In this document: positions 1 through 64,000 of the stretch, in pieces
Layout: the number at the start of each line of letters is the position of its first letter
How positions within the stretch are numbered: the stretch's first letter is position 1
NCBI RefSeq assembly: GCF_000472665.1
Contig: NZ_AXAC01000018.1
Location: 1 to 64,000, forward strand
Source: Acetobacterium malicum subsp. dehalogenans DSM 11527
GTDB lineage: Bacteria; Bacillota; Clostridia; Eubacteriales; Eubacteriaceae
DNA: 64,000 nucleotides
Direction: 5' to 3'
Notes under the pieces: generated by a model
Told to the model about the DNA's origin: nothing
Databases searched by the model: none
The model's input: only the letters and a program-made list of their open reading frames with translations
Translations under genes and position numbers: made by a program

Positions 1-120
1 CTGCATCATTCCACAACGATCAATATCAAAGGCGACAGCTATCGGATCAGGGAAAAGAAAAAGGCTGGCTTCTATGATGTCAGCCTATATGAAAACGAAT
101 CGAACGATACTAATGGGTAA
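1..120 (+). CDS. istB: IstB-like ATPase of IS21 family, C-terminal fragment
   Basis: The window opens inside an open frame that ends with TAA at 118-120. The 39 visible residues contain the INIKGDSYRIREKKKAG stretch typical of the extreme C-terminus of IstB, the AAA+ helper ATPase of IS21-type transposons that works with the IstA transposase on target DNA. The ATPase core and istA would lie to the left and are not visible, so whether the gene is intact cannot be judged. Frame and family signature are seen; the function is from the family. Confidence 0.75.
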   Translation: MHHSTTINIKGDSYRIREKKKAGFYDVSLYENESNDTNG

Positions 121-162
121 TTATTACCGTTTATTTTGGGAAGTTTTAAAACGGTATTGACA
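1..162 (+). mobile_element. Right end of an IS21-family insertion sequence
   Basis: The istB tail is followed within about 40 bp by a terminal-repeat-like segment ending AAACGGTATTGACA at 162; the complement TGTCAATACCGTTT is the form commonly seen at IS21-type ends. A smaller internal inverted repeat (accgttt at 127-133, aaacggt at 149-155) is also present. The left end and any target duplication lie outside the window, so the exact boundary is inferred. Confidence 0.6.
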
Positions 163-248
163 ATATAAAGGCTTCGTTAAGATTCCTGGCTGGGTAATCG
201 TATCATAGGTGCAAAAATACTGGCAACACTAAATTCCGGATAAATAAA

Positions 249-288
249 AAAGCTCTGAACACCGTTTAACAGGGTGTTTCAGAGCTTT
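249..288 (-). terminator. Intrinsic terminator downstream of the HExxH gene
   Basis: Arms of about 15 bp (AAAGCTCTGAACACC at 249-263; GGTGTTTCAGAGCTTT at 273-288, one bulged T) enclose an 8-9 nt loop. Read on the minus strand the hairpin runs into a T-tract, so it should end the transcript of the gene at 380-1246. Confidence 0.75.
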
Positions 289-316
289 ATATTCTTATTT
301 GTCTAAGAACGCAAAA

Positions 317-377
317 AATAATACAATTTAGCGTTTATTGAATTACGCTAAATTGTATTATTACGCTAATTTGTATA
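317..377. repeat. Perfect 17-bp inverted repeat with an extra direct copy
   Basis: aataatacaatttagcg (317-333) and its exact complement (346-362) flank a 12-nt spacer. A further imperfect copy of the right arm, ttacgctaatttgtata, follows directly at 361-377. The very AT-rich arms with a GCG/CGC inner edge look more like a recombinase or protein binding site than a terminator. It lies between the 3' end of the HExxH gene and its terminator, next to the IS21 end. Confidence 0.6.
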
Positions 378-379
378 GG

Positions 380-1246
380 TTATCCCATATGAGAATTCCT
401 TAAAAAGTTATCATAACTTATATTAATAGTAGGATTAATTTTTTGGACACATTTAATTAATAATTTGAAGTCTTCTAAAAGAGTATGTGACAAAAACATA
501 TATTCCTCACATGTGGTTAGACAGAATTCTGATGCCTCTTTTAAATGATTAAAATAGGAAGACACGAATGCTAAATAATTTTCTTCTTTTATGGTTGGGA
601 AATCATTATTTACATATTTATGTGCAATAAAAGCTGTTCCTAAATCATAATAACTATCTGCATATTCATAGTATTTTTCTAGGGGAGCATTTGATATGTT
701 ATGTCTTTGTCCATACCAAGTAATTGTTTCCAATATGTTCTCTTCTGTTCCGCGTAAAAATCCTTTATCTTGTTTATAATTTTTATTTGAAATAGAATAT
801 GCATTATACTCATCAAGGAGCTTAAATGCCCATAATCCATAAGATAATTTGTTTTCATTAAACCATTCTTTTAATGTGTTCGGTAAGAGCAGTTGCGTTT
901 TAGCGTGTTCACATTCGTGCAGTACTGAGTTTTGAAAATATATCTTTTGAGCTTCGTCAATTGTATTTGCATTTAAATAATCAGCAATTCCAACGACAAT
1001 TGTTATAGGTTTCATATTAATATTACAATAGGCAGTTCTTATATTTGCTTCAGGATCGAGTTGAAATATCACCTGCTTTGGAGAAAAACTATACGTATTA
1101 AAAATATTTTCAGCTAGACTTTCTAACTGCTCACGAACCGAAAAACAAACAGACTTTTTCTTTTTGTGTTTTGAAAATAATGAAATAATAATATACCTCC
1201 AGATTTTAGATATTCTATTGAGAATTAAATTTTTGCATTTATTCAT
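380..1246 (-). CDS. HExxH zincin-like protein of unknown role
   Basis: A 288-aa product of unrecognised family. Residues 110-114 are HECEH, an HExxH zinc-binding signature, and a second acidic element LLDEYNAY (E146) lies about 32 residues later, the spacing of gluzincin-type metallopeptidases. A hydrophobic patch at about residues 16-25 followed by KHKKKK could be a membrane anchor or an overextended start. No good ribosome binding site supports the ATG at 1246, so an internal start is possible. It lies 228 nt downstream of the kinase/radical SAM/UDG cassette on the same strand and ahead of a terminator. Protease activity is inferred from the motif only. Confidence 0.6.
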   Translation of the reverse strand: MNKCKNLILNRISKIWRYIIISLFSKHKKKKSVCFSVREQLESLAENIFNTYSFSPKQVIFQLDPEANIRTAYCNINMKPITIVVGIADYLNANTIDEAQKIYFQNSVLHECEHAKTQLLLPNTLKEWFNENKLSYGLWAFKLLDEYNAYSISNKNYKQDKGFLRGTEENILETITWYGQRHNISNAPLEKYYEYADSYYDLGTAFIAHKYVNNDFPTIKEENYLAFVSSYFNHLKEASEFCLTTCEEYMFLSHTLLEDFKLLIKCVQKINPTINISYDNFLRNSHMG

Positions 1247-1474
1247 GTATAAAAGAATAGTATCAATAACAAAGCATCTGTAGAGCAGCAGTAACTACTT
1301 TAAATTCACCATTTTTGTTATCTAAAGACTAATTAAATGTGTTGCATTAAAATTGTTTTGATTGACACCTTATAGGTACTATATTTATGAATGCTAGAGC
1401 TTTATCTACCTCATAATCTTCTTTTGCTGCAAAAATTTCAAATAAAAAGAATTGTTCCTCGTCTGATCATAATA

Positions 1475-2026
1475 TCAAATCGTCGAAATAATAAGCTCTT
1501 TAACAGCATCAATGTATATCTCTTTATTCTTTCTTTTGTATATACTTATATAAGATGGATGATGAATTGGTAAAAAGCTGTAATCGCCGTGCTTATAAAG
1601 CTTATATTCATAGTCATTGAATTTATCAAATGTTACTTTTAAACTTTTTTCAACTGATTGGATTACATTATTGCCTAATAAAATAATAATTTTGGGATTC
1701 AGGAGCTCGATTTCTCTCTTAAGGTTTACAATGCAAAGATCCATTTCTTTTTTAGTCGGGTATCTTAGTTTGCCATTATTGCTTAATGGTAGACACTTAA
1801 CTACATTAGTTTTGTAGAACTTACACCCACATACCTCTGCTTCCATTTCACTAATAAGTTTTCCAGATCTAGTAGATGTTGATAAAGGGATTTCATCCAT
1901 GATGTTATCAACTTTTTTAGCAGAAAGGCCGACCCACATAACATCGCACTCCTCAACTTTATCTAATAACGGTCTTTGATTATTACACATGTTACACTTT
2001 TGGCAATTCATTATTTCCTTAATCAT
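1475..2026 (-). CDS. Fe-S uracil-DNA glycosylase superfamily protein, atypical motif A
   Basis: The 183-aa product has the layout of family 4 (SPO1-type) uracil-DNA glycosylases. Iron-sulfur cysteines are at C8/C11/C14 (CxxCxxC), C78 in TNVVKC and C97 in EMDLC. The LNPKIIILLG segment and a C-terminal HHPSY (motif 3 position) are present. The usual GEAPG motif that places the catalytic water is replaced by GLSAKK, so ordinary uracil excision is doubtful; a modified base, or binding without catalysis, is possible. The start overlaps the end of the radical SAM gene by 8 nt, with a strong AGGAGG site inside that gene. It is the third gene of a coupled operon. Confidence 0.75.
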   Translation of the reverse strand: MIKEIMNCQKCNMCNNQRPLLDKVEECDVMWVGLSAKKVDNIMDEIPLSTSTRSGKLISEMEAEVCGCKFYKTNVVKCLPLSNNGKLRYPTKKEMDLCIVNLKREIELLNPKIIILLGNNVIQSVEKSLKVTFDKFNDYEYKLYKHGDYSFLPIHHPSYISIYKRKNKEIYIDAVKELIISTI

Positions 2027-3353
2027 ATTGTCCTCCTAGCTTACTAGTTTTATAAATAAATTCATATAATACATTATCATCACATTCACTATAGTTTTTA
2101 GTTTGGATATTAAAATTGCCTCTATCAAGCAACGTAGAAAGCCTCTGGTTTTCTTGATATTTCAATTCAAATTGAGGTTCAACAAATTTATTAAATAATG
2201 CTGTTCCGTGATAGGGTCTAAACTGAAAAACACTTGTCCTAAAATTTCCATCCAAATTTAATGAATTTCTGTATATAGAAGTAGCAACTTCAAGGCTCAT
2301 TTCCATATCACACTGAGACTCTAATGGAAAGCCAAAGATAAAATATCCTTTGATATCAATTCCACATTTTAAAATTTTCTCTGAAGTATACTTTATCTCA
2401 TCTATAGTTCCTAATTTATTAATCATTTTCCTGATTTTATCAGAGCCTGATTCAATTCCTATAAATAATTCAATGCAGCCACTCTTTTTCATTTGAATGA
2501 GTAACTCTTCTGAGGCATTCTCAAATGTCTTTATATGTGCCATAGCTCTCCAGGATAAATTAAACATGCTGAATATTTCCGTAGCATCTCGTATCGAATT
2601 GGGACTTCTTAAAAACAAGTCATCTAATACTCTTATACATTGAACTGTTGGGTCTTCTGTAATTAGATCGCTGATTTCATTAGCTATTACGGCCTTTTCT
2701 TTTAATCTGATTTTGCTTTTTTCATTCAGACTTTTTGCCGCTCCACAAAAAGCACAATTATAAATGCAACCTCGTGATGTTATTATTGATTTTTCTTTCA
2801 AACCATAATAGTTTACCACAAAATATTCGTTAAGTAATTCTCTATTTAAAGGTAAAATATTAATATTTGATGGGAAATATTTTGATGCATTATCTACCTG
2901 GTATACTATACGAGTCTCACTTTGAAACAAAGGATCCTCAGAAACCATATCTTCAATGACATCACAAATGATCAAATCACCTTCCCCAATTATCACAATT
3001 AAATCATTATCAGTATGCCATTTAATTATATCTTTATAAATAAATTTCGAACACTGTCCACCAACAATTAATTTTGCATTTAATTTATATGATTCCAAAA
3101 TATTTTTAACAACTGGAATATTAACTGAGAAAATGTTAATACAAATGATATCAGGCTTAATATTATAAAGCTCTTGAATCACTTGAGAAACATTAAGACC
3201 TAATTGTATTGAATCAAGAATTATTACATCCCAATTTTTTTGTTGAATTTTTGTCGCCAAATAACCGAGTCCAAACGGTGGTAAATACTCATTACCCGCT
3301 ACCTCTGGCTCTAAACGGTTATAAATTGGCGAATTAATCAATACTACTTTCAT
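2019..3353 (-). CDS. B12-binding domain radical SAM enzyme
   Basis: The 444-aa protein has an N-terminal Rossmann-like cobalamin-binding region (about 1-140, with PPFGLGYLA at 25-33). The DS(I)QLG segment lacks the axial His of DxHxxG, as in many class B methylases. The radical SAM core follows with C196-x3-C200-x2-C203 for the 4Fe-4S cluster and IGIESGSD downstream. Such enzymes mostly methylate unactivated carbon, but the substrate is not evident. The chosen ATG overlaps the kinase stop as ATGA; the longer MGEYK start lacks support. Neighbours (dTMP-kinase-like, UDG-family) point to a nucleotide or nucleic acid substrate, which is inference. Confidence 0.85.
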   Translation of the reverse strand: MKVVLINSPIYNRLEPEVAGNEYLPPFGLGYLATKIQQKNWDVIILDSIQLGLNVSQVIQELYNIKPDIICINIFSVNIPVVKNILESYKLNAKLIVGGQCSKFIYKDIIKWHTDNDLIVIIGEGDLIICDVIEDMVSEDPLFQSETRIVYQVDNASKYFPSNINILPLNRELLNEYFVVNYYGLKEKSIITSRGCIYNCAFCGAAKSLNEKSKIRLKEKAVIANEISDLITEDPTVQCIRVLDDLFLRSPNSIRDATEIFSMFNLSWRAMAHIKTFENASEELLIQMKKSGCIELFIGIESGSDKIRKMINKLGTIDEIKYTSEKILKCGIDIKGYFIFGFPLESQCDMEMSLEVATSIYRNSLNLDGNFRTSVFQFRPYHGTALFNKFVEPQFELKYQENQRLSTLLDRGNFNIQTKNYSECDDNVLYEFIYKTSKLGGQYD

Positions 3354-3961
3354 TTTGTACTCTCCCAATCATTCAACGAATACGTCTTTAAGATGATATC
3401 CCCTAGCTTTTCTATAATCTTTGCTATGGGCTCTTCTGTATTTATATATTCTATTTTGTAACCGAGTTCCTCTAAATGATTACCCGCTTTAAATGATAAT
3501 TCGATTTCCCTTTTACTACTAAAATCTCTTTCGAATCTAGTCAAAGTTGATCTATCAGATAGCCTTTCATTGATTGTTTTTTCGTCCGCATAGACAATTA
3601 CTGATAAATCTGGCTTTAAAATCCCAGTATTTATCTTCATGACTTCATTCATACTCAAACCATCTAAAACCTGTAATATTAAAGAAGAAGCGATATATCT
3701 GTCACATAAAATAATGCCTCCCTTTTTAATGTATGGTAAAATCTCTGTTTTTATATGATTATGCCTATCTGCAGCAACCAAATTAGCTAGTATATATGAT
3801 GAATGATTTTCTTCAGACTCTCGTATGAACTTTCCAATTTCAGTCTCTGATGGCTCTTTTGTGATATAGATCTCCTTTTTTTTAGAGACCAAATATTTGG
3901 CAAGTTCATTAATGATTGTTGATTTACCAGATCCATTTGGTCCGTCAAAAGTGACAAACAT
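3350..3961 (-). CDS. Thymidylate-kinase-like P-loop nucleotide kinase
   Basis: A 203-aa kinase resembling dTMP kinase: P-loop GPNGSGKST at residues 7-15, ADRHNH at 64-69, the DRY motif at 87-89 and a lid-like RLSDRSTLTRFE region at 133-144. The start at 3961 is preceded by an AAGGGGGGAAT ribosome binding site; the longer frame to 4009 has none. The gene opens a three-gene operon with the radical SAM enzyme (ATGA overlap) and the UDG-family protein. Position in accessory DNA makes it an additional, specialised kinase rather than the housekeeping Tmk. The exact nucleotide is unknown. Confidence 0.8.
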   Translation of the reverse strand: MFVTFDGPNGSGKSTIINELAKYLVSKKKEIYITKEPSETEIGKFIRESEENHSSYILANLVAADRHNHIKTEILPYIKKGGIILCDRYIASSLILQVLDGLSMNEVMKINTGILKPDLSVIVYADEKTINERLSDRSTLTRFERDFSSKREIELSFKAGNHLEELGYKIEYINTEEPIAKIIEKLGDIILKTYSLNDWESTK

Positions 3962-4163
3962 ACTATTCCCCCCTTCAATAAAACCTCTTCGACATTGTTT
4001 TATACTCATTCTAGTTAAACAAAATTGTTATACCTATAAATTCTTTGATTTTCTATTTGAAGTTTTTCCTTTTTAATATCCCATATCTTGATTAAAAAAT
4101 CGGTATTCTATTCACATCTATACCTTACATTAAAACTTGAACAAAATTTACTGCTTGGCTAAA

Positions 4164-5141
4164 CTAATTAATCTGCTGACCTTCTGAATTCCAGTTGCCA
4201 TCCTTATTTTTTTCATATAATCTATAAGTTGTTCCTTGGATTTGAAAATAGTAATCCATTTGCCCACTCTTATAGTATTTCCTCGAATTATGGTTAACAC
4301 AATCTGAATACAATTGACATCTAATTGAACTTTTATTAAAGTCCGGATACTTTATAATTATTGAGTCAATAACTTCTTTCATAGTGAATTGACCATCACT
4401 ACTTTTTGAAAGAATTGTATCAACTGCATTCTTAACTACGGTCTTAATAGGTTCGTCACCATTCCAACGTACGCTGTTGCTTGAGCTATTTTTTTTTGAT
4501 TTTACCATTGAAGTTTTAGCTTCTTCTATTTCAGTACTGATATAATACTCGCCTGATTCATTGCTAAATACATCATATTTTAAGAAAGTGATATCTATAC
4601 CAAATTTGTTTAGGTAATAAATAATATCTTTTATTGTATTTGATATTTCTTCAGCAACAATAAATAATCGCAGCCGATTATTGAACGTAATTGAAATGCT
4701 TTCATCGACATCAGGATAAAATATTTTCTGGTGAATCTCTGATAATTCCATTCCTAAATATTCATTCTTTCTCTCGAAGTATTTCATTGTTATAATGTTT
4801 AATTGTTCATACGTCAGTTGCTCTGCCCACGCTGCATACTCCAAAATCTGTGCAATTACTTCTCTTGGCGCTTTTCCTTTCTTCAGTTCTACAATTACCA
4901 CATTTCCTTCAGCATCAATACCTATTAAATCCGGATACTTATATCGATCTTCATACACAGCAGTTACTTGTCTGCCAATCCAAATTATATTTAGATCCTC
5001 TTCATTATCTAAAAGGATATGCGGACTATTTTCTAACCAATTTTCAAAATCTCTCTCATAATCAACATCTTGTCGATCTGCCTTTTCTAATACGCCATCA
5101 GACAAATCATCTTTTTCATAGTTAAGCCTGTAAAGTGCCAT
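4164..5141 (-). CDS. NucS/DUF91-like PD-(D/E)XK nuclease with C-terminal extension
   Basis: The 325-aa protein has a nuclease core at about residues 30-115: D71 in PDLIGID, E85-L-K87 in VVIVELKK, and Q98 with EYAAW, fitting the PD-(D/E)XK/QxxxY pattern of the NucS/DUF91 group. The C-terminal part (about 225-315, KTVVKNAVDTILSKSS onward) resembles a small winged-helix or SAM-like DNA-binding module, but I do not recognise it. It lies 50 nt downstream of the 441-aa HTH gene, so it probably belongs to the same operon. Cleavage of foreign or damaged DNA is inferred. Confidence 0.7.
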   Translation of the reverse strand: MALYRLNYEKDDLSDGVLEKADRQDVDYERDFENWLENSPHILLDNEEDLNIIWIGRQVTAVYEDRYKYPDLIGIDAEGNVVIVELKKGKAPREVIAQILEYAAWAEQLTYEQLNIITMKYFERKNEYLGMELSEIHQKIFYPDVDESISITFNNRLRLFIVAEEISNTIKDIIYYLNKFGIDITFLKYDVFSNESGEYYISTEIEEAKTSMVKSKKNSSSNSVRWNGDEPIKTVVKNAVDTILSKSSDGQFTMKEVIDSIIIKYPDFNKSSIRCQLYSDCVNHNSRKYYKSGQMDYYFQIQGTTYRLYEKNKDGNWNSEGQQIN

Positions 5142-5191
5142 GTTTACTCCTTTTTACTCTAATTGAAGTGGTCAAGTAGTTTTCTGATATT

Positions 5192-6517
5192 CTATTTTTT
5201 AATTGCTTTCATTTCGTGAATGATATGACTCAATGGATTTAATTTATCAGCAGTCAATCTTACTAACTGAATATATTCTTCTATTAATTGAACAGTCTCA
5301 CTATCTTCAATCATTTCCAACTGAATTTCAAGATCATCAGCATATTTAAGCAGCTTCTCATGTTTGGACCAATTATCTGAATGTTCTTCAACGCTCTTAA
5401 CTAAAGCTTCTTTTCTCGCCTGTCTTATTTTTTCTTGCTTGACAAGGTTTTTTTCATATTCTTCATCTTGTAGTTCTTTTTGTAGCTGCGCATACTTTAC
5501 TGATTCTTTCTTACGATCTAGTTGGTAAAGAATTTCATTGTTGCAGCATTCTTCATAAACCTCAAGAATGATAGTCGAAATCTGTTTTTCTAAAGGATTT
5601 TCTTCAGAATCCACATATGAAAAAAAACGCTCCTGATTTTTTTGTGTATTATATCCGTATTGTGCGCCGAATAATTTCAAATCGAATGTAAGATTGCCAT
5701 CGAATACCGCTTCATATGATGGCCTTAAATCATGAATTTCTGTTTGGTCGGTCAAGCGTCGGCGCTTTATTTTACCCTCGTGCATTTCAAAAGTAACTTT
5801 AGTTTTTAATAGAGTTATGCTAATGTTGTCTTCTCTATCAGATTGATCTACTGTGAAATTTGCTTTTAGAATTCGGAATGATTTTATTATCGTGTCAATG
5901 ATTCTATACGAACGGCTTTGCAGCTTGTTGGAAACTTCAATCGGCAGTACCGGTTCATTGTTTCGATTTTTTATTTTTACATTTGATTTCTGGATCATAG
6001 TATAATCATCTCGAAAAGGATATTCTTTATCCCGCATATCACGGTATTCGAGTTCTAATTTGTGTTTAGAGATCAGATCATCATAGGTATTGATCCTGCC
6101 TGGAACAACTAACTTTTTACACCACTCAGAAAAAGTTTCGAGTGAGCCCGGGGTAAATAAATCAAATCCATGCATCGTTTCTAACTCTTCAATTGACAAA
6201 CCCTCTAGATCTAAAAGTTCAATCGATATTTTTTTGTCCTTTAAGGGAATTTCACCTGCATCATCAGTATTATCCTGACCATTTCTCAAAATTATTTCAA
6301 CATAAGGTGGAAGTGGAGGTCTTTCAGAAACAGGTTTTCCCGCTTTAACCTTTGCCCAGTAACCACTTGGTGGCAATGGAACGTTTAATGTCTTGCATCT
6401 TTTTCTTAAACCACTATCGGACATATCATATTTCTTTGCAACGGCTGTCATTGGCTCAGCCCAAACCTCCTCATACAGCGTTTTTCGCAGCTTCTTTATT
6501 TCCAGAGTTTCATTCAT
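5192..6517 (-). CDS. HTH-containing protein of unknown function
   Basis: The start at 6517 is set by GGAGGAAATAGT; the longer frame lacks a site. The 441-aa product opens with a helix-turn-helix-like segment (LYEEVWAEPMTAVAKKYDMS, then GLRKRCKTLNVPLPPSGYW) of a type seen in widely scattered hypothetical proteins. The rest is unrecognised; residues from about 335 to 390 are rich in E, K, Q and probably coiled coil. It overlaps the preceding gene by 8 nt and precedes the NucS-like nuclease, making a probable three-gene module. Confidence 0.6.
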   Translation of the reverse strand: MNETLEIKKLRKTLYEEVWAEPMTAVAKKYDMSDSGLRKRCKTLNVPLPPSGYWAKVKAGKPVSERPPLPPYVEIILRNGQDNTDDAGEIPLKDKKISIELLDLEGLSIEELETMHGFDLFTPGSLETFSEWCKKLVVPGRINTYDDLISKHKLELEYRDMRDKEYPFRDDYTMIQKSNVKIKNRNNEPVLPIEVSNKLQSRSYRIIDTIIKSFRILKANFTVDQSDREDNISITLLKTKVTFEMHEGKIKRRRLTDQTEIHDLRPSYEAVFDGNLTFDLKLFGAQYGYNTQKNQERFFSYVDSEENPLEKQISTIILEVYEECCNNEILYQLDRKKESVKYAQLQKELQDEEYEKNLVKQEKIRQARKEALVKSVEEHSDNWSKHEKLLKYADDLEIQLEMIEDSETVQLIEEYIQLVRLTADKLNPLSHIIHEMKAIKK

Positions 6518-8180
6518 TACTATTTCCTCCAGAACAAAACCCAAAACCACTACGTAGGAGATTGTCTACCAGTACTTCCAGTTCATCATCGTTAGCTATA
6601 TTCTTAGGTATCAAGTATCGTCGTTGATTATCATTAAACGTTACGCTGAGCATTGAGTAAAAGTCATCATATATTGGATATCTATACTTATTTAAATAAA
6701 ACACATCAGTCCCATCACTCATCGTTTTAGATTTTGGCCAATTACGGGTTTTTGGTGTAACATTTGTAATATTCAGACACACAATGGAGTTCTTGTACTC
6801 TATCAATGCCCCGAATATCTCACTTTGATTATAGTTAGTATCCCTTTTGCTTGCAAATAAAAGTGGAAAATCAATTGAAAACTGCAACCGAATTTTCCTT
6901 TGACGCAATTGGTCTTTTAATTTTATGATATCCTCTATTGTGCTGATATAACTTACTGGCTTTGTTCTCTGGTTTCCTGAGCCGTTTACAATTGCAATTT
7001 TCATATGTGAATACTTCTTCATTTTCTTTTCAAGTAACGAGCAACATGAAAAGAAAATTTCTTCATCAAATGATGCTGTTTTTAATGGTGACGTAAACTC
7101 GAGAATTTTTGGCGGTCCATGGTTTATAATTGAAGTATCAATTTTTTCAATAAGCGTAGTCATTTCCTTGATGTTTTGCCACACAGTGGAATTTTCCTGC
7201 GTAGAATTTACTCTCAAAATGTATTCTTCTTTTGGGGGATTTTTCAAAACGCCGTCTGTTGTTATAATGTGTTCGGTTGAACATACGATATCCTCTGGAT
7301 AATTTAGATTATTACTCGACACAGGCAGGAGGGCATTTACATTTTTTACAATACTCACTCTGCCTCGAGCGACACAAAGATTTACGTATTCAGGCCAGTA
7401 ATCATCATCATATACTTCGTTAAATAGCCACTCATGCATAACCAACATTTCAAGCTCACCACGTTTATTTTCCAGAAAAGGTCTAAATTTATTTTCATCA
7501 TAGATTCGTTCAATATCAAATGGGTTGTCATTATATCTATGATTATAATTATTAATTCGATATAACCTTCCCCTAAAATCGTCGCATTCAAGCTTTACAT
7601 AGTTTTCATAATATTCAAAAGCTTGATTAGAAGCAAATCTATACAAATTCACACCATATTTTTGATATGTTTCCCTAATCCAGGAAACAAGGTTGTTATC
7701 GAGATGCACTAATTCAGAAATACACGGCGGCTCTGAAGAATACTTTTTTATCTCTCTCATTAATATTGAAATTTCATTGACATACTCATTCAAATTAACA
7801 TTTTTTAATTTATATTTTTCACAAAATGATTCTGATAAAATATTAAAATCTTGCTCTGAATAATAAAAATTGAAATAAGGATCATTACATAACCAATTAT
7901 CAACTGCCCTATTTATTCTGAATTTATGCTTTAAATAAAAATCTACGATAAATTCTACACTCTTTGGGTATTTATCTTCTGTTTCTTTTACTATTTTATC
8001 TACGATCTGTTTTTGCTTTATCTCCTGGGCGTCACATGTCTCAAGTGTCAAATATTCATTAAAATAAGACATTACGTATTTCATAATCGCTGACATGTTT
8101 TCGGATTGTTTTGTATAATCAAATTCATTAATTTTGTTGGTCCTTTTTAATTTACCAATGTATTCCTCGATAGTTAACAT
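6510..8180 (-). CDS. Unknown 556-aa accessory protein
   Basis: No family is recognised. The product is soluble, rich in Y, N, D and E, with no clear P-loop, zinc or nuclease motif. The ATG at 8180 has an AGGAGGTG site; a GTG at 8189 would overlap that site. The stop overlaps the start of the HTH gene by 8 nt (ATGAATGA), indicating coupled translation. Together with the HTH protein and the DUF91-like nuclease it looks like one operon inserted between other defence genes. AT-rich codon use matches its neighbours, not the core genes to the right. Confidence 0.55.
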   Translation of the reverse strand: MLTIEEYIGKLKRTNKINEFDYTKQSENMSAIMKYVMSYFNEYLTLETCDAQEIKQKQIVDKIVKETEDKYPKSVEFIVDFYLKHKFRINRAVDNWLCNDPYFNFYYSEQDFNILSESFCEKYKLKNVNLNEYVNEISILMREIKKYSSEPPCISELVHLDNNLVSWIRETYQKYGVNLYRFASNQAFEYYENYVKLECDDFRGRLYRINNYNHRYNDNPFDIERIYDENKFRPFLENKRGELEMLVMHEWLFNEVYDDDYWPEYVNLCVARGRVSIVKNVNALLPVSSNNLNYPEDIVCSTEHIITTDGVLKNPPKEEYILRVNSTQENSTVWQNIKEMTTLIEKIDTSIINHGPPKILEFTSPLKTASFDEEIFFSCCSLLEKKMKKYSHMKIAIVNGSGNQRTKPVSYISTIEDIIKLKDQLRQRKIRLQFSIDFPLLFASKRDTNYNQSEIFGALIEYKNSIVCLNITNVTPKTRNWPKSKTMSDGTDVFYLNKYRYPIYDDFYSMLSVTFNDNQRRYLIPKNIANDDELEVLVDNLLRSGFGFCSGGNSNE

Positions 8181-8243
8181 TACAGACACCTCCTGAAAAA
8201 TAAATCCTACAAATCAATTAGTCATTAGCCTAAATAAATTCAG

Positions 8244-9059
8244 TTAAATTTCAATTATTTCTTTGATCTTCTCTGGGCAAATTGATGTAGATGATTCAAT
8301 ATATGCAATTACATCACTTGAATTATAAGATGAAAATTCAGGGATTCTACTGATTGCATTTTCTATCATCCATTTTTTTATAATCATTGCTTTATCTTCT
8401 TGGCTATAAAAATCACAATTATTAATTTCAAACGATATGAGCTGAATTTGCTCTAAATCGGCTATAAAGTTAACAATATAGCGTTTACTTTCCTCGATCC
8501 ATTTATGCTCAATATCCCAAAGGACGGTATTTAATTTAGAAATATTCATCAAAAATTCGGGTCTTTGATAGTCATTTCTTGATTGCTTATCTTTGCAAAA
8601 GTATCCGTTAATTGAATAGTCTGAATAGATTTTACGCGATATTTTTAGTAATACTTCTTCTGATTCATTTAAATCATGTCTACCCTGATACTTATGATAA
8701 TCAATATCATATTATTCTTTATTAAAATAGAGTTCCTTATTTTTTAAATCAAAACGAACATCAATGCTCGCTAAAAACATTTTTAATTCTGTTTCTTTTG
8801 TTAATGCCCATTGCAAACTATTTATGCCATTTTGTTTTATGCAATCACATTTATTTAAACTCGAAGTATAATGCATAACAACAAATTTTTGACAAAAAAT
8901 ATTTTTCGATTTAATTAAATCATCATTTAAACTCCAAAAATATTCGGAATCTTTATTATACATTTCAATAAGCGTTCTTATTGTCGTATTGAAGAAATTC
9001 TCTAAAAATATTTTAGCTGAATCTTCGGTTCTAATATCAAAAACCAATAGAATCATCAC
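8244..9059 (-). pseudogene. Unknown gene split by one in-frame TAA
   Basis: Two open stretches (8712-9059 and 8244-8711) are in the same frame and separated only by TAA at 8712-8714. The 52 codons between this stop and the first candidate internal start stay open (YDIDYHKYQGRHDL... to YQRPEFL) and look coding. The full protein would be about 270 aa, with HYTSSLNKCDCIKQNGI near residue 73, a pattern reminiscent of HxTs...IxxNGI segments in several unknown or ADP-ribosyltransferase-like proteins; this is weak. Either a nonsense mutation or a sequencing error explains it. It lies between the Wadjet operon and the unknown module. Confidence 0.65.
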
Positions 9060-9239
9060 CTTTCAAATCAAAATTTAGGTCTAATTAGTCAAATATGCCA
9101 TAATTGTGCGATTATCGACATTTAATGTCAGTTCACAATATATTGCTCCATTTAAGCATGACGGATTAATAAAAATATCTATTCAAAGTGTTACAAAATT
9201 ACTGACCTTTGCATATCTAATATCAAAGTATTTATTTAG

Positions 9240-10475
9240 TTAATCTTTTAAGCTTGCGGATTGCATCAGATCTAAACTGATTATTTCCTGTTCAAGTTTG
9301 ACGTTTTGATGCAGCATATACTGGATTGTATCTGCATATAGGATCATATTCTTTAATTCTTGTAATCTCACAACATCGGTTTTTGTTAATTTCTGAAGAC
9401 AACTGCTGTATTGAGGCTGAGACAATTCAAATTGAGACATACAAAATATTTTGAAATCAACGCCGGTGACGCCACACAGGTTATGATGTATCCAGAAGCC
9501 ACCCGCATCAATATCCCCAAAATGCAAAAATTGCAAGTCTGGATTATCAGCATCAACCTTCTTTATAAAATCTCGTTGATGACGATTTGCATAGCCGCCT
9601 AGAAAAAAAATAACGGTATCATCAGCGGAATATCGCAAATAAGAAGTTCTATTTTCAATCGTCATAAATTTGGGGGCATCAATACAGATTTTTTCTATGC
9701 GATTAAAGCTGTCTGTATTGAGTTCAATCCCTTCAGGCAAAAGACTTAAATCCAATTCTTTTCCATTAATAATCAGTCGGCAATTTCCTTTAATGCTGAA
9801 TTTAAGTGGTTCTTTAATTATAGCGTAATTAACCAAGATTTCATCAATCTGTTGATCAGATTCACATGGCATATTTTTATATTTTCGAATCATCAGGCAG
9901 GCAGGCTTAAGCGTGTTTTCTTCAAAATATTTAGAATCACCATATACCTTCATAGAGACTTCGCGTACATAAAGGTCGGTCTGATTATTCTCGATAAAAG
10001 CGACAGCATCCAATATTTTAGGAATCAGCTCATAGTTGGCTGGTATTTTATTTGTTTCAGTTAATTGCTTCTGTAATCTATCACACTCCTGTCTGCAAAT
10101 ATCTGATGCATTCCGGTACTGCTCAATAGTAGCAAGTAGTACGTCTTTCTTTACTCGTTTTGGTATAAAAGAAAACTCTTTATGCAAATAATCTTCAACC
10201 GGGTCGATTTGATCATCAACCAGATAAATGGATATTATGGATGTGCCGAATTTCTCACGCTCATAAGTCAAAAATCCCAGTTGAGCGAGGTTTTCAACTT
10301 CATCATTAATCGCTGAGATGATATCGTAGTCACCGTCGTTTGCGTAATACTTTTTGTAGAGCATTTCAGGTTTAACCTGAGTTCTCTTAGTGACCTTATT
10401 GGTGTTACTATCTTTTTTACTATGCCGATATTTATCCACCAATATCGTCAGTATTTTTTCATCCCACTTGTTCAT
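9240..10475 (-). CDS. jetD: Wadjet protein JetD, Toprim-type nuclease
   Basis: The 411-aa protein carries the JetD C-terminal (DUF2220) Toprim-like domain, with FGDIDAGG at residues 319-326 supplying the DxD metal ligands, and an N-terminal DNA-binding arm region. In Wadjet, JetD is the topoisomerase VI-like nuclease that cuts plasmid DNA once the JetABC SMC motor has extruded it. The ATG at 10475 lies inside the jetC 3' end (17-nt overlap) and is preceded by an AAGGA; the longer frame to 10523 is unlikely. Last gene of jetABCD. Confidence 0.9.
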   Translation of the reverse strand: MNKWDEKILTILVDKYRHSKKDSNTNKVTKRTQVKPEMLYKKYYANDGDYDIISAINDEVENLAQLGFLTYEREKFGTSIISIYLVDDQIDPVEDYLHKEFSFIPKRVKKDVLLATIEQYRNASDICRQECDRLQKQLTETNKIPANYELIPKILDAVAFIENNQTDLYVREVSMKVYGDSKYFEENTLKPACLMIRKYKNMPCESDQQIDEILVNYAIIKEPLKFSIKGNCRLIINGKELDLSLLPEGIELNTDSFNRIEKICIDAPKFMTIENRTSYLRYSADDTVIFFLGGYANRHQRDFIKKVDADNPDLQFLHFGDIDAGGFWIHHNLCGVTGVDFKIFCMSQFELSQPQYSSCLQKLTKTDVVRLQELKNMILYADTIQYMLHQNVKLEQEIISLDLMQSASLKD

Positions 10476-13400
10476 AAGCCACATCCTTGAATTTAATAAT
10501 ACCAATTTCAATTGAATCAGCACTTGTTTTTAATACCGGTAGAATGACATTACATTCGTTCCCGATGAGTTCCGTTTTATCCGGAGCACAAAATACCATC
10601 TGGAGCTTTTGTGATTTCATAAAATCAAGCATGATCTTGACATTTAAAGCGTCCATCTTCGCAAATGGCTCGTCGATAAACACCAGTCTCGTTGAATTGA
10701 GCTTATTATTATAAACCATGAGAATTGCCGATAATAAAATCAGCAAATACGGAATTTGTACTTCAGCACCGGAGTTATAGCCAGACTGTCTTGACAATTT
10801 TGCTTTGGTTAAAACATCATTGGTAATCAGAATCTCATAAGTCATGTAATTGCGATAATCTGCGTATTTTTCTATTTTTTCCTTATCATTGCTAGCAATT
10901 ATCTGGTTAATAATGCTATGGATATCCTTTTCCAGCTCAGCACCCATTTCGTCTGTATAGGTTGCAGATTCGGGCAGGTATAATGTAGTTTGATTACTGG
11001 TAAGTCCTAGAGCTTCACGCTCTTTTAGAAACCTGGCGTATTCAAGAATTTTTTCATATGATGATCCATCTTTGACAAACTTTACTTCAAACTCATATTT
11101 CGAAGTAAATCTTAGTCTTGAAAGTTCGGCATTGATGAGTTTCAAATCATCTTGTGCGCTATCGCAGGACTTTAAGACAGTCAGAACAAATTCGTTTTTA
11201 AAGATTTCTTCATAGCGTTTCGTCTGCACCGCCAGCTTTGATTTGATCTCCTGGAAGTCATCGATCCAAATCTGATTCTTTCTTTCCTCATAAGCAGCAT
11301 ACTGATCCGCACCCGTTTCTAGTCGGTTATCTTCCGGTCTTTTTAGATTGTAGGTACATTGGGCATTATATAGCCTTTTGTCTACTTCTATTAGTTCTCG
11401 TTCTCGACGACTTCGGTCTATATAGGGACCACTATCACCGGTTTTCCCATTAAGAATCCATTTATCACAACTATTTACAGCAGCTTCATATAATTCATAA
11501 TTCTGTTGCTGATAGATTGCCATCTGTCTCTCACATTCTTCAAAATCAGTCATCCCATTACTCTTTTTCTTAGCATTTACCTCAATTTGAGTTTTCATTG
11601 CTGCTTGTGACTGGTAAATATCGTGACGTGAATTTTCATTGGACTCACGTTTTTCTTCATACTGATTTCGAAGTTGTATTAACGCCATATATTCCTGATT
11701 GTGCTGCTGAGCGTTTTCTAATTGTTTAAGTTCCTCATAAGCTTCATTATATCGCTTGAAAATATCATTGTATTTTTGGTTTGCATCGTAATTATATTTA
11801 TCAAAAAACTTCAATGCGGTTTCCAAATAACTTTTAGCACTTTCGTATTGGCGTTTTCTTCCAAACAATTCATTAATTTCCTGGCTGATCAATTGCAACT
11901 TTTTTTCTGCTCGCACCCGGTTTAAGTCGATGGTTTCCTGGCCTAAGCTGTAAGACCGTATTCGGTTGAAGTCAAGAAAGTAACTGCTCATTGAAGCAGA
12001 TACTCGGCCTTCCTTCGAAAGAGCGTCTTCGTAATTTCGAACTTCGTTAATATCTACTGCATGAATACGTCCCAGCTGGTAGTCAAAGTACCGTTTGGCC
12101 ACTGGATTAATGATCTCCAGATAATGAACGACTGAGTTTTCCTCAGGTATTCGCACGTGCTTATTCATCAGCAACTTTGTATTAAATAAACGCGCGTACT
12201 TGTTTCTGGTCCGGTTTAATACATCATCGGCTATATTGTAATATTCCGGTTCAACAAGGATGGTATATCGTCTCTGTCCGAGAAAGGATTCAATAGCATC
12301 GCGCCAGTCTTCATCAATAAGTGTTTTTACATACTCACAGGCAAATTTCGCTTCAGATTGAATGCCATTATTTTTAAAGACTTTGTTTATTTCCGATTTT
12401 AAAGTAACAAAGTCAGGAATGTCTGAAAAAACAGTCTTTTTGGCTTTATAATCGTCTATTAACCGCTGTTGCCTGTTTTGTTCCTGATTATTTTTTTCAA
12501 TCTGAACTTCAAATTTATTAATATTTATCATTAATGTATCTCGTTCGGCGCTGATCACATTAAAAAAAGAATCAACGGCAACCTGCTTCTGAGCGGCAGT
12601 ATGCTGATCAGATGTTAGTGACGATAAAACACCATGTTTAGAGATATCAATATTGCGATTTTTAAGCCACTCAATCAATTCAATCAACTTTTGCTGGAAA
12701 GTCGCTAACCGATCTTTTTCATACAATAAACTGTCTTTCTGGGTGGCCAGCTGACTGATATAGTCCTGCGCTGCGTCAATTGCTTTAGTACAATCCATTT
12801 CCTTTAAACTATCCTTGACCTTCTCAAGCTTGTTTCTGAGATCGTTGTCTTCAGCGTCAATTAGCTTCATGCGGTCTTCATCTACCACCAACTGCTGGCT
12901 GGCTACTTTAATTAAATGTTTCGCCTCATCTATGACTGCTTGGGTTTCAAGCATTTTGATATGCGCCAGTTTAACATCATCAGAAAAGATTCGGTCTTTG
13001 ATATTCTGCAGACTTTCATATAAGGCACTAATATTTTCGAGTTCCTTAATTTCATCATCGATTTTTTCAAAGGTCATCTTCAATGAATCGATGTTGTTAT
13101 TGGCTTCGATTAATTTAGAGAAATCCACAATTTTGGGTTCAAGTACACTTTCTCTAATAAACTGATCAATTTTGGAATTCGGATCATAGGACATAATACT
13201 GCGCAGTTTCCGGCGAAATGGTTTAAGTTGTGATTCACTGAGTCTCAAACCGGTTCGCTGCATAAACTTGACGGTTCCCTCGGTGGCATCCAGTAACTTG
13301 AGACTATATTTTTTCTGAAGTTCCTTACCGTTATAGGACATAAGGTCGTCATCTTCGACATAGGTGTGTTCTAAATCACAGAGATTAACTTCTTCAATAA

Positions 13401-13779
13401 TATACCGGTTTGTTTTAGTATTGTTGGTAAGGTTAGTTTCAATAACGGTACCAAGGACGAAACTTTTCTCCATCTCTTCTTCAAACATCTCCAGTACAAT
13501 ATGCGTGATAATCGTTGGCCATTGATCGGCAGGCCGGATACAAGTACCTGATGTAGCATCTTTAAAACCTCGAGTATAGGAAGGAAGTGTTCGACTGCCG
13601 GTATTTTCCGTCGATTTATTAAACACCGTATCTCCATATAACGCATATTTGATAGCATCCAGTAACACAGATTTTCCGTTTCCGTTTTGGCCGGCAATTA
13701 ATGTAAAGTCCCCAATCGGCATCGTGACATTGTTAAAACCATACCAATTAATCAGCCGAACGGCTTTTAACTTAATCAT
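10459..13779 (-). CDS. jetC: Wadjet protein JetC, SMC-type ATPase
   Basis: An 1106-aa SMC/MukB-like ATPase: Walker A GQNGNGKS at residues 30-37, two long coiled-coil arms with a hinge-like middle, a signature-like SGYNSGAEVQIPY near the C-terminal head, and Walker B with VFIDEPF at about 1033-1039. It is the motor of the Wadjet condensin, which extrudes circular plasmid DNA for JetD cleavage. Its ATG overlaps the jetB stop as ATGA. Length and both heads appear intact, with no internal stop. Confidence 0.93.
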   Translation of the reverse strand: MIKLKAVRLINWYGFNNVTMPIGDFTLIAGQNGNGKSVLLDAIKYALYGDTVFNKSTENTGSRTLPSYTRGFKDATSGTCIRPADQWPTIITHIVLEMFEEEMEKSFVLGTVIETNLTNNTKTNRYIIEEVNLCDLEHTYVEDDDLMSYNGKELQKKYSLKLLDATEGTVKFMQRTGLRLSESQLKPFRRKLRSIMSYDPNSKIDQFIRESVLEPKIVDFSKLIEANNNIDSLKMTFEKIDDEIKELENISALYESLQNIKDRIFSDDVKLAHIKMLETQAVIDEAKHLIKVASQQLVVDEDRMKLIDAEDNDLRNKLEKVKDSLKEMDCTKAIDAAQDYISQLATQKDSLLYEKDRLATFQQKLIELIEWLKNRNIDISKHGVLSSLTSDQHTAAQKQVAVDSFFNVISAERDTLMININKFEVQIEKNNQEQNRQQRLIDDYKAKKTVFSDIPDFVTLKSEINKVFKNNGIQSEAKFACEYVKTLIDEDWRDAIESFLGQRRYTILVEPEYYNIADDVLNRTRNKYARLFNTKLLMNKHVRIPEENSVVHYLEIINPVAKRYFDYQLGRIHAVDINEVRNYEDALSKEGRVSASMSSYFLDFNRIRSYSLGQETIDLNRVRAEKKLQLISQEINELFGRKRQYESAKSYLETALKFFDKYNYDANQKYNDIFKRYNEAYEELKQLENAQQHNQEYMALIQLRNQYEEKRESNENSRHDIYQSQAAMKTQIEVNAKKKSNGMTDFEECERQMAIYQQQNYELYEAAVNSCDKWILNGKTGDSGPYIDRSRRERELIEVDKRLYNAQCTYNLKRPEDNRLETGADQYAAYEERKNQIWIDDFQEIKSKLAVQTKRYEEIFKNEFVLTVLKSCDSAQDDLKLINAELSRLRFTSKYEFEVKFVKDGSSYEKILEYARFLKEREALGLTSNQTTLYLPESATYTDEMGAELEKDIHSIINQIIASNDKEKIEKYADYRNYMTYEILITNDVLTKAKLSRQSGYNSGAEVQIPYLLILLSAILMVYNNKLNSTRLVFIDEPFAKMDALNVKIMLDFMKSQKLQMVFCAPDKTELIGNECNVILPVLKTSADSIEIGIIKFKDVAYEQVG

Positions 13780-14447
13780 TCTTCCTCCATATCTTCGATC
13801 TGTTCTTCATCTATGTATTCATCCTGATCGTCGCATAGACTATCTTCGCTGTCTTCGTATGACGGCACATCACTTAAATATTGTGCTGATAATTCTTTGA
13901 ACTGGACAATGTCCCATCCAAATTGGAGTGACGGATACAAAGTAATAATGGCTTCTTCTGTCTTATCCTTCTCATCGAAATTGATCAAACTGTATTTTTT
14001 AAACAGTGCCAGAGCTGTCGACAATTTGCGTTTATCGATATCAACAGCATAAGCTTTTATTTTGTCAATCAGATCGCCGCGCATAACCAGATTTTCTTCG
14101 TTATATCCGAGGTTTTCCAAATACACAGACCAGAGCACTAATAGCAGATGGTACTGTTCTGCTGTAAAAGTGACGACATTGCTTCTTTTAAGTCCTGTGA
14201 CTTCAAGATCCGCTTCATAAGGTTTAAGCATAGCAATCTTGACATTTGTATCAACTAGCACATCAAAACCGGCCATTCTTAAATAGTCAGAAATATCCTG
14301 CCTGTTCGATTCTCTAGCGATAAATTTATAAAGCCGTTCGTCCTTTTCACCTACAATAAACGTCGAATCTAGGAGTTTCCGAACACACCGTTTAAATAAA
14401 TCGATATTATCTTCTTTAATTGAAATATCAAGTTTAATATCACTCAT
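13776..14447 (-). CDS. jetB: Wadjet protein JetB, MukE-like subunit
   Basis: The 223-aa product has the position, size and winged-helix character of JetB (MukE/kite-like, DUF4194-type), the subunit that with JetA closes the JetC heads. A strongly acidic tail (DQDEYIDEEQIEDMEEE) ends the protein. It overlaps jetA by 8 nt and jetC by 4 nt, so translation is coupled along the operon. The assignment rests mainly on gene order next to unmistakable jetC and jetD. Confidence 0.85.
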   Translation of the reverse strand: MSDIKLDISIKEDNIDLFKRCVRKLLDSTFIVGEKDERLYKFIARESNRQDISDYLRMAGFDVLVDTNVKIAMLKPYEADLEVTGLKRSNVVTFTAEQYHLLLVLWSVYLENLGYNEENLVMRGDLIDKIKAYAVDIDKRKLSTALALFKKYSLINFDEKDKTEEAIITLYPSLQFGWDIVQFKELSAQYLSDVPSYEDSEDSLCDDQDEYIDEEQIEDMEEE

Positions 14448-15855
14448 TTTCGTCAGTCTTCCTTTTTACACAAATATCGCTGATACTAGCCAAATCGGTT
14501 TCAATTATTCCACCCAAAAAATTAACGCTATAAGGGAAATTGTTTGAATTTGAATAGATAATACTGGATGCCATCATCAATACATCCTCCTTGGTTTTCA
14601 TGCTTATCTCGCCGGTGGTAAGGCAAGCCCGATTCTGAAGCAAGTGCTCAAAATAATGGGCAACTTTGTTAACGCTATATCGGTCCTTGTTTTCTAGAAC
14701 ATCCTGCGTCATTTTTATTTTTTCTTCCTCAGTTAAAATAGAAGGCATAATTGCCCCGCGTTTGATATTGGGATTGCGCTTGCGTCTTCTCTCAATAGAT
14801 TTATGCCCAATGTACTGGTAAGACAAAAGGTGGTATCCTTCAGATATTTGAGCAAGTGCCCTTTGTCTGTTTTCCGTATCCATATCTTTTAAGCACATTA
14901 ACAGGTCATTTAAGTAGGTTTGAATATTGGTATTATTACTCAAAACCATTAGCATTCGCGTTGAATAGAGGTTGTAATAGTTATTGATTTTTTTATCGAT
15001 ATAATCCATTTCGTGAGCATAGTCATGATAAATAAAATCTCTGATGACATCAAATTGGCTATCGATTACCGTCTTAGCTTGATGCGAGTCAACATTTTTC
15101 AGACTCTCATATTCGCTGATCATTTTGCCATACACGTCTATATTAACGACATGTCTTAGCATTTTTTCTATTTCAGCAATGTATCCAGGAATCAGGCCAT
15201 CCCTTTTGATAAAAAAGTAATCCTTGAAAAAGATATTCAGCATTTCGTCTTTGATGAAAAACTGGCCAAATTTGTTGACCTCTGAAATATCAATGATGAT
15301 TCGCATGATCGTCCGTATACTGTCTTTTAAACTAAATAGTTCGCTTTTCAAATCAGAAACACTATCAAGAAGCGGTAATAGGATATTAGAATAAGGTCGA
15401 ATGGTCCGACCATGATCACGTTCTAAGGCTGATTTTAAAGTGTCATAAATTGAAAAGATGTGATTGGTCAAGTCGCCGCGGGTTTCGCGTTTGAAAATGC
15501 GTTCAATCGCATCGATCAACTTTCGACAATAGGGCGTCACAGTCGCAATATTATCACCATTTCGCCCGATTTCCGGTTGAGAGATCCAGCTGCAATCCCG
15601 AAAATATTTTAAAATTGCACTGGCGTTCTCACTTTCGGTCCGATTGTTATTGAAGATGTCATCCTCCTGATCAACAGAAATGTTACTGTTTCGCAGATAA
15701 AGGATCAGGCTATCTCTGACATCTTGTTCATAAAGTAGTGACACTTGCTTTGATGTCTCGATGATCTTTAAAATACACTCATAATAAAGTCTCCGATTTT
15801 TACAGCATAGCGGATTAAAGAAACGGTCATATTGTGCATCTTCAAATAAAAACAT
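14440..15855 (-). CDS. jetA: Wadjet protein JetA, kleisin-like subunit
   Basis: First gene of the operon; 471 aa, the kleisin (MukF-like) subunit linking the JetC heads. It begins MFLFEDAQYDRFF, a JetA-like N-terminus, and is mostly helical. It seems closer to the JetA form of the non-type-I Wadjet systems (DUF5716-like) than to the DUF3375 form; subtype is from memory and uncertain. The ATG at 15855 follows AGAAAGGGGAAAC; the longer frame to 15921 has no site. The operon promoter should lie in the AT-rich 15.9-16.1 kb stretch. Confidence 0.85.
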   Translation of the reverse strand: MFLFEDAQYDRFFNPLCCKNRRLYYECILKIIETSKQVSLLYEQDVRDSLILYLRNSNISVDQEDDIFNNNRTESENASAILKYFRDCSWISQPEIGRNGDNIATVTPYCRKLIDAIERIFKRETRGDLTNHIFSIYDTLKSALERDHGRTIRPYSNILLPLLDSVSDLKSELFSLKDSIRTIMRIIIDISEVNKFGQFFIKDEMLNIFFKDYFFIKRDGLIPGYIAEIEKMLRHVVNIDVYGKMISEYESLKNVDSHQAKTVIDSQFDVIRDFIYHDYAHEMDYIDKKINNYYNLYSTRMLMVLSNNTNIQTYLNDLLMCLKDMDTENRQRALAQISEGYHLLSYQYIGHKSIERRRKRNPNIKRGAIMPSILTEEEKIKMTQDVLENKDRYSVNKVAHYFEHLLQNRACLTTGEISMKTKEDVLMMASSIIYSNSNNFPYSVNFLGGIIETDLASISDICVKRKTDENE

Positions 15856-16111
15856 TGTTTCCCCTTTCTCTGAATGTATATCAAAAATAATGAGCGCACT
15901 TTTTCTCTTTAAATATCCCATAATTTAAAGGCCAAAACATAATTTAAAGCTTCTATTAAATGCATATTATATGCTTAAATCGCAACTCTAGCTTTCTTTC
16001 ACAGCTTTTGAATTAGCAATTTTCAAATTGTATTCTTTTATATTATACTTAATTTTAAGCTTGATTGCATTCGATTTCAAGGTATTAATTGATTTTTGGG
16101 CAAAAATAATA

Positions 16112-16139
16112 ACAGCAAATCATAATGATGATTCGCTGT
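16112..16139 (-). terminator. Hairpin, probable terminator of the yolD side
   Basis: ACAGCAAATCAT pairs with ATGATTCGCTGT (one mismatch) around a 4-nt loop. On the minus strand it is followed by TATTATTTTTG, so it could end transcripts coming from the yolD or Abi remnant side. Confidence 0.55.
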
Positions 16140-16208
16140 AAATATTTAGATTATATATATTTATTTTTCTTTACACATTTATGAGTATTTAATCTTTTTT
16201 TCAAACCC

Positions 16209-16316
16209 TTAGTTTTCTTTGGAAAGTCTACTGTTCGCAAAATCGACATCATCTACAATGAGTTCTCTAGATTTAAGTTTTTCTACTTGCTCGTCTAAAG
16301 TATGAAAAGGTTTCAA
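16209..16316 (-). pseudogene. N-terminal remnant of an Abi (AbiD/AbiF, Abi_2) gene
   Basis: A TTG at 16314-16316 with an AGGGGAGG site upstream opens a 35-codon frame ending TAA at 16209. Its product (KPFHTLDEQVEKLKSRELI then VDDVDFA) matches the conserved start of Abi_2 family abortive-infection proteins, whose usual length is about 300 aa. The conserved NYY region that should follow is gone and no downstream continuation is visible, so this is a deletion remnant. Confidence 0.65.
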
Positions 16317-16492
16317 AACAACCTCCCCTAAATGAAAATAGCCTCACTGCGGACGGTTAAGGCTTGATCTGTATATTCATTGTGTCTCAACAACTGATAA
16401 AATACAATAACTTTTTCAGGAAACGTTTGAAATAATTCTTAATTTAAGAATTGTTCTTTAACTTGTAGTTATTTTTAATCATCATAACATTC

Positions 16493-16915
16493 TCAGCTCT
16501 CAATCCCCGCAAACATTTCCCCATTTATTTCAAATATATTCTCTATTGGAATTTTGGTTTTGTCCAGCATCACAACTATATGATCGTAAACATCTATCTT
16601 TTTGACCGCACCGGCAACGGTGATATAACTGCCACCGTCCTTCATCTCGTCCGGCTGAAAGTAGGTGATGGAGACTTGGGGCTGCCTGGCAATCTGTTCA
16701 GCCAGCAGATTCAACTGCAGTTTGATATCTGCTTTGGCATCCTCAGTCAGCTCCTTGCGCTCCTGTGTGAGCCGAGCTGTTTCCACGATAGCATCCCCAT
16801 GTTTGGTAAGCGCTGCAAAGGGCGAAAACTGCGCCGCTCGATCGGTAATTGGCATATGGGGGCGGGTAGCCGAAACGTAATGAGGCAGGTGGATAATGTT
16901 ATCATATGAACCCAT
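16493..16915 (-). CDS. YolD-like protein
   Basis: A 140-aa protein of the YolD type (ITDRAAQFSPFAALTKHGDA at about 23-42, C-terminal VYDHIVVMLDKTKIPIENI). YolD proteins accompany Y-family polymerases and are thought to act as UmuD-like partners. The ATG shares one base with the stop of the polymerase gene (TAATG), giving tight coupling. GC content here is clearly higher than in the flanking defence genes, suggesting a separate origin. Confidence 0.85.
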   Translation of the reverse strand: MGSYDNIIHLPHYVSATRPHMPITDRAAQFSPFAALTKHGDAIVETARLTQERKELTEDAKADIKLQLNLLAEQIARQPQVSITYFQPDEMKDGGSYITVAGAVKKIDVYDHIVVMLDKTKIPIENIFEINGEMFAGIES

Positions 16916-18438
16916 TATGCTTTATGTCCTCCGATTTGGTCATTTCGATTCCTGGTGGTGGCCCCTTCTTCCAGATTCATGCCCTTGAGGATTACGTTCT
17001 TGCCAAATTTTTTCTTAATGTCCAGGATGGATTTTTGCATCTCTTTCTCTCTTTCAAGCTCTACTTCTTTCGCTGCCTGCTGCTTTTCCAAGGCAGCATA
17101 ATCGGTAAAAAGGTCGAGTTGTTCATATGAAGCAGCTTTGGGCGCAGATGCTTCGGGGATGACATGGTTTGCGGTTATATTCACTCGGCGCACCAGCAGT
17201 CGCTTATCTATAATGCGGTCAAAGAGCATTGAAACCGCATCAATTATGTACTTGGACGAGGCCGTGTGCCTGCCAAGATTCTCGGTGCCGTGGGCATGTT
17301 TAGGCAACTGCCTGCCATAGTGGTCTGTGGTGACTTCACCCTTATACGATTGCCTGAGCTCTGGGTCCTGCAAATTTTGGATGTCATAACCGACTGTTAA
17401 CACCAACTGATCCGTTACCATTTGCTTGTCGACCAAATTCAAGGCCAGAAGATCGGCCATCTCCCGTACGATGATCCTGGCTTTATCGACGGGATAAGGG
17501 TACTGTAAGACCTGACCGGAGCTAATGCTGTTAGTTGTTGGCTTATAGGCTTTAACATCTGCAATGGTGCATGGTTCCCAGCCCCAGGCGTGATCGATGA
17601 GTAGCTCCGCATTTACGCCAAACAGCTTGTAGAGCAGGGCTTCATTATAGAAATCTCCTGTTTTCCCGAGGGAACACCTGGCCACATCGCCCATAGTAAA
17701 GAGACCGTGGGCCTCGAGCTTTTTGGCGGTAGCCTTGCCTACTCGCCAGAAATCGGTCAGCGGTCGATGGCCCCATAGGGATTGACGATAACTCATCTCG
17801 GTAAGCTCTGCAATACGTACACCGTTTTTATCCGGTTTGACATGCTTGGCTCCGATGTCCATAGCAATCTTGGCGAGATACAAATTTGTACCGATGCCCG
17901 CTGCAGCTGTGATGCCCGTGGTTTTCAATACATCCCGAATGATTTTCATGGTCAGCTCACGAGCAGTCAGCTTGTAGGTATTCAGATAATTTGTCACATC
18001 CATGAAAACCTCATCGATGGAATACACATGAATATCTTCAGGAGCGATATATTTGAGATATACATTGTAAATACGTGTGCTATAATCAACATACAGCTCC
18101 ATGCGAGGCGGGGCAATTATATAATCAAGTTCAAGTTCCGGCGATGATTTAAGTTCTGAATCATCATAAGAGGAACCGGTAAAAATGCGATTTGGTGCAT
18201 ATCGCTGTCGCTGGGCATTGGCTTCTTTCACCTTCTGCACTACCTCGAACAGCCTTGCTCTACCGGAAATACCGTGGGTTTTCAGGGGCGGCGATACCGC
18301 AAGGCAAATGGTTTTTTCTGTTCGCGCAGCGTCGGCCACCACCAAGTTTGTGGTCAGTGGATCAAGCTGACGTTCGATACACTCCACTGAAGCGTAAAAA
18401 CTTTTCAGATCTAAGGCAATATATGTTCTGTTTTTCAC
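16915..18438 (-). CDS. UmuC/UvrX-type Y-family DNA polymerase
   Basis: A 507-aa translesion polymerase: D10 in IALDLKSFYASVE and the paired acids in YSIDEVFMD form the catalytic site, followed by the ITAAAGIGTN and helix-hairpin-helix (WRVGKATAKKLEAHG) regions and little finger. The GTG at 18438 follows AAGGGG with 8-nt spacing; the frame to 18459 would put the start on the Shine-Dalgarno side. No LexA box of the GAAC...GTTC type was found upstream. Such yolD-umuC pairs are common on mobile elements. It lies just beyond the ssrA terminator. Confidence 0.88.
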   Translation of the reverse strand: MKNRTYIALDLKSFYASVECIERQLDPLTTNLVVADAARTEKTICLAVSPPLKTHGISGRARLFEVVQKVKEANAQRQRYAPNRIFTGSSYDDSELKSSPELELDYIIAPPRMELYVDYSTRIYNVYLKYIAPEDIHVYSIDEVFMDVTNYLNTYKLTARELTMKIIRDVLKTTGITAAAGIGTNLYLAKIAMDIGAKHVKPDKNGVRIAELTEMSYRQSLWGHRPLTDFWRVGKATAKKLEAHGLFTMGDVARCSLGKTGDFYNEALLYKLFGVNAELLIDHAWGWEPCTIADVKAYKPTTNSISSGQVLQYPYPVDKARIIVREMADLLALNLVDKQMVTDQLVLTVGYDIQNLQDPELRQSYKGEVTTDHYGRQLPKHAHGTENLGRHTASSKYIIDAVSMLFDRIIDKRLLVRRVNITANHVIPEASAPKAASYEQLDLFTDYAALEKQQAAKEVELEREKEMQKSILDIKKKFGKNVILKGMNLEEGATTRNRNDQIGGHKA

Positions 18439-18570
18439 ACTCACAGCCCCTTTTTTCACTTATTTTAGGTTATATATTATATCACATTCTGATTCTAACT
18501 TACACTGATAAGAGGGGGCATTTTCTTAATGCCATCCCATATGAAAATATTAATTCAACACCTTATCCTA

Positions 18571-18604
18571 CAAAAAAACAGCTGATTATTGCTAATCAGC
18601 TGTT
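18571..18604 (-). terminator. Intrinsic terminator of ssrA
   Basis: AACAGCTGATTA and TAATCAGCTGTT form a perfect 12-bp stem (18578-18604) around a short loop, followed on the minus strand by seven T (18571-18577). It lies 25 nt past the tmRNA 3' end. Confidence 0.92.
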
Positions 18605-18628
18605 AAGCATGTTGCTTTTATTTCATAT

Positions 18629-19027
18629 TGGTGGAGGCGAGGGGAGTCGAACCCCTGTCCGAAAATCCATTCACAGGAGCTTCTCCGAGTGCAGTCATTG
18701 TTTATTTTCTCATTCCCCTCTTTCTCCAATGACATAGAAAAAGAGGAACCAGCCTCTTGATCGTTAATGGTGCGAGGCGCTACCAAAAACGGTTCCCTGC
18801 TTCAATGAACGCCGAAACCCAAAACCACAGGTTGAAATGGGAGGCGTGCAGCATTAATTATGCTGCGAAGTCTTAGTATTAAACTTTAGAGCGTATTACG
18901 CTGCTAAAGCTAACCCGTAACTTTTTTCTGTTTTTGCGTTTATATTTATGCGCCACTTTTTACGATGATCAGCAACATCGACTCGCTACTCAAGCTTCAA
19001 AACCCCCGTCGAAACCAGTACGCCCCC
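18629..19027 (-). ncRNA. ssrA: Transfer-messenger RNA (ssrA)
   Basis: The 5' end GGGGGCG (19021-19027) pairs with CGCCTCC before an encoded CCA (18629-18631). TGGTTTCGACGGGGGT and the T-arm GGAGTCGAACCCC complement are diagnostic of tmRNA. The tag frame at 18896-18937 (minus) encodes AKTEKSYGLALAA followed by TAA, with GCA as the probable resume codon. At about 399 nt it is at the long end for the family. With SmpB it rescues stalled ribosomes. It starts 10 nt after smpB and is probably cotranscribed. Its 3' end borders the accessory region, as expected for an ssrA integration site. Confidence 0.96.
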
Positions 19028-19037
19028 AAATAATTAA

Positions 19038-19496
19038 CTAGCCACTATGCCGCATACTTTTTTGAATCCGTCGGTCTGAATCCCGCTCAGCAATGGCGTG
19101 ACGCTTATCATAAAGCTTCTTGCCCTTGGCCAGAGCCAGTTCCATTTTACACCGGCCATCCTTAAAGTAAAGGGTCAGTGGTACCAGAGTGTAACCTTCC
19201 CGTTGCTTCAGCCCGATCAGTTTGCGGATCTGCTGTTTATGCAACAAAAGCTTACGGACGCGCAAAGGATCTTTATTATAAATATTCCCCTGCTCATAAG
19301 GATCGATATGCATCTGATAAACGAAAATTTCACCGTTATAAATGTCGGCAAAACTTTCCTTCAGGCTGACTTTTCCGCCACGGATTGATTTCACTTCCGT
19401 CCCGGATAAAACCAGACCCACCTCATAGGTATCTTCAATGGTAAAATCATGACGTGCTTTTCGGTTTTTGGCCACAATCTTAATATTTTCTCCCAT
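19038..19496 (-). CDS. smpB: SsrA-binding protein SmpB
   Basis: A 152-aa small basic protein of normal length, with [13 protein letters not shown] and the [21 protein letters not shown] core, and a [19 protein letters not shown] tail that enters the decoding centre. It binds tmRNA and brings it to stalled ribosomes. The ATG at 19496 is set by GAGGAG 6 nt upstream; the in-frame TTG at 19502 is not needed. It directly precedes ssrA and follows rnr by 52 nt, the classic order. Confidence 0.96.
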
Positions 19497-19548
19497 GCGC
19501 AACTCCTCTGTTCTTAGCTAGTTTTTTATTATAACACAGTTTTCTTAA

Positions 19549-21681
19549 TTATTCAATAGGTTCAAAATCGATCTGTTTGGAACTCACGTCGGCTTTTGCC
19601 ACTTTTATTCTGATTTCCTGGCCCAGTCTGAATATTTTGCCCCGATGTTCGCCAATATGTTGATGCAGATCAGGATCATAGTTATAAAAATCATCCTTTA
19701 AATCCTGAAGCCGCACCAGGCCTTCAATGGTGTTTTCCAGTTCGACAAAGAAGCCAAAGGAAGTGACGCCGCTGATCCGACCGGTAAATTCTTCACCAAT
19801 ATGGCGGGTCATGTACTCAGTCATCTTGAGCTTGGTGATTTCCCGCTCAATGTTTTCAGCGCGCCGCTCAGTTTCGGAGGCATGTTTGGCTACCGCTTCG
19901 ATATTCGCCTCCAGATAATCCAGAGACTTTTTATTGATTTTACCGGTAATCGCCTTGGCCAGATAGCGGTGGACAAAGAGATCCGGGTAACGGCGGATCG
20001 GTGAGGTAAAGTGGGTATAAAAGCTTGCACCCAGGGCATAGTGACCGAGATTATGGCCTTCGTAAACAGCCTGCTGCATCGTTCGCAGCATCAGCAGGGT
20101 AATCACCCGCTCTTCATTTTTGCCGGCAATATCGGTTACCAGTTGCTGAAAGTCGTGTCCGGATGGTACCAGATCATCGTTTTTCCCCAGTTTAAAGCCG
20201 TAGCGATTGATAAATGTGCGGAAGGCCGCCAGCTTTTCGGGATGGGGTTCGGGATGATTCCGGAAAATGAAGGGCGCATCCAGTTTGGAAACATGCTCGG
20301 CGATGGTTTCATTACAGACCAGCATAAATTCTTCGATGATGCGGTGGGAGATTAACCGTTCGTCAATGACAATCTCCTCAGGAAACCCCTGTTGATCCAA
20401 TAAAATCTTGGCTTCGGGAAAATCGAAATTGATGGCACCCCGGTTTAACCGGCGTTTGACCCGCAGGATTTCATGGAGTTCCTCCATCAGCACCAGATCG
20501 GTACGAAATGGTTTGAGGTCCGCGGCTTTGTCGATCCGGTCTTCCAGTAAGGCATCAACTTTTTTATAAGTCATTCGTGCCTTGGAACAGATCACCGATT
20601 TGAAGATATCATAATCCACCACCTGGCCATTTTTATCGATTTCCATTTCGCAACTGAAGGTCAGCCGATCTTTATTAGGCACCAGACTGCAGACGTCATT
20701 GGAAAGCTTGAAGGGTAACATCGGTACCACCCGATCCACCACATAAACGCTAGTCCCCCGATCCAGGGCAGACACATCAATCTCACTGCCTTGACGGACA
20801 TAATGGCTGACATCGGCAATATGAACCCCCAACCCGAAGTTTCCGTTTTTCTTTTTATGGATCGAGACGGCGTCATCATAATCCTTGGCGTCATCCCCAT
20901 CGATGGTAAAGATCTGTTCGTCCCGAAGATCCTTCCGTTTTGCCAGTTCTTCAGGGCTGATCCGGTCGCTTAATTGATTGGTTTCCCGTTCGACTTCATG
21001 GGCGAAATCCATGGGAATATCATATTCTTTTAAGACTGAAAGAATATCGATGCCCGGTTCATCCTCGTTGCCCAGAATTTCTAGAATTTCCCCTTCCGGG
21101 TTTTTTCCTTTATCCGACCAGGAGACAATCCGGGTAACCACTTTATCACCATTAACAGCCTTCTTGCCGTGTCGTTCGGGAATAAAAATATCCTTACAGA
21201 GCCGATCATTATCGGGTACCACAAAGCCGAAGCCCTTGCCTTTTTCATATCGGCCGATGATTTTTTTATGACCCCGGTCAATGATTTCCACCACTTCCCC
21301 TTCCGGTCTTTTTTCACCGGGCTTGGACGTTAAGCGGACCCACACCGTATCCATATCGAGGGCGCCATGGAGGTACTTTTCGGGAATAAAGACGTCTTCG
21401 GAAAAAATCGTATAGTCAGGAATGACAAAGCCGAAGCCCCGCTGGTTACCGCGCAGGACCCCCACGATTTTAGGTGAATCATCGGTTTTTTGGTACCCGC
21501 CATTTTGATCTTTTGCTACTCTGGCTTTTATTTCCAGCTCTTTGAGTACATGAGACAGCATCTGCCGGTCTTTCTTTTTTGACAGTCCGATAAAGTCTGA
21601 TAATTGATCAAAGGTCATATTTTTATACTTTTTGTCATTCATTAAACGCTTGACAATTCGTTTTAATTCTTTAGTTTTCAT
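19549..21681 (-). CDS. rnr: Ribonuclease R
   Basis: A 710-aa 3'-5' exoribonuclease with an N-terminal HTH, two cold-shock-like RNA-binding domains (about 75-215), the RNB catalytic domain with IDGDDAKDYDDAV carrying the metal-binding aspartates, and a C-terminal S1 domain (GRISGVTSFGFFVELEN). It degrades structured RNA and works with trans-translation, matching its place before smpB-ssrA. The ATG at 21681 lies inside the mutS 3' end (11-nt overlap) with a GGAGA site; the longer frame to 21696 is less likely. Confidence 0.95.
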   Translation of the reverse strand: MKTKELKRIVKRLMNDKKYKNMTFDQLSDFIGLSKKKDRQMLSHVLKELEIKARVAKDQNGGYQKTDDSPKIVGVLRGNQRGFGFVIPDYTIFSEDVFIPEKYLHGALDMDTVWVRLTSKPGEKRPEGEVVEIIDRGHKKIIGRYEKGKGFGFVVPDNDRLCKDIFIPERHGKKAVNGDKVVTRIVSWSDKGKNPEGEILEILGNEDEPGIDILSVLKEYDIPMDFAHEVERETNQLSDRISPEELAKRKDLRDEQIFTIDGDDAKDYDDAVSIHKKKNGNFGLGVHIADVSHYVRQGSEIDVSALDRGTSVYVVDRVVPMLPFKLSNDVCSLVPNKDRLTFSCEMEIDKNGQVVDYDIFKSVICSKARMTYKKVDALLEDRIDKAADLKPFRTDLVLMEELHEILRVKRRLNRGAINFDFPEAKILLDQQGFPEEIVIDERLISHRIIEEFMLVCNETIAEHVSKLDAPFIFRNHPEPHPEKLAAFRTFINRYGFKLGKNDDLVPSGHDFQQLVTDIAGKNEERVITLLMLRTMQQAVYEGHNLGHYALGASFYTHFTSPIRRYPDLFVHRYLAKAITGKINKKSLDYLEANIEAVAKHASETERRAENIEREITKLKMTEYMTRHIGEEFTGRISGVTSFGFFVELENTIEGLVRLQDLKDDFYNYDPDLHQHIGEHRGKIFRLGQEIRIKVAKADVSSKQIDFEPIE

Positions 21682-24340
21682 ATTTTCTCCGATCATTTAG
21701 TTTTTTACGCAATTGGTCGATTTCATTCATAACTTCGATGGGACTCATTTCGTTTATATTCATTTCCCGGATCACGCCGAGAGCAGCTTCTTCCTCGGCA
21801 GTCATGGCTTTAGCAACATCAAAAAAGTTCAGTTGAGCACCTTTGCCACCAGATAGAACAGTCGGTTCTGCCACCAGCAACTCCTGCCGGTAGGTATCTT
21901 CGCCAGATTCCAGATGGCCGAGAATTTCCTGAGCCCGCCGGGTCACCCCAGCCGGAAAACCGGCCAGCTTGGCCACTTCGATGCCGTAGCTCTGGTCAGC
22001 TGGACCGGGAATGATCTTTCGCAGAAAGATCACCCCGTCGGGGGTCTCTTTGAGCCGGATGCTGAAATTTTTGATTCCTGATTTTAGAGTCTCCAGTTCG
22101 GTCAACTCATGGTAATGGGTGGCAAACAGGGTTTTGGCCCCGATACTGTCTTCGTTATGGAGATATTCCACCACTGCCCAGGCAATACTGATGCCGTCAA
22201 AGGTGGAAGTCCCCCGGCCGATTTCGTCCAGAATCACCAGACTGCGGCTGGTGGCATTTTTTAAAATATTAGCCACCTCAGTCATTTCCACCATAAAGGT
22301 ACTCTGACCACTGGCCAGATCGTCACTGGCCCCGACCCGGGTGAAAATCCGATCGACCACCCCAATGGCCGCGGCATCCGCCGGGACAAAGGAGCCGATC
22401 TGGGCCATCAGGGTAATAATCGCCACCTGTCGGATAAAGGTCGACTTACCGGCCATATTGGGCCCGGTGATGATCAGCATCCGCTGGTCATCCTGATTGA
22501 GCAAACAGTCGTTGCCGATAAAATGGTTGGTACCAATCATGTCCTCCACCACTGGATGACGGCCATTTTGGATCATCAGGGTATTATCTTCCGTAATTTC
22601 CGGACAGATGTAGCGATTTTGCAGGGCCACGGTGGCCAACGCATAAATGGCGTCAAGCTCGGCTACTTCCCGGGCTTTCTGCTGAATGCGCGGGATTTCA
22701 GCCAGCAAACCGTCACGGATTTCCTGAAACACCTGAGTTTCACAACGGAGCAAGCCCTCCTGGGCCCCGAGAATCTTGCTTTCCATTTCCTTCAGTTCCG
22801 GGGTAAAATAGCGCTCGGCATTGGCCAGGGTCTGTTTGCGGATATAGTCTTCCGGGACCTGGTCAAAGTTACTTTTGGTTACCTCAATAAAATACCCAAA
22901 AATGCGATTATATTTCACTTTCAGGTTTTTAATGCCGGTGCGTTCGCGCTCCCGGCATTCCAGATCACGGATCCAGTCCTGGCCTTTTTCGGCCGCTTCC
23001 CGAAATTCGTCGATTTCCTGATGGTAGCCAGTTTTGATCACATGGCCGTCTTTTAATACAATCGGCGCCTGCTCGTCGATGGACTTGTCAATCTGCTCCC
23101 AGACATCGGTGAGTAATTCATCGTGATCAAACAAACTACGCAGTTTTTCCGAACCCAACAACGCCACAAAATCCTGAATCAGCGGCAGCGCCCCCAGCGA
23201 TTGTTTCAGCGCCAGTAAATCCCGGGGATTAATGGTCCCAAAGGCCAGTTTACCACAGAGCCGTTCCAGATCATAAACCTTGGTCATGATCGTTTTAAAC
23301 GCCGGCAGATGAGCGGCGTTGCTGTAAAAAGCCGAGACGCCCCCTTGTCGTTCCAAGATCGCATCACGATTTAACAGCGGTGCCTCCACCCAACGGCGCA
23401 GGGTTCGTCCGCCCATGGCGGTGATGGTTTTGTCCAGCACGCCCAGCAGGCTGCCCTTTTTTTCCAGGGTTCTGAGGGTCTGGGTCAGCTCCAGATTGCG
23501 CCGGGTCGATAAATCCAGGACCATATAGTCCTTGCTGTTATAATAGCGGATCGTCTTAATATGGGTCAGGGCCCGTTTCTGGGTTTCATCCAGATAGAGC
23601 AGCAGCGCCCCGGCGGCGGCGATGGCATGATCCCGACGCTCCAAATCCAGGGCGCCGAGGGCAAAGACCTGAAACTGATCGGTGATCCGCTTGCTACCGT
23701 TTTTAACCGAAAAGTATTTTTCCGGATAAAGACTGGCCAGAATTCCAAAACTGTTTTCAATCAGTGCCAGAGCCTGGCTATCCCTAAACAGTGCCGGATT
23801 GAGGATTACCTCGGCCGGCAGTAACCGCCCGATTTCATCGGATAGCTGGGACAGCCATTGTTCCCGGGTCTTGGCCGCGATCTGGGTAACATAAAAATCC
23901 CCGGTGGAAACGTCCAGACTGGCCAGACCGAGGGTATTATTTTCCAGAAACAGCGCCATCAGGTAATTGTTTTTCTTTGATTCCAGTAATTTGCCTTCAG
24001 AAATGGTGCCTGGTGAAATAACCCGGATAATTTCCCGGCGGACAATCCCTTTGGCTTCTTTAGGGTCTTCCATCTGCTCACAGATGGCGACCTTGTAGCC
24101 TTTTTCAACCAGACGGGTGATGTAATTCTGAGCCGCATGATGGGGTACCCCGCACATCGGCGCCCGTTCTTCCAGCCCGCAATCGCGGCCGGTCAGGGCT
24201 ATTTCCAGCTCACGGGAGGCCGTCAGGGCATCATCAAAAAACATTTCATAAAAGTCGCCCATACGAAAGAAAAGGAGGGCATCGGGAACCTCCTCATGAA
24301 TTTGCAGGTATTGGGTCATCATGGGTGTCAGCTGCGCCAT
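21671..24340 (-). CDS. mutS: DNA mismatch repair protein MutS
   Basis: An 889-aa MutS1: mismatch-reading FYEMF in the N-terminal domain, Walker A TGPNMAGKST, Walker B ILDEIGRGTSTFDG and the C-terminal helix-turn-helix. It recognises mispairs and recruits MutL; mutL does not follow here as it often does. The ATG at 24340 has AGGAGGACACCC just upstream, so the frame to 24370 is overextended. The start lies 47 nt inside the end of miaB, an unusually long overlap. Confidence 0.96.
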   Translation of the reverse strand: MAQLTPMMTQYLQIHEEVPDALLFFRMGDFYEMFFDDALTASRELEIALTGRDCGLEERAPMCGVPHHAAQNYITRLVEKGYKVAICEQMEDPKEAKGIVRREIIRVISPGTISEGKLLESKKNNYLMALFLENNTLGLASLDVSTGDFYVTQIAAKTREQWLSQLSDEIGRLLPAEVILNPALFRDSQALALIENSFGILASLYPEKYFSVKNGSKRITDQFQVFALGALDLERRDHAIAAAGALLLYLDETQKRALTHIKTIRYYNSKDYMVLDLSTRRNLELTQTLRTLEKKGSLLGVLDKTITAMGGRTLRRWVEAPLLNRDAILERQGGVSAFYSNAAHLPAFKTIMTKVYDLERLCGKLAFGTINPRDLLALKQSLGALPLIQDFVALLGSEKLRSLFDHDELLTDVWEQIDKSIDEQAPIVLKDGHVIKTGYHQEIDEFREAAEKGQDWIRDLECRERERTGIKNLKVKYNRIFGYFIEVTKSNFDQVPEDYIRKQTLANAERYFTPELKEMESKILGAQEGLLRCETQVFQEIRDGLLAEIPRIQQKAREVAELDAIYALATVALQNRYICPEITEDNTLMIQNGRHPVVEDMIGTNHFIGNDCLLNQDDQRMLIITGPNMAGKSTFIRQVAIITLMAQIGSFVPADAAAIGVVDRIFTRVGASDDLASGQSTFMVEMTEVANILKNATSRSLVILDEIGRGTSTFDGISIAWAVVEYLHNEDSIGAKTLFATHYHELTELETLKSGIKNFSIRLKETPDGVIFLRKIIPGPADQSYGIEVAKLAGFPAGVTRRAQEILGHLESGEDTYRQELLVAEPTVLSGGKGAQLNFFDVAKAMTAEEEAALGVIREMNINEMSPIEVMNEIDQLRKKLNDRRKYEN

Positions 24341-25712
24341 GGGTGTCCTCCTGTTCGATTTTTTCGCCATCCAGACTAAAGGTTTTGGCGGCGGTGATCT
24401 TAACCATCACCTGGGTGCCGATATCTGCCGGATCGCCGGGAAAATTGACCAGCTTGCTGGTCCGGGTTCGGCCAGTCATCCGCGCGGGGTTGTTGCGGCT
24501 GGGTTCTTCAACCAGCACTTCCACCACCTGACCTTGATAGGTTTGATTGATATCATGACTGATTCTATGCAGCACTTCCAGACAACGGTTAATTCGGTCG
24601 TGTTTGACCTCATCAGCAATCTGGTCGGCCATGGTGGCGGCCGGAGTGCCGGTACGAATCGAATATAAAAAGGTAAAGGCCGAATCAAATTGGCACAGTT
24701 CAATGACTTTGAGGGTTTCCAAAAAGTCTGCTTCGGTTTCGCCGGGAAAACCGACAATCAGATCGGTAGTGATCGCGACGCCGGGGATTTTTTCCCGGAC
24801 GGCCCTGACCCGATCAAGAATATCTTCCTGGGTGTATTTCCGGTTCATCGCTTTTAAAACCCGGGTGCTGCCGGATTGGATCGGCAGATGAATATAGTTG
24901 CAGACCTTGTCGCAGGCGGCAATCGCATCGATGACCGCATCGCTGAGATCTTTAGGATGGGAGGTCATAAAGCGGATCCGTTTAAGGTTTTCGATGGTAT
25001 TGAGTTCTCGCAGCAGTGCCGCGAAATTCACCGTTTCGTCGAGATCATTACCGTAGGAATTGACATTTTGGCCTAACAGCGTCACCTCCACGCAGCCATC
25101 GGCGACCAGGGCCTTAACCTCGGCAACAATCTTATCGGGCTGACGGCTGACTTCCCGACCCCGGGTGTAGGGCACAATACAATAGGTGCAGAAATTGTTG
25201 CAGCCATTCATAATCGTCACAAAGCCCTTGAAAGGATATTTCCGGTCCACCGGCAGATCTTCGACAATGGTGTCGGAATCATCCCAGACTTCCACCAACC
25301 GTTTGCCGTTGACCATGTAGTTATTAAGCAGCTCTGGAAACTGGTGGAGATTATGGGTCCCAAAAACCAGATCCACCTGAGGATATTTGCTGACAATCTG
25401 ATTGACGATTTCCGGCTGCTGCATCATACAACCACAGACGGCCAGAATTAAATCGGGATTGGTTTTCTTAACGGTTTTATAGGCGCCGATATTACCAAAG
25501 ACCCGTTCATCGGCATTTTCCCGGACCGAGCAGGTGTTGAGAATGACCAGACCGGCTTTGTTGACGTCCATTTCTTCGACATAACCCAGGGCTTTTAACA
25601 TCCCGGATATTTTTTCTGAGTCGTTTTCGTTCATCTGGCATCCGAATGTGAAAATTCGAAAGCTTCGGGATGCGTTGTTGATAATTCGTTTTGCAGGTTT
25701 TTTCTTGCTCAT
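24294..25712 (-). CDS. miaB: tRNA-2-methylthio-N6-dimethylallyladenosine synthase MiaB
   Basis: A 472-aa methylthiotransferase. The N-terminal UPF0004 domain (FGCQMNENDSE) holds the auxiliary cluster cysteines; the radical SAM motif is CNNFCTYC in a NGCNNFCTYCIVPYTRGRE context; a TRAM domain ends the conserved part. It adds the methylthio group at A37 of tRNAs. The last 20 or so residues (EDTHGAADTHDDPIP...) extend beyond TRAM and overlap mutS. An AGGAGA site supports the ATG. Confidence 0.95.
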   Translation of the reverse strand: MSKKKPAKRIINNASRSFRIFTFGCQMNENDSEKISGMLKALGYVEEMDVNKAGLVILNTCSVRENADERVFGNIGAYKTVKKTNPDLILAVCGCMMQQPEIVNQIVSKYPQVDLVFGTHNLHQFPELLNNYMVNGKRLVEVWDDSDTIVEDLPVDRKYPFKGFVTIMNGCNNFCTYCIVPYTRGREVSRQPDKIVAEVKALVADGCVEVTLLGQNVNSYGNDLDETVNFAALLRELNTIENLKRIRFMTSHPKDLSDAVIDAIAACDKVCNYIHLPIQSGSTRVLKAMNRKYTQEDILDRVRAVREKIPGVAITTDLIVGFPGETEADFLETLKVIELCQFDSAFTFLYSIRTGTPAATMADQIADEVKHDRINRCLEVLHRISHDINQTYQGQVVEVLVEEPSRNNPARMTGRTRTSKLVNFPGDPADIGTQVMVKITAAKTFSLDGEKIEQEDTHGAADTHDDPIPANS

Positions 25713-25774
25713 GCTATTTTGATTCTCCTAAGATTTGACTAAAATATTAAATTATTGTATTTTTGTTAACGATA

Positions 25775-26968
25775 CTAAACACAAAACTCATCCTCATTGG
25801 GGACATAGTGGTTGTAATCGACGGTAATAACGGCGTGATAGGCCGGATTTATTTTGTAAATTTCATTGGCTATCATAATGCTCAGTTCCTCATCGCTCCA
25901 CTCCACATCAAAGGGCACCACCACATCAAAAATCAGATTGGAATGGTTATATCCCCACACCACCCGAAAATCGTGGATGTGAATGTCCGGTGAAATCCTG
26001 GCAATGGTCTGTTCCACCTGTTCTTTTAGATCATTGGTTTTTTCGTCGTTGGTGATAACCGGATCCAGATGAATAATCAGATGGATGTTCATGTCTTTTA
26101 GAAAGTCCCGCTCAATTTTGTCGATGACGCTGTGACTGATTAGTACATCCAGCTCTGCCGGAACCTCGCAGTGTACGGAGGCATAAATTTTACTTTCTCC
26201 GTAATTATGAATCATCAGATCATGAAGCCCGATGATGTGCTCATAGCCGAGGATTTTTTTATAAATCTGATCGACCAGTTCATTTGACGGGGCTGTTCCC
26301 AATAAGGGACTGATGGTTTCCCGGACCAGATTGATGCCGCTGATGATGATAAAGACTGCCACCACCACCCCCATGTAGCCATCCAGATCAAAACCGGTCA
26401 AATAAGTGACAATCGTGGCTACCAGTACAGCTGAGGTCGCCATGATATCGTTCCGGCTGTCAATGGCAGTGGCCAACAGAGTCAGCGAATTGATGGTTTT
26501 TCCAATTTTCCGATAAAACAAACATTGCCACAACTTGATTAGAATCGCCACGATCAAAACGACCACGCTGATGATGCTGAACTGAGGCAGTTCCGGATGC
26601 AGAATCTTATCAAAGGAACTCTGAATCAGCTGCAACCCCAGAAACAGAATAATAAACGAAACGACCAAGCCGGAAATGTACTCCATCCGCTGGTGTCCAA
26701 AGGGGTGATCGGCATCCGCCGGTTTGCCGGACAGTTTAAAGCCCAGCAGGGTTACCAGTGACGAGCCCGAATCGGACAGATTGTTGACCGCATCGGCGGT
26801 GATCGAAATGCTGTTAAACAGCAGACCCACAGTTATTTTGATCACGAACAACAGCAGATTTGACCCAATCCCCATGATGCTGGCCAGTTTTCCGTAGTTC
26901 TCGCGAACCCGGGAATTCCCGGTATTTTCATAATTTTTAATCAGTTTTCTTACTAATATATTTGTCAC
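25775..26968 (-). CDS. Cation diffusion facilitator transporter
   Basis: A 397-aa CDF-family inner membrane antiporter. Six probable TM helices lie in residues 30-210, with metal-site motifs DAVNNLSDSGS and DADHPFGHQRMEY, and a second site near AIDSRNDIM. The C-terminal cytoplasmic domain is longer than in FieF-type members and has an extra conserved part after residue 300. Likely exports Zn, Mn or Fe in exchange for protons; the metal cannot be told. Start is GTG with GAAAGG upstream. Confidence 0.88.
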   Translation of the reverse strand: MTNILVRKLIKNYENTGNSRVRENYGKLASIMGIGSNLLLFVIKITVGLLFNSISITADAVNNLSDSGSSLVTLLGFKLSGKPADADHPFGHQRMEYISGLVVSFIILFLGLQLIQSSFDKILHPELPQFSIISVVVLIVAILIKLWQCLFYRKIGKTINSLTLLATAIDSRNDIMATSAVLVATIVTYLTGFDLDGYMGVVVAVFIIISGINLVRETISPLLGTAPSNELVDQIYKKILGYEHIIGLHDLMIHNYGESKIYASVHCEVPAELDVLISHSVIDKIERDFLKDMNIHLIIHLDPVITNDEKTNDLKEQVEQTIARISPDIHIHDFRVVWGYNHSNLIFDVVVPFDVEWSDEELSIMIANEIYKINPAYHAVITVDYNHYVPNEDEFCV

Positions 26969-27160
26969 AAAGTTATTACCTTTCTGGATTAATCTGGTCT
27001 GATTCGATTCACTCTATGTATTAATCGCTGCGCCTGGCAATCGGCATCGCCAACGCCTGACTTGATTCTTGCTGATCAAGCCAACCCGCTAAATTTGAGT
27101 GAAATAGTCTATCCGATCATTATACCCTAAAATCATCAAATCACCAAACAAAGAGAAAAA

Positions 27161-27182
27161 AATCCCGGTTATTCCGGGATTT
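27161..27182 (-). terminator. Terminator after the NAD(P)HX repair gene
   Basis: AATCCCGG/CCGGGATT stem with a short loop; on the minus strand it runs into TTTTTTT. It lies 15 nt past the stop of the gene at 27197. Confidence 0.85.
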
Positions 27183-27196
27183 TCGTCGTTGAGCGC

Positions 27197-28690
27197 TTAT
27201 TTTAAAACATATTTTAAGGATTCAATGATGCTGTGGGCGGTCAGGGTACTCTGGCCAAAGTTCGCGGCATAATAATCCCCGGCCTTGCCATGATAAAATA
27301 CACCGGCCCGGGCGGCTTCAAACAGGTCGACATTTTGTCCGGCGATGCCGGCGATCATCCCGGCCAGAACATCGCCGCTGCCGCCGGTGGCCATGCCCGG
27401 ATTGCCGGTGGAATTAAACCAGATTTCGCCATTGGTTCCAAATACCATAGTCCGATAACCTTTTAAAACCACCACCACCTGATATTCTATGGCAAACTTC
27501 TGACCATAGCCAATCGGATCTTTTAAGATATCTTCCCGGGGCACATCGATGAGCTTGGAAAACTCGGCAAAATGTGGGGTGATAACCACCGGAGTTTTCG
27601 ATTCTTTTAAGGAGTCTACCACCACCGCCAGATGATGGATGCCATCGGCGTCAATAACTACTGGCAGGCTGCCTTCCAGTAAATGCTCCAGAATAAAGCT
27701 GTAATTCTTAGCCCGGCCAATGCCCGGTCCGATTAAAATCACCTTTTTGCGGTCGTATTTAATATCATCTGAGGTAATATTGCAGTCATAGGTTTTAATT
27801 AAAGCCTCTGCTGGGGCCCGGGCCACCACCGGGATATAAATATCCTGGGGGACATAGCAGGTCACCAACCCGCCGCCGCTTTTTAACGCCCCTTCAATCG
27901 ATAGGATCCCGGCCCCGCTCATACCCTTGGAGCCGGCGATCACCACCACGGAACCGTAATCATATTTATGAGTATTCTTTTTTCGTTTCTGGGGAAACTT
28001 CAGATCACTTTCCTGGGTATAATGTTTCTCGTTGGGAATACTGTTTTCATCAACCCCGATATCAATCAGAACGGTATCACCAGTGTAATCCGGGCCATCA
28101 TTTAACAAACAACCAGTTTTATAGTTCTGAATAACAATGGTTTTGTCAGCAAAGATTGCATTGCCGATATTGAGGCCAATATCGCCCCGTAGCCCGGAGG
28201 GGATGTCGATGGCTATTTTTTCATTTTCAAAATCATTCACCAGATTAAAGATTTGATTGTAAATTTCCGGTATCTCTTTATCCACCAGACCGGTGCCAAA
28301 GATGGCGTCGACAATATGGGTGGCCCGTTTCATGATCAGACTCAGATCCTCTAGATCAGCATCTTTCTGTAGGGCGCGAATGGGGATGTTTTTTTCTTCC
28401 AGTCGCTTCAGACTGATTCGATTATCCTCGGATAACTGTGTTTCTTCTGCGGTTAAAAAAAGATGGACGGTATAACCATCTTCGATCAAGGATCGGCCGA
28501 TAACCAGCCCATCACCGCCATTATTACCCGGTCCGCAGAGAATGATAATCTGGGCATCTTCGTCGAGATCTTCCTTTATAATATCGGCACAAGCATGGCC
28601 GGCTCGTTCCATCAGTTCAATACTGGGTGTCCCGGCAGCTACGGTATGGCGATCCATAACGGCCATTTCTTTTGGTGTTACTACTTTCAT
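27197..28690 (-). CDS. nnr: Bifunctional NAD(P)HX epimerase/dehydratase
   Basis: A 497-aa fusion of the two hydrate-repair enzymes. The N-terminal YjeF_N epimerase domain carries GPGNNGGDGLVIGR at about 53-66; the C-terminal ribokinase-like dehydratase domain has NPGMATGGSGDVLAGMIAG at about 427-445. It restores NADH and NADPH from damaged hydrates. Full length, with the usual domain order. It is a single-gene unit between two terminators. Confidence 0.93.
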   Translation of the reverse strand: MKVVTPKEMAVMDRHTVAAGTPSIELMERAGHACADIIKEDLDEDAQIIILCGPGNNGGDGLVIGRSLIEDGYTVHLFLTAEETQLSEDNRISLKRLEEKNIPIRALQKDADLEDLSLIMKRATHIVDAIFGTGLVDKEIPEIYNQIFNLVNDFENEKIAIDIPSGLRGDIGLNIGNAIFADKTIVIQNYKTGCLLNDGPDYTGDTVLIDIGVDENSIPNEKHYTQESDLKFPQKRKKNTHKYDYGSVVVIAGSKGMSGAGILSIEGALKSGGGLVTCYVPQDIYIPVVARAPAEALIKTYDCNITSDDIKYDRKKVILIGPGIGRAKNYSFILEHLLEGSLPVVIDADGIHHLAVVVDSLKESKTPVVITPHFAEFSKLIDVPREDILKDPIGYGQKFAIEYQVVVVLKGYRTMVFGTNGEIWFNSTGNPGMATGGSGDVLAGMIAGIAGQNVDLFEAARAGVFYHGKAGDYYAANFGQSTLTAHSIIESLKYVLK

Positions 28691-28781
28691 TTCTTTCCTC
28701 TTTTCCCATGTGTGAAAATAATCTTATGATCAATTGTCATTATATCAAATAGAAAACTTTTGTAAACCATAAGAACAAGAA

Positions 28782-28803
28782 AGCCGCCAAATAATTGGCG
28801 GCT
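28782..28803 (-). terminator. Terminator after the peptidoglycan-binding gene
   Basis: AGCCGCCAA and TTGGCGGCT form a 9-bp stem around ATAA, followed on the minus strand by TTCTTGTTCTT. Confidence 0.82.
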
Positions 28804-28821
28804 CCAGGTTGGTATTTAATT

Positions 28822-29508
28822 TTATCTTAATGCGTCCAGCGCTTTAATGGTTTTAGCATCCATTTTTCCGGTTTCGGTCAGACCGTTGGCTTTTTGGAAG
28901 GCCTTGACCGCCGTTTCGGTGGCATCGTCAAAAGTACCGGTGGCTGCTTCGGCGGCCAGATATTTCTGGGCCACTAAAATTTGCTGGTAGGTTTGCAGCA
29001 CCTTACCGCTGTCACCTTTTTCAAATTTGATATCTTCAGCGACCAATGAAATTATAGTAGAACGATCCAGTTTACCGGATTGTTCCAGACCCTTCATCGC
29101 CTGGTAGGTTTTGATGGCTGTTTGTACCTCTTCCGTGATTTGATTAGAGGGCTGACTGATCAGGAATCCCAGTGAATATAAAATCTGCTGATATTCCAGG
29201 ATCTCATCATTGGTGTCACCCAAGGCATACTCGGTAATCACGATGGTGGTGCCATCATCCGTTTTGATTTCAGTGGTTTTCTGATCTTCATCGGTTGTAT
29301 CGGCATTGATGGTCAGGTTTGCCGGTTCCATGCCAACGGCAATGGAATAAACATCAGATATTCCGTGTTCTTCCATCGAAAGCTGATCAGCTGCCGAATA
29401 GACATCCTCGATCACAAAAGATGAGGTTAAAAAAATCAGAAAAAGTGTAAAAACAATATAAAGAATTACATCTTTAAATCGTTTGAAGGGAGTTTGCTTA
29501 TTCATCAT
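28822..29508 (-). CDS. Membrane-anchored protein with two peptidoglycan-binding domains
   Basis: About 228 aa: a single N-terminal hydrophobic segment ([19 protein letters not shown], roughly residues 14-32) serves as signal anchor, then a linker, then two PG_binding_1 repeats (about 95-150 and 165-225, each ending with a TG(K/T)xDxxT motif). It probably attaches to the cell wall from outside; no catalytic domain is visible. Its start overlaps the yebC stop by 8-11 nt (ATGATGAA), so translation is coupled to yebC, an unusual pairing. Confidence 0.82.
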
Positions 29509-30235
29509 CCTCACCTGTCCAGTTGTGCCAAACTGCCTGAACATCTTCGTTGTCATCAAACATATCAATCATTTTCAACATTTTTTTGATTTCGGTGGCA
29601 TCTGTCAGTTCAACTTCGGTGGCCGGGATCATTGCGATTTCGGCTGAGGCCAATTCGTAACCTTCTTTTTTCAGGACATCACAGACCTGCCCAAAATCGG
29701 CCGGTTCGGTACTGATTTCGTAGCCTTCATCGGCGGTTTCAATATCTTCCGCACCGGCATCCAGGGCTAGCATCATCAGGGCTTCTTCATCAATGTCATC
29801 CGTTTTTTCGATCATAATCTGACCTTTTTTGGTAAACAGGAATCCTACACAACCACTGGTGCCCAGATTTCCGCCATTTTTATCTAAAGCGTGACGGACA
29901 TCGCCAGCAGTCCGGTTTTTATTATCAGTCAGGGTTTCAATAATCACCGCAACCCCACCTGGTCCGTATCCTTCATAGGTAATTTCTTCATAAACGCTGC
30001 CCTGTAACTCGCCGGCACCTTTTTTAACAGCCCGATCAATGTTTTCATTGGGCATATTTGCAGCCTTTGCTTTGACGATGGCTTCTTTCAGTTTTGCATT
30101 CATTTCCGGATCGCTGCCGCCCTCCCGGGATGCAACCGCAATATACTTTGCTAACTTGGTAAAGATTTGACCACGTTTCGCATCTGCTTTTCCTTTTTTG
30201 TGTTTAATAGTCGACCATTTTGAATGTCCAGACAT
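29498..30235 (-). CDS. yebC: YebC/PmpR family regulator or translation factor
   Basis: A 245-aa protein with the diagnostic [22 protein letters not shown] start and the full three-domain length. The family has been described as DNA-binding regulators and, for YebC2-type members, as ribosome-associated factors easing proline stalls; which applies here is open. The ATG at 30235 follows AAGGAGGTTGTCG; the TTG at 30241 is unnecessary. Confidence 0.93.
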
Positions 30236-30318
30236 CGACAACCTCCTTGATTTTTATATCATTTACAATTTGTTATTATAACATATTGTTCTTTTTTCAC
30301 AAACATGTTTTTTATTTC

Positions 30319-31122
30319 TTAAACCTCAGACTCTATCTTATTCACTTCGGATTCCAGTTCTTTTCGTAACAAGATCAACTGAATAATATCTTCCTGGGCA
30401 AAAAGATCGTCAAAGATCTTTTCATAGTGGGAGGCCTTATCACCATGGTTCAGTTTGTACAAATGGCCAATATTGTCAAGAATACTGGTAACCAAACTGG
30501 ATTTGAGACCAAACAGCCGCTGAGCACTTTGGATCTCCTCCCGGATCGATGACATTTCTCGATCCACATCATTTACCGCATTGGCCGCATTGATCAGCCT
30601 CGTTTTGATCGCTTCAGGAATGTTTTCCTTGTACTTATAATTTAAGGAATGCTCAATGATCGACCAGAAGTTCATGGCCAGGGTGCGGATCTGAATTTCT
30701 ACGAGAATGGACTGATTTCCGGACACACAAAAAACCGGGTAACGGATAATCAGATGATAGCTTTTATAGCCACTGGCCTTCGCTTCACTAAGATAATCTT
30801 TAACCTTCACGACTTCCATATCACAATTGCTTCTTTTTCTAATCAGCTCAACGACTTCGTAGATATCATCTTCAAACTGGCACATAATCCGAATCCCGGC
30901 GATATCCTGAATGGTCTCTTCCAGAGATTCAATATCAACGCCATAGTTATGTATTTTTTCCAGAATGCTGGCGACACTCTTAACCCGGCCGTACACCGAC
31001 TCAATCGGTGAGTATTCGCCGATTTTTTCGTATTGTTCTTTTAAGCTCGTAAATTTTAAAACGATCTCATCCACTGCCTGATGATAAGGGATGAGAAATT
31101 CTTGCCAATATTTAGTTCCCAA
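30319..31122 (-). CDS. Small alarmone synthetase (RelA/SpoT domain)
   Basis: A 267-aa protein with one RelA/SpoT nucleotidyltransferase domain (about 40-165: RVKSVASILEKI, IAGIRIMCQFEDDIYEVVE, and the LVEIQIRTLAMNFWS motif) and a helical C-terminus, the layout of RelQ/YjbM-type (p)ppGpp synthetases. No HD hydrolase, TGS or ACT domains. Start is TTG at 31122 with AGAGG sited within the end of the upstream gene; the 5-nt gap implies cotranscription. Confidence 0.88.
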   Translation of the reverse strand: MGTKYWQEFLIPYHQAVDEIVLKFTSLKEQYEKIGEYSPIESVYGRVKSVASILEKIHNYGVDIESLEETIQDIAGIRIMCQFEDDIYEVVELIRKRSNCDMEVVKVKDYLSEAKASGYKSYHLIIRYPVFCVSGNQSILVEIQIRTLAMNFWSIIEHSLNYKYKENIPEAIKTRLINAANAVNDVDREMSSIREEIQSAQRLFGLKSSLVTSILDNIGHLYKLNHGDKASHYEKIFDDLFAQEDIIQLILLRKELESEVNKIESEV

Positions 31123-31127
31123 GGACT

Positions 31128-32063
31128 TTACCTCTTATTATTCATCCCAGTGAATTTTCTTCCCTGGTAATTATTTTCCCGCTTCATTTGAGCTTCGAGC
31201 TCGTCTTTAATTTTCCACCAGCTGGTATTCCAGTTGGTAATGACAGAGTCCTCTTTGGGAACCCGGCCAATCAGTCGCTGAACAACAATTTCCGGATCTA
31301 AATGCTCCAGAAATAAGATCGCCCGAGCGATATAGTCATCCTTTGTGAAAAGGGTCAGTTTTTTTTCATCATACCACTGTTTTAAAACAGTACCTTTTTC
31401 AATGTATAAACTGTGGCATTTTACAAAATTGGTGCCCTTGCGGGATAGTAGCTCAGCTCCGTTGATAACGTCTTCTTCGCGGTCCCAGGGTAAATCTAAA
31501 ATCATATGGGTGCAGCTTAACAGACCCGCTGCTTTGATCCGATCAATGGCCTGTTCATACTCAGCCAGGGTATGGCCCCGTTTTATAGTTTTCAGGGTTT
31601 CTTGATTGACGCTCTGCAAGCCCAATTCGATGGTCACATCGATGGCCTGTTCAGTTTTGATTGTTTCCAGAAATTTCAGCTGCTCGTCGGTGATACAATC
31701 CGGGCGGGTTGAAATAGAAATCTCTACTACATCCGGTCGAATAGCCTCCCGGACCCATTTTTGAAAGTCTGAGAATTCACAGTAGGTGTTTGAAAAACTC
31801 TGGAAATAAGGAATAAACTTTTTTGCATGATAGCGTTTTCCGATATACGCGGTATTTCGCTCGATTTGCTCCGTTACGGATAGCTGGTCGGACAGGGTTT
31901 CGTTCCCCCCACCTTTGGCCCCACAATAGACACAACCTCCGGTCCCTTTGGTGCCATCACGGTTAGGACAGGTCACCGGAATATTAACCGGAATCTTATA
32001 AACTTTTTCTCCGTACCGTTCTCTTAGCCAGACCGAATAAATATTATACAGCTTTTCTATCAT
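31128..32063 (-). CDS. Radical SAM protein, TIGR01212 (YhcC/YtqA) family
   Basis: A 311-aa radical SAM protein with cluster cysteines C32, C44 and C47 in the long-spaced pattern typical of TIGR01212, and the GLQSVNQETLKTIKRGH segment. It resembles Elp3-type SAM domains; the family's substrate has been linked to tRNA modification but I cannot assign one here. It precedes the alarmone synthetase by 5 nt in one operon. Confidence 0.88.
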   Translation of the reverse strand: MIEKLYNIYSVWLRERYGEKVYKIPVNIPVTCPNRDGTKGTGGCVYCGAKGGGNETLSDQLSVTEQIERNTAYIGKRYHAKKFIPYFQSFSNTYCEFSDFQKWVREAIRPDVVEISISTRPDCITDEQLKFLETIKTEQAIDVTIELGLQSVNQETLKTIKRGHTLAEYEQAIDRIKAAGLLSCTHMILDLPWDREEDVINGAELLSRKGTNFVKCHSLYIEKGTVLKQWYDEKKLTLFTKDDYIARAILFLEHLDPEIVVQRLIGRVPKEDSVITNWNTSWWKIKDELEAQMKRENNYQGRKFTGMNNKR

Positions 32064-32092
32064 TGGTTTTAAATTTCCTTAATAAGATTAAA

Positions 32093-32128
32093 CAGACGAA
32101 CCTTTTTATTGCTAATCAGGTTCGTCTG
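32093..32128. terminator. 11-bp stem hairpin between two minus-strand genes
   Basis: CAGACGAACCT (32093-32103) pairs perfectly with AGGTTCGTCTG (32118-32128). The T-tract is weak, so a processing or attenuation role is also possible. Confidence 0.6.
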
Positions 32129-32134
32129 AAACAT

Positions 32135-32545
32135 TTATATTAATTTAGTAACACATTCCGGCAATTCTTCTTTTTCACAGCTTAAACTGAGAACGAATTT
32201 TATATCATGTTTTTCGTTAATCTGTTGGATTTTTTCGACAATTTTGCAAATGTCTGCTGGTGACTGATAATCAATCAGTCTCAGTGTATTATCAATAAAA
32301 ACAATTTTAACATCATAATTCTCTGCGATGACCCCGCTAATAAAGCCAAAAAGTTGATCTGATCCGACGATGCCAAACTCCTCCAGGTTTGTGAATCTGA
32401 TTTTAGTATCTACTTTTACTCGATATTTGTCTCTGTCGTTAAGAAAAATGATATCCCCTTCGCAGGTCTCCAGCTCAGTGTTTGCCATGTCAATCATTTT
32501 TTTTGTTTTGCCGCTTCCTTTTGAACCGTATACAAATTCAATCAT
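32135..32545 (-). CDS. Small P-loop ATPase-like protein of unknown function
   Basis: A 136-aa protein opening MIEFVYGSKGSGKTKKMIDMA, a clean Walker A (GSKGSGKT), with IVFIDNTLRL as a probable Walker B strand. The rest is unrecognised. The ATG at 32545 is supported by GAGGTG; a GTG at 32554 would sit on that site. Single gene, ended by no strong terminator. Confidence 0.7.
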   Translation of the reverse strand: MIEFVYGSKGSGKTKKMIDMANTELETCEGDIIFLNDRDKYRVKVDTKIRFTNLEEFGIVGSDQLFGFISGVIAENYDVKIVFIDNTLRLIDYQSPADICKIVEKIQQINEKHDIKFVLSLSCEKEELPECVTKLI

Positions 32546-32685
32546 TTTAGACACCTCATTTCATATTGATAAGTTCATTATAAGGGTAAGTATCAATAAT
32601 TTCAATCATTTTTAAAGAAATCAGCATAACATTTCAAAAATAATATGCTATAATAAATAAAATTGAATCTAACGGAGGTCACCGT

Positions 32686-33468
32686 TTGAATAACTCAGAT
32701 CATTATGAATCCCTTGTGTCACTTTTTGATAAACAATTAGAATTCGCCCAGAACCTTCAAAAGAAGATAATTCCGTCCCCGGGGTCATTTGTATCGGATC
32801 ACTATCATTTTTATAGTTATCTCCGACCCTTTCGTAAAGTAGGGGGCGATTTCTACGATTTTCATTTTATGGACAATGGCAAAATCAGTCTTTTAATCGC
32901 CGATGCAACTGGCCACGGCATTGACGCGGCAATGATCACCAGCATGATTAAACTCAGCTATTCCTATACCATGAAAGACAATCGCATCAATCAGTCTCCC
33001 AGCCTGGTTCTTAAACAGATTGAGTCTGATATCAGCCAGCAAATGGACAACACCTTTTTCACCGCCATTGCGCTTGTCTTTGATCCCCTAGAAGATATTT
33101 TATATTTTGCCAACGCCGGTCATCCCGACGCTGTTCTTTTAAAAGCCAGTCATAAGATTGAATTGCTAAAACCGAACCTGCCGATGCTGGGGCTGCAGCA
33201 ATTTATGACAACGATGCACTATTTTGATATGCGTATCAATTTTTCCAGGGGTGATAAACTGCTTCTCTTTACCGACGGTCTCATTGATGCCAAAAATCCC
33301 GACCGCGAAGAGTTCTCCATGGAACGGGTTCTGTCTGTCATAAAAAAGAACGCCGACTCCCCCATTAACCTGATCGGCAGCCACATCATTGATGCCTGCG
33401 TCGATTTTAAACGGGAACAAGCCCCCTCGGACGACATCTGTATTTTAGGAATTGAGGTTGATGATTAG
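32686..33468 (+). CDS. SpoIIE/RsbU-type PP2C phosphatase
   Basis: A 260-aa PPM phosphatase with the set of acidic metal motifs: FRKVGGDFYDF, IADATGHGIDAAM, FANAGHPDAVLL, LFTDGLIDA and the final DDICIL. Such phosphatases dephosphorylate anti-anti-sigma factors in partner-switching; no sensor domain precedes the catalytic domain, only a short helix (QLEFAQNLQKKIIPSP). No RsbV/RsbW partner is nearby. TTG start with a GGAGGT site 6 nt upstream; a TATAAT box lies at 32649-32654. Confidence 0.88.
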   Translation: MNNSDHYESLVSLFDKQLEFAQNLQKKIIPSPGSFVSDHYHFYSYLRPFRKVGGDFYDFHFMDNGKISLLIADATGHGIDAAMITSMIKLSYSYTMKDNRINQSPSLVLKQIESDISQQMDNTFFTAIALVFDPLEDILYFANAGHPDAVLLKASHKIELLKPNLPMLGLQQFMTTMHYFDMRINFSRGDKLLLFTDGLIDAKNPDREEFSMERVLSVIKKNADSPINLIGSHIIDACVDFKREQAPSDDICILGIEVDD

Positions 33469-33561
33469 TTTTCTAATGGAAATCTAATCATTTCTGACTA
33501 AACTAATGGTATACGTTATTTGGAGATTTTTGTCAAAAATCTCGAGAAAGGACGGATTACC

Positions 33562-34698
33562 ATGTTAGAACCTAAACGAATACTGATCTTAACCTGCTCC
33601 CACGGGTCGGGCCATAAAATGGTAGCCCAAACCCTTAAGGAGAGCTTTGAGGCTCGCGGTCATCTTGTCTCGGTCGAGGATCTGTTTGATAAAACCAATC
33701 CTACCCTCAACCGGATGATTGAAAAGTCCTATCTGCTTTCCTATTCCATTGGCAGCAGTTTTTACGAACGCGTTTATTACGATGTCGAAGAATATGCCCA
33801 TAACAAATTTATGTACAATCTCTGGCATTTCACCAGTAAGGCGCTGTTAAAAATGGTCGCTGAATTTAAACCGGACTGTATCATCAATACTTACGGTTAT
33901 ACAATTTCGTCGATCCTTAAAGAAGAAAACTACCCGCATATTAAGCTTTTTACGGTCGTCACTGATTTTTGCATCCCCAAACCCTGGATCCATCAGGATA
34001 CCGACCGCTACTATGTGGCCTGTGAAAATGTTGAAGAGACCCTGATCGGTGAAGGAATTCCCCTGCGAAAAATCTTAAAAACCGGAATTCCCATCCGCGA
34101 TGCATTTTATGCCCGGGGCAACCGCAGTGCCATTATCAGTAAATATAACCTCGATCCCCATAAAAAAATCCTGATTATTTTTGCCGGAACCTATGGGGTT
34201 CTTAAAAACATCAAAGAGATCTGTCACCGCACCGATCAGATGGATAATCTCCAGACCATTGTCATTTGCGGTAAAAACCAGAGTCTCCAGCAGGAGCTTG
34301 AAATGGAAGATTTACCCAATACCCGGATTTTTGGTTTTGTTCCAGATATTCATGAATTTTATTCCGTCGGTGATTTAATGGTAACCAAGCCCGGGGGCAT
34401 TACCCTCAGCGAAGTGGTGACCAAAAAAATTCCGGTGATTTTATACAACCCTACCCCCGGCCAGGAAGGCGAAAATGCCAATTGGTTTAAACGACAGGGT
34501 GCTGCCGTCGTCGCCAATAATTTTACCGAGCTTATTCTTGCCATCGATGCACTCAAGGAAAATGAAATCAAACGGTTTTCAATAAAAAATAGTCTCGGTA
34601 GAATCGACAATGGTCATGCAACCAGCCTGATCACCCAGGACGTTTTGAACCAGTTGAATATGCCAGATGTGATTCCTTACCTGACAGAATCCATTTAA
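33562..34698 (+). CDS. UgtP/MGDG synthase-like glycosyltransferase
   Basis: A 378-aa GT28-type enzyme. The N-terminal MGDG synthase domain has LTCSHGSGHKMVAQTL; the C-terminal nucleotide-sugar domain has TKPGGITLSEV and the PGQEGENANWF region. Family members transfer glucose or galactose to diacylglycerol at the membrane. The ATG at 33562 follows GAAAGGA; the frame to 33520 is unsupported. Gene is alone, after the phosphatase by about 90 nt. Confidence 0.88.
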   Translation: MLEPKRILILTCSHGSGHKMVAQTLKESFEARGHLVSVEDLFDKTNPTLNRMIEKSYLLSYSIGSSFYERVYYDVEEYAHNKFMYNLWHFTSKALLKMVAEFKPDCIINTYGYTISSILKEENYPHIKLFTVVTDFCIPKPWIHQDTDRYYVACENVEETLIGEGIPLRKILKTGIPIRDAFYARGNRSAIISKYNLDPHKKILIIFAGTYGVLKNIKEICHRTDQMDNLQTIVICGKNQSLQQELEMEDLPNTRIFGFVPDIHEFYSVGDLMVTKPGGITLSEVVTKKIPVILYNPTPGQEGENANWFKRQGAAVVANNFTELILAIDALKENEIKRFSIKNSLGRIDNGHATSLITQDVLNQLNMPDVIPYLTESI

Positions 34699-34820
34699 CC
34701 CAGCGAAAGATCTTTTTAAGCTTATTCGTTTACTATTGATCGATCAATTAAACGTGACTGTTGGTCTGAGTTGTAAGAATTTAATCTTAAAAGATAAACG
34801 ATTGAAAAGAGGAATTTAAT

Positions 34821-35666
34821 GTGAAACCACGAATAATCAGCGACAGCTCATGTGATTTGCCCAAGGATTTTCTGGAAAAGGACGGAATTGATTTTTCGCT
34901 CGTTCCTTTAAAAATAATTGTCGGCGATCACGAATTTATAGATGATGAAACCCTCAACACCAAAGAACTGATTGCCGCTATGAAGGCTGAAAAAACGGCA
35001 ACCTCTTCTTCCTGCCCCTCCCCTGAGGATTTTGCGGCAGAGCTGCGAAAAAACAAAGAAAGCTATGTGATCACCATGACTTCGGGCTTAAGCGGCACCT
35101 ACAACAGTGCCCGGGTCGCCCGAAACATGGTCCTTGAAGAAAATGATTCCCTGAAAATAAGTCTCTTTGATACCCACGCAACCTCACCGGTAATGATTTT
35201 AATGGTCATGAAACTGCGCGATCTGATCAAAGCCGGGGATATGGATTTTGACACCATCAGTGAAAAGCTGGCCCTCTATCTCGAGACCCTGAACCTGCGC
35301 TTCTTACTACAGGATCTTTCCAACCTGGTTAAAAGCGGACGAATGAACCGGGTGGCTGGTGCCGTGGCTTCGGTACTCTCGATTATGCCGATTTTCAGAT
35401 CTGATGACAAGGGTGAAATCCAGCTGGTCACCAAGGCCCGGGGCATAAAAAAAGCACTGTCCGGTCTTGCCAACATGGTGGAAGAAAAAGTCCAGACCCA
35501 ACCGCAATTTCCGGTGGTTATTACCCATTGCAACAATCTCAGCCAGGCCGAAACACTCAAAGATCTGCTGGAGAAACGGTTTGATCTCAAAGAAATCTAC
35601 ATCTTCCCGATGCACGGCTTAACAACCTACTATTCCAATGATAAAGGCCTTTTGATGGCATTTTGA
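34821..35666 (+). CDS. DegV family fatty-acid-binding protein
   Basis: A 281-aa DegV protein (ISDSSCDLP at about 5-13, TMTSGLSGTYNSA, GRMNRVAG). The family binds a fatty acid for FakA-type fatty acid kinases. No kinase gene is adjacent. Note that FakA is related to DhaL/DhaK, which occur elsewhere in this window, but nothing links them. GTG start with GAGGAA upstream. Confidence 0.9.
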   Translation: MKPRIISDSSCDLPKDFLEKDGIDFSLVPLKIIVGDHEFIDDETLNTKELIAAMKAEKTATSSSCPSPEDFAAELRKNKESYVITMTSGLSGTYNSARVARNMVLEENDSLKISLFDTHATSPVMILMVMKLRDLIKAGDMDFDTISEKLALYLETLNLRFLLQDLSNLVKSGRMNRVAGAVASVLSIMPIFRSDDKGEIQLVTKARGIKKALSGLANMVEEKVQTQPQFPVVITHCNNLSQAETLKDLLEKRFDLKEIYIFPMHGLTTYYSNDKGLLMAF

Positions 35667-35702
35667 TTTAGACTTTAACTATGTCTAATATATCTACTCA
35701 AT

Positions 35703-35741
35703 AAAAAAGACTTAAACCAAATTTTGGTTTAAGTCTTTTTT
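35703..35741. terminator. Bidirectional terminator between degV and rnhA
   Basis: AAAAAAGACTTAAACCAAA and TTTGGTTTAAGTCTTTTTT form a near-perfect hairpin with A/T tracts on both sides, serving the convergent degV and rnhA genes. Confidence 0.92.
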
Positions 35742-35761
35742 ACTGTTATTATTTTTTTAAT

Positions 35762-36226
35762 CTATTCCGCAAAGCGGTACTCATCCATGGCCTGATTTAC
35801 CAATAAATCGGCCTGATTGTTATAGGGATTTTCGGCATGTCCTTTAACCTTGTGAAAGGTCACCTTGTGGCTGTTAACCAGCTGGTCCAGTTCGATCCAG
35901 ATTTCCCGGTTTTTCAACGCCCCGGCTTTGCCCCGGGTCCAGTTCTTGGCCTTCCATCCGCCAATCCAATTCTGCAGATAGGCATTGACCACATAGGCCG
36001 AATCGCTGTAAATATGAACTTCGCAGGGCTCCTTTAACAACTTTAAACCTTCAATCACCGCCAACAACTCCATCTGGTTATTGGTGGTGTTTTCATAAGC
36101 CCGCTTGTACTCTTTGGTCACGTTTTTCTCGGGATAAATCAGCACGCCGCCAATGGCACCCAGATTTTCCCCTTCCTGTCCGTTACCACGGCAACCGCCA
36201 TCAGTATAGAGGTGAATAACTTTCAT
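35762..36226 (-). CDS. rnhA: Ribonuclease HI
   Basis: A 154-aa RNase HI of standard length with D9 (YTDGGCRG), the NNQMEL Glu, the YSDSAY Asp and the NNQAD Asp forming the DEDD active site, and the GGWKAKNWTRG basic protrusion. It removes RNA from RNA-DNA hybrids. It starts 5 nt after the leuS stop with a poor ribosome binding site, so it depends on leuS translation or transcription. Confidence 0.95.
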   Translation of the reverse strand: MKVIHLYTDGGCRGNGQEGENLGAIGGVLIYPEKNVTKEYKRAYENTTNNQMELLAVIEGLKLLKEPCEVHIYSDSAYVVNAYLQNWIGGWKAKNWTRGKAGALKNREIWIELDQLVNSHKVTFHKVKGHAENPYNNQADLLVNQAMDEYRFAE

Positions 36227-36231
36227 CGTTG

Positions 36232-38643
36232 CTATTTTACCACGATATTGAAAATTTTTCCCGGGACATAAATCTCTTTGACAATGGTTTTACCCTGGGT
36301 ATAGGCCATAATATTTTCCTGAGCCAGGGCAATCGCCTTGGCTTCGTCCTTATCGGCAGCAACTGGAATGGTAATCGTTCCGCGGACCTTGCCATTGATC
36401 TGAACAGCCATTTCGATCACATCGTCCACGGTTTTGGCTTCATCATATTGGGGCCAGGCCGCATCATCAAGCGTTCCACCCATCTCCATCTGCTGCCAGA
36501 TTTCGGAGCTGATATGGGGTGCCACCGGATAGAGTAATTGCAAAAAGGTCTTAAAGGCATCCCGGGTAATTGAACCTTCCCGGTTGAATTCATTTAATAA
36601 GGTCATTAACGCGGCAATCGCGGTGTTGTATTTCATTTCTTCAAAATCATCATTGACTTTTTTAATGGTTTTATGAATCATTGATTCCAGTGCTTTACCA
36701 TAGCCGGCTTCGTCGCTGACCATATCCTGAAGTTTCCAGACCCGATCGAGGAACCGTCGGCAGCCTTTGGCGCCGTTATCTGACCAGGGTGCTGCTTTTT
36801 CATAGTCCCCAATAAACATAATATAAGTTCTCAGGGTATCAGCCCCAAATTCCTCAATGATCACGTTGGGGTTGACCACATTTCCCTTGGATTTCGACAT
36901 TTTTTCGCCGTCGTTGCCAAGAATCAAACCCTGGGCGGTTCGTTTGGCGTAAGGCTCACGCACTGGTACGCAACCAATATCAAACAGGAATTGATGCCAG
37001 AATCGGGAATAAAGCAAATGTCTTGTGACGTGTTCCATCCCGCCGTTGTACCAGTCCACCGGCATCCAGTATTTCAGTTTTTCCGGCGAGGCAAAGGCTT
37101 CGTCGTTTTTGTTATCAAAATAGCGCAAGAAGTACCAGCTGGAGCCAGCCCATTGCGGCATTGTATCAGTTTCCCGTTCGGCCGGACCGCCACACTCGGG
37201 ACAGGTGGTTTCGTACCACTCGGGGATATTGGCCAGCGGCGATTTGCCGGTATCGGTGGGGGTATAACTTTCCACCATTGGCAATTCCAACGGCAGCTGA
37301 TCCTCGGGTACCGGCACCATCCCACATTTTGGACAGTGAACAATCGGAATCGGTTCACCCCAATAACGCTGACGATTAAAGGCCCAGTCCTTCATTTTAT
37401 AATTAATGGTGCGTTTGCCCAGTTTTTCCTGTTCCAGAAAGTCAATCGTTTTCTGGATCGCATCCTTAACTTCCATGCCGTTTAAAAAGCCGGAGTTGAC
37501 CATTTCGCCAGAATCGGTATTGGTATAAGCCGCTTCGCTGACATCCCCGCCTTTGATCACTTCAATGATCGGCAAGTCAAATTTCTTGGCAAAATCCCAG
37601 TCCCGGTTATCATGGCCGGGAACCGCCATAATCGCCCCGGTACCATATCCCATCATGACGTAGTCAGCGATGAAAATGGGAATTTCGGTATTGGTCACCG
37701 GATTAATGGCCTGAATGCCTAAAATCCGTACCCCGGTTTTATCCTTAGCCAGCTGAACCCGCTCAAATTCAGTTTTGCGTTTCGCCTGATCCTGATAATC
37801 GACCAGTTCCGCCATATTGGTAATTGACGCCGACAAGTCGTTAATCAGCGGATGTTCGGGAGCGATAACCATAAAAGTGGCACCAAATAGGGTATCTGGT
37901 CGGGTTGTAAAGACCCGCAGGGCTTTGTCGTAACCGGCGATGGTAAAGTCGACTTCGGCACCCACCGATTTTCCAATCCAGTTTTCCTGTTCCAGGCGGA
38001 TCCGGGGCAGATATTCGACATCATCTAGACCTTTGAGCAACTCTTCAGCATAGTTTCTGATTTTCAGGAACCAGACATCTTTTTCCATTTGAACTACTTC
38101 ACTGCCACAGCGGTCACACTTGCCATCCCGGAAATCTTCGTTGGCCAGCACCACCTTGCAACCGTTACAGAAATTGACATAGGTTCGATCTCTAAAGGCC
38201 AGGCCATGCTTGAATAATTGTAAAAAAATCCATTGGGTCCATTTATAGTATTTGGGATCGGTGGTATCGATCTCTTTATCCCAGTCAAAGGCATAACCAA
38301 TCCGTTTTAACTGATTGGTAAAGACGGCAATGTTCTCATCGGTCACTTCCCGGGGATGACGACCCGTTTGGATGGCGTAGTTTTCGGTGGGTAAACCAAA
38401 AGCATCCCAGCCAATCGGAAAGAGGACATTAAAGCCTTCCATGCGCCGTTTTCGGGCGATCACTTCCAGCGATGTATAGGCCCGGACATGACCCACATGG
38501 AGACCCACGCCAGATGGATAAGGAAATTCGACCAACCCGTAAAATTTTTCTTTGCTTGAGTTTTCTTCCATTCGGAAGGTCTCATTTTCCTCCCAATACT
38601 GCTGCCAGTGTGCTTCTATTTTTTTATGCTCATATGTTGACAT
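36232..38643 (-). CDS. leuS: Leucyl-tRNA synthetase
   Basis: An 803-aa class I synthetase with HVGH in PYPSGVGLHVGHVRAY (HIGH motif), a CP1 editing domain with the TTRPDTLFGATF threonine-rich segment, and KMSKS in GEKMSKSKGNVV. The ATG at 38643 follows GGAGG; upstream codons to 38772 are leader, not protein. A consensus promoter and a long leader with a terminator-like hairpin precede it. No T-box was found. Confidence 0.96.
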   Translation of the reverse strand: MSTYEHKKIEAHWQQYWEENETFRMEENSSKEKFYGLVEFPYPSGVGLHVGHVRAYTSLEVIARKRRMEGFNVLFPIGWDAFGLPTENYAIQTGRHPREVTDENIAVFTNQLKRIGYAFDWDKEIDTTDPKYYKWTQWIFLQLFKHGLAFRDRTYVNFCNGCKVVLANEDFRDGKCDRCGSEVVQMEKDVWFLKIRNYAEELLKGLDDVEYLPRIRLEQENWIGKSVGAEVDFTIAGYDKALRVFTTRPDTLFGATFMVIAPEHPLINDLSASITNMAELVDYQDQAKRKTEFERVQLAKDKTGVRILGIQAINPVTNTEIPIFIADYVMMGYGTGAIMAVPGHDNRDWDFAKKFDLPIIEVIKGGDVSEAAYTNTDSGEMVNSGFLNGMEVKDAIQKTIDFLEQEKLGKRTINYKMKDWAFNRQRYWGEPIPIVHCPKCGMVPVPEDQLPLELPMVESYTPTDTGKSPLANIPEWYETTCPECGGPAERETDTMPQWAGSSWYFLRYFDNKNDEAFASPEKLKYWMPVDWYNGGMEHVTRHLLYSRFWHQFLFDIGCVPVREPYAKRTAQGLILGNDGEKMSKSKGNVVNPNVIIEEFGADTLRTYIMFIGDYEKAAPWSDNGAKGCRRFLDRVWKLQDMVSDEAGYGKALESMIHKTIKKVNDDFEEMKYNTAIAALMTLLNEFNREGSITRDAFKTFLQLLYPVAPHISSEIWQQMEMGGTLDDAAWPQYDEAKTVDDVIEMAVQINGKVRGTITIPVAADKDEAKAIALAQENIMAYTQGKTIVKEIYVPGKIFNIVVK

Positions 38644-38844
38644 ATTTCCTCCATTTGCTCGCTTGCTCGTTTCTATTTTTTCGACGCTGAAATTTGTGAA
38701 ACGGCCGTGAGCTTTGCTTTCTGAATTTTCTAATAACTGTATACTAGGTCTTATCACAAAACCCGTAAACAATCTTAATTAAACAATCTATCTTAAAACG
38801 GATTTTCGCCATTATGCGATTCACCGGCTTCAACTTGTTGCGAA

Positions 38845-38875
38845 AAAAAAATCCGCTCCCCCGCTAAGGGACGAA
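38845..38875 (-). terminator. Terminator-like hairpin in the leuS leader
   Basis: On the minus strand CGTCCC pairs with GGGGA(G)CG and is followed by GA and nine T. It lies only about 30 nt after the predicted leuS transcription start and about 200 nt before the leuS ATG, so it could be an attenuator or the end of a short RNA. Confidence 0.5.
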
Positions 38876-38908
38876 CTTTTTCCTGTCTCCTAATGATGTT
38901 CATCCCTC

Positions 38909-38937
38909 ATTATAAATAAGGGGGGAACCGCTGTCAA
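38909..38937 (-). promoter_or_regulatory. Consensus promoter of leuS
   Basis: Minus strand TTGACA (38932-38937), 17-bp spacer, TATAAT (38909-38914): a perfect sigma-A-type match. Transcription should start near 38902, giving a leader of about 260 nt. Confidence 0.88.
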
Positions 38938-38941
38938 TGAT

Positions 38942-38970
38942 TTGTGCTTTTTTTTCGCTTATGGTATACT
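38942..38970 (+). promoter_or_regulatory. Promoter of the racemase operon
   Basis: TTGTGC (38942-38947), 17-bp spacer, TATACT (38965-38970). Its -35 lies 4 bp from the -35 of the divergent leuS promoter. Confidence 0.7.
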
Positions 38971-38999
38971 GGAGAACAGAAAACTGCAAAGGAGCATTT

Positions 39000-40118
39000 A
39001 TGTATCCCTTACTTAAAATCAATAAGAAAAAAATATCGGAAAATACCCGAGCGATTATAAAGCGGACCAAAAAACTGGGAGTCGAGGTCACCGCGGTCAC
39101 CAAGTGTACTGGCGGCAACTTGGAAATTGCCCAAGCCTTCCTGGACGGAGGGGCCACCTCGATTGGCGATTCCCGGATAAAAAACCTCAAAAACCTGGCC
39201 CCACTGGCCTGTGAAAAATGGCTGATCCGGGTGCCCATGCCCAGTGAGGTCAATCATACCGTTGCCTATGCCACCCTCTCACTAAACAGCGAAATAAAAA
39301 CCATCCGACTGTTAGACCAGGCCGCCAAAGCCCAGGGCAAAACCCACGGCATCCTCTACATGCTTGACCTTGGCGATCTTCGTGAGGGTCTTTTTATTGG
39401 CGATGGCAATCCCGCCAAAGCTGAAATCGAATCACTGATTGCGGCCTCTTTCACAAAGCTGGAGCAGGATCTTACCGAAATTAAAACGATGGAAAACATC
39501 CATCTCCGGGGCATCGCCACCAACGCCACCTGCGTCGGGGCCACCATTCCTACCCCCCAAACCTTTGGAGCTTTTTTTAAGGTCAAAGCAATCCTCGAAG
39601 AAAAATATCAGCTCCCCTGCGAGATCGTTTCCGGCGGTAATTCCAGTGCTTACTATCTGGTCGATAATGAAACCCTGCCCGCCGAAATCAACAACCTCCG
39701 GCTGGGGGATGTGATCCTCTTTGGTCGGGAATCGGCCTATTATCACTGCTATGATTACCTCCATCAGGACGCCTTTATTCTGGATGTGGAAATTCTCGAA
39801 CTTCAGGACAAACCCACCTACCCGGTGGGCGAAATCGGCCGTAACGCCTTTGGCGAAATCCCCGCCTTTGAGGACCAGGGGATCCGGCGGCGCGCCATCT
39901 GCGGCCTGGGCCGTCAGGACACTGACACCGACCATCTCTTCCCGCTGGTTTCCGGACTGACCATTGTCGGTTCCAGCTCCGACCATCTGGTCATCGACGT
40001 TACCGACGCCGAAACCACCTATCAGGTTGGCGACATCATCAGTCTGCGCTGCGACTACGTCGGCGCCCTGCACGCTGCCACCTCATCTTATGTTGACAAA
40101 ATTGTTATCAACCAATAA
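39000..40118 (+). CDS. Alanine/ornithine racemase family PLP enzyme
   Basis: A 372-aa fold-III PLP enzyme. The lysine in VTAVTKCTGGN (about residue 36) is the likely Schiff-base residue; SGGNSSAYYL and CDYVGAL are further family features. Close relatives include ornithine racemase, which makes D-ornithine for fermentation, so an amino acid other than alanine is likely; the substrate is not proven. ATG at 39000 with AAAGGAG upstream. The Ldh_2-type gene follows after 32 nt in the same operon. Confidence 0.83.
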   Translation: MYPLLKINKKKISENTRAIIKRTKKLGVEVTAVTKCTGGNLEIAQAFLDGGATSIGDSRIKNLKNLAPLACEKWLIRVPMPSEVNHTVAYATLSLNSEIKTIRLLDQAAKAQGKTHGILYMLDLGDLREGLFIGDGNPAKAEIESLIAASFTKLEQDLTEIKTMENIHLRGIATNATCVGATIPTPQTFGAFFKVKAILEEKYQLPCEIVSGGNSSAYYLVDNETLPAEINNLRLGDVILFGRESAYYHCYDYLHQDAFILDVEILELQDKPTYPVGEIGRNAFGEIPAFEDQGIRRRAICGLGRQDTDTDHLFPLVSGLTIVGSSSDHLVIDVTDAETTYQVGDIISLRCDYVGALHAATSSYVDKIVINQ

Positions 40119-40150
40119 ATATAAAGAGCATTAGACAAGGAGAATTATTG

Positions 40151-41269
40151 ATGAAAGACGAAACCACCTACCGCATCCCCTTTGACATTCTGGAAGCATT
40201 CATGACCGACGCCTTAAAAGGCATTGGGGTTCCTGAAGAAGACGCCAAGATCTGTGCCGACATCCTGATCACCTCAGACAAAAGGGGGATTGATTCCCAC
40301 GGTATCGGCCGTTTAAAACCGATCTACTATGACCGGATCAAACAAGGCATCCAGAATCCAGTTACCGAATTTGAAGTGGTCAAAGACACCTTTACCACCG
40401 CCGTCATTGACGGTCACGATGGCATGGGCCACGTGATTGCCAAAAAAGCGATGCAAATGGCGATTGATAAAGCCAAGGTTTACGGCATGGGGATGACCGT
40501 GGTCCGTAATTCCACCCATTATGGTTTTGCCGGCTACTATCCGCTGATGGCCATCGAAAACAACATGATTGGGATGACCGGCACCAACGCCCGTCCTTCG
40601 ATTGCGCCGACCTTTGGGGTCGAAAATATGCTGGGCACCAATCCGATTACCGTTGGAGTCCCCAGTGATGAACCTTTCCCCTTTGTGCTGGACTGTGCCA
40701 CCTCGGTTTCGCAACGGGGCAAGATCGAAGTTTATGACCGCGAAAACAAGGACCTGCCCGATGGCTGGGTCATTGATCGCCAGGGGAACAGCCGGACTGA
40801 TACCAAACAGATCCTCATCGATCTGGTTAAAGGCGAAGCCGCCCTGACCCCACTGGGCGGCATTGGCGAAGACACCGGCGGTTATAAGGGCTATGGTTAT
40901 GCCACCTTTGTGGAAATCCTCTCGGCCGCCCTCCAAAGCGGTTCCTTCTTAAAAGGCCTGCTGGGTTTTGACGCCAACGGTCAGGCACAGCCCTACCACC
41001 TCGGTCATTTCTTTATTGCTATCAACATCGAAAACTTTACCGAACCCGAATCCTTTAAAAAAATCACCGGTGATATTTTAAGAGACCTGCGGGCCTCAGA
41101 AAAAATGCCCGGTCAGGAACGAATCTATACTGCCGGCGAAAAAGAATATGATGCCTGGCTGGATCGGAAAGACAAAGGAACCCCGGTCAACGATGCCCTG
41201 ATTAAAGATATCCTCGACATCAAGGCGGAACTGGGTCTGGATCAATACCACTTCCCGTTTGAAAAATAA
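40151..41269 (+). CDS. Malate/L-lactate dehydrogenase (Ldh_2) family oxidoreductase
   Basis: A 372-aa NAD(P)-dependent oxidoreductase of the Ldh_2 family (RGIDSHGIGRL catalytic His region at about 40-50, STHYGFAGYY, GTNPITVGVPSDEPFPFVLD). Family members reduce 2-oxoacids or cyclic imines such as piperideine-2-carboxylate. Linkage to a racemase suggests amino or oxoacid metabolism; the substrate cannot be fixed. Start ATG at 40151 (AAGGAG upstream), preferred over the TTG just before it. Confidence 0.87.
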   Translation: MKDETTYRIPFDILEAFMTDALKGIGVPEEDAKICADILITSDKRGIDSHGIGRLKPIYYDRIKQGIQNPVTEFEVVKDTFTTAVIDGHDGMGHVIAKKAMQMAIDKAKVYGMGMTVVRNSTHYGFAGYYPLMAIENNMIGMTGTNARPSIAPTFGVENMLGTNPITVGVPSDEPFPFVLDCATSVSQRGKIEVYDRENKDLPDGWVIDRQGNSRTDTKQILIDLVKGEAALTPLGGIGEDTGGYKGYGYATFVEILSAALQSGSFLKGLLGFDANGQAQPYHLGHFFIAINIENFTEPESFKKITGDILRDLRASEKMPGQERIYTAGEKEYDAWLDRKDKGTPVNDALIKDILDIKAELGLDQYHFPFEK

Positions 41270-41294
41270 TCCCTAAAAAACATAACCATTAAAC

Positions 41295-41329
41295 AAAAGA
41301 CACGGATCGATAACGATCCGTGTCTTTTT
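41295..41329. terminator. Bidirectional terminator between ldh and rubrerythrin
   Basis: AAAGACACGGATCG and CGATCCGTGTCTTT form a perfect stem around ATAA with A and T tracts on either side; it serves both convergent genes. Confidence 0.92.
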
Positions 41330-41346
41330 GGTAAAACGGTCTATTT

Positions 41347-41943
41347 TTAGTAGGTTTCGACAAATAGTTCAAAATAAGCCTGGGCATGTTTGCAGGCCGG
41401 ACAGAGTTCAGGAGCTTCGGCGCCCTCGTGAATATAACCGCAATTGCCACATTTCCATTTCACCTCGCTAAACCGTTTGAAGGTTCGGCCCAGTTCAATG
41501 TTGGCTGCGAGTTTTAGATAGCGGGTTTCGTGAGCTTTTTCAGCAATACATACTTCCAGCCAGGTCTCAGCAATTTCATCAAATCCTTCTTCTTTGGCAA
41601 TTTTGGCAAATTTGGGATAGAGCTCATTCCATTCTTCATTTTCTCCGGAAGCTGCATGTAATAAATTGTTTTTAGTATCTCCAAGTGCTACCGGAAAAGT
41701 CGCATTCACGGGAATTTCAACAGCATTGCCAGAAGTGTACTCATTGGCCGCAATATGCTTATAGAACAATTCACCATGCTCTTTTTCATTACCTGCTGTT
41801 TCGGTGAAAATTTCACTGATCTGAACATAACCCTCTTTTTTCGCGATCGATGCAAAATACGTATAACGCATTCTGGCCTGGCATTCGCCAACAAAAGATG
41901 TCATTAAATTTACTAACGTCTGTGTTCCTTGTAATTTACCCAT
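41347..41943 (-). CDS. rbr: Rubrerythrin
   Basis: A 198-aa rubrerythrin: diiron four-helix bundle with GECQARMRYTYFAS and AGNEKEHGELFYKH, a second pair in the EVCIAEKAHETRYL helix, and a C-terminal rubredoxin-like domain (CGNCGY...CPAC) holding one FeS4 iron. It reduces hydrogen peroxide in anaerobes. A GGAGG site precedes the ATG and a perfect PerR box lies directly upstream, so peroxide-inducible expression is expected. Confidence 0.94.
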   Translation of the reverse strand: MGKLQGTQTLVNLMTSFVGECQARMRYTYFASIAKKEGYVQISEIFTETAGNEKEHGELFYKHIAANEYTSGNAVEIPVNATFPVALGDTKNNLLHAASGENEEWNELYPKFAKIAKEEGFDEIAETWLEVCIAEKAHETRYLKLAANIELGRTFKRFSEVKWKCGNCGYIHEGAEAPELCPACKHAQAYFELFVETY

Positions 41944-41954
41944 TTTTTCCTCCC

Positions 41955-41969
41955 TTATAATGATTATAA
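41955..41969 (-). promoter_or_regulatory. PerR box upstream of rubrerythrin
   Basis: TTATAATGATTATAA matches the Bacillus PerR consensus TTATAATNATTATAA at every position. It lies 12 nt before the rbr start, just beyond the ribosome binding site and downstream of a TATAAT element, so a bound repressor would block transcription. Confidence 0.85.
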
Positions 41970-42016
41970 ACTTACTCTTATTATATACCAGCTTTCAGAG
42001 AAATGAAACATTTTAA

Positions 42017-43798
42017 TTATTCTGATTTATTTAATTCATCAATAAACTGAACCAGCGCCTGGGCAGCCAGGAAAGGACCATTCTGTTCGTACCCGGGAAT
42101 CCCCAGTTGGGTCCTTATCATCCCGATTTGAACACCGGTTTCGCGCATCTTTTTAAATGTTTTTCTGGCAATCTTTTCATGCTCTTCTTTTAACTGAACG
42201 GCGCCAAAGGGATTGGCAAAGTAGGTGGTGGTGATCCCCACTTCTCCGGTGGTACCCTTGGCCATTCGTTTACCTTCGGAAAAGACCGCATAGGCTTCGT
42301 CCAGATCATCAAACAGTTCAATCGGCGGAGCCGATTCCCCTATTTCTTCGTAATTATTAATATAGAAAACATAGTCCACCCGGGTCGATTTAGCAATCTC
42401 CTCATAGGACATTTGTGGTACGATAACCCGGGCATTGACAATGTTCGGGTTCATAAAAATACTGCGGTCCATGGTGCTGTAGGCGTAACCCGGCTGAAGA
42501 TCATCCAAACGGACAAAGGCGCCGATTTCGGTGCCCACGGCCATCAGTTCGCCTTCTTTGTTAAAGTGGAGTGAGCCCATATCGTCGATCAGTATATCAA
42601 AGTCGCAGGCCAGCTCCTTGGGAAGTTTATTGATGGCTTCCAGGGTTTCTGATTTGCCGGCGCCACTATCACCGATCAGCATCACATTTGCTGATTTTCG
42701 GCCGCCCACCCGGATTTTGGCAAAGGCACCATGAACGGGCATCGCTTTTTTTTCAATCTGAATGATATTGTGCAGGGTGAGCATCATTTTCTTCATATAA
42801 CCAAAATAGTCAATATGGGGGTTGTCGGGGATCAGACCATAATAGACATCATCCTCTTTGGTTACGTAACCGAGTTTTTCATCATCTTCGAAGAGGACCT
42901 CGTCCAAGCCAAAGAAAACCACCGCATCCGGTTTTTGCTTGGTAAATTCTTCCGGGGTGGCCATTTCAAAGAGGTTGAACAAACCGGCCCCCAGAGCCAG
43001 ATACTCTTTTTGAACATAAACAATCGCCAGCAATCGCCCGACCTTCATCGGAATGGCAAACCATTCGTCACAGTCCAAGTAGAATTTCTGTAAAATACGC
43101 TTGTCTTTGACCGGAAAGATCCCATCCCGTTTACTTGACTGGGTATAGAAAATAACCGGTGGTTCAAAGATCGCTTCCCAGACGTAGGGCACCTGGTAAA
43201 GTGAATCATTTTTACTTTTAACACCCCGGTCAAATTCAAATTTATCCGTTAAAAAGGCCACCTGGGCTCCGCTGGGCAACTGCCGGTAAATGCTGACGCT
43301 CTTCCCGGTGACATTGAAATGGATATTACGATAGAGATCGAGAACCATTTTTTTGAACGCATCATTGTTGGATGCCAGCGAATGAGCCTTTGAACGCTTT
43401 GTTTTTTCATCCGAACTGTATTCATCGGTTTTGATCATAAATCGCTGAATACTTCGCCAGTAGTTGTAAAACCCTTCCAGAAAGCCCAGAAACAGCTGGG
43501 AATATTCTTCATAGGTGAATTGAATATCAAAATAGCCGGATTGGATGATTTCGTCCAGGGAATTAATATTCAACAGATAAACAAAATCAATAAAAGCGGT
43601 TTCGTTAAATTCGCCTTTATTATTTTCAAACGGCTCCAGGGTCTTTAATAGATAAGATTTTTTTACCGTCAGTTCGTCAATAAAGGTTTTGACCAATTTC
43701 CGGAACAGGGTCGACTTAATTAGCTGACCAAAATTAGTGAATTTTAAATCGCCTTTAATTAAAGCTGTCCGTTCCAAATTTATGTTTTTAGATTCCAT
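42017..43798 (-). CDS. PEPCK/HPr-kinase-fold protein of unknown function
   Basis: A 593-aa protein in two parts. Residues 1-290 are unrecognised and helical. The C-terminal half has MPVHGAFAKI (353-362), the P-loop GDSGAGKS (376-383) and LIDDMGS (403-409), the order seen in ATP-type PEP carboxykinase (MHCSAN, kinase-1a, DDxH-type) and HPr kinase. Several PEPCK substrate residues are not visible, so a different phosphotransfer is likely. It follows the HAD phosphatase gene by 9 nt in one operon, possibly an opposing activity. Confidence 0.65.
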   Translation of the reverse strand: MESKNINLERTALIKGDLKFTNFGQLIKSTLFRKLVKTFIDELTVKKSYLLKTLEPFENNKGEFNETAFIDFVYLLNINSLDEIIQSGYFDIQFTYEEYSQLFLGFLEGFYNYWRSIQRFMIKTDEYSSDEKTKRSKAHSLASNNDAFKKMVLDLYRNIHFNVTGKSVSIYRQLPSGAQVAFLTDKFEFDRGVKSKNDSLYQVPYVWEAIFEPPVIFYTQSSKRDGIFPVKDKRILQKFYLDCDEWFAIPMKVGRLLAIVYVQKEYLALGAGLFNLFEMATPEEFTKQKPDAVVFFGLDEVLFEDDEKLGYVTKEDDVYYGLIPDNPHIDYFGYMKKMMLTLHNIIQIEKKAMPVHGAFAKIRVGGRKSANVMLIGDSGAGKSETLEAINKLPKELACDFDILIDDMGSLHFNKEGELMAVGTEIGAFVRLDDLQPGYAYSTMDRSIFMNPNIVNARVIVPQMSYEEIAKSTRVDYVFYINNYEEIGESAPPIELFDDLDEAYAVFSEGKRMAKGTTGEVGITTTYFANPFGAVQLKEEHEKIARKTFKKMRETGVQIGMIRTQLGIPGYEQNGPFLAAQALVQFIDELNKSE

Positions 43799-43807
43799 CG
43801 TGTCCTC

Positions 43808-44458
43808 CTATTTTATAATTTTCAGTAATTCATTGATGCTGGCGATCAGGTGGGTAGCTCCGGCCTGTCGCAGTTCATCTTCACTACCGCAGCCGTAGGT
43901 CACACCGACGGAATCGATGCCCACTTCGCTGGCACCAATAATATCATAGTGACGATCACCGACCATTAAGACGTCCGCTAAATCCTGGACATCATTATCT
44001 TCCAACAGATCGGTGATGATTTCTTTTTTATTGCTGCGGGTGCCATCATTATAGGTACCATAGACCCGGTCAATCTGGATATCGAGCTTCAAACTGTCTA
44101 TTATCTTGCGGGCATTATTTTCATTTTTAGTTGTGGCCACGCCTAAAAAGCGTCCACTAGTATAGAGGGCATGAACTGTTTCTTTGACGCCCTGGTAAAG
44201 CTGGGCCTGATACATCTGACCATTGCCAACATATTCCTCCAGGTAAAATTCATAACCTTGACGGGCTTCAGCCAGAGAAAATCCATAGACTTCCTGAAAG
44301 GTTTTAAGAATCGGCGGACCGATCAAGGGCTCGATATCGATAATTTTCGGATTAGGCACATGCATTTTTCCCAAAGCATATTCAAAAGAACATCGCACCG
44401 TTTCCTTAGAATCGATGAGTGTTCCGTCTAGATCGAATAGAATGTGTGAATATTTCAT
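43808..44458 (-). CDS. HAD superfamily phosphatase (PGP-like)
   Basis: A 216-aa HAD hydrolase: motif I FDLDGTLID at residues 7-15, a cap domain, motif II ATTKN and motif IV VGDRHYDIIGA. The layout fits phosphoglycolate phosphatase or pyrophosphatase PpaX-like members; the substrate is unknown. The ATG at 44458 has AAGGAG upstream; the frame to 44497 does not. First gene of a pair with the PEPCK/HPrK-fold protein. Confidence 0.85.
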   Translation of the reverse strand: MKYSHILFDLDGTLIDSKETVRCSFEYALGKMHVPNPKIIDIEPLIGPPILKTFQEVYGFSLAEARQGYEFYLEEYVGNGQMYQAQLYQGVKETVHALYTSGRFLGVATTKNENNARKIIDSLKLDIQIDRVYGTYNDGTRSNKKEIITDLLEDNDVQDLADVLMVGDRHYDIIGASEVGIDSVGVTYGCGSEDELRQAGATHLIASINELLKIIK

Positions 44459-44630
44459 TATTTCTCCTTGTATAGGTTTCTCTAACACCGCTGACAACTT
44501 TTTGTTTGTATTAATTATAATATAGAAGGATCAGTCCAACAAGACAAACTTACTCTTAACTGGATTAAATCGTTCAATCCGAATAATTTTTCTTGTATTT
44601 TGCGCCATTTAAAAGTATCCCTTAATTTCA

Positions 44631-44659
44631 TTGTAGCCGCTATGGGGACGTGATATAAT
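44631..44659 (+). promoter_or_regulatory. Promoter of lemA
   Basis: TTGTAG (44631-44636), 17-bp spacer, TATAAT (44654-44659), about 37 nt ahead of the lemA ATG. Confidence 0.75.
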
Positions 44660-44695
44660 ATCAACAATAAAATTGTTTAAGGAGGATTATAAAAA

Positions 44696-45253
44696 ATGAT
44701 TGCTATTCCAATTATTCTCGGTCTTATTGTGATCATCGGTCTGTGGCTTGTTATTTCGCGAAATAGCTTTGTCAGTATCAAAAATCAGGTTGAAGAAGCT
44801 TTTTCGACCATGGATGTTTATCTTAAAAAGAGATACGATCTGATTCCCAACCTTGTGGAAACGGTCAAGGGTTATGCCACCCATGAGTCTGAAACCTTTA
44901 CCAAGGTAACCGCAGCCCGGACAGCGGCCATGAATTCAACCAGTATTGACGAAAAAATCGCCAATGAAAATGCTTTATCCGGTACCTTGAAAAGTCTTTT
45001 TGCGGTAGCTGAAGCCTATCCCCAACTCCAGGCGAATACCAATTTTCTGGATTTACAACAACAGTTAAAAACGTTGGAAGACGAAATTGCCAACTCCCGA
45101 AAATACTACAATGCGGTTGTCCGAACCATGAATACCAAGGTTGAGTCCTTCCCCAGCAATCTGGTAGCCAGTATGTTCGGATTCAAAAAACAGCCCTTCT
45201 TTGAGGTTGGTTCTGCTGAAGAACGGGAAAACGTCCAGGTTAAATTTAACTAG
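44696..45253 (+). CDS. lemA: LemA family protein
   Basis: A 185-aa LemA protein: one N-terminal TM helix (about 2-22, GLIVIIGLWLVIS) then the helical LemA domain with FSTMDVYLKKRYDLIPNLVE and NSRKYYNAVVRTMNT. AAGGAGG precedes the ATG. LemA is usually paired with a DUF2207 or TPM-type membrane protein, as here. Its biochemical role is not established. Confidence 0.93.
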   Translation: MIAIPIILGLIVIIGLWLVISRNSFVSIKNQVEEAFSTMDVYLKKRYDLIPNLVETVKGYATHESETFTKVTAARTAAMNSTSIDEKIANENALSGTLKSLFAVAEAYPQLQANTNFLDLQQQLKTLEDEIANSRKYYNAVVRTMNTKVESFPSNLVASMFGFKKQPFFEVGSAEERENVQVKFN

Positions 45254-45296
45254 TTCACTCCGATTCATTCAGCAATTTATTGATGACAACAAAAAT

Positions 45297-45319
45297 GACG
45301 GTGCTTTTACAGCACCGTC
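45297..45319 (+). terminator. Hairpin between lemA and the DUF2207 gene
   Basis: GACGGTGCT pairs with AGCACCGTC around a 5-nt loop, followed by TTTAAAAAC. The weak T-tract suggests partial termination that lowers expression of the second gene. Confidence 0.65.
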
Positions 45320-45345
45320 TTTAAAAACTTTAGGAGGTAAACCAT

Positions 45346-47271
45346 GTGAAAAAGCAAAGCACCCCGATACTACTTGTCCTTCTTGGCCTTCTTCTTTTAG
45401 GAATTGTTTTTCCCGGAAGCACCTTCGCCCAGGAATATTTTGATATCAACCTGTATGATGTTACCATGAATGTACAGGAAGACCACGCCTATGATATTCA
45501 GGAAAACATCACCGTCACCTTTTCGGAACCGCGCCACGGAATCTATCGATTTATCCCCTATAGCGGCAGTTTTTACCGGGAAATAAATGGACAACCGGTG
45601 GAAACAACCTACAATGCCCGGGTGACTCATGTGAATGTCGACAATTTTAATTTTGAAACCTCCACCGAAAGCGGTAATGTGGTTATCCAAATCGGGGACG
45701 GTGATGAATATGTCAGTGGCACCCAAACCTACCCGATTTCATATATCTGGAATCCGGGGGATGACAAGATTGACAGTATGGATGATGTCTACTTTAACAT
45801 TATTCCACAGAATTGGGATACTACCATTGAGAAGGCTCATTTTAAAATTGTGATGCCAAAACCCTTCGACCCGACCCAGGTGGAATTCATCTCCGGCGGC
45901 TACGGTAGCACCATCACCGACGCCGTTGATTTTACCGTTTCCGGGAACACCATTGAAGGAACCCTGAAGCAGCCCCTATCCAATTACCAGGGCGTCACCC
46001 TTAAAATCAATCTGCCGGATGGCTATTTTGTCGGCGCCTTTACCGGTGACGAATTCATCCCCTTTATGTACATTATTTTTGGCCTGTCTTTGCTTGGTGG
46101 CGCCTTAATCTGGCTTTTCACCGGCCGGGATAAAAAACCGGTGGAAACAGTGGAGTTTTATCCACCCCAGAATTTCACCCCCTCGCAAATCGGTTTTATT
46201 GTCGATGGTGTCCTGGACAAACCAGAGGTCATGTCGCTGCTGATGTACTGGGCCGATAAAGGCTATATGACGATTGAACAGGTGGATAAGAAAAAGTTTA
46301 TCTTCCATAAAATTAAAAACCTGCCAGATACAGCCGAGGATTTTGAGCACACCCTGTTTAATAATATTTTTGATCAAAAGGACAGTTTTTCAACGGTCAG
46401 CGTTCCCGCCAGTTTTTACGACACCATTGTCGCAACCAGGGAACAGATCAAAGGCTATTTCGATATTCCTGAAAATCAGATCTTTACCGCCGCATCTAAG
46501 GTTGGTCTGGTCGTCATCAGCATTTTTATGGCCCTGCCGCTGCTGGCATATGTCACTAATGGCGCCTACAAGCTCGGCATGCTGACTTCTTTTTTTGAAG
46601 GACTGATCTTTATCGGCATTGTTTCCTGTTTTGCGGCGGCACCCACCGTTTTTGGCGCTAATATCATTACCTCCGCCCTGCGCAACCGCAAGGGCGTGGC
46701 CCGAAAAAAAACTGTTGGCCGGATAATTCTGGGCATCGTGATCCTGGTCGTCGCGGCATTGATTTTGCTTGTTGTTAATATCTTACTGGAATACACGTCC
46801 CTGCTTCCGGCGCTGCTGGCCCTGATGGCTACCTATGGCACCGCCTTTTTCCAGATTATTGCAACCCAACGGACTGAAACCGGACGGCTGTGGCTGGGTC
46901 AGGTCCTCGGTTTTAAAAACTTTATTGAAAAAGCCGAAAAAGATCGGATTCTTGCTCTGGTCAACGAAAATCCCCAGTACTTTTTTAATATTCTGCCCTA
47001 TGCCTATGTGCTGGGAGTGACTGATAAGTGGGCCAAGAATTTTGAGTCCATTGCCATTGAACAGCCCAGCTGGTATTATGGCACCACCTATGGTAATAAT
47101 TTCACCTCCCTATTGTTCGTATCCAGTTTAACGAGAAGTATGAACAGTATCGCGTCAGATATTATTGTTCCCCCTAACTCGGGATCTGGCGGATTCGGTG
47201 GCGGCGGATTTTCCGGCGGTGGCGGCTTCTCCGGCGGCGGTGGCGGTGGCGGTGGCGGTGGTAGCTGGTAA
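45346..47271 (+). CDS. DUF2207 membrane protein with glycine-rich tail
   Basis: A 641-aa protein: signal peptide (about 1-28, ending TFAQE), an extracytoplasmic DUF2207 domain (about 30-225), a TM helix near 235-255, a cytoplasmic part, further TM helices at about 385-405, 412-435 and 463-490, and a C-terminal tail of almost only G, S and F ending GGSW. The tail is typical of this family and of TPM proteins. GTG start with GAGGT upstream. Second gene of the lemA unit; role unknown. Confidence 0.85.
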   Translation: MKKQSTPILLVLLGLLLLGIVFPGSTFAQEYFDINLYDVTMNVQEDHAYDIQENITVTFSEPRHGIYRFIPYSGSFYREINGQPVETTYNARVTHVNVDNFNFETSTESGNVVIQIGDGDEYVSGTQTYPISYIWNPGDDKIDSMDDVYFNIIPQNWDTTIEKAHFKIVMPKPFDPTQVEFISGGYGSTITDAVDFTVSGNTIEGTLKQPLSNYQGVTLKINLPDGYFVGAFTGDEFIPFMYIIFGLSLLGGALIWLFTGRDKKPVETVEFYPPQNFTPSQIGFIVDGVLDKPEVMSLLMYWADKGYMTIEQVDKKKFIFHKIKNLPDTAEDFEHTLFNNIFDQKDSFSTVSVPASFYDTIVATREQIKGYFDIPENQIFTAASKVGLVVISIFMALPLLAYVTNGAYKLGMLTSFFEGLIFIGIVSCFAAAPTVFGANIITSALRNRKGVARKKTVGRIILGIVILVVAALILLVVNILLEYTSLLPALLALMATYGTAFFQIIATQRTETGRLWLGQVLGFKNFIEKAEKDRILALVNENPQYFFNILPYAYVLGVTDKWAKNFESIAIEQPSWYYGTTYGNNFTSLLFVSSLTRSMNSIASDIIVPPNSGSGGFGGGGFSGGGGFSGGGGGGGGGGSW

Positions 47272-47349
47272 CACTTTCCCAGCCTCGCAACCGACTCAAT
47301 CGACCATTTTCGAAGCTGATCATGGGATTCAGAAACAGTTCATAACGGC

Positions 47350-47385
47350 AAAAACGCCGGATCATTTACATGATCCGGCGTTTTT
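47350..47385. terminator. Bidirectional terminator
   Basis: AAAAACGCCGGATCA and TGATCCGGCGTTTTT form a perfect 15-bp hairpin between the convergent DUF2207 and SorC1 genes. Confidence 0.93.
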
Positions 47386-47396
47386 GAGTTGCCGTA

Positions 47397-48332
47397 TTAA
47401 ATACGTTTGCGCTCATCCATTTGTTTGATGATCTCGCTTGCCAGGGTCTCGGTAATCACCAGATGTTTGAAATATCCGGTTTTCAAACCACTGATGACAG
47501 AATCAATATTGGCTTCCTGGGGTACAAACCCGATCACATTTCTGACCCGGGCTAACAACTCCAGCGGAATTTGGATCGCATAGTCATCTTCTCCATGTAT
47601 CAATTCCCCCTCGGGATTAAAAAAATACGAAAGTAGACATCCAACCGCCTTCTCTTCGATTAGTTTTCGCCCAAACCGCATTGCCGATCCGTGATCCGGT
47701 ACCGAGGGATAGCTGCCCAAGGTTATCAACGCCGTAGTGGTCCTTTTCCAGTAATCTTCAATTCGCTTATAATCATCGGACACCAGCACTTGGGTCTGCT
47801 CCTCCGCGGTGGTAGGTATGGCCGGACAATTAAGGAATTCTGCCTTATAACCGGTTTTCTGGGAGAGCTCTTTAACCAGCTCATCTGGATGGTAACCCCG
47901 TTGGGGGGCAGTTGTTGCCCCGATCAGCGGGCAGATTACACCGCCATTGATACCCATATCGTTTTGTTGAGCAAATGCCTTAATAATCTTGTCCGTGTTA
48001 TAACCCCATCCTAAACCTAATATCTTTGTTTTGGGTAAGAATTCCAGCAGCACATCCGCACCGGTCTGATATAAATCATCCGGCAATGAAACTACCTGAC
48101 AGCTTTTCAAGTTAAAACGATGACATAGCTCATGTCTGATTCCTCTGATGGTCCGATGATAGGAAAGCACATCAATTTTTACAATGCCTGCTTTTCTGGC
48201 CTTATTTAAAAGGTAACTGACCGCCGGACGGGATATCTCTAATTCACTGGCGATTTCAGACTGGGTTTTATTTTGTTCATAATATAATTGGGACACATGT
48301 ATCAAACGGCACAATTCTTTTTCTTTCAACAA
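47397..48332 (-). CDS. SorC-family sugar-binding regulator (copy 1)
   Basis: A 311-aa SorC/LsrR-type regulator: N-terminal HTH (QSEIASELEISRPAVSYLLNKAR, about 24-46) and a C-terminal phosphosugar-binding domain (LGLGWGYN, GSAMRFGRKL, EGELIHGEDDYAI). It is strongly similar along its length to the regulator at 57254-58180, both neighbouring dhaK copies. TTG start (two in tandem) after GAGGTGGA. The ligand is probably a phosphorylated triose or ketose, by context only. Confidence 0.87.
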   Translation of the reverse strand: MLKEKELCRLIHVSQLYYEQNKTQSEIASELEISRPAVSYLLNKARKAGIVKIDVLSYHRTIRGIRHELCHRFNLKSCQVVSLPDDLYQTGADVLLEFLPKTKILGLGWGYNTDKIIKAFAQQNDMGINGGVICPLIGATTAPQRGYHPDELVKELSQKTGYKAEFLNCPAIPTTAEEQTQVLVSDDYKRIEDYWKRTTTALITLGSYPSVPDHGSAMRFGRKLIEEKAVGCLLSYFFNPEGELIHGEDDYAIQIPLELLARVRNVIGFVPQEANIDSVISGLKTGYFKHLVITETLASEIIKQMDERKRI

Positions 48333-48365
48333 TCCACCTCACCCTATCGCTATAAATGCCAATAT

Positions 48366-48376
48366 AATATATCGCA
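48366..48376 (-). promoter_or_regulatory. Candidate SorC operator (copy 1)
   Basis: TGCGATATATT on the minus strand, 34-44 nt upstream of the SorC1 start. The same 11-mer occurs upstream of SorC2 at 58258-58268, suggesting a shared autoregulatory site. Confidence 0.45.
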
Positions 48377-48414
48377 TCTACGGGATTTTGTCAATTTTGA
48401 AGCGAACCTATTTT

Positions 48415-49275
48415 TTAATCCAGGGGAATCAGGATGGTGCATTTAAATCGGTCCTCAAGAACCTGAGTAACCATGTTGCCTTCATAGTTTTTTAAGACCT
48501 GTTTGACATTCGAAATCCCATAGCCACTTTGATCCTCATCGATACGTTTGCTGCTGACCATGTTGCTCCCCGACTTATGAATGGTCTGCTCATCAATGGT
48601 GTTCTCGATGTCAATCAGCAGACTCTCGCGTTTATAGTACATATTAAACTTGATCGTTTTATCCCGGTCTGGTCGCGAATCCCGCAGGCACCCCTCAATA
48701 GCATTGTCCAGGACATTGCCCAGAATAATGGACAGATCAATGCTGTTCATTTTCAGGTTTTCCGGGATGGCAATATAATGAACAAAGTTAATCTTATTAT
48801 CAGCTGCAACTTTGATTTTGTAATTTAACAACGCATCCACCACATGATTTCCCGATCGATTATGATCAACGGCATTTTGTAGCATATTATGGAACTGCAA
48901 AAGATACTCCTCGATTTCTTCGCAGGCCTCGTTCTTGATTAAGTATTGCATGGTGATGACGTGATTGTTCATATCGTGCCATAATCCTCTTACCTGATAA
49001 TTCTTTTCAAGCATTTCTTTATAATGCTTCTGTTGGAGCTCCAACTGGATATTGACATTCTGATATTCATTTATCTTTTTAGCTTCATGATCGAGTACTT
49101 TTAAGATGACAAAAATCACCACATTGATATACAACAGCGCTCCCAAAGAAGCAATTCCAACTAAATGCCTGTTGGCAACGTCAACATCAATGAAATATAG
49201 ATTTAATCCGATAATTAAACTGATAATCGGAATACTTAAAAGGACGATGTTCCGAATGACTGATGAAGTTTTCAT
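48415..49275 (-). CDS. GHKL sensor histidine kinase (AgrC/LytS-like)
   Basis: A 286-aa kinase with only two N-terminal TM helices (about 9-29 and 38-60), a DHp segment with the phospho-acceptor in LWHDMNNHVITMQY, and a GHKL ATPase domain (N box LGNVLDNAIEG, G box GYGISNVKQVL). The small membrane part is much shorter than the five- to six-helix sensors of AgrC. Its ATG overlaps the stop of the response regulator gene (ATGA), so the pair is cotranslated. Confidence 0.88.
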   Translation of the reverse strand: MKTSSVIRNIVLLSIPIISLIIGLNLYFIDVDVANRHLVGIASLGALLYINVVIFVILKVLDHEAKKINEYQNVNIQLELQQKHYKEMLEKNYQVRGLWHDMNNHVITMQYLIKNEACEEIEEYLLQFHNMLQNAVDHNRSGNHVVDALLNYKIKVAADNKINFVHYIAIPENLKMNSIDLSIILGNVLDNAIEGCLRDSRPDRDKTIKFNMYYKRESLLIDIENTIDEQTIHKSGSNMVSSKRIDEDQSGYGISNVKQVLKNYEGNMVTQVLEDRFKCTILIPLD

Positions 49276-49985
49276 TCCATCGATCCTGCCATATACCGGG
49301 TGAAGGCATCATATACTTTCTGATTCCTTTTAGGGCTGATCGGGATCATCACGCCATTTTTTAATACCACTGCTTTTGTTTTGATACTTTTGACATTTTT
49401 AAGATTAACAATATAAGAGCGATGACATAAAATAAAGCGCAATGAATCCAACTCCTTTTCCAACGCTGAAATTGTGTAGTAATATTCGTATTCTGCATCA
49501 AAAGTAGTCACTTTTATTTTTCTACCCAGACTCTCAAAGTATAAGATCTCATCGCTTTTTAAGAATATTTTTTCGTTGTTTATTTCGATTTCATGAAAAC
49601 TGGATCGTGAATACTTGAGGTCATTCTCCAGTTTTTCTAAAACCAGAAAGAGTTTATCTTCCGGGAATGGTTTTAATAAAAAATCGCTGGCATTCACGGA
49701 GTAGCCCAGTACGGCGTATTCAATTAAGGATGTGGTAATAATAATCCGGGCTTCAGTATCTGTTTTTCTGATCTCATTTGCGATGTCAATGCCGTCTTCG
49801 TTATCTAAACGCATATCAAGGAAAATCATATCAAAATTAATCCCTTCGTTACTTGCTGCAACGAGTTCATAACCAAATTGAAATGTGGTTAAACTATAAT
49901 CCGTTTTAAATGGATAGCGCCCAATCAGATCAACCAGTATTTTTTTATGTTGTTCCTCATCTTCGCAGACCGCAATTTTTAACAT
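49272..49985 (-). CDS. LytTR response regulator
   Basis: A 237-aa two-component regulator: receiver domain with acidic pocket CEDEE and the phospho-acceptor Asp in FDMIFLDMRLDNEDG, then a LytTR DNA-binding domain (EILYFESLGRKIKVTT, ILCHRSYIVNLKNVKSI). Such regulators bind two direct repeats about 21 bp apart; a matching pair lies upstream at 50097-50127. ATG at 49985 with AAAAGGTG upstream; the longer frame is unsupported. Confidence 0.9.
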   Translation of the reverse strand: MLKIAVCEDEEQHKKILVDLIGRYPFKTDYSLTTFQFGYELVAASNEGINFDMIFLDMRLDNEDGIDIANEIRKTDTEARIIITTSLIEYAVLGYSVNASDFLLKPFPEDKLFLVLEKLENDLKYSRSSFHEIEINNEKIFLKSDEILYFESLGRKIKVTTFDAEYEYYYTISALEKELDSLRFILCHRSYIVNLKNVKSIKTKAVVLKNGVMIPISPKRNQKVYDAFTRYMAGSME

Positions 49986-50096
49986 CTTTTCACCTTTTAT
50001 TCTAGCCCAAATCTTACTTTTCAATAAATTATTATACCGTATAAAAGTCTTTGTTACAATCTTTTACGCTTATTTAACCAGTTAGTTTTATTTTTG

Positions 50097-50127
50097 ATGA
50101 CATCAAATTCTGTTTTCATGACATCAA
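50097..50127. promoter_or_regulatory. Direct repeat, candidate LytTR binding site
   Basis: ATGACATCAA occurs at 50097-50106 and again at 50118-50127, exactly 21 bp apart, followed each time by a TGTTTT (weaker after the second). This is the geometry of LytTR regulator sites. It lies between the regulator gene and dhaK1 and could control either. Confidence 0.6.
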
Positions 50128-50272
50128 TATTGTTTTAATAAACAATATTTGCTAGTATTGAATAATCTAATTACTTCAATATTTCAGTTCAATTTTCATA
50201 TATCAGACTAAAAAGCTATCCCGGAATCAGGATAGCATTGATTCAATACGAACTCAAAAAAAGGAACTCACC

Positions 50273-51271
50273 ATGACTCTGAAAAAATTCATCAATAAAC
50301 CGGAAAACATCACCGCCGAATTACTGGAAGGGCTGGCCCTTGCCAACCCCCTTATTCTCGAAGTCAAACCCAATAATCTTGTTGTCAACAAAGGACTCGA
50401 AACGGCCAGCCGCGTCACCATTGTGACCCTGGGCGGCTCTGGCCATGAACCGGCGCTTGAAGGTTTTGTTGGTGAAGGTATGATCGATGTAGCTGTTGTC
50501 GGTGATGTTTTTGCCGCGCCAGGATATAAAGCGGTCGTTGATGCTCTTCATCTTGCTGATAAGGGAAAGGGTATTCTTTTAGTTGTTTTAAACCATGCTG
50601 GTGATATGATGACCGGAGCCCGAGCCATGGAAGAAGCCCGTAAAGCCGGCCTCAAGGTATCGCTGGTGATCACTCAGGAAGATGTCGCTTATGCTCCCCG
50701 TTGTGAAGCAGACCGACGCCGCGGTCTGGTGGGGTGTGTGCCACTGTACAAAATTGTTGGTGCAGCCGCTGCCCAGGGGAAGTCCCTTCATGAGATAACC
50801 GCCATTGCCCAGGATTTTGCCGATAATATGGCAACGATTGCGGTAGCCTGCAAAACTGCCACCCATCCTCAAAATGGTTCCGCTTTTGCAGTACTTGGGA
50901 CTGACGAAATGGAGGTTGGTATGGGTCAGCATGGAGAAGGCGGTGGCGGCCGGCAAAAGAAGAAGAATGCTGATGAAACAGCCATCCTGATGTCAGATTT
51001 ACTGATTGCTGATTTAAATCTCTGCGCCGGCGATGAAGTAATGGTGATTGTCAACGGCACCGGATCGACCACCATTATGGAGATGTTGATTATTTTCAGA
51101 CGTGTTCATAAATATTTAGAAGCTAAAGGGATCGTAATCGTCGCAAATTGGGTCGAAGAAATTTTGACCGTCCAGGAACAAGCCGGGTTTCAATTATTTT
51201 TTGCCCGCATGAATGCCCAGAATCTCTGGTATTGGAACGCACCGGCTCGAACCCCTTATCTGGTGCGATAA
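50273..51271 (+). CDS. dhaK: Dihydroxyacetone kinase subunit DhaK (copy 1)
   Basis: A 332-aa DhaK: GSGHEP at 55-60, NHAGDM with D111, and the substrate-binding His H220 in GMGQHGEGGGG, which forms a hemiaminal with the ketone substrate. It has the same length as dhaK2 at 59407 and is very similar throughout. No dhaL follows; the only dhaL in the window is at 58385, so this copy must share DhaL or be specialised. AAGGAA site upstream. Beside a LytTR pair and a SorC regulator. Confidence 0.92.
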   Translation: MTLKKFINKPENITAELLEGLALANPLILEVKPNNLVVNKGLETASRVTIVTLGGSGHEPALEGFVGEGMIDVAVVGDVFAAPGYKAVVDALHLADKGKGILLVVLNHAGDMMTGARAMEEARKAGLKVSLVITQEDVAYAPRCEADRRRGLVGCVPLYKIVGAAAAQGKSLHEITAIAQDFADNMATIAVACKTATHPQNGSAFAVLGTDEMEVGMGQHGEGGGGRQKKKNADETAILMSDLLIADLNLCAGDEVMVIVNGTGSTTIMEMLIIFRRVHKYLEAKGIVIVANWVEEILTVQEQAGFQLFFARMNAQNLWYWNAPARTPYLVR

Positions 51272-51383
51272 TCGATTTATTCACTGCTATAACTAACCGG
51301 ACTTATCTTAGTGATTGTTTCTATCTTGCTCGCAAAATCATCTGCCATTTCTCGGTAAATTAGCTCCTAAAGCGAAGCTAGAC

Positions 51384-51408
51384 CCTGCAAATTCAGATAA
51401 TTTGCAGG
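51384..51408. terminator. Hairpin between dhaK1 and glpK
   Basis: CCTGCAAAT (51384-51392) pairs with ATTTGCAGG (51400-51408), 9 bp perfect, between convergent genes. T-tracts are weak. Confidence 0.6.
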
Positions 51409-51524
51409 ATCTATGATTTCACAGATTTTTCTAGTTCTTATAGCATCTTAATTTTGTTATCCGGTCAGTAGGCCAATCATGATCCTCCTGTCATGGCGCA
51501 GTTATTCTTTAGCGCATAATTAAT

Positions 51525-53012
51525 CTAATAGTTCCAGTTCATCGAACGCTTAATAGCTTCTTTCCAGCCATCGTAGGCTTTGTTGCGTTTATCAGCATCA
51601 ATTTCCGGGATAAAGCTTGCTTCAATCGTGAGGGCTGCATCAAAATCTGCTTCTCTCCATAGACCAACATAAAGTCCTGCCATTTCTGCCGCACCTAAAC
51701 TGGTTGCCTCTACTGAGAACGGTCGGTCTACCTGAACATCCATCATATCAGCCATCATTTGTGCCAATAGATTGTTTTTTGACGCCCCACCGTCAATCCG
51801 GATGGACTTCATCTTAATCCCAGCTTCATTAGCCACCACATCCATGATATCTTTTAGTCTAAAGGCAATGCCTTCCAAGGTGGCGCGAACCAGATGGGCT
51901 TTCTTGGTCCCCCGAGTGATGCCAAATATTGTTCCTCGCGCAAAGGGATCATGATAAGGCGCACTTAAACCAGCCAATGCTGGAACAAAATAGACGCCAT
52001 TGCTATCTTCAACTGAACGGGCCAAAGATTCGGTTTCGCTGGACTCGGCAATCACTTCCAATCCGTCTCTTAACCATTGAACAGCGGAACCGGTGACCGA
52101 TTCATATCCTTCCAAGGCGTAAGTCATCACATCTCCAATCTTCCAGGCAATGACAGTATTAAGCCCCTGATCGGAAACCACACATTCTGTTCCAACATTG
52201 ATATCTAAAAATGATCCGGTACCATTGGTGATTTTTCCGGTGCCAACTGTTCGGCATCCTTGGGCAAATAAGGCGGCATGTTGATCGGCGATCACACCTG
52301 TAATCGGAATTTCTGCACCCAGAATATCTTTTAAAACAACTCCATAGTCCCCGGAGTCCGTAATAATTTCCGGAAATATTTTTGTATCGATGCCAAGAAA
52401 AGTAAGAAATTCCTCATACCATTGGCCGGTTCTTAAATCAAGACTCCCCATAACAGACGCATTGGAATAACTGATTGCATGTTTTTTCCCACCAGTTAAT
52501 TTCCAGATCAGCCAGGTATCGATAGTACCAAAGAGGGCCTCACCAGCTTCAATTTTTTCTTTGATTAAGGGAACATTATTAATGTACCAATTCAGCATCA
52601 TCGAAGAATAGACTGGTGCCAATGTCCAACCGGTGGTTTTTCTTGCTTTTTCGCCCCATTCTCCAGCATTTAGTTCCTGACACAAGGCTGCCGTTCTGGT
52701 ATCCTGCCAAACGATGGCATTATATAGAGGCTCTCCGGTTTGCTTATCCCAGACCAGACACGTAGCCCGCTGGTTAGTTATCCCGATACAGGCAATTTCT
52801 TCGGGTGAAATCATGGCCTCACCAATGGCTTTTTGACACATTGCTACACTTTTTTCATAAATTTCCATGGCATCGTGCTCAACCTTGTCTTCGCCGGGTG
52901 TGTACTGGGTAAACTCCTCATAGCATTGTGCAACAATTTGCAGCTTTTGATTGAAAATCAAAGCTCTGGTTCCGGTGGTTCCTTCATCAATAACGAGTAC
53001 ATACTTTTCCAT
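51525..53012 (-). CDS. glpK: Glycerol kinase
   Basis: A 495-aa FGGY kinase of normal length: DEGTTGTRA phosphate loop near the N-terminus, GITNQRATCLVWD, the catalytic Asp in VIADQHAALFAQGC, and SGKITNGTGSF-like adenosine region (here GTGKITNGTGSFLD). It makes glycerol 3-phosphate. Placement between dhaK1 and the methyltransferase operon fits use of glycerol or a glycerol ether. AAAGGAG upstream of the ATG. No glpF or glpD nearby. Confidence 0.93.
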   Translation of the reverse strand: MEKYVLVIDEGTTGTRALIFNQKLQIVAQCYEEFTQYTPGEDKVEHDAMEIYEKSVAMCQKAIGEAMISPEEIACIGITNQRATCLVWDKQTGEPLYNAIVWQDTRTAALCQELNAGEWGEKARKTTGWTLAPVYSSMMLNWYINNVPLIKEKIEAGEALFGTIDTWLIWKLTGGKKHAISYSNASVMGSLDLRTGQWYEEFLTFLGIDTKIFPEIITDSGDYGVVLKDILGAEIPITGVIADQHAALFAQGCRTVGTGKITNGTGSFLDINVGTECVVSDQGLNTVIAWKIGDVMTYALEGYESVTGSAVQWLRDGLEVIAESSETESLARSVEDSNGVYFVPALAGLSAPYHDPFARGTIFGITRGTKKAHLVRATLEGIAFRLKDIMDVVANEAGIKMKSIRIDGGASKNNLLAQMMADMMDVQVDRPFSVEATSLGAAEMAGLYVGLWREADFDAALTIEASFIPEIDADKRNKAYDGWKEAIKRSMNWNY

Positions 53013-53176
53013 TTTTTACTCCTTTAAAATTATTTGGTCTGGGTGTTTCCTAACCTGCTTTTACTGAAGTGTCTGGTTATCTGAAATGCCGCCAAAGCAA
53101 TTTAGACTGAATTTCTATAGTGCCTTCAACTTGCGCAAACGTTTACGGTAGTTGTAAAATTCGATAAATGACTGAC

Positions 53177-53203
53177 TGATCAATTGCGTATTAGAATTGA
53201 TCA
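53177..53203 (-). terminator. Hairpin at the end of the methyltransferase operon
   Basis: TGATCAATT and AATTGATCA, 9-bp perfect arms around GCGTATTAG; the inner arm contains the stop codon of the gene at 53201. No T-tract follows, so it may instead protect the mRNA 3' end. Confidence 0.5.
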
Positions 53204-54013
53204 GGACTTTTTCCTATTTGGATCAATAATTCCAGCACGAAATGCTTTGCTGTAACTTCGACAATTTCGATCGTGCCCGAGCAATGCATAAGTTGCAAAA
53301 ATCGTTGCCATCATGTCTTTGTTAGTTGGATCTATTACCGCTGAATCCATTCCAGCTTGAATTGCCAATGCCATAAAGGTTCGATTGACTTGGGCACGTC
53401 CTGGCAACCCAAAGGAAATATTACTTAAACCTGACGTAATATGTATGTCCGGGTACACAGCTCTAATCGCTTTGATGTCCTTTATGAAATTAAGATACGA
53501 TTCGTTATCAGTCGCCAGCGCCAATAAACAGGGATCAAGATGAATCCGATCGGGTGTAATACCGTATTTGGCTGCTTTTTCAACCATTATTTCAGTGATC
53601 TTCACCTTTGTTTCAACATCTCTGGGAATCCCATGATCATCGCAAGTTAAACCGACTATTTCCCAGGAGTTGCTTGTCAACAACGGCAGCAGCACTTCGC
53701 ATTTATCCCCTTCCCCAGAAATTGAATTCAGCAATCCCGGTTGTTTCGCATATTTGAAAACAGCTTCGATGACACGAGGGTTGGGACTGTCAATGCATAG
53801 TGGGGTCTCGGTGGCATCCTGAACGACATCGATTAACCATTTCAGTGCTTCGATCTCCAGTTCCGGTGCCGTACTGGCGCAGACGTCAATAAAATCTGCT
53901 CCTGCTTCCGTTTGCTTAATTGCCCGCTCGGCGATAAAATCAGCATCTCTTTTTTCGATGGCTGCTTTGACCACCGGAATGGTCCCGTTAATTTTTTCTC
54001 CGATAATTATCAT
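53201..54013 (-). CDS. Methyltetrahydrofolate:corrinoid methyltransferase (MT II)
   Basis: A 270-aa pterin-binding TIM-barrel protein of the AcsE/MtvA/OdmD type: IIIGEKINGT start, GADFIDVCAS, PLCIDSPNP, LNSISGEG, DPCLLALAT and GLSNISFGLPGR are the conserved strands. It moves the methyl group from the corrinoid protein to tetrahydrofolate, feeding the Wood-Ljungdahl pathway. Third gene after MT I and the corrinoid protein; GAGGAG supports the ATG. Confidence 0.9.
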   Translation of the reverse strand: MIIIGEKINGTIPVVKAAIEKRDADFIAERAIKQTEAGADFIDVCASTAPELEIEALKWLIDVVQDATETPLCIDSPNPRVIEAVFKYAKQPGLLNSISGEGDKCEVLLPLLTSNSWEIVGLTCDDHGIPRDVETKVKITEIMVEKAAKYGITPDRIHLDPCLLALATDNESYLNFIKDIKAIRAVYPDIHITSGLSNISFGLPGRAQVNRTFMALAIQAGMDSAVIDPTNKDMMATIFATYALLGHDRNCRSYSKAFRAGIIDPNRKKS

Positions 54014-54115
54014 GTCTACTCCTCTTAAAATGGCTGTTGCATCTTCACTACAATCACATCAAATCTGCAACAGCCAAAATTGTTTTATCCTATTGTTTTC
54101 GATAAGATACGGTTG

Positions 54116-54757
54116 TTATTTCTCGCACAGTTTAACTGCCAGAGCTGCAGCGCCACCTGCATCTTTAGCAAACATATCACAACCCATTCGATCACAAAAA
54201 TCCTGAGTGATGGGGGCACCACCAATCATAATTTTCACCTTGTCACGAATACCAGCATCTACAAATGCTTTGACAACTTTTGGTGTTTCCGGCATGGTGG
54301 TTGTCAGCAGAATCGAACATGCGACAATATCGGCATTGTGTTCAATCGCTGCTTCCACAAATTTTTCGGCCGGTACATCGATACCGATATCGATTACTTT
54401 TAGACCGCGTCCTTCCAGCATCATCCCCACCAGGTTTTTGCCGATATCGTGCATGTCTCCCTGAACACTGCCCAAAATAACAGTTCCCAATGATTTCGAA
54501 TCCTGATCGGTCAGCAACGGTTTCAAAATTTTCGAACCTTCCATCATCGCGTGGCAGGAACATAGTACCTCTGGTATATAAAGTTCATCACGACTGAATT
54601 CATCGCCAACTATTGCCATCCCAGCCATCATGGCGTCAAGAACTTCCTGAGCATCACAACCGGCATCAATGGCTTCCTGAACTAAACCCGGCATGGCTCG
54701 TTCGTCGCCGTCATAAAGAGTCTCTGCTATTTTTTTTAAAATCTCCACTTTTTTCAC
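54116..54757 (-). CDS. Methyltransferase corrinoid protein
   Basis: A 213-aa corrinoid protein: N-terminal four-helix cap domain (about 1-90) and a Rossmann B12 domain with D101-M-H103-D-I-G106 (axial His) and a GGAPI loop near residue 180. It shuttles the methyl group between MT I and MT II. Start is GTG, at 54757 or 54748; the second has better spacing to AGGTGA. A reductive activator gene is not in the window and must lie elsewhere. Confidence 0.93.
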   Translation of the reverse strand: MKKVEILKKIAETLYDGDERAMPGLVQEAIDAGCDAQEVLDAMMAGMAIVGDEFSRDELYIPEVLCSCHAMMEGSKILKPLLTDQDSKSLGTVILGSVQGDMHDIGKNLVGMMLEGRGLKVIDIGIDVPAEKFVEAAIEHNADIVACSILLTTTMPETPKVVKAFVDAGIRDKVKIMIGGAPITQDFCDRMGCDMFAKDAGGAAALAVKLCEK

Positions 54758-54774
54758 CTGTCCTTTTATATGAT

Positions 54775-55926
54775 TTAGTCTAAATTAATCGGGTAATTAC
54801 CAAATTGATGAACACAGTTTACCATGTGCACAAGATTTTCTGCACTGACATCCCCTTGGACATTATGTGCCGGCGATAATAAAAATCCGCCGCCAGGTGC
54901 CAATGCCTTGATGGCTTCACGTACTTCATGAGTAATCTCTTCTTTGGTACCAAAAGGCAGGATCTTTTGAATATCAATATTGCCATGGAAAACCATATCG
55001 TTTCCAAATTCTTTTTTCAATTCATACCGATCCATATTAGTTGCCGCTGGCTGTACGGGGTCAAGCACGTCAACACCACAATCAATTAAGTCTGCAATAA
55101 ATGGTTTAATGGCACCGCAGGAATGGAGCATGATCTTGGCTTCCGGATTGTATTGATGCAAGGTCTTTTTGGCATGCTCAAAATGCTCTTTTAAATGGGG
55201 CTTTACGACTTTTTTGAATGTTTTAGGAGACATCAGTGGACGATCCTGCATCCCCAGATCTTCTCCGCTGAGTCTGAGAATGTCAACGTATTCACCTACT
55301 TCAGCCATTATTACTTCATTGGTACGCTTTTGAATCTGACAGATCTTATCCATCAGGGCATGGGCGAATTCCTGATTGTTAACGATATCCCGATACCAGC
55401 GTTCATGTCCCCGCATATAGGTTGCCAGTTCAAAGACCGCGCCGGCAAATTTCGCTAAAATGGCAAGATCCGTGGTCTCCCGAACCCCCTTCATTTCTTC
55501 CTGCAGTCCAGCATAACGTTTTGGATCTTCAGGATCCGGCCAGATATAAGTTTCCAAATCTTCTATCGTGGCATTAGCCAATGGCGGATTAACAAGTTCA
55601 AAGTAAAAATGTCCGCCGGCAATGGCGGTTTTTTTCCAGTAGCATCCCCATTCATCAGTAAAGCTGCCGTCTTGAAAGCTCTTGGTATGAACCGAAACCC
55701 CAGAACGTGGCGAAACGTAATACATATCAATTCCCAGTTTTTTGATCATTTCAATAGGCATCTGTACCTCGGTCCATCGACCCATTCTGGGGCTGTCCGG
55801 CAGATATTCCATATTCAACACTTTTTTCATATCCCGATACACATCAATGGTCAGCACCATGTCAACTGGCACTCGGTCTGGTTCCTGGTGATTGGCTGCT
55901 GCCATCACTCTTTCTCGTGAATTCAT
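54775..55926 (-). CDS. Uroporphyrinogen decarboxylase-like methyltransferase (MT I)
   Basis: A 383-aa UroD-fold methyltransferase (family of MtaA/MtbA and the acetogen O-demethylase components such as VdmB). MNSRERVMAAANHQEPDRVPVD opens the protein; MLHSCGAIKPFIADLID (HxC-type zinc ligands) and HGNIDIQKILPFGT are conserved. It should cleave the methyl ether or other methyl donor and pass the methyl to the corrinoid protein. First gene of the operon, GAGTGAGGAAAT upstream. The donor is unknown; phenyl methyl ethers are the family precedent, a methylated glycerol is a context-based guess. Confidence 0.87.
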   Translation of the reverse strand: MNSRERVMAAANHQEPDRVPVDMVLTIDVYRDMKKVLNMEYLPDSPRMGRWTEVQMPIEMIKKLGIDMYYVSPRSGVSVHTKSFQDGSFTDEWGCYWKKTAIAGGHFYFELVNPPLANATIEDLETYIWPDPEDPKRYAGLQEEMKGVRETTDLAILAKFAGAVFELATYMRGHERWYRDIVNNQEFAHALMDKICQIQKRTNEVIMAEVGEYVDILRLSGEDLGMQDRPLMSPKTFKKVVKPHLKEHFEHAKKTLHQYNPEAKIMLHSCGAIKPFIADLIDCGVDVLDPVQPAATNMDRYELKKEFGNDMVFHGNIDIQKILPFGTKEEITHEVREAIKALAPGGGFLLSPAHNVQGDVSAENLVHMVNCVHQFGNYPINLD

Positions 55927-55997
55927 TATTTCCTCACTCTCTAAACATAAATAATTCGCAGTTTTTTAGACATTCTCGTGGCCTCGAGCTTTTTTTC

Positions 55998-56016
55998 GTA
56001 AATAATTTGTATTTAC
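55998..56016. promoter_or_regulatory. Palindrome, candidate DeoR operator (proximal)
   Basis: GTAAATA and TATTTAC flank a 5-nt centre (55998-56016). The right half with its flank, TTTGTATTTAC, recurs at 56098-56108, so copies lie on both sides of the methyltransferase operon promoter. Confidence 0.5.
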
Positions 56017-56032
56017 CGCTTATTTCAATTAC

Positions 56033-56061
56033 AATATAACATGCTAATTTCTATATGTCAA
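56033..56061 (-). promoter_or_regulatory. Promoter of the methyltransferase operon
   Basis: Minus strand TTGACA (56056-56061), 17-bp spacer, TATATT (56033-56038), about 105 nt ahead of the MT I start. Confidence 0.8.
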
Positions 56062-56092
56062 CATTTTATATTAACTTTATATGTATTTTATA

Positions 56093-56109
56093 GTAACTTT
56101 GTATTTACT
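56093..56109. promoter_or_regulatory. Candidate DeoR operator (distal)
   Basis: TTTGTATTTAC at 56098-56108 repeats the proximal site; with GTAA at 56093 it forms a weaker palindrome (AGTAA...TTACT). It lies upstream of the -35 of the methyltransferase operon. Confidence 0.45.
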
Positions 56110-56239
56110 TTACGATAATAATTAATTTAATTAGTATTTATTAAGTTTTTTTAGTTGACTTTTTGTAAAATATTTACGAATTTATTGCAATGTACTAATT
56201 GACCATCGTTTTCCAGAAATCCTTTCAGTAAATAAAAAA

Positions 56240-56261
56240 ACGCATCGTCATTTCGATGCGT
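56240..56261 (-). terminator. Terminator of the DeoR gene
   Basis: ACGCATCG and CGATGCGT stem around six nt, followed on the minus strand by seven T; 40 nt past the deoR-type stop. Confidence 0.88.
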
Positions 56262-56301
56262 CTCAAAGTATTAATTAGTACCAGGATTTATACTATTGTC
56301 T

Positions 56302-57069
56302 TTATATTACTTCGATATTATTACTCTTGCAGTATTCCCGATAAATCTCCGGGGTTTTATCATCCAGAATAAAACCGTCAAAAACATTTAAATCAACCAT
56401 TTTTGTCAGCGCTACCTTATCAAACTTCGAATAGTCTGCCAAGAGATAACATTTACTACTGATTTCATAAATAGTCTGATTGATTTCAACTTCTTCAAAT
56501 GCCCCATGGGTAATCCCCTTATCGATGGATACTGCCATAACCCCCATGAAAGCTTTATCAATGTTAAAACTCTTTAAAAAATCATTGGCTTCCTTCCCAT
56601 AAAAAGCACCGGAAAAACTACGCAGCTTTCCGCCCGGCATATAAACCGTGATTCCTGAAATCGCAGAAGCTTTTAATGCTACACTTAAAGAGAGCGTAAT
56701 TAAATTGACATCCTGAATATCTTCTAGGTAGTCGAGAACCAGTTCCACAGTACTGCCAGCATTTAAAGCGATCGTGTCACCATTTTCAATGATTCTTGCC
56801 GCTTTTTCAGCAATTAACCGCTTCTCTTCGATGTTCTGGGTTCTTTTTTTATAAATATCCATTTCCGACGTCGTCTGATAGTTAATTTTTTCTTTTCTGA
56901 AAGCCCCACCATAAGATAATGTAATCCCATACTCCTCGGCAAGATATTTTAAATCCCGACGTATTGTCGCCTCGCCCACACCATATTTTTGAGAAAGACT
57001 GGCCACTTTAACGGAACCTTTGCTCATAATTGTATTCAAAATTTCTTTTCTGCGATCAATATGCAACAT
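56302..57069 (-). CDS. DeoR-family transcriptional regulator
   Basis: A 255-aa DeoR protein: N-terminal HTH (SLSQKYGVGEATIRRDLKYL, about 24-43) and a phosphosugar-sensing DeoRC domain (NGDTIALNAGSTVEL, GGKLRSFSGAFYG, YSKFDKVALTKM). DeoR regulators usually answer to phosphorylated sugar intermediates such as glycerol 3-phosphate, matching glpK and dhaK nearby. It sits directly upstream of, and in line with, the methyltransferase operon. GAGGAG supports the ATG. Confidence 0.88.
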   Translation of the reverse strand: MLHIDRRKEILNTIMSKGSVKVASLSQKYGVGEATIRRDLKYLAEEYGITLSYGGAFRKEKINYQTTSEMDIYKKRTQNIEEKRLIAEKAARIIENGDTIALNAGSTVELVLDYLEDIQDVNLITLSLSVALKASAISGITVYMPGGKLRSFSGAFYGKEANDFLKSFNIDKAFMGVMAVSIDKGITHGAFEEVEINQTIYEISSKCYLLADYSKFDKVALTKMVDLNVFDGFILDDKTPEIYREYCKSNNIEVI

Positions 57070-57253
57070 CTTTGTTTCTCCTCATATGTGTTCTTTTTCA
57101 TTTCTATCAAGCTATTGTTTTTTCTGATCATCAAGACCACATCTCTCAGGATTTGTCTGAACGCAAATCCAAAAATCAATCTCTATTTTAAATTGTACCT
57201 ACAAATCCTCATTATTGCAAGGCTAACATAACGAAATCGACCTTAGCACCAGC

Positions 57254-58180
57254 TTACCAATTGCTTTCATTTAAGCTTAGAATTTCTTTTGCAGTTTGTT
57301 CGGTAATCACCAGATGCCTGATATACCCAGTTCGCAGACAGCTGATGATCGCGCTGATATTGGATTCCGGAGGAGCAATGCCAATAATATGTTTGATTCG
57401 TGCCAACAACCTTAAGGGAATCTGGATCGCATAATCATCATCCCCTTCAATCTGTTCGCCCTGGAGATTAAAAAAATAAGACAACAGACTCCCGACCGCT
57501 TTTTCCTGTGTCAGTTTCTTGCCAAACCGTAGAGCCGTTCCATGATCCGGCACCAGCGGAAAACTGCCCAGAGTAATTATGGCCGTATCGGTTTTCCGCC
57601 ACCGCTCTAAAATTTCCTGATAATTATTGGTATTCATGAACAGTTCCTGATCCTGTTCGGTGGTGGGAAAGGCCGGACTTATCAGATATTCTGCCTGAAA
57701 ACCGGTTTTGTGAGACAGCTCAGTGGCCAGCTCATTGGGATGATAGCCCCGATGAGGCACAGTGGCAGTTCCAATTAAGGGGCAGATGATACCATGTGAG
57801 GCTATACCGTTATTTGTCAGGGGCAGGGCTTCAATCATTTTATTGACATTATATCCCCAGCCCAGTCCTAAAACCTTGGTTTTATCAAGAAAATCAACCA
57901 GGACCCCGGCAGCCTCCCGGTGGAGATCTTCTGCTGTTGCCACTATATCGCAGGTCTTTAGGTTAAAATGGCGGCAGAAACTCTGACTTAATCCCATGTT
58001 GGAATGCTGATATGAGAGGATCTCTATTTTTACAACTCCCTCTTTTCTGGCCTTATTTAATAAATTACTCACCGATGGCCGGGAAATATTCATGATTCTG
58101 GCAATTTCAGCCTGGGTCTTATTCTCTTCATAGTATAATTTAGATATTTGGATGAGTCGTAATAACTCTTTCTCTTTCAT
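57254..58180 (-). CDS. SorC-family sugar-binding regulator (copy 2)
   Basis: A 308-aa SorC/LsrR-type regulator: HTH at about 24-46 (QAEIARIMNISRPSVSNLLNK) and phosphosugar domain (LGLGWGYNVNKMIEALP, ALRFGKKLTQEKAVGSLLSYF). Paralogous to the gene at 47397. It is divergent to the dhaL-VOC-dhaK-aldolase operon and should control it; LsrR-type members respond to a phosphorylated ligand. GGAG upstream of the ATG. Confidence 0.88.
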   Translation of the reverse strand: MKEKELLRLIQISKLYYEENKTQAEIARIMNISRPSVSNLLNKARKEGVVKIEILSYQHSNMGLSQSFCRHFNLKTCDIVATAEDLHREAAGVLVDFLDKTKVLGLGWGYNVNKMIEALPLTNNGIASHGIICPLIGTATVPHRGYHPNELATELSHKTGFQAEYLISPAFPTTEQDQELFMNTNNYQEILERWRKTDTAIITLGSFPLVPDHGTALRFGKKLTQEKAVGSLLSYFFNLQGEQIEGDDDYAIQIPLRLLARIKHIIGIAPPESNISAIISCLRTGYIRHLVITEQTAKEILSLNESNW

Positions 58181-58250
58181 TTGGTTACTCCGATTTCTTT
58201 ACCTGTTAGTATTATTATTGTTTAATATATAACAATAATTATCATATGTC

Positions 58251-58268
58251 AATATATTGCGATATATT
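58251..58268. promoter_or_regulatory. Candidate SorC operator (copy 2)
   Basis: AATATAT and ATATATT flank TGCG (58251-58268), a perfect palindrome containing TGCGATATATT, the 11-mer also present before SorC1. It lies between SorC2 and the divergent dhaL promoter. Confidence 0.55.
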
Positions 58269-58319
58269 TGATTTTTTTTAAAACTTATCCTATTTAATCG
58301 TAACATATGCTAAATTTAT

Positions 58320-58348
58320 TTGACTTCCCCATTGACACTTGCTATACT
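58320..58348 (+). promoter_or_regulatory. Promoter of the dhaL operon
   Basis: TTGACT (58320-58325), 17-bp spacer, TATACT (58343-58348), about 37 nt before the dhaL ATG. Confidence 0.75.
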
Positions 58349-58384
58349 GAACACAAAGATGTAAACGATTATGGGGGTGTAATA

Positions 58385-59011
58385 ATGCCAATAGAACCAT
58401 TGAAAATCAAAACCTTGCTCCTTACTGCCGCCCAGGAAATAGCCGATCATGTTGATATTCTGACTGAACTGGATTGCGCCCTGGGTGACGGTGATCATGG
58501 TACAACCATGAAAAAGTTGACAAAAGTAATGTTTGCGGAAATTGACAGCTGGGATGAAACCACCAACCTTAAAGTGGGGCTGGAAAACCTCAACGATGCC
58601 TTGGAAGATGTCAGTGGCGGTTCCGCGGGGCCCTTATTTAGCGCTTTTATTCATGGTATGGCGGAAGCAGCAAATCCTGAAGCGCCAAACTCTGATACCT
58701 TTATAAAGATTATTCTGCTTGGAGCCTACGACGAGTTTTTTGCCACCTCCAAAGCGGTAGTTGGTGATAAATCAATGATGGATGCCATCGATCCAGCTAC
58801 CGAGGTGATCCGCCACTCTACCACTGATATGAAAACGACCCTCATAAAGGCGGCCCAGGCGGCCCGAGCCGGATCTGACAACACCACCGGAATGCTGGCA
58901 AAATTTGGGCGAGCCCGTTATATCGGTGACCGCTGTTTAGGTCATCGCGATCCTGGTTCGGTTACCTTCGCTTATTTCTACGAAGGGCTGGCCAAAGGAT
59001 ATTCAGCATAA
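58385..59011 (+). CDS. dhaL: Dihydroxyacetone kinase subunit DhaL
   Basis: A 208-aa nucleotide-binding subunit: D30, D35 and D37 in DCALGDGDHG match the magnesium-binding aspartates of E. coli DhaL, with SGGSAGPLFSAF and SVTFAYFYEG following. It supplies ADP or ATP for phosphorylation of the ketone held by DhaK. No DhaM (PTS donor) is in the window, so either ATP is used directly or DhaM lies elsewhere. GGGGGTG site before the ATG at 58385; the frame to 58307 runs through the promoter. Confidence 0.9.
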   Translation: MPIEPLKIKTLLLTAAQEIADHVDILTELDCALGDGDHGTTMKKLTKVMFAEIDSWDETTNLKVGLENLNDALEDVSGGSAGPLFSAFIHGMAEAANPEAPNSDTFIKIILLGAYDEFFATSKAVVGDKSMMDAIDPATEVIRHSTTDMKTTLIKAAQAARAGSDNTTGMLAKFGRARYIGDRCLGHRDPGSVTFAYFYEGLAKGYSA

Positions 59012-59037
59012 AACATATAAACCGAAGGGAGAAAAAA

Positions 59038-59358
59038 ATGTACGAAATTATGCATGTTGGTGTTCCCGTTAAGGAACCGGTATTGGAAGAGTTTTACGCC
59101 GAGGGATTAAAGGTCCATATCTCCAGCCCGGACAATAATCCTCTCAAATTTGAATACCTGAGGTTTGAAGAGGGTACCCCACTTCATCCCGATGTCGTCA
59201 ATTTGACCCATATTGCCTACAAGGTGCCCAACATCGATACCTTTATCAGCGATCACCAGGCGATTGTTTTAAACGAGCGGATGACAGTTGATGATCACCT
59301 GGACATTGCCTTTGTTAAAGTCGCAGGCACCGTTATTGAATTAATGGAAATGAAATAA
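59038..59358 (+). CDS. VOC (glyoxalase-fold) family protein
   Basis: A 106-aa single-domain VOC protein: MHVGVPVKEP start, NLTHIAYKVPNID with a metal-type His, and a final IELMEMK Glu, the usual H/E metal-site layout. It may isomerise or epimerise a sugar-phosphate in this operon, filling a slot like LsrG; this is inference. It lies 26 nt after dhaL and 48 nt before dhaK2. Confidence 0.72.
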   Translation: MYEIMHVGVPVKEPVLEEFYAEGLKVHISSPDNNPLKFEYLRFEEGTPLHPDVVNLTHIAYKVPNIDTFISDHQAIVLNERMTVDDHLDIAFVKVAGTVIELMEMK

Positions 59359-59406
59359 CTATTCGATTTATACTTTTAATAATAAATTTATAAAGGGGAA
59401 AATACA

Positions 59407-60405
59407 ATGACGATGAAAAAGTTTATTAACAATCCGGATAACATTACCGCGGAATTATTAGAAGGTCTGGCTCTGGCAAACCCCAAAATTCTTGAGGTGA
59501 CTGACCACAATCTGATCATTAACAAGGGTCTGGCAACTGCCGATCGAGTTACCATTGTCACCATCGGCGGGGCTGGTCATGAACCCGCCCTGGAAGGCTT
59601 TGTCGGCGAAGGGATGATCGACATTTCGGTTGTTGGAGATATTTTTGCAGCCCCCGGTTACAAGGCGGTGGTGGAAGCTCTGAAGCTGGCCGATAAGGGC
59701 AAGGGCGTGCTTTTTGTGGTGCTGAACCATGCTGGCGATATGCTGGCTGGTGACCGGACCATGAAAGAAGTCGAAAAATTGGGCTTAAACGTCATCAAGG
59801 TGGTCACCCAGGAAGATATCGCCAATGCGCCCCGCTCCGATGCGGCCAACCGGCGGGGCCTGGTAGGCTGTGTGCCTCTGTATAAGATCTGTGGCGCCGC
59901 AGCCGCTCAGGGCAAATCTTTGGCCGAAGTGGCCGCCATTGCCCAGAATTTCGCCGACAATATGGCTACCATTGCCGTGGCCTGTAAAACCGCCACCCAT
60001 CCCCAAAATGGCGCATCCTTTGCCGATCTCGGTGAAGATGAAATGGAAGTTGGTATGGGCCAGCATGGCGAAGGCGGCGGCGGACGCCAAAAAATGGCCA
60101 GCGCCGACGAAACCGCAGTAATCATGGCTGAGGCCTTGGTCAAGGATCTGGATCTGAAAGCTGGTGAAGAGGTAATGGTCATCGTCAACGGCACCGGTGC
60201 CACCACGATCATGGAAATGTTGCTGGTCTTCCGTCGGGTTCACAAATATCTCAGTGAAAAAGGTATTAACATTGTCGCCAGTTGGGTTGAAGAAGTTTTA
60301 ACGGTGCAGGAACAGGCCGGTTTCCAGCTTTTCTTTGCCCGAATGAATCCTGAGAATCTGGCCTATTGGGAAGCCCCAGCCAAAACCCCCTATTTGAGTC
60401 GCTAG
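59407..60405 (+). CDS. dhaK: Dihydroxyacetone kinase subunit DhaK (copy 2)
   Basis: A 332-aa DhaK with GAGHEP at 55-60, NHAGDM and H220 in GMGQHGEGGGG. It aligns with dhaK1 without a gap. The third gene of dhaL-VOC-dhaK-aldolase, so this copy has its DhaL in cis. The substrate may be dihydroxyacetone or a larger ketose, as in DhaK homologues acting on erythrulose. AAAGGGG upstream. Confidence 0.92.
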   Translation: MTMKKFINNPDNITAELLEGLALANPKILEVTDHNLIINKGLATADRVTIVTIGGAGHEPALEGFVGEGMIDISVVGDIFAAPGYKAVVEALKLADKGKGVLFVVLNHAGDMLAGDRTMKEVEKLGLNVIKVVTQEDIANAPRSDAANRRGLVGCVPLYKICGAAAAQGKSLAEVAAIAQNFADNMATIAVACKTATHPQNGASFADLGEDEMEVGMGQHGEGGGGRQKMASADETAVIMAEALVKDLDLKAGEEVMVIVNGTGATTIMEMLLVFRRVHKYLSEKGINIVASWVEEVLTVQEQAGFQLFFARMNPENLAYWEAPAKTPYLSR

Positions 60406-60407
60406 TT

Positions 60408-61286
60408 ATGGCTGATCAGGATTCAATCAAAAAAGCCAAAGACTTCGGCTTTGACCAGCCTATGGAAAAACGGAATTTTCATGTCAAAGGGATGGACGAT
60501 GTGGATTGGGGGATGAAAACCCGGCTGTCAAAAATATTTGATCCCCACAGCGGTCATACTGTGATGCTGGCTTTTGATCACGGTTATATCATGGGGCCGA
60601 CCCAGGGATTGGAGCGGATGGATCTGGCCATCCCACCGCTCCAGGACTATGCCGATGTCCTGATGGCCACTCGGGGGGCACTGCGAACCTGTATCCGGCC
60701 CGATCACGGCAAGGCCATTGCGCTGCGTTGTTCGGCCGGGAGTTCGGTCTTAAAAGAAGATATGAGCAAAGAAATCATCGGCGTCAATGTTGAAGACGCG
60801 ATCCGGATGAATGCCACCTGTATGGCGATTCAGGCCTTTATCGGATCTGAAAACGAATGCCAGAGCATTGAAAATATTATCAAAACCGTGGATGCCGGCA
60901 ACCGCTACGGCATCCCCACTCTGGGCGTGGTGGCCGTAGGTAAAGAGATGGAACGAACCACCAAGTATTTTTCCCTGGCTACCCGGATGCTGGCTGAATT
61001 TGGGGTCCAGATTGTCAAAGTCTATTACTGTGATAACTTTGAAGAAGTCACCGCGGCCTGTCCAGTCCCGATTGTCATCGCCGGCGGTAAAAAGGTTCCC
61101 GAACAGGAAGCCCTGGAAATCACCTATCAGGCCCTTCAAAAAGGCGCCGCCGGAGTTGATATGGGCCGTAACGTCTTCCAGGCCGACAACCCGGCGGCGA
61201 TGATCCAGAGCATCCGCAAGGTTGTACACGAAAAGTTCACCGGCACCGAAGCCTTTGAATTTTATACGGATCTTTCTTCCCATTAA
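60408..61286 (+). CDS. Class I aldolase of the LsrF/DhnA type
   Basis: A 292-aa TIM-barrel aldolase: VMLAFDHGYIMGPTQGLE near 58-75, the probable Schiff-base Lys in VQIVKVYYCDNFEE, GGKKVPEQEAL and GAAGVDMGRNVFQ phosphate-binding loops. It is closest in look to LsrF (autoinducer-2 thiolase) and DhnA-type fructose-bisphosphate aldolases. Here it probably cleaves or joins the ketose phosphate made by DhaKL. It begins 2 nt after dhaK2 with no clear ribosome binding site, implying translational coupling. Confidence 0.83.
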   Translation: MADQDSIKKAKDFGFDQPMEKRNFHVKGMDDVDWGMKTRLSKIFDPHSGHTVMLAFDHGYIMGPTQGLERMDLAIPPLQDYADVLMATRGALRTCIRPDHGKAIALRCSAGSSVLKEDMSKEIIGVNVEDAIRMNATCMAIQAFIGSENECQSIENIIKTVDAGNRYGIPTLGVVAVGKEMERTTKYFSLATRMLAEFGVQIVKVYYCDNFEEVTAACPVPIVIAGGKKVPEQEALEITYQALQKGAAGVDMGRNVFQADNPAAMIQSIRKVVHEKFTGTEAFEFYTDLSSH

Positions 61287-61292
61287 TAACGT

Positions 61293-61335
61293 AAAAAAGC
61301 TGTATTGGATAAGCAGTTCATCCGATACAGCTTTT
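61293..61335. terminator. Bidirectional terminator between aldolase and lepA
   Basis: AAAAAGCTGTATTGGAT and ATCCGATACAGCTTTTT, paired with one G-U, between convergent genes, with A and T tracts. Confidence 0.92.
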
Positions 61336-61343
61336 TGATTTGA

Positions 61344-63149
61344 TTAGGAATCCAGTTTAAGAACCGCCATAAATGCTTCTTGTGGTACTTCAACGTTACC
61401 AACCTGACGCATCCGCTTCTTGCCCTCTTTCTGTTTTTCCAACAGTTTTCGTTTACGGCTGATATCCCCACCATAACATTTGGCCAAAACATCTTTACGC
61501 ATCGCTCGGATCGTTTCGCGGGCGACCACCTTGGTGCCAATGGCGGCCTGAACCGGGATTTCAAACATTTGCCGAGGAATTTCTTCCTTTAATTTTTTGG
61601 CGATCAGCCGTCCCCGGTTTGCCGCCTTATCCCGGTGAACAATAAAGGAAAGGGCATCGACCAGTTCCCCATTCAACAGAATATCCAGTTTAACCAGATC
61701 TGAAGGCCGATATTCTTTGATGTCATAGTCAAAGGAGGCATAACCCCGGGTCCGGGATTTAAGGGCATCAAAGAAATCATAGATAATCTCATTCAGGGGC
61801 AATTCATATTTCAGGATGACCCGGTTTTCTTCAACATAATCCATGGTCAGATAAACGCCCCGACGTTCCTGACACAATTCCATTATCGCACCCAGATATT
61901 CGGACGGCACCATGATGTCGGCATTGACAATCGGTTCTTCCATGGTTTTAATTTCGACCGGGTTGGGCAGATTAGAAGGATTATCCACCCACAATTCGGT
62001 GCCATCGGTTTTGACAACCTTGTAAATAACACTGGGGGCCGTGGTAACCAGATCCAGATTGAATTCCCGCTCCAGCCGTTCCTGAATGATCTCCATATGG
62101 AGCAGTCCCAGGAATCCACAACGGAAACCAAAACCAAGGGCCATTGAAGTTTCGGCTTCATAAAGCAGGGAGGCATCGTTTAACTGCAGTTTGGCCAGGG
62201 CTTCTTTCAAATCTTCATAGCGGGAGCCATCGGCTGGATAAATCCCACAGAAAACCATGGAGGTCACTTTTTTGTAACCCGGCAAGGGTTCTTTGGCCGG
62301 ATTTAGGGTTTCGGTAATGGTATCCCCGACCCGGGTATCCCGAACGTTTTTTATCCCGGCGTTGACATAACCAACGTCACCTGCGCAGAGTTCGTCAATG
62401 GGAATCAAACCGCTGCCAAAAACGCCAACTTCGTTAACGTCAAAGGTTTTTCCAACGGCCATCATGTCAATTTTCATGCCTTTACGGATTTTTCCCTGAA
62501 TAACCCGAACTGAGGCAATAACCCCCAGATACTGATCGTAATAGGAATCAAAAATCAGGGCCTGTAGCGGTGCATCGACATCGCCGGTTGGTGAGGGTAC
62601 TTTTTTGACAATCGCTTCCAGCACTTCCCGGATGTTGAGACCGGCCTTGGCTGAAATCAGCGGCGCATCCTGGGCTTCAATGCCAATAACATGCTCTATC
62701 TCATCCTTCACCCGCTGGGGATCGGCACTCAACAGATCAATCTTGTTAATGACCGGAATCACTTCCAGATTATTCTCCAGCGCCAGATAAACATTGGCGA
62801 TCGTCTGGGCTTCAATTCCCTGGGAGCCGTCGACAATCAATAATGCCCCTTCACAGGCGGCCAGACTGCGGGACACCTCATAGGTGAAATCCACATGGCC
62901 CGGGGTATCAATCAGGTTTAAAATGTACTCTTCACCATCATCGGCGGTATACAGCAAGCGGACGGCCTGAAGCTTGATGGTAATGCCCCGCTCCCGTTCG
63001 ATATCCATATTATCCAAAAACTGTGCTTCCATATCCCGTTTGCTCATCATCCCGGTATCTTCAATCAGTCGATCCGCCAAAGTTGACTTACCATGATCAA
63101 TATGGGCAATGATGGAAAAATTTCGTGTATGTAATTGTTTATTTGTCAA
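61344..63149 (-). CDS. lepA: Elongation factor 4 (LepA)
   Basis: A 601-aa translational GTPase: AHIDHGKST (G1), DTPGHVDF (G3), NKIDL (G4), then domain II, EF-G-like domains III and V, and the LepA-specific C-terminal domain ending in [18 protein letters not shown]. It acts on the ribosome, probably in initiation or back-translocation. Divergent from rpsT. Full length. Confidence 0.96.
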
Positions 63150-63264
63150 TTTTTAGTCCTCTACTTTCAAATCTATATCAATGGTTGAAATGTTCTGTAA
63201 ATCCCTTGTTTTTATACCTAGATCAATATTCTATCAAGAAATATTTTTTTTGTCACGTTTTTTC

Positions 63265-63293
63265 TTGATAATATTCTTTAAATGTGTTAGAAT
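63265..63293 (+). promoter_or_regulatory. Promoter of rpsT
   Basis: TTGATA (63265-63270), 17-bp spacer, TAGAAT (63288-63293), 35 nt before the rpsT start. Confidence 0.78.
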
Positions 63294-63327
63294 TGCTATG
63301 TTATAAATAAATGAGGGGGGTGAACCC

Positions 63328-63594
63328 ATGGCTAACATTAAATCGGCTATGAAACGAGCTAAAACAAATGAAATCAGTCGTCTGCGAAATAAGATGGTAA
63401 AAACTAATCTTAAGACTTCTGTAAAGAAATTTGATCTTGCAGTTACTGAAGGTAACGTAGAAGCAGCGCAGGAAGCTTTTCGTTTAGCAACAAAGAAAAT
63501 TGATATGGCTGTTACAAAAGGTGTTTTACATAAAAACACAGCAGCACGTAAAAAAAGTACTTTGGCTAGAATCATGAACAAGATGACTGCTTAA
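63328..63594 (+). CDS. rpsT: 30S ribosomal protein S20
   Basis: An 88-aa basic helical protein with the S20 signature MANIKSAMKRAKTNEISRLR and the KGVLHKNTAARKKSTLARIMN end. It binds 16S rRNA early in assembly. GGGGGGTGA site before the ATG. Single gene with its own promoter and terminator, divergent from lepA, an arrangement common in Firmicutes. Confidence 0.97.
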   Translation: MANIKSAMKRAKTNEISRLRNKMVKTNLKTSVKKFDLAVTEGNVEAAQEAFRLATKKIDMAVTKGVLHKNTAARKKSTLARIMNKMTA

Positions 63595-63641
63595 TTACCT
63601 CATTTATATATTCCCAAAACCCGTGTCTCTAGGGTCTATCC

Positions 63642-63669
63642 AAAGATGTACTTACTCAGGTACATCTTT
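63642..63669 (+). terminator. Terminator of rpsT
   Basis: AAAGATGTAC and GTACATCTTT, perfect 10-bp stem around 8 nt, followed by TTTTTG. Confidence 0.93.
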
Positions 63670-63733
63670 TTTTGCGTGAAAGCAACGAGTTCCCCTCTTC
63701 GTACCGGTGCGAAACGTTGTCAATATACTACCG

Positions 63734-63921
63734 TACCGACCAATTGTTAATCTGTTGTTCGCTGCGCCATGCGAAATCCGCTGTGCTCCTTTCGCATTGG
63801 TCGCGGGCAGTCGCCAACTACAAACCAGCTTGTGATTGGCTCGTTGCCTGCGCGCAGGATCGGACAGGTTTATCAACCTGTTCGCCCCGACTCGTACAAC
63901 ATGATGTAACAATTGTCGGTA
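63734..63921. repeat. Foldback repeat with about 28-bp imperfect inverted ends
   Basis: The left end (63734-63761, TACCGACCAATTGTTA then ATCTGTTGTTCG) and the right end (63893-63921) are inverted copies with small gaps. Inside lie further perfect stems: ATGCGAAA/TTTCGCAT, ACAGGTT/AACCTGT, and the palindrome CCTGCGCGCAGG. GC is higher than in the flanks. Open frames across it look like chance. It could be a MITE-like or REP-type element, or a structured RNA. Confidence 0.55.
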
Positions 63922-63939
63922 CTAGGTTAGTTTGATAAT

Positions 63940-64000
63940 CTAACGCATCGGTATGAAGCGTTCGGGATTTAACCAATCTTCATCAAAAATAATTCCAAGG
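63940..64000 (-). CDS. C-terminal end of an unidentified gene
   Basis: The minus strand is open from the window edge to TAG at 63940-63942, reading LGIIFDEDWLNPERFIPMR at the end. The composition looks coding, but 19 residues do not allow a family call. The gene body lies outside the window. Confidence 0.35.
   Translation of the reverse strand, partial: LGIIFDEDWLNPERFIPMR

Follow-up and report, generated by a model that had tools for sequence, protein, structure and literature searches.

The window analysed here, a stretch of 64,000 nucleotides from Acetobacterium malicum subsp. dehalogenans DSM 11527, carries a compact trio of genes on the minus strand. It consists of a thymidylate-kinase-like P-loop kinase of a cassette-specific subtype (TMK; P0001, positions 3350-3961, 203 aa; Pfam PF02223, Thymidylate_kin, 6.7e-30), a radical SAM enzyme with a B12-binding domain (rSAM; P0002, 2019-3353, 444 aa; Pfam Radical_SAM 6.1e-15, B12-binding 6.4e-12) and a protein of the UDG superfamily with a predicted family-4-like fold (P0003, 1475-2026, 183 aa; Pfam UDG 7.1e-18). 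The sequence confirms the stop-to-start overlaps described in the first-pass annotation, with 4 nt (ATGA) between the TMK and rSAM genes and 8 nt between the rSAM and UDG genes. In a second genome of the same genus (G035), the three proteins recur with 98.5% (TMK), 99.3% (rSAM) and 99.5% (UDG) identity. A blastn comparison of window positions 1-20000 with 12 kb of G035 delimits a common block at 1419-8180 with 95% nucleotide identity, outside of which the flanks differ save for a 77-nt match at 300-376. Since all three genes are found in G035 and the same association occurs in many phyla, the trio is more than a chance arrangement. The surroundings are indeed a defence-rich island, as had been proposed: a complete Wadjet system (JetABCD, 9240-15921, minus strand) lies outside the cassette about 5 kb upstream of the trio, and a PDC-S11-like protein with a DUF7669 domain is encoded at 4164-5141 (minus strand) within the block shared with G035.

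Conserved co-occurrence of the three families elsewhere, named beforehand as a check, was found. Viewed from the rSAM side and among the matches listed, a glycosylase-fold gene adjoins the rSAM in 61 of 65 related loci and a TMK is present in 53, and these loci span at least eight phyla according to the record titles. The gene order of the window recurs in Vallitaleaceae (L018), in alphaproteobacteria (L030, L031, L040) and on a phage contig (L189). The first set of rSAM relatives comprised 80 of the 418 listed, and 24 loci that have no partner gene (L073-L096) were regarded as other B12 rSAMs and kept apart. From the viral matches (L097-L152), L097-L105 were counted, L106 was inspected but left uncounted and L107-L152 stand outside the partner count, as does L197, in which a cassette-like TMK adjoins a different rSAM. 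The 65 loci are not fully independent, as the TMKs of L097 and L098 are identical, those of L033 and L100 are near-identical and L099 is phage SF3.

Outside the actinobacterial group, the TMK is the gene of the trio that is most often absent. An intact TMK lies nearby in only three of the 12 loci with an FeS-type UDG, once on the opposite strand, and a further one of these loci retains a degraded remnant. Among six Bacteroidota loci, five have no TMK adjoining the rSAM, and in the sixth (L024) the TMK on the opposite strand is the sole PF02223 match of the genome. Therefore, either another kinase serves in this phylum or the substrate is already phosphorylated. A UDG relative on a fecal contig (L016) has neither rSAM nor TMK on the same 11.9 kb, and no annotated TMK was found near the rSAM of Paraclostridium (L013). 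An Azospirillum locus with rSAM, kinase and NUDIX genes (L012) was rejected as a cassette variant on account of its kinase, which is of the GHMP type, and of a nearby glycosyltransferase. Genes preceding the cassette in L019, L025 and L189 looked alike by eye; phmmer joins only L019 with L025, and we therefore claim no common fourth component.

P0002 combines a radical SAM core, with CxxxCxxC at C196/C200/C203 (cysteines invariant in all five sequences of our rSAM alignment, A3), with an N-terminal B12-binding domain, which places it in the predicted cobalamin-dependent radical SAM class. In a quick tree (LG+G4), which left out 12 near-copies or fragments as well as L070 and used 12 of the 24 loci set aside as outgroup, the cassette rSAMs form one clade (SH-aLRT 99). 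This clade divides by glycosylase type, and the alphaproteobacterial UDG type shares a branch with the HhH type described below (99). The A3 profile matches AprD4, 9ccb, TM_1862 and TokK at 1e-3, a threshold at which OxsB is not matched; phmmer gives OxsB 0.0022. By sequence, the cassette rSAM thus has no specific tie to OxsB. P0002 scores 87 bits against NCBIfam ApyD.

The TMK of the window scores 107 bits against the dTMP kinase model TIGR00041 (cut-off 83.25), and its nearest tree rows are other cassette TMKs. It carries TKEPS in place of TREPGG and an altered AYQG/R stretch; TREPGG and AYQG are the canonical acceptor motifs of dTMP kinase. Across the subtype, EPG[GA] is found in none of 54 cassette TMKs versus nine of 18 other rows, and an AYQG-like motif in three of the 54. 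One more PF02223 match is encoded elsewhere in the source genome (G000:C15). Trees were built without the remnant of L017, the short L069, L183 and the short host sequence L163. In the unconstrained tree, which has long branches, the cassette TMKs do not all stand together: those of alphaproteobacteria lie beside deoxynucleoside-kinase-like rows (support 19) and that of L029 beside host TMKs (support 81). Constraining the cassette TMKs and L176 to one group gave an AU p of 0.733 and a tree that was 7.4 lnL better.

For the third gene of the window, family-4 UDGs and UdgX are nearest in predicted fold and sequence. P0003 matches the family-4 UDG 4zbx in phmmer (6.4e-11), and its structure model (pLDDT 85) has 4zbx as best Foldseek match (1.1e-11), which points to a UDG fold; against NCBIfam UDG_fam4 it reaches 57.9 bits, under the cut-off of 125.3. 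The earlier description as an Fe-S UDG-family protein stands as regards family and predicted fold, but the acidic family-4 motif A is absent: GLSA replaces the GEAPG of family 4 and UdgX, and GLSA is found in 11 of 12 aligned FeS-type UDGs and GLSS in the remaining one. Because this motif is missing, the window protein may bind rather than cut. N74 and H156-P157-S158 are retained, and by sequence the cysteines are C8, C11, C14, C78 and C97. The alphaproteobacterial UDG-like form, represented by four genes, stays below the Pfam UDG cut-off of 24.3 bits, with scores of 20.5 and 18.3 and an hhalign value of 92.5%, and it also has no N-terminal cysteine region.

In an almost wholly actinobacterial group that includes phage SF3, an unannotated protein takes the place of the UDG in 45 of 48 loci. 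We rejected a UDG-like nature of this protein, since profile comparison gave a probability of 0.1% and its AlphaFold model (pLDDT 95) corresponds to a full-length OGG1/AlkA-type HhH-GPD glycosylase. All 50 Foldseek matches listed are OGG1- or AlkA-type glycosylases, with Z of 18.8-20.1 across 252-260 residues, and the sequence profile matches AlkA-type enzymes at 1e-8. Asp216 and Trp196 are kept in all 39 aligned sequences (of 45); by eye we equate them with the AlkA active site, Asp216 being the presumed catalytic residue. The partner thus has the full predicted fold and the presumed catalytic Asp in common with AlkA and OGG1, but differs from them in that two members scanned gave no match to Pfam HhH-GPD and in that it is known here beside an rSAM. 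Its gene overlaps the rSAM gene by 11-68 nt in 40 of the 45 loci, based on start codons chosen by script, and 35 loci of this group of 48 also have a NUDIX gene. One rSAM family is accompanied by two unrelated glycosylase folds, as judged from the models, which suggests that a base is placed into DNA by the system and then removed.

The cassette is mobile. It is found on the integrase-bearing phage SF3, on further IMG/VR contigs and on Streptomyces plasmids, and an 80% nucleotide identity to another genus is limited to the cassette; we count its rarity toward mobility as well. Scans of viral contigs with the single sequences P0003 and P0002 gave no relative, and alignments were needed to find the viral ones. 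In addition to the defence genes in the window and the carriage on phages and plasmids, an RmrA-like regulator at L025 belongs to the context in which the cassette may be antiviral. Models A and B of the PADLOC candidate PDC-M51 match the cassette rSAM and TMK, respectively, and hence this pairing has already been flagged as a defence candidate. The match appears distant, as the scores look superfamily-level: model A gives 42 bits for P0002, 16.5-54.6 for seven other cassette rSAMs and 45.7 for an unrelated Azospirillum rSAM, with the SF3 rSAM unmatched at 0.01, and model B gives 38-48 bits for five cassette TMKs. In PADLOC, P0003 (E up to 0.1) and the HhH protein of SF3 (0.01) remain without a match, and the accessible portion of one article does not mention PDC (PMC9252829).

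From this pattern we infer substrate, product, incorporation into DNA and direction of the effect (shield or weapon). Our preferred reading, to which we would give about an even chance, is a mobile and probably antiviral module that makes a modified pyrimidine deoxynucleotide while the glycosylase, together with the NUDIX hydrolase where present, protects the producer itself. The B12-domain rSAM would alter a pyrimidine deoxynucleotide, most likely at its base, with dTMP or dUMP as substrate; we may guess, for instance, that it C-methylates the methyl group of thymine to yield 5-ethyl-dUMP. The dedicated kinase, whose acceptor motifs are unlike those of host TMKs, would form the diphosphate, and host kinases the triphosphate. 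Such an analogue would be incorporated into replicating DNA, phage DNA above all, where harm would follow. From host DNA the analogue would be excised by a dedicated glycosylase, which is UDG-like in the window and HhH-GPD in Actinobacteria; in the latter, cleaning of the nucleotide pool probably falls to the NUDIX hydrolase. The original suggestion of a modified thymidine-type nucleotide that is phosphorylated and recognised by a glycosylase gains from the HhH-GPD protein in the place of the UDG and from the NUDIX gene, but the phosphorylation step fits less well with the Bacteroidota, in which mostly no TMK was found beside the rSAM.

The same genes could instead form a weapon, which we consider rather unlikely. 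Here, a self-made pyrimidine analogue would bait new phage DNA, and the glycosylase as effector would excise it, with the abasic sites destroying the genome. No gene accompanies the rSAM more constantly than the glycosylase, the two genes seem translationally coupled in the HhH loci and the catalytic Asp assigned by eye is kept throughout the HhH alignment. However, host DNA would be hit too unless infection alone switches synthesis on, no common sensor gene was noticed in the neighbourhoods read by eye, and the frequent NUDIX gene suits pool cleaning better. In the thymine hypermodification pathways of phages, an hmdU kinase takes part and enzymes with a glycosylase fold serve as base-flipping transferases. 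That the cassette likewise rebuilds thymine in DNA, with its glycosylase-fold protein flipping bases as a transferase and excising none, would agree with its presence on phages and with UDG-like proteins devoid of acidic motif A. We nevertheless judge it improbable, since neither a recurring dUMP hydroxymethylase nor a recurring transferase was noticed in the neighbourhoods read by eye and the HhH version retains its presumed catalytic Asp.

Streptomyces produce nucleoside antibiotics, so that an antibacterial product is conceivable: a compact set for biosynthesis and self-resistance would then hit competing bacteria and not phage. Many of the carriers belong to Streptomyces, Micromonospora, Nocardia or their relatives, and OxsB and AlsB, discussed below, offer a precedent. 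This alternative appears quite improbable, because the cassette also occurs in Bacteroidota, Campylobacterota, cyanobacteria and Candidatus Falkowbacteria, travels on phages and plasmids and stands beside the defence genes described above for the window and L025, and no recurring exporter gene was noticed in the neighbourhoods read by eye. Spore photoproduct lyase is a radical SAM enzyme that works on thymine in DNA. By the same token, the cassette rSAM might modify a base directly in DNA, the glycosylase-fold protein flipping this base and the kinase being accessory. The rSAM indeed co-occurs more constantly with the glycosylase than with the TMK, but we hold direct action to be highly improbable, as the frequent TMK and NUDIX genes indicate free nucleotides.

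The preferred reading, a modified nucleotide with matching self-protection, has parallels in known systems. Prokaryotic viperins are radical SAM enzymes that make an antiviral nucleotide and are often encoded beside a kinase. The cassette shares this pairing but differs in the B12 domain of its rSAM, and P0002 is not assigned to the viperin family, as PDC-M51 model A is its only match in PADLOC (E up to 0.1). The dedicated DNA glycosylase suggests that the target is DNA and not RNA, unlike for the viperins. OxsB (oxetanocin A) and AlsB (albucidin) are B12-domain radical SAM enzymes that convert deoxynucleotides to bioactive nucleosides, as proposed here, with OxsB working on dAMP/dADP/dATP and AlsB on dAMP (PMC13331322; PMC7074753); their gene sets hold a phosphohydrolase or a second rSAM, whereas the cassette holds a kinase and a glycosylase. 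A glycosylase with an immune role is described for base-excision restriction of the PabI type, in which modification shields from excision, while the partner genes of the cassette look like nucleotide makers (PMC10273834). A literature search by title and opening of the abstract, with subscription journals mostly outside its coverage, retrieved no rSAM-TMK-glycosylase system.

If our reading is right, this would be, as far as known, the first system that pairs enzymatic synthesis of a DNA base analogue with the matching removal enzyme in one operon, and base excision would serve as shield or weapon. Should the glycosylase turn out to be the effector, the immune system would write its own target into the invader and recognise no pre-existing difference. 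The combination of one rSAM family with two glycosylase folds makes the question of which base is removed testable by glycosylase exchange. The cassette may open a short, testable route to a new deoxynucleotide as an antiviral lead, to new chemistry by a B12 radical SAM enzyme and to glycosylases with altered specificity.

The three-gene cassette described by the first-pass annotation was recovered in full on the minus strand of the window, where the genes for a TMK-like kinase (P0001; 3961-3350; Pfam Thymidylate_kin), a radical SAM enzyme (rSAM, P0002; 3353-2019; Pfam B12-binding and Radical_SAM) and a UDG-family protein (P0003; 2026-1475; Pfam UDG) overlap by 4 nt (ATGA) and 8 nt, respectively, as read from the window. 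The co-occurrence in other genomes that the annotation had proposed to look for is also borne out, as the rSAM and a glycosylase-fold gene recur together across 65 loci, often with the TMK. Association was counted from the rSAM side, using a profile scan of genome contigs in which 56 of the best 80 of 418 relatives (L017-L072) were assigned to the rSAM family, together with nine viral loci (L097-L105). The other 24 of these 80 loci are more distant B12 rSAMs, and no partner gene was found beside them.

Twelve window-type loci, by record title from Bacillota, Bacteroidota, Campylobacterota, cyanobacteria, Cryosericota and Falkowbacteria, all have a UDG-like gene adjoining the rSAM (head to head in L023), with an intact TMK in three (L018, L029 and, on the other strand from the rSAM, L024) and a remnant in one. 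In four proteobacterial loci, including L070 with a broken rSAM, a shorter UDG-like gene directly follows the rSAM (4/4), and three of them have the order TMK-rSAM-UDG-like. A third group of 48 loci comprises the nine viral loci and 39 genomic loci that are actinobacterial by record title in 38 cases (L050 is titled Melainabacteria); here, an unannotated protein of ~270 aa is encoded in front of the rSAM in 45/48, a TMK is present in 47/48 and a NUDIX gene in 35/48. No partner gene was found in the remaining locus, L053, which is one of four loci of the 65 where no glycosylase-fold gene was found (also L071, L072 and L101, whose contig begins at the rSAM). Outside this set, the phage contig L189 carries the full trio, and in genome G397 a contig breaks off within the rSAM gene, which immediately precedes the UDG. 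A possible exception is a UDG relative (38% to P0003) located on a fecal phage-like contig (L016:675-1154; MT836204), in whose 11.9 kb, starting 675 nt before this gene, no rSAM or TMK was found; the fetched flanks of four weaker UDG matches (L191-L194) likewise yielded no rSAM.

According to the predicted model and sequence comparison, P0003 adopts the family-4 UDG fold, and its residues G33, N74 and H156-P157-S158 are invariant even in the alphaproteobacterial form, a weaker UDG match under the Pfam cut-off (hhalign 92.5%). In motif A of P0003, GLSA replaces the acidic GEAPG. Broad-specificity family-5 UDGs likewise have no polar residue in motif A and, by this analogy, P0003 could possibly act on a larger pyrimidine; binding without cutting is also possible. 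For the mostly actinobacterial type, a Pfam scan of two third-gene proteins gave no HhH-GPD match. A model built from 39 sequences (pLDDT 95) retrieved OGG1 and A. fulgidus AlkA as top PDB matches in Foldseek, with VIA-align Z scores of 18.8-20.1 across 252-260 residues, and the sequence profile matches AlkA-type enzymes at 1e-8. All 39 rows contain a candidate catalytic Asp, assigned by eye from the AlkA motif, and a Trp at the presumed position of the OGG1 lysine. Given this Trp in place of the lysine, the HhH-type protein is expected to be a monofunctional glycosylase. Since two non-homologous glycosylases occupy one role, we argue that their common function lies in removing or recognising a base in DNA, as opposed to a quirk of one fold. 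The NUDIX gene of Streptomyces phage SF3 (L099:10072-10503), also present in L015, matches the PADLOC candidate PDC-S07 at 2.6e-10, probably via the NUDIX domain.

In a quick tree search (LG+G4, SH-aLRT support), the cassette rSAMs form one clade relative to 12 other B12 rSAMs (99), within which the FeS-UDG (100), alphaproteobacterial-UDG (99) and HhH (99) types each lie on one side of a branch, the latter two on a common branch (99). This division by glycosylase type indicates at least one switch of the fold, with the rSAM retained. The cassette kinases do not group together in a free TMK tree; a tree holding them and L176 as one group was not rejected (AU p 0.733) and was better by 7.4 lnL, a comparison weakened by long branches. 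They carry E/Q-P-S/T in 50/54 and the canonical EPGG/EPGA in 0/54 sequences. The genome of the window encodes a second PF02223 protein, and the sole PF02223 match of Chryseolinea sp. (G074) is cassette-adjacent. In L197 (G084:C33; 6146-6814 and 7382-8560), a cassette-like TMK neighbours genes for another kind of radical SAM enzyme and for an exonuclease-like protein, both called by eye, and this kinase subtype may serve another system, too.

The rSAM is rare, occurring in 2/67 genomes of the window's order (cut-off 1e-25) and, with at most four candidates scored per genome among the matches listed, in 1/398 sampled genomes of its phylum (1e-38; the window's own genome) and 1/395 of the Chryseolinea phylum (G074 itself). 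In G035, from the same genus, window positions 1419-8180 are shared at 95%, and the compared flanks differ except for 77 nt. With Proteiniclasticum aestuarii, window 1-20000 shares only 1488-3622 (80% nucleotide identity), which covers UDG, rSAM and the end of a TMK that is a degraded remnant there. Carriers include phage SF3 with an integrase gene, L189 with terminase and portal genes, the three Streptomyces plasmids examined and further IMG/VR contigs.

The defence-rich island noted by the annotation is confirmed by a complete Wadjet set, JetABCD (9240-15921, minus strand), ~5 kb from the TMK start, and by a PDC-S11-like gene adjoining the cassette (4164-5141; PADLOC/Pfam scans). Two overlapping minus-strand genes (5192-6550 and 6510-8189), with no confident family in Pfam, PADLOC and NCBIfam scans, accompany the cassette in the block shared with G035 at 95% and possibly constitute another unnamed system. 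An orphan protein of 288 aa (380-1246, minus strand), which contains the zinc-peptidase-like motif HECEH, had no match in Pfam, NCBIfam, PADLOC or PHROGs; G035 carries a different 2.6-kb piece at this place. Upstream of the rSAM, six related loci (L019, L020, L021, L022, L024, L025) encode a fused XRE-ImmA/IrrE regulator and a PIN-like protein, identified by Pfam in L019 and by resemblance in the others; in L020, L021, L022 and L024, the PIN-like gene extends 1-4 nt into the start of the rSAM gene. The L025 regulator, before the cassette, matches RmrA at 1.3e-57 and also CapP/CapH, and a PDC-S41/Nhi/AbiO-like helicase gene lies upstream in L017. Immediately in front of the cassette, L019 (5736-6539), L025 (7201-7992) and L189 (811-1842) encode proteins in which two membrane stretches were noted by eye; phmmer identified the first two as homologous and did not link the third to them.

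Based on this gene set of rSAM, glycosylase fold, usual kinase and frequent actinobacterial NUDIX, the most plausible reading of the cassette is that its parts handle a single modified nucleotide: the rSAM would make it, the TMK-like kinase with its altered acceptor motifs would activate it, and the glycosylase-fold protein would remove it. In this scheme, the glycosylase may serve either as a shield or as a weapon. B12 rSAMs acting on deoxynucleotides have been described, namely OxsB and AlsB (PMC13331322, PMC7074753); however, profile and phmmer comparisons revealed no specific sequence tie to P0002. The PADLOC candidate PDC-M51 pairs the same two superfamilies as rSAM and TMK, a match that looks superfamily-level, and the rSAM is not a viperin by the PADLOC models tested. 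Our literature search, judged by title and start of the abstract and with subscription journals mostly outside its coverage, found no description of an rSAM-TMK-glycosylase system, and we rate the cassette as new in its architecture, with a putative function. Because of Wadjet, PDC-S11, the L025 regulator, the L017 helicase gene and the carriage by phages and plasmids, its context points to a conflict with mobile elements.
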